36,590 nt of DNA from a virus, in the IMG/VR virus record IMGVR_UViG_3300030389_003338, positions 1 through 36,590 of that record; one strand, given 5' to 3'. Below the pieces are notes generated by a model. That model made no database searches. It was not told the DNA's origin and worked only from the letters and a program-made list of their open reading frames with translations. A program made the position numbers and the translations under genes. Below, piece by piece: positions 1 to 36,590 of this stretch; the stretch's first letter is position 1, and each line of letters opens with the position of its first letter.

Positions 1-158
1 TCATCTCGTGATAAATCTTTACCTTCAGATACTTTAAGAATAAAATCGCCTATAGATTCATCGTTAAGCTCTCCAGCTCCAAAAAATTTCTTATTTTCTA
101 TTCTTTCTATAGCTAATTCAATATGCCTATTAAGCTGTACAACTGCATCTTCATAATA
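1..158. repeat. Left copy of imperfect terminal overlap
   Basis: Bases 1-158 align without gaps to 36433-36590. I count nine mismatches (left positions 2, 63, 64, 75, 114, 115, 120, 123, 143), about 94% identity. Both copies lie in the same frame of the same giant gene, and five of the changes affect protein residues: V/L, I/M, L/S, N/T and E/K. This is therefore an overlap of a circular or permuted genome from two closely related variants, not an exact direct terminal repeat. Confidence 0.9.
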
Positions 159-3100
159 CTCGTACATATCAGCAGTTATAGTATCAAATACTCTAGGCTT
201 TGTAAATGATGGCTTGCCCTTTATATAGCTATACCCTTTAAATAGTTGATTTATTACATTTGCTTTATCTGACTCATCGAGTTTTACGTTGTCTTTTTTC
301 TCTTTAGCTGCTATTTGCTTTTCTATATAGGTCTTAACCTTCTCTTCACCAAATAACATAGTCGTTAAGTCATCGTAGTTTGTAACTGCTCTTGGGAAGT
401 ATCCTTCTATGTATCCTATTTCTTCACCAAGCTCTATTAACTCTTCTCTTAATGAATCTAGAATACCTCTTATGTCTTCTATGTTCTGTAAAAAATCTTC
501 AGCGTTTTTTGTTTTTTGTGCCAATTTTTGCATAGTACCAACATCACTATTGTGCATTGCAAGTTTAAACCTTGTTTGGTCATTACTATCAAGCTGTCTT
601 ATAAATTTTTCTAATTTGAGTACAAACTTTTGGGATTCTGTTATTTTTGCATTAGTATTGAATTGGTGTTTTAATAACCTAGAGTATATTTTGGGGTCTA
701 TTCTTTTAAGTAGGGTTGAAATAGGTATTACTGTACTACCAATTGTACCTATTCTTGCATCTTTAGGTCTTCTTCCTGACTTTGTTTTTCTATTTACTGC
801 ATCATACACATCTTTTGATTGAGATGGTGATACTATTTGGTAGCTTACTTTTTGTTTTTTGGGGAGCTTATTTTTGTCAAATCTTGGTCTGAGATTTGAT
901 ATGTTGTCCCTGAGAACTTTTGAGTATCGTTCTGGATTTTTTTGCTCGTACTTTTGGATGATGTTGATGTATTTTTGGTCTGCTTTCTCTCTGCTTTCAA
1001 AAGACCCAATAAACCTTGCATTACCAACTCTTTGTTTAATTTCTTTTTCATACGCTACCTCCTTAAAATTTCTTATTGAATCTAATAATTTTGTACCTTC
1101 ATCTACAACAATTAAATTAATTTTATTTCCTGTGATAGGTATTGTTTTAAATTCTATTCCACCATCAGAAATCATTTTTAAAAATTGCTTTATATTTTTT
1201 AAATCTTTATTAAATTCAATCTCATACATTGAGTCATAACCATTCTCATTTACTTCAAAATTTAAGATTGTAAGCTGTTTACGAGATAATCCTTTAATAG
1301 CTGCAATGTAATCTAATTGCTCGCTGTCTATTTTTGATGTTATTTCAGTGTATACGCTTGGCTCTGCCCCTGTTTCCCATTCACCTAAACTAGCTTTAGT
1401 TGTAGATTTTAATCCTTGTTCAACTTCTAAATCTGCTACAAATCTATGATAATCTATTAAAGTTTTTGATTTAATTCCTTGTATTGCTTCATCTAGACTA
1501 ATATCTTTTATTTGTGGACTTGCAACTTGTATGCCTGTAGTCTTAACACCAAATATGTTATTATCTCCAGTCTCTAGAAACTCTTTGAATTTTGATGATA
1601 TAGATGATTCTTTGTTAGTTAATGCAAGATTGTATGTTTTTGCCATTAAAAAAGATGACTTTATTCTTGAATCACCTTCAGGAAGCTCGCCCATAAGTTC
1701 ATTTAATGGTATAGGTTCTTTTAGTTCTCTATAGCTTTTAAAGTTTATTTCATGGTCGTATGCTGGATGTTTTACTTTTCTATCTTCTCCAGTTCTTACA
1801 TCTTCTATTTCTGCTACTGCTACTACTTTGCCTGCAATTTGATTAAAATCAGGGACTGCAACTTCTCTACCTAGTTGCTGTAAATTAAGTTTTGCAGCGA
1901 CTGCTGTTTTATGAATGTCTTTGTTATTTTTTCTATAAAGTTGATTAAACTTTCTAACTCCTACTTTTTTCTTTATAGCTCTTTCTATAGCTGCAATAAA
2001 TGTAGGATTAAACTTCATTGCATTTGCTGCATTTGTAAGAGTTGTAATTGCTATTATGTTATTACCCTTAGAAACTTGATTTAATATTTTTGTTGCTGGA
2101 GCTTTTGTAACTGCCCACCCTTTATATGTTCTAGGGTATCTTATTCCAAAATCTTCTTGCTCACCTTTTAAATTTAAATTTGCTCCATCACCAGCTATAA
2201 AAAAAGTTCCAACATTTTTGTTTTGGTCTGCAGATATAATTTGATATGTTTTATTAGATTCTTTGGGCTCTTTAAAATCTATAGGTATTTGACCTGGCTT
2301 CACTCCCCTCTTAATTAAATCTTCTTCTTTTAAAGTAGCTGCCTCATCTGGTGAAGGCTCAACTCCAGGTCTTAATGTAGTTCTCTTTTTAGGTTCTTGT
2401 ACTTGCTCTTCAACTACTTGCTCTTCAGCTATTGGCTCTTCAACTACTGGTTCTTCAACCTTAGGCTCTTGTTTTGCTTCCTTATCTGTAAGCTTTATGC
2501 CTTTAGCTCCAGCCTTTCTATAAATTTCTTGTACTTCATCAGTTAAAGTAATATTACCAAATATTCTATTAACTCTATTTTTTAAATTTTGATATATTCT
2601 TTGTACTAGAGACTTTGGCTCTATAGCTGTATCTAAATAGTATTTAGCTTTTGCTTCTTTTGAAAACAGCTCTTCTATTGAAAGTTTGCTGTTAGGGTCT
2701 ATTTGCCTATTTTCAGGTAATTTTTTGTTTATCTCTTGATTAATTTCTTTTCTAGCTTCTAGATTGTTTTGATAGTTATTGTAATATTCTTTAAAAGATT
2801 CTAGCTCTTGTTCACTTAAGCCACCTTTATAGACAGTTTCAAAAAATTCTTCAAGCGATGTATCAAAATCTGCACCTCTATTAATATTAATAACAAACCT
2901 TAAATTTCCTTCAACTCTTTGCTTGTAGTTTGAACCTAATATTACAGCTTCAGTTGTCTCGCCTGACAATCCTTGACTTTCAAGTGTTTTGCCCTCAGCC
3001 TCTAATTCTTCTTTTGTAATAGTAACAACTTCATCTACTATATTTATATCCAAGTTTTCAGATAAATTGGGGCTTTTCTTAATTATTTCTTGTAAAGTTT

Positions 3101-5696
3101 CAAGTGCTTGCTCCATTCTTATATCATCTGATAGCTCATTAAATCTTTCTTGTTGTCTTTTTCCTAACTTTCTTTTTTTATTAACAAGAGTATTGTATTC
3201 TTCTGAATTTTTTTTATTTTTTTCTGCAACTTCTTTTAGCTTATTTGCTGCATCAGGGAATGATTCCTCAAATCTTTTTTGTTTTTTTGCTTCTATGGAA
3301 TCGTTTGCTAGTGTAATTCCTGTGCCTGCTAATCTACCTGAAGCCCCTGGTATCAATAATACTGCAGCTTCAACTGCTTGGTTTCTTTTAAATTGTTCCC
3401 AGTTACCTGATTTAATTAAGTCTGTATATAAACCTCTAGCAAAATCTTCATCAAATCCTTCTACTATACCTGCCTCAGATAATTTATTTAAAACAACTCT
3501 CGTTGCTTCACCTGCTCTCTCCTCTAAAAATTCTTCAAAAAAGCCATCATATCCTGTTGCATACAAAAACTTTTTAATACTCTCTGCTGTTTTTTGGTCT
3601 ATTTTTATATCAGGTGCTTTTGATTTAATAGATTTTATTAATGAATTTGCAGTTGATTCTATCTGCACTACAACTTTAGCATCCTTTGGTAATTTATTGT
3701 AAGCTGTTTGTATTGGCTTTACTGTTGTAAATTTTAATGCTTTTAATAATCCTGTACCAGTAAGCTCCCAAAATCTTTCATTATATTGAGTTGTCCTTGC
3801 TTGTCTTCTAGCAGTCTTTTCATCTTTACCTTTAGTGTAAATTCTTGCACCTTCATCAGAAATTTGTATGCCTGGCATAATTAATCTTAAGTATTCAGCT
3901 TCTTGACCAGGACCTAATTCAGATAATGCAACTACTTTTGTTCCTACTGCTGTTGTAATTTGAGCACCTTTTTTAACTGCTTTTGTTTTAAGTTTATTTT
4001 TAGCCCAATTTAAAGCAGATTTTCTTACTCCTAAATAAACTGCATATTGACTGCTTTTTTTAGCTAAATAACCACCAGCTCCTGCAGCTCCTCCTCCTAA
4101 TAATGATGCTACTCCAAACTCTCCCATAAATGGTATAGATTGTGATATACCTTCTACTATAGATGCTCCCATGGTTCTTGGTCTAGATTCATACTCAACA
4201 AAATCTTCTAATGTTTTTACTTCTTCATCGGTAAGCTCTGGACCTAATCCTTTTTGTGCGTCCATATCTTTTTTAATTAATAAGCCTATGTTTGTATACT
4301 CTTTAACTAATTTTGCATCTTTAACAAATGGAGCCAAGTCAACTGGGTTTATAGATGTTAATGCCTCCCAAAAGCCCATATAATTTTCTACAGTATTGTC
4401 TTCACTTTCTATCTCACCTATAAGTGTAGTTATTTCTTCTAGCCTACTTTTTATTTCAGGCTTTTTTTCTATAATCTGTTCTCTAGTAGCGTTGGGACCT
4501 ATAATATAGTTAACTATAAATCTTTGCAAGTTACCATCAGCGTCAATGTTATACATCTCGCTTACAATCTGTCGAGTAGCTTCTTCGGCTTCTTCAATGC
4601 TGTTAAATTTTGCCCATGTACCACCATCCGATGCTGGTATACCTGAATCTACTGCTCCAAACTTTGCAGGTCTATCCCCATACTTTATTGCCCCTAAATT
4701 ATTAAGGGAGGCTAGTATGCTTGCTGTTTTGTACTGTGGATATTTTTCTGGATTCTCATTATATAAATTTGCAGCCTTTTGTATACCTTCATACTTTACT
4801 GTAGTATCTGCAATTACGCTTGTAATTTTTCTATTGTCTTCTTCTATCTTTTCAATGCTTGCTATTTTTTCATTACTAGTTTTAATCTCTTGCTTGGTGG
4901 TTTCTGATAGTTCATCTGGTATGGGTCTTAAAGTTTGCTGACTTAAAGGCATTTGCTCTAATTGACGTTTATTTTTTTCTGCCCTTATCTTGTCTTCTTT
5001 AGGTCTTTCTCCATAGAAGTCTTTTTCTAAAGTACCCTTTGCTGTAGAGTCTTGAAACTTTCTTAAAAGCTCTACATAGGCTTCACTTCCATCTTCTTTA
5101 ATTTTAGGTGAGCTTGCTAGCACCTCATCTACCAATTCTGGATTATCAGACATCCATTTATCAAAAGCTGCCCTACTATTTTTATATGGGTCAATACCTA
5201 TAAGCTCTGTGTATTTTTGTCTTTTATCTTCTTTTTTTTGGTTTATTTTATTTTCTAATTCTTTTGCTACGTTTTTTTGGTCTATAACTGATTGTACATT
5301 AGTTAAGGTGTTTACTGGTTCTTCTGTTGGCTGTGGTTCACTTATGCCCTGTAGACCTGCAATCAAATCTTCTGTTCTAGGCTTTTGTTTAGCTAACGCA
5401 GATTGAGTTACCATTAGCCTTCTTTCCTCTAAGGTTTGTCTTTGCTTAAACGCCCCTCTTCCTGGAGTACCTTCTCGTATAGATTCATAAATTCTTAGGT
5501 CTGGGTCTATAGGATTATCTAAACGATTGTTTAATATAGTAATGTTTTTAGCTTGCTCTTCTGTAAACCTTGTTGGGTCCTGCTGAAGCTGCTGACCAAA
5601 TTCTCTTATTTGCTGTTTAGTTGCATCGTCTACCCCTTCTACTGAGTAATATGGAGTATACTTTCTTTTGAAGATATCTTTAAATGGATTTGCCAT
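1..5696 (-). CDS. Giant internal virion (ejection-type) protein, N-terminal 1,898 codons
   Basis: This is one open frame from ATG at 5696 (MANPFKDIFK) to the left edge with no stop. It continues in frame at 36432-34935, giving 2,397 aa in total. Its place after two Ala/Gln/Lys-rich proteins and the adaptor/nozzle genes matches the large internal virion protein of podoviruses (T7 gp16-like role), which is ejected with the DNA. Near residues 320-420 there is a lysozyme-like stretch (NNLGAIKYG, AKFGA, TWAKF, then an amphipathic EEAEEATRQ helix), resembling NNPG-type virion-associated muralytic domains. Residues about 510-550 are Gly/Ala-rich and hydrophobic (SLLGGGAAGAGG). Near codons 1080-1100 there is an acidic hinge of five-residue VVEEP-type repeats. 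The rest is Lys/Glu-rich and helical. The ATG overlaps the previous stop as TAATG. The lytic role is inferred from the motif only. Confidence 0.8.
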   Translation of the reverse strand, partial: MANPFKDIFKRKYTPYYSVEGVDDATKQQIREFGQQLQQDPTRFTEEQAKNITILNNRLDNPIDPDLRIYESIREGTPGRGAFKQRQTLEERRLMVTQSALAKQKPRTEDLIAGLQGISEPQPTEEPVNTLTNVQSVIDQKNVAKELENKINQKKEDKRQKYTELIGIDPYKNSRAAFDKWMSDNPELVDEVLASSPKIKEDGSEAYVELLRKFQDSTAKGTLEKDFYGERPKEDKIRAEKNKRQLEQMPLSQQTLRPIPDELSETTKQEIKTSNEKIASIEKIEEDNRKITSVIADTTVKYEGIQKAANLYNENPEKYPQYKTASILASLNNLGAIKYGDRPAKFGAVDSGIPASDGGTWAKFNSIEEAEEATRQIVSEMYNIDADGNLQRFIVNYIIGPNATREQIIEKKPEIKSRLEEITTLIGEIESEDNTVENYMGFWEALTSINPVDLAPFVKDAKLVKEYTNIGLLIKKDMDAQKGLGPELTDEEVKTLEDFVEYESRPRTMGASIVEGISQSIPFMGEFGVASLLGGGAAGAGGYLAKKSSQYAVYLGVRKSALNWAKNKLKTKAVKKGAQITTAVGTKVVALSELGPGQEAEYLRLIMPGIQISDEGARIYTKGKDEKTARRQARTTQYNERFWELTGTGLLKALKFTTVKPIQTAYNKLPKDAKVVVQIESTANSLIKSIKSKAPDIKIDQKTAESIKKFLYATGYDGFFEEFLEERAGEATRVVLNKLSEAGIVEGFDEDFARGLYTDLIKSGNWEQFKRNQAVEAAVLLIPGASGRLAGTGITLANDSIEAKKQKRFEESFPDAANKLKEVAEKNKKNSEEYNTLVNKKRKLGKRQQERFNELSDDIRMEQALETLQEIIKKSPNLSENLDINIVDEVVTITKEELEAEGKTLESQGLSGETTEAVILGSNYKQRVEGNLRFVININRGADFDTSLEEFFETVYKGGLSEQELESFKEYYNNYQNNLEARKEINQEINKKLPENRQIDPNSKLSIEELFSKEAKAKYYLDTAIEPKSLVQRIYQNLKNRVNRIFGNITLTDEVQEIYRKAGAKGIKLTDKEAKQEPKVEEPVVEEPIAEEQVVEEQVQEPKKRTTLRPGVEPSPDEAATLKEEDLIKRGVKPGQIPIDFKEPKESNKTYQIISADQNKNVGTFFIAGDGANLNLKGEQEDFGIRYPRTYKGWAVTKAPATKILNQVSKGNNIIAITTLTNAANAMKFNPTFIAAIERAIKKKVGVRKFNQLYRKNNKDIHKTAVAAKLNLQQLGREVAVPDFNQIAGKVVAVAEIEDVRTGEDRKVKHPAYDHEINFKSYRELKEPIPLNELMGELPEGDSRIKSSFLMAKTYNLALTNKESSISSKFKEFLETGDNNIFGVKTTGIQVASPQIKDISLDEAIQGIKSKTLIDYHRFVADLEVEQGLKSTTKASLGEWETGAEPSVYTEITSKIDSEQLDYIAAIKGLSRKQLTILNFEVNENGYDSMYEIEFNKDLKNIKQFLKMISDGGIEFKTIPITGNKINLIVVDEGTKLLDSIRNFKEVAYEKEIKQRVGNARFIGSFESREKADQKYINIIQKYEQKNPERYSKVLRDNISNLRPRFDKNKLPKKQKVSYQIVSPSQSKDVYDAVNRKTKSGRRPKDARIGTIGSTVIPISTLLKRIDPKIYSRLLKHQFNTNAKITESQKFVLKLEKFIRQLDSNDQTRFKLAMHNSDVGTMQKLAQKTKNAEDFLQNIEDIRGILDSLREELIELGEEIGYIEGYFPRAVTNYDDLTTMLFGEEKVKTYIEKQIAAKEKKDNVKLDESDKANVINQLFKGYSYIKGKPSFTKPRVFDTITADMYEYYEDAVVQLNRHIELAIERIENKKFFGAGELNDESIGDFILKVSEGKDLSRD
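2397..2461 (-). repeat. 15-bp coding repeats forming an acidic hinge
   Basis: Four tandem units of about 15 bases encode VVEEP, VVEEP, IAEEQ and VVEEQ within the giant virion protein. The Pro/Glu composition suggests a flexible linker between the N-terminal, partly membrane-like part and the C-terminal helical part. In-register repeats of this type can change copy number. Confidence 0.7.
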
Positions 5697-6649
5697 TAAC
5701 GTAACAACTCATCTAGTTCATCATTTGTTATCTTTTGTTTCTTTTTTCTATCAGCGTCTTGAGTTGATTTTTTAGGTTGTTGTTGTAAAACGTCTGGTAG
5801 CTGTTGATTTTGATTTACTCTAATTGGCTCAATTCTTCCTCTTACAAATCCACCTTTTCCTAACCTTAAATCATTATTATTTTGCATGGGTACATTCTGA
5901 GGGAATTGAGGAAGCTCACCTGGTCTAGACATTGTGAATTTTTGGGATTCTTGCAATGCAGCATCTTCTGCTTGAACCCTCTGTTCTTCTTGTAATCGTA
6001 TTCCTTCCTCTTGCTCTTTTAATAATTTTTCTTTTTGTAGTTGCATTTGCGTTTGTCTAGCATCTGGACCTATATTAGCGTCATTTTGAAAAAGACTGGA
6101 AATTTCTTGCAATGCATCTGCGTTATAGTTTTTATTACTCATGCCACTTAATTTGTTAGCCATCCTAATAAACTTGTCTTCTAATTTAACAACTTTATCG
6201 TACTTATCTAAATTCTTTAAATTATCTGGTTCATTCATCCCTACATCAGGATTATACCCACCTCTTAATAGTTCTGCATAAGCAGTTCTTAGCTCACTTT
6301 TTAATTCATTGTAAAGCTTTTCTTGACCAGATGTAGTTTTTAACTCTTCTTCTCGTCTTTCTCTATTAATGCGTGCTTGTATGCTTGTTTTCTTTTCTTT
6401 AAGTCTTATTTCTTCAAGAATTTTTCTCTCTTCTTCTTCCTCACGCATTTTATTTATTTCAGATGGACTAATTTGTTTCATTTCTGTAATTTTACCTGCA
6501 TTGTTAATTTTAACATATACATCATTGCCACTTAAATAACTATATTCTGGGAATTGAGTTATATCAATAAGCTCTCCTTTAAACTTGCTTAAATCATATT
6601 TTCTTTCTAAGAATCTAGCTGCTCTTCTATTTTTTTTTGATAAACTCAT
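5696..6649 (-). CDS. Internal virion / ejection-type protein, 317 aa
   Basis: No family is recognised with certainty. The protein begins MSLSKKNRRAARFLERKY and is rich in Glu, Lys and Gln. It has long predicted coiled-coil stretches (about residues 60-120 and 195-240, including EEEEERKI and LQLQKEKLLKEQEEG) and a Gln/Pro-rich, probably disordered C-terminal third. It lies between another helical Ala/Gln-rich protein and the giant virion protein, and its stop overlaps the giant gene's start (TAATG). This order matches the three internal core proteins of T7-like podoviruses (gp14, gp15, gp16), so an ejected core component is the likely role. That is inference from position and composition. Confidence 0.6.
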   Translation of the reverse strand: MSLSKKNRRAARFLERKYDLSKFKGELIDITQFPEYSYLSGNDVYVKINNAGKITEMKQISPSEINKMREEEEERKILEEIRLKEKKTSIQARINRERREEELKTTSGQEKLYNELKSELRTAYAELLRGGYNPDVGMNEPDNLKNLDKYDKVVKLEDKFIRMANKLSGMSNKNYNADALQEISSLFQNDANIGPDARQTQMQLQKEKLLKEQEEGIRLQEEQRVQAEDAALQESQKFTMSRPGELPQFPQNVPMQNNNDLRLGKGGFVRGRIEPIRVNQNQQLPDVLQQQPKKSTQDADRKKKQKITNDELDELLR

Positions 6650-7324
6650 TTAAAACCCCAACTGTTTTTGTGCATTTGTTCCTTCCCCTGTTCTGAGACG
6701 CATTGAAAGGCTATTGTCAAAATCTGTTCCTGGTACATAATTTTCTGCTGCACTTGTTGCTAGTCCTGTAGCTGCGTCAACTAACCCTGATGTAAGTGCT
6801 TGTCTTGATATAAGCTGTGCTAATGAAGCATCATCTTTTACACCTTGCCTTTTCATTGCAATCTCTCTAAGAAGTTGACCTCTTCTCATTTGTGCTTGTG
6901 ATAGTCTTCTTGCTGCCTCAGCTTTAGTACGCTCATTATCCATCGCTATTTGACGTGCTTGCTGTGCTATAGACGCTCTTACATCTGAACCTATTTTACG
7001 AGAAACATCTTGTGCTATTATTGAGCCCTCTAATCCTTGTTGAGTAATTCTTTGCATTGCCTGTGCTTCTTGAGCTTCTCCTTGCTGATATAGAGGCTGT
7101 GCCATTTGTTGATTTAATCTTTCAACATCCATCGTTCCTTGCTCTGCACCTCTACGCATTCTTGCCATTGCTTGCTGCTCTTCTGCAGTCATTTGAGATG
7201 CTAAATCTAATTGTTTTAAAGATGCCTCTTTTTGCTTTTTTATTGCTTTTTTCTCTTGTTTTCTTTTTATTGCTGAACTTATTGCTTTTCCTGCTGCTAT
7301 TGCTGCTACTACTGGGAATGACAT
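6650..7324 (-). CDS. Internal virion / ejection-type protein, 224 aa
   Basis: The N-terminus is short and hydrophobic (FPVVAAIAAGKAISSAI). It is followed by a strongly basic helix (KRKQEKKAIKKQKEA) and then about 130 residues of Ala/Gln/Met/Arg-rich helix. This is typical of small podovirus ejection proteins such as T7 gp14 or P22 gp7-like proteins, which insert into the envelope after release. The start codon overlaps the stop of the preceding adaptor gene (TAATG at 7326-7322), so translation is probably coupled. Function is inferred from composition and position; no catalytic motif is visible. Confidence 0.6.
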   Translation of the reverse strand: MSFPVVAAIAAGKAISSAIKRKQEKKAIKKQKEASLKQLDLASQMTAEEQQAMARMRRGAEQGTMDVERLNQQMAQPLYQQGEAQEAQAMQRITQQGLEGSIIAQDVSRKIGSDVRASIAQQARQIAMDNERTKAEAARRLSQAQMRRGQLLREIAMKRQGVKDDASLAQLISRQALTSGLVDAATGLATSAAENYVPGTDFDNSLSMRLRTGEGTNAQKQLGF

Positions 7325-8337
7325 TAGATTTCCTCCTTAATACTATGCATAAGGTCTCTATCTAGTGATTGGTTCACATATTTATCCATACTTAAAGACC
7401 ATTTTGTCCAATAGGTGTTATATAGTTCTGGTGAAGATTTAGCGTTTGCTAGTGCTACTGCATAATCGCATAAGCTTGCATGAAATCTGTTTGGTATTAA
7501 TGGTGCCTTGCTCCTGAAGTTTTTAATAATTATCATACTACCATTAATTGATGTAATTCCATTAGCAAGCCTAGAGCCTTCTGGATTTGCACCTGCATCT
7601 AAACCTAGTTTCTGCGTTACTTTATATATTGACAATCCATTGTTGCTGTCTAGCTGACCTACTGATGCACCCATATCATGTATATTATTTGTATCACCTT
7701 TGTCTGGCAAGCCTGGTATTCCTGTAATGAAACCAAATGGCTGCCCTAATATTGACCCTGGTGCTGCTAGTGCTCCTGAAGTTTTTTCCCATCTATACTG
7801 CAATCCTGCTAGCTCTGTACTGTGCTCTGTATTTAACATCACAAAATCATTATCTGAACCTGTTTCAACATAAGATAAAATTGTTAAAACTCTATCTGCA
7901 CTTCTATTTGTTAGTGATTCTTTGTAGTGAAGTAAAAATTTATCTGACTGCTTAGGTGCTCTATTAAATACAATGAACTCACCTGCTATTGAATATCCTG
8001 TAGGGGTTCCACCTGGTACTGTATTGTCATTACTTTGCCTGTATATTTCATCTTCTGTTAATTTTTTTAACCTTGTTCCTTCATGGTAAACAGCTACATC
8101 CCTTACATACTCTGGAGGCAAATGAAAGTAGTTCCTGTCAACGTACTGCTGAGATGTTGCATGAGTTGATATACCACCACCAGTAAGCGTGTTTGATACC
8201 TGAATAGTGTACAATGCGTCATACAGCTCTAACTCATGAGACAGCTCTTGCTCTGCCTCTTTTAAAAGCTCCTTTAGCAGACCACCTGGTGCGTCTGTAA
8301 AGAGTAAACATCTATCTACTAATTTATCCCATGTCAT
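7324..8337 (-). CDS. Head-to-tail adaptor / tail tubular protein-like, 337 aa
   Basis: The N-terminal helical part (KLVDRCLLFTDAPGGLLKEL, then EAEQELSHELELYDALYTI) followed by YFHLPPEYVRDVAVYHEGTRL and a C-terminal helix fits the adaptor proteins that bind the portal (T7 gp11 / P22 gp4-like). The middle, about residues 170-270, is Gly/Asn/Asp-rich and may be an inserted beta domain. The C-terminus (CDYAVALANAKSSPELYNTYWTKW) resembles the usual terminal helix of this group. It lies between the nozzle-like protein and the ejection proteins. The family link comes from pattern and synteny. Confidence 0.6.
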   Translation of the reverse strand: MTWDKLVDRCLLFTDAPGGLLKELLKEAEQELSHELELYDALYTIQVSNTLTGGGISTHATSQQYVDRNYFHLPPEYVRDVAVYHEGTRLKKLTEDEIYRQSNDNTVPGGTPTGYSIAGEFIVFNRAPKQSDKFLLHYKESLTNRSADRVLTILSYVETGSDNDFVMLNTEHSTELAGLQYRWEKTSGALAAPGSILGQPFGFITGIPGLPDKGDTNNIHDMGASVGQLDSNNGLSIYKVTQKLGLDAGANPEGSRLANGITSINGSMIIIKNFRSKAPLIPNRFHASLCDYAVALANAKSSPELYNTYWTKWSLSMDKYVNQSLDRDLMHSIKEEI

Positions 8338-8338
8338 A

Positions 8339-8455
8339 TTAACTTCCTTGTTCTAATTTTTTTATTCTTGCCTCTAACTCAGATATTATCTGTTGTAATC
8401 TTGCTATTAATTTATTTATTTCTTGGTCTGTTGACTTATATCCTATACTACTCAT
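8339..8455 (-). CDS. 38-aa coiled-coil peptide
   Basis: A complete short ORF starts with MSSIGYKSTDQEI and continues as a heptad-rich helix (IARLQQIISELEARIKKLEQ). Its ATG overlaps the last codons of the 1,198-aa gene upstream, and it ends two bases before the adaptor ATG, so it fills the gap in the operon exactly. Similar tiny coiled-coil ORFs sit beside tail genes in other phages. It may be a small assembly factor or chaperone; the function is unknown. Confidence 0.6.
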   Translation of the reverse strand: MSSIGYKSTDQEINKLIARLQQIISELEARIKKLEQGS

Positions 8456-11400
8456 ATTCTAGCTCAACTTTTTCTATTTTTAAATTTTGATTTGTATTAT
8501 CTTCAATTTTTACTTGTATGCTTTTTCCTCTGTTCCCAGTAAATGGTCTTGTAGATTGCATTCCATTTAAATAACTTCCATTTGAATATGATGCAGAGCC
8601 ACTTTCATTAAAAAATACTGCTAAGTCTGCCCCTGAAGATGCTGCATCTACTTTTGTGCTTATTCTTCTTAATAAAGCATTTTGGTCAAATGATGATAGT
8701 TGTTCAAATCCTGTTCTCATTTTTATATTTATTGGAACTGTGCCTGCATCTTGATAAGAGCTAGTGTCTTCAAGTAGTCTAATTTTTGAACTAGATGCTG
8801 CCTCTATTAAAATTGTATTATTGTTGTTGTCTATTGACATTTCATCTAAAACTAAATTTGTGTGAAGTTCATTGGTCCATACACCTCTAGATATATCATA
8901 TAAATAAAATAAAGTGTTACTTCCATTAGAAGAATTTGTATATAAAAGCCTAATTCTGTTATTTTTAACCTCATAATGCAATCTAAATAGTGATGGATTT
9001 GCTAATGCTTGAGATTGATATGTGTCTTTAATAGGATTAGATATTATATTAGCTGTAAATCCTGAATCTAAATATACAATTCCATCTTTAGAACAAAAAT
9101 ATATTCCATTAGGTGCTTTTGCTATCGCTTTATCATTTAAACATCCTATGTTAGGATGAGCCTCTACTAAACTCCAGCTAGTTGGGTCTCCACTAGGCAC
9201 ATTAATTCTAAATATTCCCCTTGTCATAAACACAACAATGTCATTCATTAGGGTTTCTATTCCTAGTATCTCTCCACCTTGGAGGTCGTCAAGTTTTATA
9301 AAGTTACTTGTAGGTATTACATCTGGAGAGCCTGCGTTTGAAAACATAACAAAGTTAGGGTACTCTTCTGTATTTCCATCTTCAGTAATTTTTACATTTG
9401 CTACAAACTGTCTTCCATTGAGCATTGTAGCATATTTAAATTTTACGTCTGTTGATGTAGATGTTTCATTAGGATGTCTAGCTCCGTCTGGCAATCCAGG
9501 GTCAAAAAAGTCCATTTTAACATATGATGAAGTATTGTCGTTATCCCAATAAAATTGATAGTTTGAGCTACCAAAAATATAACTTTCTGCTTGTGTATTA
9601 GCACTAATTCCTGGAACTCGGTCTACACATTTTATAAAAGGTCCATAGTTGTCTGAAATATAGCTTCTGTCATCATCTACGTCAACAGGAATAAACAAAC
9701 CTGGATTAGTAGAATCTTCTTGTATTCTGTTGCCTTTTAAAGTCCCAGGGGGGAATTGTAAATCTTTTATTTCTGAAGATGCTATAACATTTCTTCCTGC
9801 AAAGCCCCTTAAGCCTTGTGATAGTTCAAATCCTGATACTTCTTCTCTAACAGATAATCCCCAATATTGAACACATCTAAATTGGTCTTGAGTTGTATCC
9901 ATTTGCGAGTTGTCTGGAGTATTTATAAATGTTTTTAATATTAAATCATCATCATCTAAAGTTATTTTATGTTGAAAATATGTCCATGGAAAATTTGCAT
10001 TTTTATCTCCCTTTGAATCAAAAATTAATTGTTGACCTGTATCACCAGGATTACCACTAGATTGACTAGTACCTACTTCTAGATAACTTTTTGCAGACGA
10101 TTCAGGGTGGTCTAAATTTCTAACTGTAACCCATCCACTAACTATAAAATTACCTGTTAAATTAGTGCCACCAGTGTTGAGTCTATGTGACACACCTGCT
10201 AATTTTATTTCATTTCCAGTGAAGGTTTTTCCGTCATTTGCTATAGTAAAATCTAATCCTGTTGAAGCACCATCAGCTATAGGATGACCAAAAGGATTGC
10301 CTGTAGTGTAATCAGAATTGTCTGCACTCATATCACTATCATAGCCATTTATATCTGTTGCATTAGTATCAGATACATTAGTAGCTATTTTTTCAGAATT
10401 ACTTGCAAAATACCACCCTCCATTAGGTGAACCCCCTGAACAGGTATCATCACCTCCTAATATTGGCTCTGTTTCTTCAGATATATAATTAAATTTACAA
10501 GTTTCCATATCTCCGTATTCACTTCTAGATAAACCATTTCCTAAAACTGCTTGTATATTTGCCATTAAATCTACTGATTTAAATCCTGTAGACTGGTAAT
10601 TATTTGCTCCACTGGCATTTTGAACCATGTAAGAAATGCAATCCATCATTAATACTTTTTGATTTAATGTAGTGTGGGTGCCTTCACTCCCTCCTTCTAG
10701 TGCATTTCCTCCTGAAAACCATACTCTATCAGTTTCCGAGTATGCATTTGTAATTTTATGCTGATTAGTATCATTATCTCCCATGTATATAGATTTTATT
10801 TTGTAGTACGTTCCATTGTTTGTGCTTCTGTATACATTTATTGCACTTGTTCTTGGATTAAATTTGCTTAAATCTATTTTTGTAGTTGAAAGCATACAGC
10901 CTTTTTTATTGCTTGTAACACTGTTTTTATTTTTTTTATCAGGGATTCTATTTAGTACATTAGTTGAGGTTGTTGTTAAAGCATTTTCTAATAGTCCCTC
11001 TTGGACTCCATCGTAAACTGGTACAAACTTATAAGTATACTCATTGTCTTCTAAATTTAATGTTCCGTTTATATATCTTATGCTATCATTTATTCCACCT
11101 TTATCATCAATTTTAAATGTCTCTAAGGTGTAAGTACCTGTATCAAGCACTGGTACTGCAGTGTCCATAAACCATCTAGGGTACATTGTGTGTGCATTAG
11201 AATTATAAACTGCTTTTAATAAACCGTTAAAATGTTGCCTGTTAACATACTTAAATATCAATGGAGAGTGGTCTAGTCCACACGCAAATCTAACACCATC
11301 TGTGTATGTTCTCATCCTAATGTGCATATCTGAGGCATTTGCTATTGTTGTAAGAGTTTCCAAATCTCCAAAGTCATTAGAATTAAGCATACCAATTTCC

Positions 11401-12044
11401 ATATTTGTTCCATCTGCGTATGTTACTATTAATGCTTTACCATCAAATGAATTTGCGTCATTAATTTGAAGGTTGTTAGGTACTCCATCGCCACCACCAG
11501 TAAACCCATCATTATTTCTATCAAATACAAACGTAAACTGTGCTGTAACTGAGCCACCATCTAATTCTTCATCTACTACTGCTGTTTTAAATGTTATTTG
11601 CGTAGCTGAATCAACTGATTCTATAACTAAAGCTTTGTTTTTGTTTTGACAAGCTACACCACCATCGGTTGCAGACGTACTTAAAACTATAGTATCTCCT
11701 GCCTTAAATATATTTCTAAGGTCTGCTGTTTGCCCTGGTATAATTAATCCTGTCGTATCGTCTAAATTCATCCTTCCATTAGATGCAGTAAATGTTATTT
11801 TGTTTGCTGATACATCTGAAATTCTAGCCCCTGTAAGCTTTCTATGTACTAGTATGCCTGCGTTATTAATAATACAGCTAGTATTTCCTGATACTGTTGT
11901 TGGTGCTCCTGTGCCATATCTTTTTACCAGAGAACCATTTTCATGCCTTAAGTTTTGCAAATCTGAAAATTCATTAAAACCTTTTTTAAGCTCGCTATCT
12001 TGTAGGTTTAAACCACCATTTAAATTTATTTGCTTAAAAGTCAT
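8448..12044 (-). CDS. Tail nozzle / tubular protein-like, 1,198 aa
   Basis: The N-terminus reads FKQINLNGGLNLQDSELKKG, then LQNLRHENGSLVKRYG. This is the usual opening of podovirus beta-propeller nozzle or stabilisation proteins (P22 gp10, T7 gp12 role). The C-terminal half keeps blade-like segments: GEILGIETLMNDIVVFMTRG, GIYFCSKDGIVYLDSG, LFYLYDISRGVWTNE and a final IKMRTGFEQL strand region. Between about residues 535 and 740 there is a Ser/Thr/Asn-rich beta domain that looks like a carbohydrate-binding jelly roll (ending QYWGLSVREEV), which helps explain a length above that of ordinary nozzle proteins. The start overlaps the previous stop (TAATG). Fold assignment is by pattern only. Confidence 0.6.
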   Translation of the reverse strand: MTFKQINLNGGLNLQDSELKKGFNEFSDLQNLRHENGSLVKRYGTGAPTTVSGNTSCIINNAGILVHRKLTGARISDVSANKITFTASNGRMNLDDTTGLIIPGQTADLRNIFKAGDTIVLSTSATDGGVACQNKNKALVIESVDSATQITFKTAVVDEELDGGSVTAQFTFVFDRNNDGFTGGGDGVPNNLQINDANSFDGKALIVTYADGTNMEIGMLNSNDFGDLETLTTIANASDMHIRMRTYTDGVRFACGLDHSPLIFKYVNRQHFNGLLKAVYNSNAHTMYPRWFMDTAVPVLDTGTYTLETFKIDDKGGINDSIRYINGTLNLEDNEYTYKFVPVYDGVQEGLLENALTTTSTNVLNRIPDKKNKNSVTSNKKGCMLSTTKIDLSKFNPRTSAINVYRSTNNGTYYKIKSIYMGDNDTNQHKITNAYSETDRVWFSGGNALEGGSEGTHTTLNQKVLMMDCISYMVQNASGANNYQSTGFKSVDLMANIQAVLGNGLSRSEYGDMETCKFNYISEETEPILGGDDTCSGGSPNGGWYFASNSEKIATNVSDTNATDINGYDSDMSADNSDYTTGNPFGHPIADGASTGLDFTIANDGKTFTGNEIKLAGVSHRLNTGGTNLTGNFIVSGWVTVRNLDHPESSAKSYLEVGTSQSSGNPGDTGQQLIFDSKGDKNANFPWTYFQHKITLDDDDLILKTFINTPDNSQMDTTQDQFRCVQYWGLSVREEVSGFELSQGLRGFAGRNVIASSEIKDLQFPPGTLKGNRIQEDSTNPGLFIPVDVDDDRSYISDNYGPFIKCVDRVPGISANTQAESYIFGSSNYQFYWDNDNTSSYVKMDFFDPGLPDGARHPNETSTSTDVKFKYATMLNGRQFVANVKITEDGNTEEYPNFVMFSNAGSPDVIPTSNFIKLDDLQGGEILGIETLMNDIVVFMTRGIFRINVPSGDPTSWSLVEAHPNIGCLNDKAIAKAPNGIYFCSKDGIVYLDSGFTANIISNPIKDTYQSQALANPSLFRLHYEVKNNRIRLLYTNSSNGSNTLFYLYDISRGVWTNELHTNLVLDEMSIDNNNNTILIEAASSSKIRLLEDTSSYQDAGTVPINIKMRTGFEQLSSFDQNALLRRISTKVDAASSGADLAVFFNESGSASYSNGSYLNGMQSTRPFTGNRGKSIQVKIEDNTNQNLKIEKVELEYE

Positions 12045-12889
12045 TATACTCCTGAAGCGTTTATTGTTTGTATCATTGCTGCTGCGTTATTAGCTGCTGC
12101 AGTTGCTCTATTTTGCCTATTATCTTGTCTCCAAAGCAGTGATTCTGCTAGCTCTACTATTAACTGTTGTATGGAGTCACTTAAATATGTTATTTCTACA
12201 TCTGAGGCTACTATGTCCGATGGAGATGTTATATATACTAAAGTACAGTCTGTTGTAGCTGTTGAAGATGAAACGTAAAGTCTGTTGTTAAATAATGCTC
12301 CTTTAGTTCCGTAATTATACGCTGTGTTGTCACCTATAGCTGCTATTGTTGTTAGTTCTACAAATCTGTCATTAGTATCGTCATATACGCTTACTACTCT
12401 AGTCATTGATTTTTCTTTTTTTTCTACTGTTCCTGAATCTAAATTTGATGTAATATCTGCTGCTGTTATACCATCAACTAGAAAAAGATTAGCACTTACT
12501 ACAGTTACTTGTGAAGTTAAATTATTAATTGAATCAAATAAAGTGTCTCCACCAGCAACCTCAAAATCTTTAAGTGTCACTGTTTCTCCAGTAACTAGTC
12601 CATGTGAAGATATTTCAAATAACCCACTTGATGAAGCACAAGTTACTCCTGTAAATATTCCCCCTATTGGCAAGCTAAAAAAAGTTAAATTACCTAAACT
12701 TGTATCCGATGTTGCACCTCCCATACTTCTTGAGGTCTGTAAATGTACAAGTGCGTCATTTGTTAGCATTGATACTGCTTGACGCTGTGCATCATTTAGT
12801 GCTACTAATTTTTGTGCTAAAGCAAAATTTACATGACCAGTATCCTCTAGTCTGTAACCTAAGCTTGTTATCATTTCATTGCCTGTCAT
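12044..12889 (-). CDS. Neck / connector-like structural protein, 281 aa
   Basis: The N-terminal helices (GNEMITSLGYRLEDTGHVNF, then QKLVALNDAQRQAVSML) and C-terminal helix (IQQLIVELAESLLWRQDN, ending in an Ala/Asn-rich tail) flank a beta-rich middle. This is the organisation of small connector or adaptor proteins that decorate the portal. The beta part carries a phage Ig- or ubiquitin-activating-like strand pattern (GLVTGETVTLKDFEVAGG), often seen in virion proteins. It is coupled to the nozzle-like gene by TAATG and sits downstream of the capsid genes. The exact role is uncertain. Confidence 0.55.
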   Translation of the reverse strand: MTGNEMITSLGYRLEDTGHVNFALAQKLVALNDAQRQAVSMLTNDALVHLQTSRSMGGATSDTSLGNLTFFSLPIGGIFTGVTCASSSGLFEISSHGLVTGETVTLKDFEVAGGDTLFDSINNLTSQVTVVSANLFLVDGITAADITSNLDSGTVEKKEKSMTRVVSVYDDTNDRFVELTTIAAIGDNTAYNYGTKGALFNNRLYVSSSTATTDCTLVYITSPSDIVASDVEITYLSDSIQQLIVELAESLLWRQDNRQNRATAAANNAAAMIQTINASGV

Positions 12890-12890
12890 A

Positions 12891-13193
12891 CTAACTTCCT
12901 TTTTTCCATTTCATAGATGGGCTCTTTGTTTTACTTGGGCTCCACTTTACTTTGTCTGCCCAGTATGCTGCACTAAATATTCCCTTTAATATATTTCTTC
13001 TATGTCTACTCTTAAATGCTTTTCTTTGTCCTGCTGTTTGATTTGTTTTAACTCCTTGCTGTCCAAATCTAATTGTTTTAGTCTTGTCACCTTTTTTAGC
13101 TACTACTATATGTGATTTTTTAGGATGACCTGGGGTTCTCTTCGGTTTATTATATCCTGATACCCCTGCTTTTTTTAATTTACTATCTTTCAT
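12891..13193 (-). CDS. Small basic protein, DUF6321-like, 100 aa
   Basis: The protein is Lys/Arg-rich with very conserved-looking segments: KKAGVSGYNKPKRTPGHPKK, then TIRFGQQGVKTNQTAGQRKA, then FKSRH and SAAYWADKVKW. From memory this matches the DUF6321 family, which recurs in marine phages and large eukaryotic viruses and has no established function. The charge suggests nucleic-acid binding, perhaps DNA packing in the head. It lies one base before the connector-like gene and follows a strong hairpin. Confidence 0.7.
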   Translation of the reverse strand: MKDSKLKKAGVSGYNKPKRTPGHPKKSHIVVAKKGDKTKTIRFGQQGVKTNQTAGQRKAFKSRHRRNILKGIFSAAYWADKVKWSPSKTKSPSMKWKKGS

Positions 13194-13206
13194 TTATCTC
13201 CAAATA

Positions 13207-13230
13207 TGGGGGCAAGTTGCCCTGCCCCCA
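13207..13230 (-). terminator. Strong hairpin after the capsid/decoration genes
   Basis: TGGGGGCA (13207-13214) and TGCCCCCA (13223-13230) form a perfect 8-bp GC-rich stem with an 8-base loop. The hairpin lies in the 70-base gap downstream of the decoration gene. There is no uridine run on the minus-strand side, so it is not a classical strong terminator. It may stabilise the 3' end of the abundant capsid mRNA or give partial termination. Confidence 0.6.
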
Positions 13231-13263
13231 GTTTGTTACTTGTAAGTGCTGTCTAGCGTTTAT

Positions 13264-13692
13264 TTAGTATATTAATATTGAACCTGCAACACTGCAAGTT
13301 CCTAATACACCTGTGTCTGCATTTGTATTAGCAGCAGCTGCAGAAGTTATAGCTCCAGCATTTGAAATAGCTGTAACTAATTGACCTGCTGTTCCACCAC
13401 TTGCACAAACTGCAAGACCTCTAACAGTTACTTGACCATATTCTCCATCAGCAATAGCTGACTCTGAAATACCCCAATGCCCTGCAACAGTGTTTCCATC
13501 GCAAGCCACTTTAATTCCAGTTAGAACACCATCAGCAGAATAATATAATCCTACTGGTGCACCTGCAACTAAGCCACCGTTAGATAATACTTTTACTGTA
13601 ACTTTAGCTGTTGTACTTATAGTATCACAGCCATGAAGTTCAGAAGAAACGCCTTCCATTGACCCACTATGAATTTGATTTAATACGCTCAT
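13264..13692 (-). CDS. Capsid decoration protein, DUF2190-like, 142 aa
   Basis: The Ala/Gly/Val-rich all-beta sequence has the features of head-decoration proteins: an opening strand (TTAKVTVKVL), APVGLYYSADGVLTGIKVAC, GHWGISESAIADGEYGQVTV, RGLAVCASGG, and a last strand LGTCSVAGSILIY. It lies just downstream of the major capsid gene (14 bases) with a Shine-Dalgarno site (AAAGGGGG). The same strand order recurs many times in the two giant proteins at 18303-23398, so this gene is the single-module reference for them. It probably binds the outside of the capsid lattice. Confidence 0.75.
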   Translation of the reverse strand: MSVLNQIHSGSMEGVSSELHGCDTISTTAKVTVKVLSNGGLVAGAPVGLYYSADGVLTGIKVACDGNTVAGHWGISESAIADGEYGQVTVRGLAVCASGGTAGQLVTAISNAGAITSAAAANTNADTGVLGTCSVAGSILIY

Positions 13693-13706
13693 ATCAAACC
13701 CCCTTT

Positions 13707-14837
13707 CTAGTAGCCAGTAGGACCACCAACAATCATTCCTTGCATTCTTGGGTTAGTACATACTAACTGACCCATCCAGAAGATTTTGGCTGTCCTAGCG
13801 TCTTGGTTAATTGGTTTCTGGAAGTCTTGGAAAGAGAAGTTTCTCTTACTGTGAACTTTAAAGTCAAGATACTTTGTGTTTAAGAATAACATTACACCTG
13901 GTGGGCAATGTGAATCTGCAACAACATCTGCACCTTTAAACTTAAGAGTTGAGAAACCTGCATCTACTAACATAGCGTCTGTTCCAACAAATCTCTTATT
14001 AGCTTGCAATCCAGTCTCATACGCATCGTATAAAACCTGTGAGCAAACAATAAGGTCTGGTTGGTCAGCACCGATAGTTAAAGCACCATACATTCTAGTC
14101 ATTCTAGCTGCAATTTTACTTACACCATTTGTTGTAGTTGCTAAGTTATCAAAAGTGGCTGCTGTTGTATCATCAGCTGAATCACCCATTGTAAATGATG
14201 CAAACTTAGATTCCCACCATGAGTTTGAATCAGAGTTAACACCACCTAGGCTTCTATTGTAACCAATAATACAGTTATCAATGTTGCCAGGGGCGTGATT
14301 TGCTGATGAATCTGCTGAAGTAGCATCTATTATAGCTGACTCTGCTCTATAATCAGCAGCACTACCAAATACATTACCTTGACCACAAAGTGCTGTGATT
14401 TCATTACTTCCAGGAGATGCTGTACCTGAACCGAAAAGCTTTGTACCATACAAATCTTTAAGTGAACGCTCTGCATTTCCCATTTTTGATTTAAGTAGTG
14501 ATAGAATCATACTATCACCTGAGTTTTTAAGTTCTTCTTCTCCAGAAATTGATATATTAGCATACGCCTGTTTCCAATCCCATACTGCTGCAGTGATAGG
14601 GTCAGATGGTGTTGTATCTAATACGTCATAACCAGAGTAGAAGCCTTGTGCTGTGTTCTTAGCATATTCTAGTGGAGTAATAATCTTTCTACCACCATCG
14701 AGCACTTCAGCATTTTTAAGCATCTTTACTGCGATAGGGTTAGAGTTAAATATATTATCAACTAGAACAGGCAAGAACTTGTCTCTTGTTAACGAGGATA
14801 AAGCATCCCAGTTAATCGTCATTGAACTTGCTGACAT
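13707..14837 (-). CDS. Major capsid protein, 376 aa
   Basis: This is an HK97-fold type major capsid protein by position (after the scaffold, before the decoration protein) and by sequence character. It has an N-terminal segment INWDALSSLTRDKFLPVLVD, an IFNSNPIAVKMLKNAE stretch, and a central GEEELKNSGDSMILSLLKSK helix (spine-like). The C-terminal part reads NFSFQDFQKPINQDARTAKI, then WMGQLVCTNPRMQGMIVGG. Length is normal for this class, with no cleavable delta domain because scaffold is separate. The RBS AAAGGAG is ideally spaced before ATG, as expected for the most abundant virion protein. Confidence 0.9.
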   Translation of the reverse strand: MSASSMTINWDALSSLTRDKFLPVLVDNIFNSNPIAVKMLKNAEVLDGGRKIITPLEYAKNTAQGFYSGYDVLDTTPSDPITAAVWDWKQAYANISISGEEELKNSGDSMILSLLKSKMGNAERSLKDLYGTKLFGSGTASPGSNEITALCGQGNVFGSAADYRAESAIIDATSADSSANHAPGNIDNCIIGYNRSLGGVNSDSNSWWESKFASFTMGDSADDTTAATFDNLATTTNGVSKIAARMTRMYGALTIGADQPDLIVCSQVLYDAYETGLQANKRFVGTDAMLVDAGFSTLKFKGADVVADSHCPPGVMLFLNTKYLDFKVHSKRNFSFQDFQKPINQDARTAKIFWMGQLVCTNPRMQGMIVGGPTGY

Positions 14838-14849
14838 TTTCTAGCTCCT

Positions 14850-15770
14850 TTACTTGTTAAAGTATTTTGCAATATCAGGGTCAGCCATATTTATTTCCTT
14901 CATACTCTTGTAGCTTTTAGGTGTTGATACATCCTTAACTACAGTCTCTGAATTGTGTATTACTTTCCCTTGATTGCGTTGTTTGTTTCCATCTATTTTC
15001 TTTTGATGGTCCATCTGTATTTGCATTTTGTCATAACTCCACAATTTAAATGCATCCTCAAGATTTGTCATTTGAGACTGTTCTATAAAACTTAGAAAGT
15101 CATCCTCTGCATCCTCTTCTTGGAACATATGTGTATTGTTATCAACTATGCTGTTAAGCTCTGACTCTAAGTCATCAACCATTCTCTCTAGCTCCATGTC
15201 GTTTAGCCTAGCTTCAACCTCATCTATTTTTGAGTTTTCAGCTTCTGCTTTTTCTTCTTGCTTGTCTTGCACAACTTCTTCTAGTTCAAGTGGCTTTAGC
15301 TCTCCATTTAAACCTAGTTCCTTTAAGCCCTTTTCATCCTCGTAAAAGTAATCTTTTACATAGTCTCTGAACTCATCATCTGAACTTAGTTTATTGGCTA
15401 GTTTGGACCATTTTGCGATTTCTTGAGACTTCTGAGTGTTGGACGCTTGCCAATTCTCTTTATTAGCAGAGTCTTCTCTCCACTTAAGAATTTCAGCTCC
15501 ATCAAAAGTTTCACCATCTATCTCGACTTCATAGTCTTCAAGATTGAACTCATCGCTCCCTAGCTCTTCACTTACTCCCTCGTCTTCCTCAACCTTTGCA
15601 GGTGTGGCTTCCTTTACAGGAGGTTCATCGCTATGGGGTTCATCACCGAATCCACTATCTTGTCCTATCCCTTTTTCTTGAGGGTTTTGGTCCTCTTTCA
15701 TTCCAGGGTTTTCATAGATAGCACCCTTTTCGGTATCTGTTAACTCCACATCATTATATGGACTTGGCAT
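14850..15770 (-). CDS. Capsid scaffolding protein, 306 aa
   Basis: The protein is strongly acidic and mostly disordered or helical. The N-terminus is Asp/Glu/Pro-rich and the middle is coiled-coil (KQEEKAEAENSKIDEVEARL, then NDMELERMVDDLESELNSI). A short basic C-terminal tail (SYKSMKEINMADPDIAKYFN) probably contacts the coat protein. Composition, size and position directly upstream of the major capsid gene identify it as the assembly scaffold. The RBS AAAGGAG precedes the ATG. Confidence 0.8.
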   Translation of the reverse strand: MPSPYNDVELTDTEKGAIYENPGMKEDQNPQEKGIGQDSGFGDEPHSDEPPVKEATPAKVEEDEGVSEELGSDEFNLEDYEVEIDGETFDGAEILKWREDSANKENWQASNTQKSQEIAKWSKLANKLSSDDEFRDYVKDYFYEDEKGLKELGLNGELKPLELEEVVQDKQEEKAEAENSKIDEVEARLNDMELERMVDDLESELNSIVDNNTHMFQEEDAEDDFLSFIEQSQMTNLEDAFKLWSYDKMQIQMDHQKKIDGNKQRNQGKVIHNSETVVKDVSTPKSYKSMKEINMADPDIAKYFNK

Positions 15771-15820
15771 TTCAGACGCTCCTTTCAGCTCTCGCTTGTT
15801 TGGTGTTGGTCTTCAAATTT

Positions 15821-16195
15821 TTATTTTACCCTATTAGGCTTATCATCTGCTGAAAATGTTGTATATAAAAAGTTTCTAAAGCTACCTGTACCTATTTTAT
15901 ACACTTGATTATTAAATTTCATATACTTGCTTCCAGCTGCTCTTGCTGCGTTACCTGCTATCGCTCTTGCTTGCATATTACCAGTAAAATTTCTTCCACC
16001 TTGATGTAAGTCAATTAACACATCTTGCTTAAATCCATTACTGTGTACTGGACTTTGGAATTTTCCTCTATTTTTTGATGCAAAGCTTTTAAGGGATTTT
16101 CTTGCTTTTGAGCTTCTACCCCTAGTGCTACGACCTTTTGAGGACTTTGATATTATTTTTTCTGCTAGTGATTTTTTCTTTTTTGGCTCTGCCAT
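15821..16195 (-). CDS. Small basic structural-region protein, 124 aa
   Basis: The Lys/Arg/Ser-rich N-terminal half (KKKSLAEKIISKSSKGRSTR, then GRSSKARKSLKSFASKNRGK) is followed by a compact C-terminal part ending YKIGTGSFRNFLYTTFSADD. No known family is recognised. Its ATG overlaps the portal stop (TAATG at 16197-16193), so it is translationally coupled to the portal. It may be a head-assembly or DNA-binding protein. Confidence 0.6.
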   Translation of the reverse strand: MAEPKKKKSLAEKIISKSSKGRSTRGRSSKARKSLKSFASKNRGKFQSPVHSNGFKQDVLIDLHQGGRNFTGNMQARAIAGNAARAAGSKYMKFNNQVYKIGTGSFRNFLYTTFSADDKPNRVK

Positions 16196-17991
16196 TACTG
16201 CTCCTTTTCCTCTCCAGGGACTGCTCCCATTTGAGCTTGCTTTCTTAATAATGCTTCCATAATCTCATTTTCATCTGTAGAGTTATTAAGAATGTCCATA
16301 TCAGCCTGTTGGGCTTCTTGTGCCATTCTCTTTTGGTCTATCATTTCTTCTAGGATGTCCCTAGATATATCTTTCTCATGCCATCTCCAGAACTGCTCTG
16401 GTGTGAGTAGTCCAAGCTGTACATATTCTAATGCTTGGTCAATACGCTGTGCTCTTGATTCTGGCATACTTGAGCCTGGTACATACTTAAAGTCCATATC
16501 TGCATCTAACTCATATGGTTGTAATGTCTCAAACTCATATCCTGACTCGTTATTTCTTCTTATAACGATGGCTTGTTCATAATTGTTCACTAGAATACTT
16601 AGTGAATGTCTAAATAAATCTATAATCGCATCTGTTCCTACCTCTCGCTCCTTTGCTCGGATGATTTGCTGTGATGCTTCTTGAAGTGCTGATATGGCTT
16701 TTGCTGCAGTTACTCCACTAGGGTTACGACCTTGAGTGATGTCGTGTACGCCACTAATAGTATCTGTAAGCTGCATCATATACTGTGCCAAAGGTAGGTT
16801 AGATGATGAAATATTACCTGCTGGTAGCCTTTGTATGTTCTCATGAGGTCCATTAGTCCAAAATACTTGACCTGGCTTGTCACTAGGTCTGTTTCCTGGT
16901 GTTTTTGCTAGGGTTTTACTCATTACCCATGCTGGATTACCATGATATATTACGTTATCGAGGCTTTGGGAAAGCAGTATAGCTGTTCCTACTGCTAGAG
17001 GTTCAACAATCTCTGGTTCCCCTTTGCCCCAAAAGTGATGCTCATCAGCATAATTCTTAAAATGTACTAGAGGAATAAAGTCTGTAGGTGACTCAACGTG
17101 CTGTAGTAGCACCTTACCTGCCCATGTGGTTAGGTATAATGTGTCTCCAATGTAGTGAAATGCCTCTTTTAGTAGTACCTGACCCCCATACATTTCCTTG
17201 TCATCGTACTCCGTTGTGGGTCCCAGTGGCATATAATCTGTTCTAACCTCAGATGATGATACACCTGTTTCAGAAGATGTGCCTGATTGACCACCAGATG
17301 CCGTGGTGGCTTGTCCGATACCACTAGAGTCTGATTTCATCTGCACAAAAGACTTATACTCGTCTAATTTTCCTTCAGATTTAACAAATTTGCCATTTTC
17401 ATACATATCGTGTAGGTCTCTAACGTAGGTAGGTGTTGCAAAAGTTACACATTTAGCATTTTCTACACTTGTTGCTAATGGGTCTACAAAGACTGTGTAT
17501 ACACTGGGCGTAGAATACTTTAATGAGCCCTCAGAATAGCTTAATTTCATAAAACCATCACCATATATGAGTCCATCTCGCTTCATTCCATTAACTGCCC
17601 TTAATGCCTTGTTTTTACGCATTTCAGACTCTACAGCCTCTTGTGCTTTTTTAGCAGAATCTACTTGGTCTTCACGCTTAGGCATAATATCTACCTTAGG
17701 TGCTCTGTCTGTAAGGATAGAGTACACTGTTTCTACAATAGAGTGTATAGAGTTTGCTACTATTCTTGTTTTATACTTAGGTAACTTAAAGGGTTTAAAG
17801 AAATCTCCATTATAAAGCTCTTCATTACGTCTCCATCGTGGAACTTTATGTGCTCGTGCACGCTTTGCCTCTTGAAACATACGCTCCATATACTTTAAAA
17901 GCTTCTTATCTTCAAGCTTAGGCTCGTATCCCTGTGGAGTTACTACATCTCCTTTGTCTATCATTACCTTGTCGTAGTCTTTGTTAGCCAT
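16195..17991 (-). CDS. Portal protein, 598 aa
   Basis: The dodecameric head vertex protein. An N-terminal helical part (KLLKYMERMFQEAKRARAHK, then VPRWRRNEELYNGDFF) leads into SIHSIVETVYSILTDRAPKV and IYGDGFMKLSY, classic portal-clip/wing segments. FVDPLATSVENAKCVTF, the central EPEIVEPLAVGTAILLSQSL and SGVTAAKAISALQEASQQII (stem/crown helices) complete the pattern. The C-terminal region is Gln/Glu-rich and helical (EEMIDQKRMAQEAQQADMDI). The size suits podovirus portals. The RBS AAGGAG precedes the ATG, and the gene overlaps its downstream neighbour by TAATG. Confidence 0.88.
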   Translation of the reverse strand: MANKDYDKVMIDKGDVVTPQGYEPKLEDKKLLKYMERMFQEAKRARAHKVPRWRRNEELYNGDFFKPFKLPKYKTRIVANSIHSIVETVYSILTDRAPKVDIMPKREDQVDSAKKAQEAVESEMRKNKALRAVNGMKRDGLIYGDGFMKLSYSEGSLKYSTPSVYTVFVDPLATSVENAKCVTFATPTYVRDLHDMYENGKFVKSEGKLDEYKSFVQMKSDSSGIGQATTASGGQSGTSSETGVSSSEVRTDYMPLGPTTEYDDKEMYGGQVLLKEAFHYIGDTLYLTTWAGKVLLQHVESPTDFIPLVHFKNYADEHHFWGKGEPEIVEPLAVGTAILLSQSLDNVIYHGNPAWVMSKTLAKTPGNRPSDKPGQVFWTNGPHENIQRLPAGNISSSNLPLAQYMMQLTDTISGVHDITQGRNPSGVTAAKAISALQEASQQIIRAKEREVGTDAIIDLFRHSLSILVNNYEQAIVIRRNNESGYEFETLQPYELDADMDFKYVPGSSMPESRAQRIDQALEYVQLGLLTPEQFWRWHEKDISRDILEEMIDQKRMAQEAQQADMDILNNSTDENEIMEALLRKQAQMGAVPGEEKEQ

Positions 17992-18000
17992 TAAAGCTCC

Positions 18001-18141
18001 TTAATTTCCACCTATTGGGTTCTCTGTTCCATCATTTGTAGGTATTTGACCATAATCTTTATCGCCATTACCTTTTACTTTTAATTTTTTTTTCTTTTTA
18101 TTTTTCTTTTTAAGTTTTACCTTAACTTTACCATATTTCAT
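18001..18141 (-). CDS. 46-aa very basic peptide
   Basis: MKYGKVKVKLKKKNKKKKKL is followed by a Gly/Asp/Asn tail ending ENPIGGN. The ATG overlaps the stop of the preceding 50-aa gene (TAATG at 18143-18139), and its stop lies just before the portal RBS. Continuous coding and coupling support a real gene. The Lys run suggests DNA or capsid-interior binding, but no family is recognised. Confidence 0.6.
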   Translation of the reverse strand: MKYGKVKVKLKKKNKKKKKLKVKGNGDKDYGQIPTNDGTENPIGGN

Positions 18142-18293
18142 TATTTACCTGCCTTTTTCATTGCTATATTATGAGACTCTTTAAAGCTTTTACCACGCAA
18201 CATATTAATTAACATACTTTTGATATGCCCTTTGCTATGGTGCTTACCATGTTCTTTTAACATTTTTTTATCTTTTTTACTTAATCCTGGCAT
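18141..18293 (-). CDS. 50-aa basic His/Lys-rich peptide
   Basis: Begins MPGLSKKDKKMLKEHGKHHS and ends with a helix (KSFKESHNIAMKKAGK). A strong RBS, AAGGAG, lies five bases before the ATG. It resembles short KKHSKGHIK-type ORFs often found near portals in marine phages. The function is unknown; packaging or head assembly is plausible from charge and context. Confidence 0.65.
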   Translation of the reverse strand: MPGLSKKDKKMLKEHGKHHSKGHIKSMLINMLRGKSFKESHNIAMKKAGK

Positions 18294-18302
18294 ATCTTCT
18301 CC

Positions 18303-20564
18303 TTAAAATATTATTATAACACCTGCTGGTCTATCACTAACTTCAACAGATTCTTTTTCTACTATTCCAAGTGATGAAAGAGCAATACTTGAAAGAGTAT
18401 TTCCACTAACATTACCTCCAATGCTAATTTTTCTAACAAAATCTCCCTTATTAGCTGCAGTAATAGTATTTCTAACCCTAGTTCTGCCTTGCACTATAAC
18501 CTCTACGTCTTCTCCATCATTTGCATTATTTTGAGCAATTCCCCATTTTCTAAAGTCACACCATGTTCCATTATCTGTATCTGTAGCTAAATTAGGAATA
18601 TTATCAGGTATACACCTGTAGTTGCCATTTGCATCCAAATACAAAGATACTGGGCAAAAATCATAGATAGTACCATTTGCCTTTGCTGTTACCTTTATTG
18701 TCCGTTTCCAGTCTGTAATAGTTCCGATTGGAGTACCTTGGAATATTGTAATGGGAACATCATCGCCTGCTCCTCCACCCTCCATTACTGTACCTAGAGC
18801 GTTAGGAGCATATAATGCAGGGTTTGTTGTTGTCGATACCCATCCTTGTTCCGTAATTCTAACCACTAAATCACCTGAGTTTCTATATGGAACTGAATTA
18901 TGTGTGCTTATAGTTGTTTTTCCTGCTACTGTAACTGGAATTATGTCTCCACTTACGCCACCTAGCTCGGCTACGCCCCATTTACCTGGGTCTGCGCCTG
19001 TGTGGTCTGTATTAGCATCAGGGGCTGTTTCTGGAATATCATCGTGTCTACAAAGTAAATCTCCTTCTGAATCAAGGAACAGCGACACTGGTCTGAACTT
19101 AGTTATTGTCTCATCACACTTAGCCATTACCTGTAGAGAGTTTTTATGTACAAAATGCTCTGAAAATTCTACCCCTTGCCAAAGAATTATAGGTTGGGTT
19201 GCTGATTCATTTGCATTAGTTTCTGCAATAACTCCCACTTGATTTGGCTTTGCAAGGTCATCACCTCTATCTATTGCATCACCACTTGCAGTTATTTGAG
19301 AAATATCGTACCCTGCTACTGTATTATAAGTTCCAGATTTACGCAGTATACATTCTCCTTGAACTGTTACATCTATCTCATCCCCTGCCACTCCTGAGGT
19401 TTTCATTGCTCCAGTAGATTGGTCGTATACGCTTGATACAATACCAAATTTATACGCTGGTGCGTTGTAGTAGTCGTATCCATAAACCTCTTTAACTGAT
19501 ACGTCATCTATTTGAAAAGTTACACCATTCCCTGCAAATACTGTTAAATAAAAAGTCCCACTTTCCCCTGCAGTGAATGTATGCTCCATGGTATCCAAAG
19601 ACGTACTATTTAATGTTTGTTGACTTGAGCCACTTATGTTAGCACCCCCTGTACTTGAATTGCTTGAGCCTATCTTTGAAAAAGCATTTCCACCACTCAC
19701 TATATATTTCATTGAAACTTTATAAGTTCTACCATTTTGAAATGCAATGCCATTACTTACAACTCCAGCATTCTCACCTGCGTTATTTACTAATTTTAAA
19801 TCTTTAGTCCCTGCGAGAGGGCTTGATGTATTTGCTTTATCTAAGGTAGCTCCACTCCCACTTCCTCCAGAATAAACTAATGTCCAATTTGCGTCAGAGC
19901 TTTCAAAATTTGTATTAGTAATAAGCTCACTCCCTAGTGCCTCTGTGTTTACACTTTGAGATGGGATTGTGTCATTTACTGCCATTAGCTTGTAGGTGTG
20001 GTCTACTACCTCGTAAAGCTGTATATCGTCTATAAATATTTCTGCGTCATTATCTTCACCAGACTCATTTATTCTAAATTCTAAAGTAGAATTAATTGCT
20101 GTAAACACTAAAGATTCTCTAAAAACACCAGTTGTTGCATTACTTGTAAATGATATTATATCTGCATAAGCATCTACATCGCCTGGGATACCTAGTCTAA
20201 ATTTGCATTTAGAATCAGTTGTGTGGTTAGGTATTGTTCTGTTAAAGCTAATTTTGTATGTTTTTCCTACGCTAACATTAAAATTTCCTTGAGCTACATC
20301 ATTTGCATCCCCTACTAGCAATCTAAGAGATGTTCTTCCAGATACTGGATTGGTTGCTAACTCTACTACATCCATCTGGACAGAACCAGTACCTGTTGTA
20401 AATGGTGCTACAGTCCCATCTTGAAACTTGCCATTGGTAGCTAGATTTTTAGAAGAGTATTTAAGCTCATCCTCTTTAATGTATAGGGATACTGGCTCTC
20501 CTAGGTCTACTGCTCCTCCGAGCTCTGCTCTTACATTTCTCTGTGCCTTATAATTATTTATCAA
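18303..20564 (-). CDS. Modular surface protein B: decoration-like repeats plus two CBM-like domains, 753 aa
   Basis: Start is TTG at 20564-20562, overlapping the previous TGA (TTGA); there is no other Met before residue 64. Layout: residues 22-37 are a PVSLYIKEDEL half-module. Residues about 38-185 and 211-360 are two CBM4/9-like jelly rolls (end motifs IFIDDIQLYEV and FQIDDVSVKEV). Decoration-type segments follow at 371-424 (GDEIDVTVQGECI), 441-470 (TQPIILWQGVEF), 476-570 (RPVSLFLDSEGDL, KWGVAELGG, GDIIPVTVAGKT), 589-614 (DDVPITIFQGTPI) and 623-713 (CPVSLYLDANGNY, KWGIAQ, GEDVEVIVQGRT). The closing strand RPAGVIIIF parallels AGSILIY of the decoration protein. It probably projects from the head and binds glycans; whether it sits on the head or tail cannot be told from sequence. 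Confidence 0.72.
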   Translation of the reverse strand: MINNYKAQRNVRAELGGAVDLGEPVSLYIKEDELKYSSKNLATNGKFQDGTVAPFTTGTGSVQMDVVELATNPVSGRTSLRLLVGDANDVAQGNFNVSVGKTYKISFNRTIPNHTTDSKCKFRLGIPGDVDAYADIISFTSNATTGVFRESLVFTAINSTLEFRINESGEDNDAEIFIDDIQLYEVVDHTYKLMAVNDTIPSQSVNTEALGSELITNTNFESSDANWTLVYSGGSGSGATLDKANTSSPLAGTKDLKLVNNAGENAGVVSNGIAFQNGRTYKVSMKYIVSGGNAFSKIGSSNSSTGGANISGSSQQTLNSTSLDTMEHTFTAGESGTFYLTVFAGNGVTFQIDDVSVKEVYGYDYYNAPAYKFGIVSSVYDQSTGAMKTSGVAGDEIDVTVQGECILRKSGTYNTVAGYDISQITASGDAIDRGDDLAKPNQVGVIAETNANESATQPIILWQGVEFSEHFVHKNSLQVMAKCDETITKFRPVSLFLDSEGDLLCRHDDIPETAPDANTDHTGADPGKWGVAELGGVSGDIIPVTVAGKTTISTHNSVPYRNSGDLVVRITEQGWVSTTTNPALYAPNALGTVMEGGGAGDDVPITIFQGTPIGTITDWKRTIKVTAKANGTIYDFCPVSLYLDANGNYRCIPDNIPNLATDTDNGTWCDFRKWGIAQNNANDGEDVEVIVQGRTRVRNTITAANKGDFVRKISIGGNVSGNTLSSIALSSLGIVEKESVEVSDRPAGVIIIF

Positions 20565-23398
20565 AACAAATAATACTCCTTATTATCTCCACTTAACGCT
20601 ATTCCATGTGGTGTCATACTAGTTAATGGTAAGTATGTTAAGCTTGGATTTTTAAAAAACCATTGCGTAGATACTGCGTTTGTTTGAAATATTGCAAAAC
20701 CATCTAATGATGCATTGCCTGATGCAAAGTATACATACGCATATGCTTCTCTTTCAGTTGTTGTTAACACATTTGAGCCATTATCAAAAAATCTTAGTCC
20801 GTATTTAAATCCTTCACCACTTGTTGTCCCATTTGATAAGTCTTGCCTACCACAATTAATTATAGCTGGGTCTGTGTTACTTGCTGACCAAAGTGTGCAT
20901 TTAAATAACGCTACAGTGTGACCTACATGAGCTACTGACGCTCCAGTCTCTAAAGGCTCTACTTTTATATTACTTATAGTAAAATCATCCTCTGAACTTC
21001 CATAGGTTTGAAAATATATTGTATTAGAACTAGTACCATTATCTTGATTAATAGTAATAATTTCAGTATAATCACCATTACCTGTGCGTGTTGCCCCTAT
21101 TCCATGTCGTTGACCAGTGCCTCCTGATGCACTTGAATATAGTATAGCTCTTATTTGACCACTTTTATGGTTTGAAATTGTGTATGATACCCTATAGGTT
21201 TCATTGTCTGCAAACGATGTTTCTACTTGTGCAAAATATGCTGCATCGGAGCCAGCTGGGACTACAGACGCACTCCCTGTTTTGCTATCCCACACCCAAT
21301 TTGCATCAGACCCTGCTATGCCTGAAAGGTCACTCCATAGATTCCAGTTAGCATTTGTTCTTTTTAAGATTTTAGCATCAGGTATATGAGCACCTTCTTT
21401 TTTATCTGAATTATTTGCTGTTCCTGAGCCTGTGATTGCTATTCTATTATTTCCTGTGTCTTGGGAAAATGTAATGCTTGAATTAGGTGAAAAATCTACC
21501 CAATTTGACGCTGACCCCAATGTTCTGTCGTTTTCGGTAAATATCATCTCAAATTCATCTCCTGGGGCTGAACCATTAATTCCTTGAGTTATGCTTATGT
21601 CTCTAATATATTCTCCTGGGCTTAGTCCACTTGTTACGTTTGTATGTAAATCAAATATAGCTGAATCTTGCTCCAATTTACCCCTAACAAGAACATCAAC
21701 ATATGCCTTATCTCCTACTGAATCTTCAAGCTGGATTCCACTTTTACCTTCTGGTACAATACTGACATTTTCATATGTAGGATTACTTAAAGTATCTGTT
21801 ACGCAATTTAAATCCCCATTTGAATCTCTCCATAATGATACAGGTTTTTTATTTGTTGAAGAGCTTGTAACCGTAGACCACGCTTTTGCTTTTACAATTT
21901 GCTGCTCTCTGTAGTCTCTAATTTCACCCTCTGGAACTCCTGGGTCTATACATATCATTCCTGTTTCATTTACTAGAGTTCCTAATATGGCTGGTAATAC
22001 ATCTCTATCAGATGCTGTATCTTTGTGAATAAATCCAGTTAATCCTATTCCTAAAACCTGTGCATCTTTATCTGTAAATCCATCCTCTACTAAAGATATG
22101 CTGTCTAATTTTATTGTTGTCTCCTGGTCAGCCTTACTATTTCCACCTGTTCCATTTCCCATAGTTAAATTTAATCTACAATATTCTCTACCTTCATCTG
22201 ATAATGTAAAGGTATGCTCATACAACACCCAATCAGTTGTTAGGGTTATTGTGGTAGGACTACATATAGTTTCACTAGTATCTTTTCCATCAAGTAAATT
22301 AATAATAATTTTTGCACCTGCGTCTGCTGCTTTAGCGTACATACTAAATTTATAGTTAACATTTTCCGATAATGGAAATTCCATATTGTAAAATTGAACG
22401 CTACCTTGCTGTGTGCCAGAATCAGTTATTTCTATATCAAGTCTTTTATTGCCTGAGACTGCTCCACCACTTTTAACTTGCATTGTTCCTGCTGCTCCAA
22501 CTGATGAATTAAAAAATTTATTCCATCCATCTGTATTATGAATATCGCCTGTTGAGTATGAGTCAAATGTACCATCTCCATATAATTTATTCCCTTCGGC
22601 ACCAGGATTAGCTACTTGGACAAAACCTGCTATAACTATCTCTACTACGTCTCCATTAGAGCCACCAGTCTCACACACTCCCCATTTGCCAAATTCAGGA
22701 TACCTAGAAGTATTACCAGAGGTATCTAACTGACCATCGCTATCGGTGTCCATTCTTGGTATAGGGCAGTTGTATCCTCGCAAGTCTCCATTTGCATCTA
22801 AAAACAATAACACTGGACATCCTGCATTGACATCTCCTGATAACTTGCAATATACTCTAAATGACTGACCTGTGTTATAGCTTGGGATAGAAGGTATTTC
22901 TGAGCCTTGCCATATTATTACCTTGCAATCATCTCCTACATTCCCTACCACAACTCCTAAATTATTTAATAAATATCTAAGGTCTGCATCTGCTCCATCA
23001 TCAAAATCTCCTGGGTCAGTTTCTGGGGTTTTTCTAGCAGAAAAATAATTTACATTATTGACTCTTTGTAGGTCAATAGCATTAATAGCATGACCTGCTG
23101 GTTTATTTTCTCCTGGTACTATAATTTCACCTTGGGTTATAACCTGTACATCAGCACCACCATCGTGATTACCTTCTACCCATCCCCAGTTATTAGCAGT
23201 TTTTCTATAGGTGTCATATACGCTGTTTCCAACAATAGGTGCTGGAGTGCATACACGCTTTACCTTTGATGGAGAATTTTTATCGTACTTATAGGATATT
23301 CTTACAAATGCACCATTATTTCTAATATGATGGGTAAGCTCGCAAGACTTATATTTTCTGCTTTTATAATTTGTTATGTGTGGACTTCCTGTTATCAA
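20561..23398 (-). CDS. Modular surface protein A: decoration-like repeats plus CBM-like domains, 945 aa
   Basis: Start is TTG at 23398-23396, overlapping the terminase TGA (TTGA); the next Met is at residue 305. Decoration-type segments occur at residues 30-110 (WGWVEG, GADVQVITQGEI), 141-170 (DDCKVIIWQGSEI), 178-270 (CPVLLFLDANGDL, KWGVCETGG, DVVEIVIAGFV), 441-500 (a degenerate LGT-type segment) and 500-600 (KPVSLWRDSNGDL, KAYVDVLVRGKL, GEYIRDISI). CBM-like jelly rolls lie at about 271-440 (ending IKLDSISLVED) and 625-815 (ending FTISNIKVEPLE). The C-terminal 820-945 is a different, possibly lectin-like, beta domain. It is paired with protein B and shares its modules, suggesting ancient duplication. 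The location between terminase and portal suggests a head-associated fibre. Confidence 0.72.
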   Translation of the reverse strand: MITGSPHITNYKSRKYKSCELTHHIRNNGAFVRISYKYDKNSPSKVKRVCTPAPIVGNSVYDTYRKTANNWGWVEGNHDGGADVQVITQGEIIVPGENKPAGHAINAIDLQRVNNVNYFSARKTPETDPGDFDDGADADLRYLLNNLGVVVGNVGDDCKVIIWQGSEIPSIPSYNTGQSFRVYCKLSGDVNAGCPVLLFLDANGDLRGYNCPIPRMDTDSDGQLDTSGNTSRYPEFGKWGVCETGGSNGDVVEIVIAGFVQVANPGAEGNKLYGDGTFDSYSTGDIHNTDGWNKFFNSSVGAAGTMQVKSGGAVSGNKRLDIEITDSGTQQGSVQFYNMEFPLSENVNYKFSMYAKAADAGAKIIINLLDGKDTSETICSPTTITLTTDWVLYEHTFTLSDEGREYCRLNLTMGNGTGGNSKADQETTIKLDSISLVEDGFTDKDAQVLGIGLTGFIHKDTASDRDVLPAILGTLVNETGMICIDPGVPEGEIRDYREQQIVKAKAWSTVTSSSTNKKPVSLWRDSNGDLNCVTDTLSNPTYENVSIVPEGKSGIQLEDSVGDKAYVDVLVRGKLEQDSAIFDLHTNVTSGLSPGEYIRDISITQGINGSAPGDEFEMIFTENDRTLGSASNWVDFSPNSSITFSQDTGNNRIAITGSGTANNSDKKEGAHIPDAKILKRTNANWNLWSDLSGIAGSDANWVWDSKTGSASVVPAGSDAAYFAQVETSFADNETYRVSYTISNHKSGQIRAILYSSASGGTGQRHGIGATRTGNGDYTEIITINQDNGTSSNTIYFQTYGSSEDDFTISNIKVEPLETGASVAHVGHTVALFKCTLWSASNTDPAIINCGRQDLSNGTTSGEGFKYGLRFFDNGSNVLTTTEREAYAYVYFASGNASLDGFAIFQTNAVSTQWFFKNPSLTYLPLTSMTPHGIALSGDNKEYYLF

Positions 23399-24780
23399 TT
23401 CATTCCCCTAAAATCTATTGTTTCATCGTTTTCTTCAAACTCTAATAATTTTTCAATCTGTTGCTGTAGAATTGGCTTCTTAGCTGGTTGCTGTGGAGGT
23501 GCTTGTATATGTGTTAAACTGTACCTCACTGCATCACAGATATGGTCTTCAAGTGTAGTGTCTATATCCTCTGGGTTCTTATCATCTCTTATCATCTCTG
23601 GTAGCGTCCTTGCTAAGTTTGGACACGTTCCATCTATAATGAAGAAATTAGGTAATACTCCCTTCTTATAGTGCATTAGCTGTGCCATGTTACTCCACCC
23701 TATCACCCTCGAGTTGTTTGCTGGTACTAGGTTTGGTACAAACTGACCTAACGCTGTTGCTATAGACTTGTCTGTGTACATGGGTGTTGCTGGGTTGTTC
23801 CAACTCATTGGATTCTTAGCCCACATTGAGGGGTCACCTAGACTCATAAATATCTCTTCATCTCCAGTCATATTCAGTATCTCTTGTCCCCACTGGGAAG
23901 GGTGCTTCTCTGTTCCATATAGCTCCCTATAGCAGAATACTCTGTTGTCTGGTGTAACCTCTATCCATATACACGCAAATGGTGCACTAAATCCCCAGTC
24001 TATACCGATGTACTTTTTATTAAAGCTCTGACCATATCCAAACTTCTTAGCTACATCCTCTGGTATGACGTGCATCTTAGGGTTCCATTCAGTAAAATAC
24101 TGACCAGCAAATATATCCCAGTCTCCATGTCTCCACGCTGAGCGTAATGGCTCTGGTAGATTCTCTAGAAAATCAACGTAATCTGGGTCATTTTCCATAA
24201 GGGTAGGGTTATTGTCTACTGTCGCTGGTATATACATTCTATACCTTGAGTTACCCTCTTTAAACGCCACTTTAGGTTTATGACCTTGTATAAAACGTCT
24301 TTTAACCCATTGATGACCTTTACCACCTGGATTTGCTGTACAGAACACCTTAGGCTCTAGTCCCTTTACTGTGCTTCTACAACTTGATATCAATTTCAAA
24401 TAGCTTTCTTCTGATGGTATCTGGGTGAGCTCCTCTATTAATATTCTCTGGTACTCATGCCCCTGATACTTTGTGTAGGCACTCTCATCTTTTAAATGCC
24501 CACATCTTATTATTGCTCCAGAGGGAAACTTTATTGTTGCTGGTTTCCCAGTTACCTTTGCATGAGGGTACATCTTATGTGCTCTATCTACCCAGTCTGC
24601 AAGGTCATCAGCATTTCTTCTTATTACTAGCATTCTAGCGTCTGGATTGTCTGTAGCTCTTAACAGCCACGCCATTCCACAATCTGTCTTACCTCCACCT
24701 CTTGCACCACCATACAAGCACTCATATACATCACTAACTTGTAAGGCAAATGTTTGAGCACCTTCATGGGGCTTCCAAAT
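23395..24780 (-). CDS. terL: Terminase large subunit, probable ATT start
   Basis: ATP-driven DNA-packaging motor and nuclease. Walker A is GGARGGGKT, and Walker B is RILIEELTQIP, followed by CTANPGGKGHQW (coupling motif). The nuclease domain starts at KYIGIDWGFSAPFACIW and has a late acidic motif (EDHICDAVRYSL). The first ATG lies only at 24717, directly before the Walker A loop, which would delete the adenine-binding segment. The same frame is open upstream and encodes WKPHEGAQTFALQVSDVYEC, the typical N-terminus of this family. The best start is ATT at 24780-24778, overlapping the previous stop as TAATT where TAATG would be expected, with GGAG just upstream. A -1 frameshift or a base variant are alternatives. 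Confidence 0.88.
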   Translation of the reverse strand: MWKPHEGAQTFALQVSDVYECLYGGARGGGKTDCGMAWLLRATDNPDARMLVIRRNADDLADWVDRAHKMYPHAKVTGKPATIKFPSGAIIRCGHLKDESAYTKYQGHEYQRILIEELTQIPSEESYLKLISSCRSTVKGLEPKVFCTANPGGKGHQWVKRRFIQGHKPKVAFKEGNSRYRMYIPATVDNNPTLMENDPDYVDFLENLPEPLRSAWRHGDWDIFAGQYFTEWNPKMHVIPEDVAKKFGYGQSFNKKYIGIDWGFSAPFACIWIEVTPDNRVFCYRELYGTEKHPSQWGQEILNMTGDEEIFMSLGDPSMWAKNPMSWNNPATPMYTDKSIATALGQFVPNLVPANNSRVIGWSNMAQLMHYKKGVLPNFFIIDGTCPNLARTLPEMIRDDKNPEDIDTTLEDHICDAVRYSLTHIQAPPQQPAKKPILQQQIEKLLEFEENDETIDFRGMN

Positions 24781-25142
24781 TACTCCTTCGGTGATGGTTC
24801 TTCCTTTGGTAATACAACAAAGCCAGTAACCGAGTCTGACTCTATCGATATATCTTGTGCCTTTAGTGTCGGTATAATCTTATCTACCACAACCTTTGCA
24901 CAGCTTGTTGCATCCTTATGCTCATTATCTGTTCCTAGTGTTGATGCTGTCTGTATTACCTTGTTTAAAATATCTAATGCCTTTGGATTGCTTCTAAACT
25001 GCTCAGCTGTAGACTTACCCTTCTTAGGTCTGCCATTAGGATTTAATGTATGACCCTTAGTTATTTTGCCCTTAGCATCTCTGCCATCTGACCTTACCTC
25101 TTCTGGCTTATAGTCTGGTGCTTTTTCTGTGTAGTTTGGCAT
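24780..25142 (-). CDS. Probable terminase small subunit, DUF5681-like, 120 aa
   Basis: Contains RDAKGKITKGHTLNPNGRPK, the NPNGRPK signature of DUF5681-type proteins that commonly precede large terminases, followed by a helical part (STAEQFRSNPKALDILNKVI) and an acidic tail. The start at MPNYTEKAP (25142) is chosen because AAGGA lies six bases upstream; an ATG two codons earlier is too close to it. It would recognise phage DNA for packaging. The stop overlaps the terminase ATT. Confidence 0.65.
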   Translation of the reverse strand: MPNYTEKAPDYKPEEVRSDGRDAKGKITKGHTLNPNGRPKKGKSTAEQFRSNPKALDILNKVIQTASTLGTDNEHKDATSCAKVVVDKIIPTLKAQDISIESDSVTGFVVLPKEEPSPKE

Positions 25143-25264
25143 ATCCATTCCTTCTTAAAATATTGTCTTATCTTATCTGCTATAGGTTCACTAGTCTCAC
25201 TATAGTGGTAGTAACCTTTACAATCTATATTGTCCTTTGAGGGCTTTCTTGACCTTATTTGCAT
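25094..25264 (-). CDS. Possible 56-aa overlapping ORF (uncertain)
   Basis: An ORF starting MQIRSRKPSKDN overlaps the ends of both neighbours but is the only frame open across the gap 25143-25217. There it reads YYHYSETSEPIADKIRQYFK, which looks protein-like. There is no convincing RBS and its last 16 codons are out of frame with the small terminase. It may be a real overlapping gene or a chance frame. Confidence 0.25.
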   Translation of the reverse strand: MQIRSRKPSKDNIDCKGYYHYSETSEPIADKIRQYFKKEWICQTTQKKHQTISQKR

Positions 25265-25415
25265 ATTTTTTTCCATTAACCTTAGCTCCCTCTACCATTC
25301 CATTTTTAAAGCCTATTTCATACGCATTTCCACACGCATTTTCAATGATTGTACTAGTCCTTTTAAACTTTGTAAGGATGTTTATCAAGAATCTGTCGAT
25401 TTTATTTTCTTTCAT
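25218..25415 (-). CDS. Hypothetical 65-aa basic helical protein
   Basis: MKENKIDRFLINILTKFKRT is followed by NAYEIGFKNGMVEGAKVN and a basic end (KKYANKVKKALKGQYRL). The start is set at the ATG at 25415, with AGGA upstream; an in-frame GTG at 25442 is the alternative. No family is recognised. It lies between a nested inverted repeat and the terminase genes. Confidence 0.5.
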   Translation of the reverse strand: MKENKIDRFLINILTKFKRTSTIIENACGNAYEIGFKNGMVEGAKVNGKKYANKVKKALKGQYRL

Positions 25416-25430
25416 AATGCTTATATTTTT

Positions 25431-25464
25431 CCTGTTATTCACCTGTTTTTACAGGATTTACAGG
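25431..25464. repeat. Nested inverted repeat CCTGT/ACAGG
   Basis: CCTGT occurs at 25431-25435 and 25442-25446, and ACAGG at 25451-25455 and 25460-25464. The inner pair forms CCTGTTTTTACAGG and the outer pair can extend it. It occupies exactly the gap before a stop codon at 25465-25467. There is no uridine run, so it may be a regulator site or RNA structure rather than a terminator. Confidence 0.6.
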
Positions 25465-25596
25465 CTAGTAATTAATTTCTTTCTTTTTAATCTTGGCACC
25501 CATAAGTCCAGCCATGCCACCCTTTCTAACTTTGTTCTGTAGCATTGTTAAAAGCTTCTTTCTTTTGTTTGCTTTGCCCATCATTTTTTGTATCAT
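25465..25596 (-). CDS. 43-aa basic peptide
   Basis: MIQKMMGKANKRKKLLTMLQ is followed by a Gly/Met/Lys-rich tail (GGMAGLMGAKIKKKE). The ATG overlaps the previous stop (TAATG at 25598-25594) with GAGG upstream. Real by coupling; function unknown. Confidence 0.6.
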   Translation of the reverse strand: MIQKMMGKANKRKKLLTMLQNKVRKGGMAGLMGAKIKKKEINY

Positions 25597-25868
25597 TAGT
25601 TTACCTCTTTGAACTCGCTATCATCTGGGATGTAGCTGTCTTTAGTTGTGGTGTCTGTACCTATGTATTCTTTTAGTGTTTCTTCATATGTAGAGAAGTC
25701 ATATATGGGGTTCACTTCTGTGTCGATAGAAGGCTCCTCTTCGGTCTGGATTGGTGCTGTGAATTTCTGTACCATATTGTCAGCCAGTTTGTTACCCATA
25801 TAAATAGAGAGCGTGGACAAGCCATAGCCAGTACCAACGCCCAGTGCAAATAAACATACTTCTATCAT
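25596..25868 (-). CDS. Small membrane-anchored protein, about 90 aa
   Basis: An N-terminal hydrophobic helix (IEVCLFALGVGTGYGLSTLS) precedes an acidic, Thr-rich domain (EEEPSIDTEVNPIYDFSTYE), suggesting an inner-membrane anchor with a soluble tail. The start is uncertain. The ATG at 25868 is used here; 25874 (ATG) and 25904 (GTG) are in frame, but a -10-like TATACT lies between them and no Shine-Dalgarno is seen. It is the first gene of the leftward late block. No family is recognised. Confidence 0.5.
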   Translation of the reverse strand: MIEVCLFALGVGTGYGLSTLSIYMGNKLADNMVQKFTAPIQTEEEPSIDTEVNPIYDFSTYEETLKEYIGTDTTTKDSYIPDDSEFKEVN

Positions 25869-26064
25869 ACGCATAGTATAATACAAAAAAGTGATACAAA
25901 TCACCTTATTTAAAAGTAAGTAAATAAATTTTTTTTATAAATTTTGTCGTCCAGGATTTAATCTTTTTTAAATCTTTTTAAAGATTTTTCTTGCATATAA
26001 TATTTAAAGTGTTTTAACTTAGTGTAGCGTTCAAACAAATAAACTAACAAAGTTTAACAAACAA
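25869..26064. promoter_or_regulatory. Divergent control region between late and early blocks
   Basis: This AT-rich gap of about 200 bases separates the leftward and rightward gene blocks. It holds a perfect palindrome AAATCTTT-TT-AAAGATTT (25970-25987) nine bases before TATAAT (25996-26001), a -10-like box facing the plus-strand operon. A second palindrome, GTGAT-ACAA-ATCAC, lies at 25891-25904, beside a TATACT box facing left. No good -35 is visible for either box, which suggests activator dependence or a non-standard promoter. Confidence 0.5.
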
Positions 26065-26075
26065 AAGGAGTAGCA

Positions 26076-26369
26076 ATGAAACTAATGACAAAAGAGATAG
26101 AAAATCAAATACCAGCACTATATGAAACCGAAAAACTAGGAGATAAAAAAACGGCTTATGTTAAATATTTTTGTCCATGGAATAGTTGGACATGGTATGG
26201 CTGTGAATATGATGGAAAAGATACATTTTTCGGCTATGTAGTGGGACATGAAAAGGAATTTGGATACTTTTCATTAAGTGAATTAAAGAGTATTAAGGGA
26301 ATGTTTGGATTAGGCATAGAAAGAGATAAGTTTTTTGAGCCTACACCATTAAGTGAAATAATAAAATAA
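26076..26369 (+). CDS. DUF2958 family protein, 97 aa
   Basis: Nearly the full family pattern is visible: MKLMTKEIENQIPALYETEK, AYVKYFCPWNSWTWYGCEYD, then FFGYVVGHEKEFGYFSLSEL, and the end FGLGIERDKFFEPTPLSE. DUF2958 proteins are widespread in phages and plasmids, often beside anti-restriction or conjugation genes, and have no proven activity. It is the first gene of the plus-strand operon with RBS AAAGGAGTAGCA. A role in host takeover is inferred from position. Confidence 0.85.
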   Translation: MKLMTKEIENQIPALYETEKLGDKKTAYVKYFCPWNSWTWYGCEYDGKDTFFGYVVGHEKEFGYFSLSELKSIKGMFGLGIERDKFFEPTPLSEIIK

Positions 26370-26387
26370 CAAACAAAAGGAGTAGCA

Positions 26388-26654
26388 ATGAAATATAAAA
26401 TCGTAAGAATGTATAGAGATGACAGACCTAGTAAGATTATGTATACTGGGTTCACTTTAGAACAAGCTCAAGCTCACTGCCAGAATCCAAATACAAGTGG
26501 TGATGGTTGGTTTGATGGGTATGAGGAAGAAACAGAAATAACTATTACTGGACTAGAGTCAGCTCTGGAAGATGCACTAGACTCTCTAGCTGAACAAGAC
26601 ATTGCATCATTCTATAAAAAGAATGTTAATAAACTAAAAAGGAGTAGCAAATAA
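26388..26654 (+). CDS. Conserved phage protein, 88 aa
   Basis: MKYKIVRMYRDDRPSKIMYT, then GFTLEQAQAHCQNPNTSGDG, then WFDGYEEE. This pattern recurs in small ORFs of many phages, but I know no function for it. The last codons (KRSSK, stop) double as the RBS of the next gene, because GGAGTAGCAAATAATG is read in frame. The upstream region repeats that of the DUF2958 gene almost base for base. Confidence 0.7.
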   Translation: MKYKIVRMYRDDRPSKIMYTGFTLEQAQAHCQNPNTSGDGWFDGYEEETEITITGLESALEDALDSLAEQDIASFYKKNVNKLKRSSK

Positions 26655-26812
26655 TGAAGAAAGAAATAATCGACCTAATAATACAAAAATCAGAAGACAA
26701 TCTTAAGAAATATAAAGCTATGTCTAAACTGAAAACTAGTAAATGTATAATAACTGAAGCATTGGCTGATTCTATAAGTATGTCAATGTATCTAGAAGGG
26801 GGTAGCAAATAA
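26654..26812 (+). CDS. Hypothetical 52-aa protein
   Basis: MKKEIIDLIIQKSEDNLKKY is followed by a helix-rich part ending ISMSMYLEGGSK. It is coupled on both sides by TAATG (26652-26656 and 26810-26814), and its last codons form the next RBS. No family is recognised; it is small and probably helical. Confidence 0.6.
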   Translation: MKKEIIDLIIQKSEDNLKKYKAMSKLKTSKCIITEALADSISMSMYLEGGSK

Positions 26813-27018
26813 TGGAACAATGTACGTGCAGTTATAACAAGCTAGGTGTTCACTGTTATGAATGTGAAGACAGAATGCTATGGGAAGAGATACTTGAGGC
26901 TAATGCAGAGATTGGATTGAGATGGAGCGAGGTAAAGCAAGACTGGACTAGTAAGAAGATGTGTAAAAAGAAAACATCAGGAAATTGGGTTAAAGTAAAA
27001 CCTTGTAAAAAGAAATAA
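26812..27018 (+). CDS. Small Cys-rich, probable zinc-binding protein, 68 aa
   Basis: Cysteines lie at 4, 6, 15 and 18 (CTC ... CYEC), with two more in the Lys-rich tail (MCKKKTSGNWVKVKPCKKK). This suggests a zinc-binding knuckle plus a basic, nucleic-acid-binding tail. The operon position suggests an early regulator or host-interaction protein. No family is recognised. Confidence 0.55.
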   Translation: MEQCTCSYNKLGVHCYECEDRMLWEEILEANAEIGLRWSEVKQDWTSKKMCKKKTSGNWVKVKPCKKK

Positions 27019-27042
27019 ACAAACAAACAAAAGGAGTAGCAA

Positions 27043-27351
27043 ATGAAAATAGAAAACAATACAAGAATGAAACCACATAGAAAAAATCACATCTTATTTG
27101 AGATAGATTTTAAGTGTCATGAAACTCTAGAGGTTGATGTGTTTAGTGTAGCTATGGGATTCCCAAATGAGTGGTCAAGCAATGTTATGACACCTAACAA
27201 TAATACTGTTGATATTGATTCAACTGACCTAAATGTTGTAAAGAAGTTCTGTGAGCTTGTAGCCAATAAGGTTATCTCAGATACTGGAGAGTTAAGTGGT
27301 TTTGATGAGAAAACAATTAATGTACTTAATGTACCAACAGAAAAGGAGTAG
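27043..27351 (+). CDS. Hypothetical 102-aa protein
   Basis: Mixed alpha/beta sequence (HILFEIDFKCHETLEVDVFS, then MGFPNEWSSNVMTP, then LNVVKKFCELVANKVI). It has a strong RBS, AAAAGGAGTAGC, and follows a short AC-rich spacer repeated from earlier in the operon. No family is recognised. Confidence 0.6.
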   Translation: MKIENNTRMKPHRKNHILFEIDFKCHETLEVDVFSVAMGFPNEWSSNVMTPNNNTVDIDSTDLNVVKKFCELVANKVISDTGELSGFDEKTINVLNVPTEKE

Positions 27352-27355
27352 CAAA

Positions 27356-27553
27356 ATGAAACTTAAAGACTATGCACAAGACTGGTTACTAGATGGTGGT
27401 TATGAGCTTGGTTATACTATGGAGTTCTTACCAGAGATGGAACATATGAGCTGGATAATAAGAGATAGGTTCAAAGCAGAGCACTATAGAGACTACACAT
27501 TAAGAGAGTGCCACATTGAATTTATCAAACTAACAAGGGGTGAAAATGATTAG
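27356..27553 (+). CDS. Hypothetical 65-aa protein
   Basis: MKLKDYAQDWLLDGGYELGY, then FLPEMEHMSWIIRDRFKAEH. The start is fixed by AAAAGGAGTAGCAAAATG; an earlier in-frame Met at 27296 lies inside the upstream gene. Acidic and helical, with no family recognised. Confidence 0.6.
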   Translation: MKLKDYAQDWLLDGGYELGYTMEFLPEMEHMSWIIRDRFKAEHYRDYTLRECHIEFIKLTRGEND

Positions 27554-27644
27554 CCCCAGAGGTTGGGTATGGCTAGGCTTAATTGTTTTAAGTCTAGTCA
27601 TCTGGTACTACTTAATTAAACTTATAAAATGGAGCATACTATGA
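27546..27644 (+). CDS. 32-aa single-pass membrane peptide
   Basis: MISPRGWVWLGLIVLSLVIW is followed by YYLIKLIKWSIL: one hydrophobic helix with basic ends. The start overlaps the previous gene, and the stop overlaps the next start as ATGA (27641-27644). The tight coupling argues it is real. It could be a membrane-targeted host-takeover, superinfection-exclusion or lysis-control peptide. Confidence 0.55.
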   Translation: MISPRGWVWLGLIVLSLVIWYYLIKLIKWSIL

Positions 27645-27808
27645 AAAAAAATGTAAATGTAATGATGGATGTAGAACTTAAAAAAGCTCTTGATAAAGAT
27701 GCAAAAAAGAACCATCGCAGCGTTGGTAAACACATTAACTTTATAATACATAATTACTTAAAAAATGTATTTGATGAAAGATACAAAAAAAGCAAAGGAG
27801 TGGCATAA
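27641..27808 (+). CDS. Ribbon-helix-helix-like DNA-binding protein, 55 aa
   Basis: A short strand (NVNVMMDVELKKALDKDAKK) and helix-turn-helix (HRSVGKHINFIIHNYLKNVF) match the Arc/MetJ pattern: a strand inserted in the DNA major groove, helix A, a turn containing Ser-Val-Gly, and helix B. Such proteins are dimeric repressors. It may bind the palindromes at 25891-25987 to switch early transcription. The family is inferred by pattern. Confidence 0.65.
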   Translation: MKKNVNVMMDVELKKALDKDAKKNHRSVGKHINFIIHNYLKNVFDERYKKSKGVA

Positions 27809-27969
27809 TGAAATATGGAATATTACAAGTAGATGAATTTGGTAAAGCTCAAAAGATAGCAATAGATGGGAGCTATGACCTAGAACAAATGAGATGCATT
27901 ATCGTAGGTCTTGAGCTTAATGACCTACAAAATCATACTTACTACATCATCGTGGAAGGGGGTAAGTAA
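27808..27969 (+). CDS. Hypothetical 53-aa protein
   Basis: MKYGILQVDEFGKAQKIAID, then LEQMRCIIVGLELNDLQNHT and a beta end (YYIIVEGGK). It is coupled on both sides by TAATG. No family is recognised. Confidence 0.6.
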   Translation: MKYGILQVDEFGKAQKIAIDGSYDLEQMRCIIVGLELNDLQNHTYYIIVEGGK

Positions 27970-28115
27970 TGGCTTTAACTATACTTCCTGCTTTTGAAAG
28001 ATGCTTTGATTGTGAAGAGCTTAAGGATGATGTTGAGTGGTATACTATACTTGAAACTGAGGATGATGGTTTTGATTTACCTCTATGTGTTAAGTGTATA
28101 GATGAACGAGAATAA
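27969..28115 (+). CDS. Small zinc-ribbon-like protein, 48 aa
   Basis: Two CxxC pairs (RCFDCEEL and LCVKCIDE) bracket an acidic loop, a typical two-knuckle zinc ribbon of about 48 residues. It is the last gene of the plus-strand operon, 24 bases before the terminator stem. It may contact host transcription machinery; no family is recognised. Confidence 0.65.
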   Translation: MALTILPAFERCFDCEELKDDVEWYTILETEDDGFDLPLCVKCIDERE

Positions 28116-28138
28116 CTAGGTTCACAAATCAGCAATAG

Positions 28139-28164
28139 AAAAGGGGGCTTCGGCTCCCTTTTTT
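28139..28164. terminator. Bidirectional Rho-independent terminator with TTCG loop
   Basis: AAAAGGGGGC and GCTCCCTTTT pair into a 10-bp stem (one G-T wobble) around a TTCG tetraloop, followed by a T run on the plus strand. On the minus strand the mirror hairpin ends in TTTT. It lies between the plus operon and the minus replication block, whose last stop codon (28163-28165) overlaps it. Confidence 0.93.
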
Positions 28165-28594
28165 ACATATACTCCAAAGCCTTCTCAATCGGATAATCCT
28201 CAAAGTGTTCTGGTCTTAATATCTTTCTGTACTTCACATCAATCTGCTTAACGTGGAAGAACGCAATCTTATATAGTCTGGGCTGCACAAACGCAAATAT
28301 ATCACAATCAAAATCATTGTAGTGCTCATAGTAGTGGAAGACTTTATTGTTCTTGGTAATCCTACTACGTCTGTTAATGCTATAGCAATACCCAGCATCA
28401 TATCCCTTATTCTCATGGTTCTTATAGGTACTGGTCTTTACTTGCACCTTGATAAGCTTTCCATCGTGTTCCATCGCTACATCGTAGGGTCTACGATTTG
28501 GAACTATCATTGCTGAGTAGTTGTGCAAGTTCAAATAAAAGACACAGAATAGCTCTCCTACATATCCCTTATCACTGGCTGATAGTTTTGTCAC
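28163..28594 (-). CDS. PD-(D/E)XK nuclease, Hjc-like resolvase, 143 aa
   Basis: Motifs: GE at residues 13-14 (KGYVGELFCVFYL), Asp38 in RRPYDVAM, and Gln51-Val-Lys53 in KVQVKTSTYK, which together form the PD-(D/E)XK core seen in archaeal-type Holliday junction resolvases and PF11645-like nucleases. Gln in place of the usual Glu before the Lys is common in this group. It probably resolves branched recombination intermediates before packaging. The start is GTG. It is the last gene of the leftward recombination block. Confidence 0.75.
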   Translation of the reverse strand: MTKLSASDKGYVGELFCVFYLNLHNYSAMIVPNRRPYDVAMEHDGKLIKVQVKTSTYKNHENKGYDAGYCYSINRRSRITKNNKVFHYYEHYNDFDCDIFAFVQPRLYKIAFFHVKQIDVKYRKILRPEHFEDYPIEKALEYM

Positions 28595-28778
28595 TATACA
28601 ATGCCTTCTCAGCAGTTTCTTTGCTTACGCTCCAGAATGACATAACGTACTCTAGCTTCTGCGTGTAGTTCATCTCTGTAGCCTTTAAACCGACCCAACA
28701 AGCCCTTATCTCTAGGTCTCTTAGGGTAGCGTCTAATGAATCAATTATCCTATCTTTATTGGTTAGTCTGGTTTTCAC
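28572..28778 (-). CDS. Hypothetical 68-aa helical protein
   Basis: KTRLTNKDRIIDSLDATLRD, then YTQKLEYVMSFWSVSKETAE. It starts at GTG (28778) with AAGGAG seven bases upstream. It lies between the HNH and PD-(D/E)XK nuclease genes and overlaps both operon neighbours. No family is recognised. Confidence 0.55.
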   Translation of the reverse strand: MKTRLTNKDRIIDSLDATLRDLEIRACWVGLKATEMNYTQKLEYVMSFWSVSKETAEKALYSDKTISQ

Positions 28779-29154
28779 TTAGTAACTCCTTATATGCTAA
28801 GGTTAGCTCCTCATACAACTCCTCTAATTCTATTGTAGTATACTTCTTAGTCTCTTTGTATCTAAAGCGTAGGTTCTCAAACGCATCCTTAGAGAATGTA
28901 TCTACATACCATTTAAAATAATCGTAGTTATCTTTAGAATGCTTAAAGTTGCAGCCCCAGCACTGAGTATGACAATTACCATCCTTAGATATGTCCCACC
29001 TCGTTGAGTACGACCTTCTGGAGAAGACGTGCCCATTAGTGAGGTTTTCAGGGGTCTGGCATTGGACGCACTTTGCATCACGCTCTCTAATATATTTGGA
29101 TGTAACATCATCCAGTCTTTTTACTACTCTCTGCCTAGCTGTTTTCTTTGCCAA
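28756..29154 (-). CDS. NinG-type HNH endonuclease, 132 aa
   Basis: Matches the pattern of lambda NinG/Rap-like recombination nucleases: CVQC at 29-32, then NGHVFSRRSYSTRW (catalytic His42), then GNCHTQCWGCNF (His62 with Cys61, Cys65 and Cys68, zinc and metal site) and a C-terminal helical tail. It starts at TTG (29154) with AAGGA upstream. Lambda NinG acts on recombination intermediates, and here it sits with Rad52-like and RecB-like genes. A homing HNH is possible, but the NCH-QC-CN spacing favours NinG. Confidence 0.78.
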   Translation of the reverse strand: MAKKTARQRVVKRLDDVTSKYIRERDAKCVQCQTPENLTNGHVFSRRSYSTRWDISKDGNCHTQCWGCNFKHSKDNYDYFKWYVDTFSKDAFENLRFRYKETKKYTTIELEELYEELTLAYKELLSENQTNQ

Positions 29155-29372
29155 TATTTTATCCTTGCTTTTCGTTTGAAGTAGTTATCTGCTTTAGCCT
29201 TTAAGTATGGTCTATGAATACTATTTACATCTGCGTAAAAATCATCTGGCTCCCATTGTAGTAGGACGTAAGTACCTCTGGGGTCAATTCTGGGGTTATT
29301 AAAATTATATAGTTCGTGTGATGCGTGTAGTGTAAAAATCAGTGGGATGTATATGGATAACATTGTTATCAT
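29124..29372 (-). CDS. Hypothetical 82-aa protein
   Basis: An N-terminal hydrophobic stretch (MITMLSIYIPLIFTLHASHE) is followed by RIDPRGTYVLLQWEPDDFYA and a basic tail (NYFKRKARIKYWQRKQLGRE). The start overlaps a 30-aa ORF as ATGA. The tail overlaps the HNH start. No family is recognised; the N-terminus could be a membrane anchor, or the true start could be later at a non-ATG codon. Confidence 0.45.
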   Translation of the reverse strand: MITMLSIYIPLIFTLHASHELYNFNNPRIDPRGTYVLLQWEPDDFYADVNSIHRPYLKAKADNYFKRKARIKYWQRKQLGRE

Positions 29373-29461
29373 GGAGTCAAGAGGAAGGTTTGCACCAAAT
29401 TATAACAAGCTCCTGTTAACAATTTGCCCTTCCTCGATTCTCCTTTTCGACTTGAAAGCAT
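29369..29461 (-). CDS. Possible 30-aa peptide
   Basis: MLSSRKGESRKGKLLTGACY and a hydrophobic end (NLVQTFLLTP). It fills the gap between the zinc protein and the 82-aa gene, with GGGAAG upstream and an ATGA overlap downstream. It may serve to couple translation. Confidence 0.4.
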   Translation of the reverse strand: MLSSRKGESRKGKLLTGACYNLVQTFLLTP

Positions 29462-29471
29462 CTCTGCTTCC

Positions 29472-29657
29472 CTATAATTCTGGCAGTGGTCTTTTATTTC
29501 TACTTCCATGCTCTCTCTTTGCACATTTCTGGCATATTTTTATTGGCTCTGGGTCACCCCAAAACACATACTCGTAAACTGGCTTACCAAGTGTGTAGGC
29601 TTTACACATCTTGCAAGTCAAAGGCTGGTTCTTTAGTCTTCTTATTACTCTTGACAT
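29472..29657 (-). CDS. Small zinc-finger protein, 61 aa
   Basis: CKMC at 15-18 and CQKC at about 42-45 are separated by 23 residues (YTLGKPVYEYVFWGDPEPIK), forming a treble-clef or ribbon-like metal site. The basic ends suggest DNA or RNA binding. It overlaps the preceding gene by 56 bases. No family is recognised. Confidence 0.6.
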   Translation of the reverse strand: MSRVIRRLKNQPLTCKMCKAYTLGKPVYEYVFWGDPEPIKICQKCAKREHGSRNKRPLPEL

Positions 29658-29793
29658 TTCTTTTTGATAGTGATTGCTTACTTACATCTGATACATACTC
29701 CTCACCTACCATATATGCTACTGCCCAGCCATTAGGTGTTGAGTTATATTTATTTCTCCAGTATTGTATAAGCTTCCATGTTTTAGTGTTCAC
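29602..29793 (-). CDS. Hypothetical 63-aa basic protein
   Basis: NTKTWKLIQYWRNKYNSTPN, then GWAVAYMVGEEYVSDVSKQS and a Lys-rich tail. It starts at GTG overlapping the previous stop region. No family is recognised. Confidence 0.5.
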   Translation of the reverse strand: MNTKTWKLIQYWRNKYNSTPNGWAVAYMVGEEYVSDVSKQSLSKRNVKSNKKTKEPAFDLQDV

Positions 29794-30046
29794 AGAAATC
29801 CCATAGCTCTGTAAATATTATTGGAGCTCCCTTACCTCTGGATGTTTCTATAAACGTAGCCCATAAAAAATCAAAGTCCTCGTCTTCTATGCCATCTACG
29901 TTTAAAATGCTAATACACTGCTTCTGACTATATACTGCAACAAGGTCTCCATCAGCGTCATTAGCTACGCCTAGGATTGCTTGGTCAAAAGCATCATCCA
30001 GAAATATCGCTTCTGGATTTATCGTTGATATCGCTCGTCTGTTCAT
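29783..30046 (-). CDS. Conserved phage protein, 87 aa
   Basis: MNRRAISTINPEAIFLDDAF, then QAILGVANDADGDLVAVYSQ, then KQCISIL and EDEDFDFLWATFIETSRGKG. This order (initial acidic DD-A-LGVA, VAVYS, CI-L) recurs in many phage ORFs of unknown function. Its first codons overlap the preceding coiled-coil gene. Confidence 0.6.
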   Translation of the reverse strand: MNRRAISTINPEAIFLDDAFDQAILGVANDADGDLVAVYSQKQCISILNVDGIEDEDFDFLWATFIETSRGKGAPIIFTELWDFCEH

Positions 30047-30254
30047 TAATCTTCTCCAACTCTTCTTTAGTTTGTTCTGCTAGTTTCGGATTATATGACA
30101 GTAGTATGTTTAATGTTTGCTCCCATAATATAGACATTTCACTTATCTTTTTCAAGAGCTGTTTATTTTGCTCCATTATTTTAGAGTGTGCTTTTTCTAA
30201 TTCTTCTCTCTGTACATACACAACTTTACCTCTCGTGGTTGTCCCTGTCCACAT
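29994..30254 (-). CDS. Coiled-coil protein, 86 aa
   Basis: A basic start (MWTGTTTRGKVVYVQREELE) precedes a long heptad helix (KAHSKIMEQNKQLLKKISEM). The ATG overlaps the SpoVG-like stop (TAATG), so the two are translationally coupled, suggesting partners. No family is recognised. Confidence 0.55.
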   Translation of the reverse strand: MWTGTTTRGKVVYVQREELEKAHSKIMEQNKQLLKKISEMSILWEQTLNILLSYNPKLAEQTKEELEKINEQTSDINDKSRSDISG

Positions 30255-30532
30255 TAAAATGGTACAGGGTTTGACTCTTGGTTCATGTCTACCTCATTAG
30301 CAACAAGGTCTACAAGCTGCTCATTTAGTTCTTTAGGAATCCACACCATATCATACCACTTCTCGTTTCCTTCTTTGTCAGTACCTTTCTGGCTAGGTGC
30401 ACCAACAAATAAACCATTAGCTCCTTCAATCAGCTTAAAGTTTTTCATTTCAAAACCCTCGTTAGTTACGATAGTCATGAAACCCTTTACCTTGCCACCA
30501 TTATCTAGTTTTCTAAAGTCTTTAATTGTCAT
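30254..30532 (-). CDS. SpoVG-like protein with SSB-like C-terminal tail, 92 aa
   Basis: Core pattern of the SpoVG fold: GKVKGFMTIVTNEGFEMKNF, then KLIEGANGLFVGAPSQKGTD, then YDMVWIPKELNEQLVDLVAN. SpoVG proteins bind nucleic acids in Gram-positive bacteria, and phage versions occur in replication modules. The acidic tail ending NPVPF resembles the C-terminal tip (DDIPF) by which SSB recruits partners. No canonical SSB gene is present in the window, so a single-strand-binding or RNA-binding role in replication is plausible but unproven. Confidence 0.72.
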   Translation of the reverse strand: MTIKDFRKLDNGGKVKGFMTIVTNEGFEMKNFKLIEGANGLFVGAPSQKGTDKEGNEKWYDMVWIPKELNEQLVDLVANEVDMNQESNPVPF

Positions 30533-30533
30533 T

Positions 30534-30890
30534 TTATTTTCCCCACTTATTTTGACGCAATACCATCAGCATATTAGCGTAGTTCATTATATCAAGAGCT
30601 GTGTCTTCTATAGATTCTTTTACAGCAGATGTATCTTCCATGTTTTTTTTATACAGGTTTATTAATCTGCTAATTTTATCATTCATTCTTATGACTACAC
30701 CCAACTGGGCTAACCTATTGTTTTGCGAACGCTCGGATGAGGAGGAGTTTAGGTCAAGCCCAAGTCGGATATTAGAGTCACCGTAGTCTGACTGCTTTCT
30801 CGCCCAAAGGTCGTATGCTCTATCGAAGTTATTCATTAAGGCATCTGTACACTCTGGATATATCTCTTCAATTTTTTTCATTATATCCAT
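30534..30890 (-). CDS. MazG-like / DUF1599-like helical protein, 118 aa
   Basis: RKQSDYGDSNIRLGLDL, RMNDKISRLINLYKKN and ESIEDTALDIMNYANML give the four-helix, acidic-site pattern (DYG, RMxDKxxRL, EDxxxDxxNY) of DUF1599 and all-alpha NTP pyrophosphatase relatives. Such enzymes act on nucleotides, or occur beside DNA base-modification genes. No modification enzymes are visible here, so nucleotide-pool control is more likely. The start with GAGG five bases upstream is preferred. Confidence 0.65.
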   Translation of the reverse strand: MDIMKKIEEIYPECTDALMNNFDRAYDLWARKQSDYGDSNIRLGLDLNSSSSERSQNNRLAQLGVVIRMNDKISRLINLYKKNMEDTSAVKESIEDTALDIMNYANMLMVLRQNKWGK

Positions 30891-30979
30891 GCTGACCTCA
30901 CTAACATTACAAGTGCAATAGTTCCTACTACCAGTATTCCTATCATTATTATTAGCTCTAATTCATCTTTATATCTCAT
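30881..30979 (-). CDS. 32-aa single-pass membrane peptide
   Basis: MRYKDELELIIMIGILVVGT is followed by IALVMLVRSAWI. AAAGGAGTAGC lies directly before the ATG, the same RBS cassette as in the plus operon. It fills the gap between two genes exactly. One transmembrane helix; function unknown. Confidence 0.6.
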   Translation of the reverse strand: MRYKDELELIIMIGILVVGTIALVMLVRSAWI

Positions 30980-31377
30980 GCTACTCCTTTCAGTTTATCT
31001 AAGGGTACCAGTACGAGCTGTGATTTATTATTATCACCACCCATAACTACCTTAGCTTGTTTTTTGTCTACTAGCTCCCTAACTATTCTTTTCAGTTCTT
31101 CTATAGGGAATATTAATATCATTTTAATTTCATCTTTGTACGATAAAACATGACACCAGTGGTCTGCTTTAGTTACAGATAATCCAGATAGCTTTCCATT
31201 ACATCTAATCTCTATAGCTATGTTGCCTGTATCTCTCCACTTATCTATTTCTGCTTTTACTTCTATCCTGGATATGGTTAATATCTGAGCAAGAGAGTCT
31301 TCGTACTTCTCTCCTAAGCTTAAATCAATATCAAACTTACTTGTAAGTGGTCGCATAGCATCACCCAGTTTAATCAT
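30976..31377 (-). CDS. PD-(D/E)XK-like predicted nuclease, 133 aa
   Basis: EKYEDSLAQIL (Glu26), RIEVKAEIDKWRDTGNIAIE (Glu39-Val-Lys41, then TGN and Glu56) and SGLSVTKADHWCHVLSY. This order (Ile-Glu-X-Lys, TGN, SG-ADHW) is found in small phage nucleases of the restriction-endonuclease fold. The C-terminus has a dimerisation-like helix. It is coupled to the initiator gene by an 8-base overlap. It may be a resolvase or nicking enzyme for replication. Confidence 0.6.
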   Translation of the reverse strand: MIKLGDAMRPLTSKFDIDLSLGEKYEDSLAQILTISRIEVKAEIDKWRDTGNIAIEIRCNGKLSGLSVTKADHWCHVLSYKDEIKMILIFPIEELKRIVRELVDKKQAKVVMGGDNNKSQLVLVPLDKLKGVA

Positions 31378-32050
31378 TAGCCATCCTTAATTCTTCTATT
31401 GTCTGGTAATTAGTTCCCATTCTTAGATTGTAGGCTTTTAATCTCTGTGCATCTACATATGGATTGCTTTGCTGTTCCTCTACCTCGTTCATTATCTCAT
31501 CTTCCCATGAACTATTAAACAGGTAAGTATATGGATTCTTTCTGTACTGCTTATCAGTAGCTTTTACATAACGCTTGGTGTGGTTCATAATATCATTCAC
31601 TAGAGACTGGTCAAGTTTCTTAGTCCAGAACTTAAGAGCCTTATCCTTGCCAACTTTTTTGTCATATAATTTCCACCAATCAATAAAACTTTTATATATT
31701 TTATTATTATCTATATTAGTATCTATATTAATAGTATCGGGAGACCCTACACTTTTAGGCGACCCCCCCTCAACTTTTACGACATCCCCCCTCAACTTTT
31801 TGGCGAGGGTTATACTTCTGTCTGTATTGTTTGTTATTTCTACTTCAATCAATCCCATACTTTTTAACTGGTTTATTGTCTTTGATACACTATTTATAGA
31901 TGTGGATAATAGTCTTGCAAAGTATTTGTTGGTTGCAAAACACCCCTTATCGTTATCTAAATTAGTGATTTTAGCCAGTATAAGCTTCTGCATATAGGTA
32001 AGGTTATCATCCCTTAAAATATTGCCTGGTATTACTATGTAATCGTTCAT
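31370..32050 (-). CDS. Replication initiator, winged-helix plus DnaT/replisome-organizer-like C-terminus, 226 aa
   Basis: The N-terminus (about residues 1-85) is a winged helix (NLTYMQKLILAKITNLDNDK, then ARLLSTSINSVSKTINQLKS, then MGLIEVEI). A linker of about 35 residues separates it from a C-terminal domain (FIDWWKLYDKKVGKDKALKF, ending NPYTYLFNSSWEDEI) typical of phage replisome organizers that recruit host helicase loaders. The linker DNA holds three 22-bp repeats and an AT-rich stretch, as in the lambda O gene. The RBS AGGAGTAGCG precedes the ATG. No helicase or polymerase is encoded, so host proteins are presumably recruited. Confidence 0.75.
   Translation of the reverse strand: MNDYIVIPGNILRDDNLTYMQKLILAKITNLDNDKGCFATNKYFARLLSTSINSVSKTINQLKSMGLIEVEITNNTDRSITLAKKLRGDVVKVEGGSPKSVGSPDTINIDTNIDNNKIYKSFIDWWKLYDKKVGKDKALKFWTKKLDQSLVNDIMNHTKRYVKATDKQYRKNPYTYLFNSSWEDEIMNEVEEQQSNPYVDAQRLKAYNLRMGTNYQTIEELRMAND
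31681..31801. other. Candidate replication origin: 22-bp iterons plus AT-rich stretch
   Basis: On the minus strand, AAAAGTTGAGGGGGG recurs at 31786-31800 and 31764-31778 with a weaker third copy (AAAAGTGTAGGGTC, 31743-31756). All are in register at 22 bases, about two helical turns. The adjacent 31681-31738 is extremely AT-rich. The arrangement lies inside the initiator gene between its DNA-binding and C-terminal domains. Confidence 0.6.
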
Positions 32051-32058
32051 CGCTACTC

Positions 32059-32793
32059 CTAAAGTTTAAATTCAGTCTGTAATTTTGGTTGTGTTTTTAA
32101 GTTTCCTTTATTGTCAAAGGCTTCCTGGTACTTATAAAAGAATCTAACAGCTGCCTTCACAGACTTCTCATCAAACTCTACCTCTTTAAAAAGCTTTGTT
32201 CTTGCTGTAGGCTGTGCACCCATAAAGTTCTTTTTACAATGTACTAAAGCCAGTCTATCTATTGGTCTCTCTGGATGCCTTATATCCCATAGCATCTTAT
32301 ACATACTAAGCTGAATTACATAAGTATAGTCCTCTAAGCTCTTAGATGTCTTTAGGTCTATCATCCATGTCTCATCGTTCATCTCTACTACTAAGTCACA
32401 TCTACCAGCAAATGGACATATAAGCTTACCTTGTCTATGGTTTTTAGCATACAATACCTCTTCAACTGATATAACTTTAGGTAAATACTCTTGATACCAC
32501 TTACAGAAACTTATAACACCCTTCTGTACCTCTGGGTCGTTCTCAATAAGTAAGTCCTCACCTAACAAAAGCTTCTCACAATTATCGTGTACAGCAGTTC
32601 CTACTCTAAGTGCTTCAGAGTTAGTCTCTAAATACTTATCATAGTCACCCTTTGAGTTGTTCACAATGTACTTTAGAAGGTAATTAGGTGTGGGGCATCC
32701 ATATCTAGTAACAGTAGTAACACTGGGGACGTATATACCATCCCCAATGTCATAGAACCTACCATATCGAGTTCCCTCAACGTGCTTAATCAT
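32059..32793 (-). CDS. RecB/Cas4-like PD-(D/E)XK exonuclease, 244 aa
   Basis: Order of motifs: GTAVHDNCEKLL (His69), Glu111/112, FAGRCDLVVE (Asp133), WMIDLKTSKS (Asp146-Leu-Lys148) and YVIQLSMYKMLW (Gln161, Tyr165). This is the full RecB-type nuclease signature. It lies directly behind the annealing protein, like exonuclease/annealase pairs (lambda Exo/Beta, RecE/RecT). The start at MIKHVEGTRY (8 bases inside the previous gene) is preferred over an upstream in-frame GTG at 32817. No four-Cys iron-sulfur cluster is seen. Confidence 0.82.
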   Translation of the reverse strand: MIKHVEGTRYGRFYDIGDGIYVPSVTTVTRYGCPTPNYLLKYIVNNSKGDYDKYLETNSEALRVGTAVHDNCEKLLLGEDLLIENDPEVQKGVISFCKWYQEYLPKVISVEEVLYAKNHRQGKLICPFAGRCDLVVEMNDETWMIDLKTSKSLEDYTYVIQLSMYKMLWDIRHPERPIDRLALVHCKKNFMGAQPTARTKLFKEVEFDEKSVKAAVRFFYKYQEAFDNKGNLKTQPKLQTEFKL

Positions 32794-33367
32794 TTGTTTT
32801 TCTTTTGTGGTATTCACTTAGAAATACATTATACTTCTTCTCATCCTTCTTATTATCCTTCTGATTTAAAAACCATTTAAGATAATCAAGGGGAACATCT
32901 GAGATAAACTTGCCACTATGTTTACCAAAGTCTAGTATGTATTCTGTTTGTTTGGCTGTTGGAGAGACTGGCTGGGGACCTGGGGCATTAGGAACCCCTT
33001 GTGGTTTCGGAGTAGCGTTCCCCCCAGCCTTTTTAGTGTCGTATAAATCCCTTGCTATACCCCATTTAACACAAGCTCGTTTAAATGAGTCGCTAACTAT
33101 AGACTTTTCTCCTTCAAAGTTTGCTTCAGTTCCAGTGTCCCACTTTGTTACTTTAACTCCATTAACATTGATGGATACACCACACATCAACAAACCCTTT
33201 ACTTCTTTGTAATCATCACTCCAGTTTTCAGGACCTACCACATCATCAAGTACATCCATGCAGTATCGTGCATCAACATACGACAGCTTTACCCCTGCTT
33301 GGGTTCTGTGTTTAATCCTATCTTCTGGTGTTGGTTGCGTTAGTTTAGATAAATCTATCTTACTCAT
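32786..33367 (-). CDS. Rad52-family single-strand annealing protein fused to an EXOX-like C-terminal domain, 193 aa
   Basis: Residues 1-115 contain SYVDARYCMDVLDDVVGPEN, GVSINVNGVKVTKWDTGTEA and SDSFKRACVKWGIARDLYD, the Rad52/Rad22 DNA-binding core. A Pro/Gly linker (KPQGVPNAPGPQPV) follows. Residues about 140-193 (YILDFGKHSGKFISDVPLDY, then LKWFLNQ) form the small FGKHKG-type domain found at exonuclease X ends and as DUF3820. It anneals complementary strands in phage recombination. It has its own RBS and a likely promoter upstream, so it leads the replication block. Confidence 0.83.
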   Translation of the reverse strand: MSKIDLSKLTQPTPEDRIKHRTQAGVKLSYVDARYCMDVLDDVVGPENWSDDYKEVKGLLMCGVSINVNGVKVTKWDTGTEANFEGEKSIVSDSFKRACVKWGIARDLYDTKKAGGNATPKPQGVPNAPGPQPVSPTAKQTEYILDFGKHSGKFISDVPLDYLKWFLNQKDNKKDEKKYNVFLSEYHKRKTND

Positions 33368-33397
33368 AGTCGCTACTCCTAAGTTAATTGTTTATCT

Positions 33398-33426
33398 AAT
33401 TTACTACGCCTAGAAGTTTTTTACAA
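33398..33426 (-). promoter_or_regulatory. Candidate sigma70-type promoter for the recombination/replication block
   Basis: On the minus strand, TTGTAA (33426-33421) and TAAATT (33403-33398) are separated by exactly 17 bases, each matching four of six consensus positions. They lie in the short non-coding gap directly before the Rad52-like gene and its AGGAGTAGC RBS. Confidence 0.45.
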
Positions 33427-33603
33427 CTATTTTTTCTTAGCTAATATTCCTTCAAGTATTTCCATTAGTCCATCAAACAATGAATTTAATATATCCTCTT
33501 CTTTTGCTTCTGATATAAGAGGTATGTTAACCTTCTTGTTGATTTCATCTATTATTTCTTCTTTGTTTTCTTTAAGGTAATTAACTATTAGTCCAGCTAT
33601 CAT
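33427..33603 (-). CDS. Hypothetical 58-aa acidic helical peptide
   Basis: MIAGLIVNYLKENKEEIIDE, then INKKVNIPLISEAKEEDILN and a hydrophobic helix (LFDGLMEILEGILAKKK). AAAGGA lies eight bases upstream of the ATG. It follows the holin-like genes and is the last gene of the lysis block. No family is recognised. Confidence 0.55.
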   Translation of the reverse strand: MIAGLIVNYLKENKEEIIDEINKKVNIPLISEAKEEDILNSLFDGLMEILEGILAKKK

Positions 33604-33609
33604 TTTATT

Positions 33610-33783
33610 TTATCCTTTCCAGATTTTTCTGAGTGTCAGTAGACCCACAAGCAAACCTACGCAAACCGATGCAAAGTTTAAGTATGGGCTTAACATCTCC
33701 ATGTGATTAATTAGTGCTCCACTGAATGAGCAACACGCTCCTACTACTGGTTTTTCTACTACTGCTATTACTGCTTCTTTCAT
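33610..33783 (-). CDS. Small holin-like membrane protein, 57 aa
   Basis: A soluble or weakly hydrophobic N-terminus (MKEAVIAVVEKPVVGACCSF) is followed by one strong membrane helix (YLNFASVCVGLLVGLLTLRK) and a basic end (IWKG). AGGAGG lies five bases before the ATG. Its position beside the other membrane protein and endolysin makes a holin or antiholin role likely. Confidence 0.6.
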   Translation of the reverse strand: MKEAVIAVVEKPVVGACCSFSGALINHMEMLSPYLNFASVCVGLLVGLLTLRKIWKG

Positions 33784-33791
33784 TTATCCTC

Positions 33792-34076
33792 CTATGAATT
33801 TTTTTGTTTTAAACTGCTTATTATTCTTACGATTGAATGGTAGCTACCTTCTAATCGTGCAAGCTCTTTATGTAAATCTGGGAACTCATCTGTTTGTAGA
33901 CGCTTCTGCTGGTCTATAAGCTTGATAAGAATCCCTTCTGTACGATTTTGACTCTCTTCTAACTCTTGCATGAGAGTCTCCTGTATCCATTTGTTTTGCC
34001 TAGATACATAAAATCCCAGTGCTATAACGCCAGCCACTGGTAAGCCAAAGGTCTCAATTAAATTAATAAAGTCCAT
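33792..34076 (-). CDS. Holin-like protein with coiled-coil tail, 94 aa
   Basis: An N-terminal membrane helix (LIETFGLPVAGVIALGFYVS) is followed by a coiled coil (KWIQETLMQELEESQNRTEG, then ILIKLIDQQKRLQTDE). This layout is common in marine phages next to endolysins and is usually regarded as a holin or spanin-like partner. There is no lipobox. Confidence 0.65.
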   Translation of the reverse strand: MDFINLIETFGLPVAGVIALGFYVSRQNKWIQETLMQELEESQNRTEGILIKLIDQQKRLQTDEFPDLHKELARLEGSYHSIVRIISSLKQKNS

Positions 34077-34340
34077 TTACTTTTTCTTTCTAAATGTAGG
34101 CACGTTTGTAGGTTTACCCCCTACACCTTGTGGTTTTGACCTCTTTCTAAGCACTGCACTTTTCTTTTGAGATTTTGTCATAGACTTAGCTTTTGCAAGT
34201 GGGACGCACTTAGGGTATCTGCGTGAATCTCCTTTAGCACTTATCCTACCACATTCTTGGTATTTACCTTTCTTTTTAGGTGCTCCTATGTCTACCCACT
34301 TCTCCTTAAACCATTTTCTTAATCCACCCTTATATGCCAC
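34077..34340 (-). CDS. Small basic conserved protein, DUF5872-like, 87 aa
   Basis: GGLRKWFKEKWVDIGAPKKK, then YQECGRISAKGDSRRYPKCV, PLAKAKSMTKSQKKSAVLRK and GGKPTNVPTFRKKK. From memory this is the DUF5872-type pattern found in phages and large DNA viruses, of unknown function. It starts at GTG overlapping the previous TAG (TAGTG). Confidence 0.8.
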   Translation of the reverse strand: MAYKGGLRKWFKEKWVDIGAPKKKGKYQECGRISAKGDSRRYPKCVPLAKAKSMTKSQKKSAVLRKRSKPQGVGGKPTNVPTFRKKK

Positions 34341-34516
34341 TATCTATATCCACCACCACGTTTCTTGTAGGTTTTTACTAGCCATGCGTTTGCATACGCT
34401 GATGGATAAACATCAAACTTAGCTTTAGCCTCTGATTTTACTCTAGCGTATAGCTCTGGGTTTGTTGGTTTTGGTTTACTTGAGCTGCTTGATTTCTTTT
34501 TGAATTTGATTGCCAT
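34340..34516 (-). CDS. Small basic YPSAYAN-motif protein, 58 aa
   Basis: A Lys/Ser-rich start (MAIKFKKKSSSSSKPKPTNP) precedes YARVKSEAKAKFDVYPSAYA, NAWLVKTYKKRGGGYR. The YPSAYANAWLVxxYKxRGGxYR pattern recurs in marine phages and large viruses, often beside the KWVDI-type protein as here. Function is unknown; the pairing suggests joint action. Confidence 0.7.
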   Translation of the reverse strand: MAIKFKKKSSSSSKPKPTNPELYARVKSEAKAKFDVYPSAYANAWLVKTYKKRGGGYR

Positions 34517-34960
34517 TTAGTCCTCGTTGTTTTCTACAAAATGTTCTATGGTTCCTTTACCTGGACCATTGTATATTTCTTTCCAGTATTTAGCTTGTGC
34601 CACTACACCACTTGGTATAGGCTTTGGGCTTCTCCAGTATTTATATCTGCAAAAAGCTACCTGTAGGTATATACTACAAAGTACGCTGTTCTCTGGGTCC
34701 GATAAATCTAAGCCACGCTTTACAAGATGCTCTAATTTTTCTGGTCTGTACTTAAGGTAATTATTGATAGTGTCATTAATGGTATCTGGTTCTACCTGAA
34801 AGAAACCTAGTGCTGGACCTTTAACTTGTTCTAGGTGTTTATAGTTACTCTCAGACATACCAGTCCTGTAGACTAGATTCTCTGCATCTTCACTATACAT
34901 ATTTAAATCCTTAAGCACATATCTTATTATTTTTTTAATTGAGTTTTTCATATTTTCCAT
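34517..34960 (-). CDS. Lysozyme-like endolysin candidate, 147 aa
   Basis: DLNMYSEDAENLVYRTGMSE leads to SNYKHLEQVKGPALGFFQVE, then PDTINDTINNYLKYRP. Glu37 (in SES) is a plausible catalytic acid, and GPALGFFQVEP resembles the G-GLxQ segment of transglycosylase/lysozyme folds. This small family is frequent in marine phages and is generally thought to be the cell-wall hydrolase. The ATG lies within the end of the giant gene (26-base overlap). No signal peptide, so it would need a holin. Confidence 0.65.
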   Translation of the reverse strand: MENMKNSIKKIIRYVLKDLNMYSEDAENLVYRTGMSESNYKHLEQVKGPALGFFQVEPDTINDTINNYLKYRPEKLEHLVKRGLDLSDPENSVLCSIYLQVAFCRYKYWRSPKPIPSGVVAQAKYWKEIYNGPGKGTIEHFVENNED

Positions 34961-36590
34961 CTTTCAATATTATTTGTATTCCATACTTTTGTCTTAAATG
35001 CGTTCTATATTTATCTGGCTTTAATCTTAACACTAAACTTTTAGTATCTTTATTTCTGTCTTTTCTGTATACATATTGAGGGTTGTTCAATAAATCAAGT
35101 AAGAGTCGTTCATATATTTTTATTTCTCTACCCTTTAAATCAGCGACTTCATTTGATTTTTTATATAGCTCTCTAATTTTATAGTATGTAAAATCATCAG
35201 CACCCCTACCACTAATATTTTTTACTGCTTTTCTAATTTCTCCAACAGCCCCTTCTGTGGCACCTGTAAATTCTAATAGGTCTCTTCTTCCATATAACAC
35301 ATCGCCTATAAATGGAACCATTCTAGTTACTTTAGTTTTTCTTTCTTGCTCACCTTTAGCTTTATCAATAAGCTCTGTAAATGAATCGTAGAAAAACGCC
35401 ATCACATCTACAGGTGGAAATGAGAATATTAGCTCGTATACATTTTCTTGTATTGCAGCAAACTCTCCTTCATAAACAGCGTCTCTTTTAACTTTGTTTA
35501 TCCAGTATTTATTTAATAATATTATTTTTAATAAATTATCTTGCCATTTTTCTTCAAACGTGCTTTCTTTGTTTTTTAACCAATCTTTTATTTCATCTGC
35601 ACCTGCTCCTGCCAATGCAATTAAAGATACTAAATACAGCATATTGGCTGCAGCTTGAGCTTTTTCTTTGTTAGTTGTATTTTTATTTAATGGATTTCTG
35701 CCTTTAAATACACTGCGTTTCTGTCCTGGCTCAAACCACACATCTAAGAAATCATCTCTTAAAACATTAAGCTGTTTAATGGAAAATGTTTTTAACATAT
35801 ACATTGTTCTACCAATAGAGCCTGATTCTAAATATTTTAATGGAACTTCTGTTCTACCTACTGGCTGATACTTTAGTAGTGTTGCATATGCTAAAAATAG
35901 CTCATTTGTCGTATAGTTGTTAGGGGTTACATCTTTTTTTAAATCTGAAATTATCTCGCTGTAGCTGTCTCCAAACAATGTTTTTAAATATTCTTTATCT
36001 TTCTTAGATAGTCTATTGTTTTTAGCTTTTCTTTTATATCTTTGTATTGAACTATTTAATAAAACAGACTTACCTAGACCATCCATTAATTTAAATCCTG
36101 ATAATCTAAATATAGTATTGGTGACGTTGTTCATAAATTTAGCATACCACTCTTTGTTTCTATTTTTTATTTCAAAAGCAGGGTTTTCTACTCCAATTAT
36201 TTCTCTAGTAATTCTTTCTCTGCCTGTCAAATATCGAGCTATATTTTTAATAGTGTCTCTTTGGTCTAGACCATTATCATAAACTGAATAAACAATATCC
36301 TGCATCTGTGTAATAACATTTGTCCACTTTCCTAGTAATAATCCATAAGTACCTGTTTTAAATGAGCTCCAAGCACTATTAGTAGGCTTAAAATTAAAAT
36401 ACGCTGACAATATCCTAACAAGGTCATTTACTTTATCTCGTGATAAATCTTTACCTTCAGATACTTTAAGAATAAAATCGCCTATAGATTCATCAGTAAG
36501 CTCTCCTGCTCCAAAAAATTTCTTATTTTCTATTCTTTCTATAGCAGATTCCATGTGCCTATTAAGCTGTACAAGTGCATCTTCATAATA
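34935..36590 (-). CDS. Giant internal virion protein, C-terminal part (continues off the right edge)
   Basis: The frame is open to the right edge (YYEDALVQLNRHMESAIERI at the end); the internal Met at 36554 is not the true start. The same sequence occurs at the left edge, so this is the C-terminus of the gene at 1-5696. Features: a helical Lys-rich body, a GTYGLLLGKWTNVITQMQDI segment, MYMLKTFSIKQLNVLRDDFL, then a hydrophobic helix (ANMLYLVSLIALAGAGADEI). The last order recalls large polyvalent protein LPD38-like ends of podovirus core proteins. A basic C-terminus (LKPDKYRTHLRQKYGI) ends at 34935. Confidence 0.8.
   Translation of the reverse strand, partial: YYEDALVQLNRHMESAIERIENKKFFGAGELTDESIGDFILKVSEGKDLSRDKVNDLVRILSAYFNFKPTNSAWSSFKTGTYGLLLGKWTNVITQMQDIVYSVYDNGLDQRDTIKNIARYLTGRERITREIIGVENPAFEIKNRNKEWYAKFMNNVTNTIFRLSGFKLMDGLGKSVLLNSSIQRYKRKAKNNRLSKKDKEYLKTLFGDSYSEIISDLKKDVTPNNYTTNELFLAYATLLKYQPVGRTEVPLKYLESGSIGRTMYMLKTFSIKQLNVLRDDFLDVWFEPGQKRSVFKGRNPLNKNTTNKEKAQAAANMLYLVSLIALAGAGADEIKDWLKNKESTFEEKWQDNLLKIILLNKYWINKVKRDAVYEGEFAAIQENVYELIFSFPPVDVMAFFYDSFTELIDKAKGEQERKTKVTRMVPFIGDVLYGRRDLLEFTGATEGAVGEIRKAVKNISGRGADDFTYYKIRELYKKSNEVADLKGREIKIYERLLLDLLNNPQYVYRKDRNKDTKSLVLRLKPDKYRTHLRQKYGIQIILKDGKYEKLN
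36433..36590. repeat. Right copy of imperfect terminal overlap
   Basis: Ungapped partner of 1-158 with nine differences. The reading frame stays open through both copies, so either could be the joining copy. The mismatches are scattered rather than clustered, unlike a sequencing-end artefact. Confidence 0.9.

Follow-up and report, generated by a model that had tools for sequence, protein, structure and literature searches.

Imperfectly overlapping ends of a tailed-phage contig very probably represent one spot of a circular map in two co-occurring strains

Direct terminal repeats (DTRs) of viral contigs are called by CheckV from a repeat of at least 20 bp shared by the start and the end, and the lengths of such repeats pile up at the k values of assemblers, as stated in the CheckV article (PMC8116208). 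In a case given by Chen et al. 2020 (PMC7111523), a non-unique region stopped the assembly of a genome, and two small variant sequences were both able to circularise it. Fragmentation of viral assemblies by microdiversity is described in the articles on PenguiN (PMC11443906) and VirION (PMC6487183).

The window, i.e., the whole stretch of DNA analysed here, comprises 36,590 nucleotides of IMGVR_UViG_3300030389_003338. The IMG/VR record itself has exactly 36,590 bases; therefore, the features of the window ends belong to the record's own ends and not to an arbitrary cut. Recognisable genes encode the terminase, portal, major head protein, internal virion protein, replication initiation protein, exonuclease and Erf-like annealing protein, a set which identifies the source as a tailed phage. 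The major head protein shares 22–33% identity with those of Myxococcus phage Mx8 and others (13 records), and positions 1–12000 of the window have no near match among phages. Two adjacent large proteins, encoded on the minus strand between the portal and terminase genes (18303–20564 and 20561–23398), each contain a CBM_4_9 carbohydrate-binding domain (E values of 2.3e-11 and 3.3e-10, respectively) and are possibly tail spikes or fibres. Self-comparison revealed a cluster of short imperfect direct repeats at 26055–27370 (26055–26081, 26367–26393, 27014–27056 and 27341–27370), located among small ORFs upstream of the terminase gene.

The first and last 158 bases of the window align without gaps and in register, with 149/158 identities (94.3%) and nine mismatches, located, in the numbering of the left copy, at sites 2, 63, 64, 75, 114, 115, 120, 123 and 143. 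The unit derived from this overlap is 36,432 bp, and no third copy was found in a self-comparison of the whole window. The relevant features are as follows.

1–158, minus strand: left copy of the overlap (the 'L' haplotype), within the gene of a giant protein, from the alignment to 36433–36590.
36433–36590, minus strand: right copy of the overlap (the 'R' haplotype), at the same map position, from the alignment to 1–158.
1–5696, minus strand: beginning of the giant gene, from its ATG at 5696 through codon 1,898 and into codon 1899, where the contig end truncates it; collinear with the uninterrupted ATG-started gene of IMGVR_UViG_3300030060_007764.
34935–36432, minus strand: remainder of the giant gene, extending to its stop codon and not including the overlap; contiguous with the left part in two related contigs (L003 and L004, described below), with 95–96% DNA identity.

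With base 36432 joined to base 1, a single frame on the minus strand runs from 5696 down to 1 and then from 36432 down to 34935; it has 2,398 codons, the last of which is its only stop. Within the overlap, seven codons are changed, two synonymously and five non-synonymously, the residue changes between the copies being V/L at 1852, I/M at 1859, L/S at 1861, N/T at 1878 and E/K at 1899. The overlap is far beyond chance: the best of 200 shuffles gave 63 identities versus the 149/158 observed, and the blastn E value is 2.6e-65. The nine differences in 158 shared bases, the five amino-acid changes and the joined frame of 2,398 codons had all been listed in the initial annotation, and every number was reproduced by the alignment.

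Protein queries from both sides of the join retrieved the same two IMG/VR contigs from other metagenomes, namely, IMGVR_UViG_3300030060_007764 (L003, G001) and 3300025132_000372 (L004, G002). Each of them contains the overlap once, with the right flank of the window on one side and the left flank on the other, so that window positions 34875 (L003) or 34533 (L004) to 36590 are joined to 1–845 or beyond. In G001, the entire giant gene is present on one contig, and residues 1–2397 of the joined protein are aligned with 92.6% identity. The C-terminal part of the protein matched 8 of 20 related records, in all eight of which the protein alignment spans the join (residue 1899) within one open frame. 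The join thus restores an interrupted gene, and the two contig ends are contiguous in related genomes. The proposal that the contig is close to a complete circle of about 36,432 bp is confirmed by the single-copy joined flanks in the two independent contigs and by the eight records crossing residue 1899.

Alleles of both ends are present in these two relatives at five of the nine sites. At site 75, L003 has the right letter and L004 the left one; at sites 114, 115, 120 and 143, L003 has the left letter and L004 the right one; at the remaining four sites (2, 63, 64 and 123), both have the left letter. Since the relatives hold now the left, now the right letter, both versions are natural, segregating alleles. 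Positions 38–39 are common to both window ends and different in both L003 and L004. All four allele combinations of sites 75 and 114 occur among the L and R copies, L003 and L004, which hints at recombination in the population, although one repeated synonymous change would give the same result. No exact counterpart of either end version was found elsewhere; a 40-base pattern of the right end had no matches in viral_contigs. Assignment of the two ends to different relatives by flank alleles was attempted and rejected, the left flank containing six L003-like and six L004-like sites, and the right flank 13 and 20, respectively.

The divergence of the ends is about that between the window and other contigs of the group. 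In 158-bp windows around the join, the analysed contig differs from L003 and L004 by means of 7.4 and 7.2 positions, and at least nine differences occur in 32% and 35% of these windows, respectively; L003 and L004 differ from each other by a mean of 3.6 positions per 158 bp. An excess of amino-acid changes in the overlap was also considered and rejected: it is nominal relative to the neighbouring 781 codons (nonsynonymous to synonymous ratio of 5:2 versus 25:65 around the join, window compared with L003; Fisher p 0.03), and there is no marked excess relative to the whole gene (5/7 versus 167/367 changed codons, window compared with G001).

The longest exact run common to both ends is 60 bp, and a comparison of the first 2 kb with the last 2 kb revealed no shared 61-mer. 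Long k-mers could not close the circle over so short a run, which is the probable reason why it was left open. An exact terminal repeat of at least 20 bp, as required by the CheckV rule, is absent; the record fails this exact prefix/suffix test and therefore remains 'linear'.

Imperfect end overlaps are frequent in related records, albeit in a small sample. All 18 contigs of at least 35 kb (35–40 kb) among the matches listed, which represent at least 118 distinct loci, were analysed by comparing the first and last 4 kb of each record. Overlapping ends were found in 14 of these 18 contigs, two of them exact (123 bp in G011 and 127 bp in G013) and 12 imperfect (G003, G004, G005, G006, G007, G008, G010, G012, G014, G016, G017 and G018). 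The overlap of G004 comprises 599 bp with 96.3% identity; in G006 and G018, both from metagenome 3300030329, 98 exact bases are followed by a last base which alone differs; in G008, 96 exact bases are followed by an unmatched tail; and the overlaps of G003, G005, G010, G014 and G016 require insertions or deletions. No overlap between the first and last 4 kb was found in G009, G015, G019 and G020, nor was an end overlap present in the short records G001 and G002, as expected for fragments. In a control where starts were paired with the ends of other records, 3 of 702 pairs formed a dovetail; G004 and G005, whose breaks nearly coincide on the map, account for two of these.

Among the overlapping records, the terminase gene was located in 12, and the distance from its start downstream to the break is 0.9, 3.8, 11.5, 22.2, 27.9, 28.2, 28.6, 30.1, 33.3, 36.3, 36.7 and 37.0 kb; in G017 and G018, the capsid gene served as the reference point. 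The break of the window lies 24.7 kb downstream of the terminase start. The breaks are partly clustered, at 28–30 kb and at about 36–37 kb, yet there is no single terminus.

The unrelated HTVC010P group was used as a control, with seven records tested from a terminase search that yielded at least 80 loci. Among its four full-size metagenomic contigs (>34 kb), one has an exact overlap (107 bp) and three have imperfect ones, represented by 101 bp with one mismatch, 3.3 kb at 95.2% identity, and two pieces with an insertion. No end overlap was detected in the HTVC010P isolate genome or in two shorter contigs (31.3 and 29.8 kb). The imperfect overlaps of this group show that the phenomenon is not special to the phage group of the window. 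One member of the HTVC010P group, IMGVR_UViG_3300046170_000124 (L266, L267; 38,187 bp), continues for about 3.3 kb beyond a full circle (95.2% identity), and as a result the terminase gene is present twice, one copy being in two pieces.

The ends of the window very probably represent the same spot of a circular map read from two slightly different co-occurring strains. The initial annotation had offered either a mixture of two strains or a junction between variants captured from a recombinant or concatemer; the former is favoured by the segregating alleles, the divergence usual between strains, and the recurrence of imperfect overlaps at scattered places. The contig would represent a full turn of a circularly mapping tailed-phage genome (36,432 bp) and a further 158 bp, from a sample in which two or more strains, several per cent apart at this locus, were presumably present. 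More than one contig of this group occurs in several metagenomes, e.g., three in 3300030060 and three in 3300025132. Assembly would have started on the haplotype of one strain and ended, after a full turn, on that of the other; to a de Bruijn assembler with a long final k, which was probably the type used, the two versions would appear as two unrelated paths, leaving the circle open and the record 'linear'. In a clean de Bruijn bubble, k bases would be shared at each branch point, and the difference already at position 2 counts against it; given this mismatch, the ends are putatively low-coverage tips or further forks.

The strongest alternative is a real recombinant or concatemer junction, in which single molecules carry the left haplotype and, one genome length later, the right one; such molecules could arise, for example, when concatemers formed by recombination of co-infecting strains are packaged with terminal redundancy. 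The Erf/Rad52-like annealing protein and the exonuclease encoded by the phage are consistent with this explanation, as are the four allele combinations at sites 75 and 114, which either recombination or one repeated mutation would produce. It is, however, unnecessary to explain the contig, the molecules would need to dominate the sample to set the consensus, and the breaks are scattered in related records; such a junction is accordingly very improbable. That individual molecules have different strain versions at each end, via mixed concatemers packaged with terminal redundancy, is highly improbable; if true, it would mean that particles are often heterozygous at their ends.

The position of the overlap at the very ends of the record and its DTR-like length would fit a linear genome whose fixed ends lie inside the gene and carry a direct terminal repeat that has diverged. 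DTR phages regenerate their terminal repeats from a single sequence during packaging, and the two copies should be identical. The two copies here differ by nine mismatches, the break would split the largest gene, and no end position, relative to the terminase or capsid gene, is conserved across the 14 related overlapping records, which leaves this explanation with almost no credibility. An incomplete linear genome with a paralogous copy of the gene at each end, to which the five amino-acid differences could be attributed, is extremely unlikely, since both flanks are joined by one copy in two relatives and the reading frame continues across the join, matching one uninterrupted gene collinearly over 2,397 residues. 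The initial annotation had named separate paralogous copies as the finding that would refute its reading, and this is contradicted by the one copy that the relatives hold between both flanks. Targeted diversification by a retroelement would fit variation in a gene of the structural module and differences that are mostly amino-acid-changing, but it can be practically dismissed, as a template-like third copy is absent from the window, no reverse transcriptase was found among the 19 larger proteins scanned against PHROGs, the differences match alleles of the relatives, and the gene varies along most of its length.

The scanned pieces of the giant protein in the window have no significant Pfam or PHROGs match, the one Pfam hit at E 0.05 being a sub-threshold 14-3-3 domain (E 0.011, 15.8 bits versus a cut-off of 33.2). 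They also have no match in the phage collection, and the left piece has no match in PDB by sequence; an AlphaFold model made for the C-terminal 551 residues has too low a confidence to be of use (mean pLDDT of 36). In a scan for polyvalent-type domains, which covered the window protein in pieces and the proteins of relatives other than G001 and G007, ART-PolyVal was found above the cut-off in G002, G013 and G017 and below it in G019, while LPD38 was found in G003, G004, G005 and G010. Residues 1125–1608 of the window protein (873–2324, minus strand) are replaced in G002 (L178:6205–8247, minus strand) by a different block of 681 residues, which ends in ART-PolyVal (E 9.8e-18) and is flanked by regions of 90% and 95% identity; judged by this alignment, the swap is an apparent exchange of a cassette in a polyvalent-type protein. 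Some relatives, whose giant genes are represented in their C-terminal parts by L167, L168, L169 and L174, have a window-like N-terminal part or middle, but an LPD38 domain at the end in place of the C-terminal part of the window type. Profile comparison revealed no similarity between the C-terminal parts of the window type and the LPD38 type (probability 1%).

The imperfect overlap of the window, with its ends very probably read from two co-occurring strains, is an ordinary feature, a common side-effect of assembling mixed virus populations that involves no special phage structure. Its consequence is one of record-keeping more than of biology: owing to a failed exact-match end test, a complete genome is classed as a linear fragment. 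If mismatches and indels were tolerated in the end test, many complete genomes would be recovered from mixed populations of marine phages; the imperfect overlaps themselves mark places where strains differ.

The giant protein resembles the polyvalent proteins described by Iyer et al. 2017 (PMC5512222) in being a very large multidomain protein encoded after the virion genes and in the ART-PolyVal and LPD38 domains of its relatives, but differs from them, as far as described there, in that its pieces in the window lack significant Pfam or PHROGs matches. The contig resembles the 'DTR contigs' of CheckV (PMC8116208), in that the overlap is roughly as long as a k-mer, lies at an arbitrary point of the map and arises from a circular template opened by assembly; those contigs are characterised there by exact repeats of at least 20 bp, whereas the overlap described here is 94.3% identical. 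Similar to the cases reported in the articles of Chen et al. (PMC7111523) and on COBRA (PMC10914622), PenguiN (PMC11443906) and VirION (PMC6487183), variants of one region block circularisation or fragment the assemblies of microdiverse phages. In the case of Chen et al. (PMC7111523), the variants are represented by separate small contigs, whereas here both versions are located at the ends of one contig.
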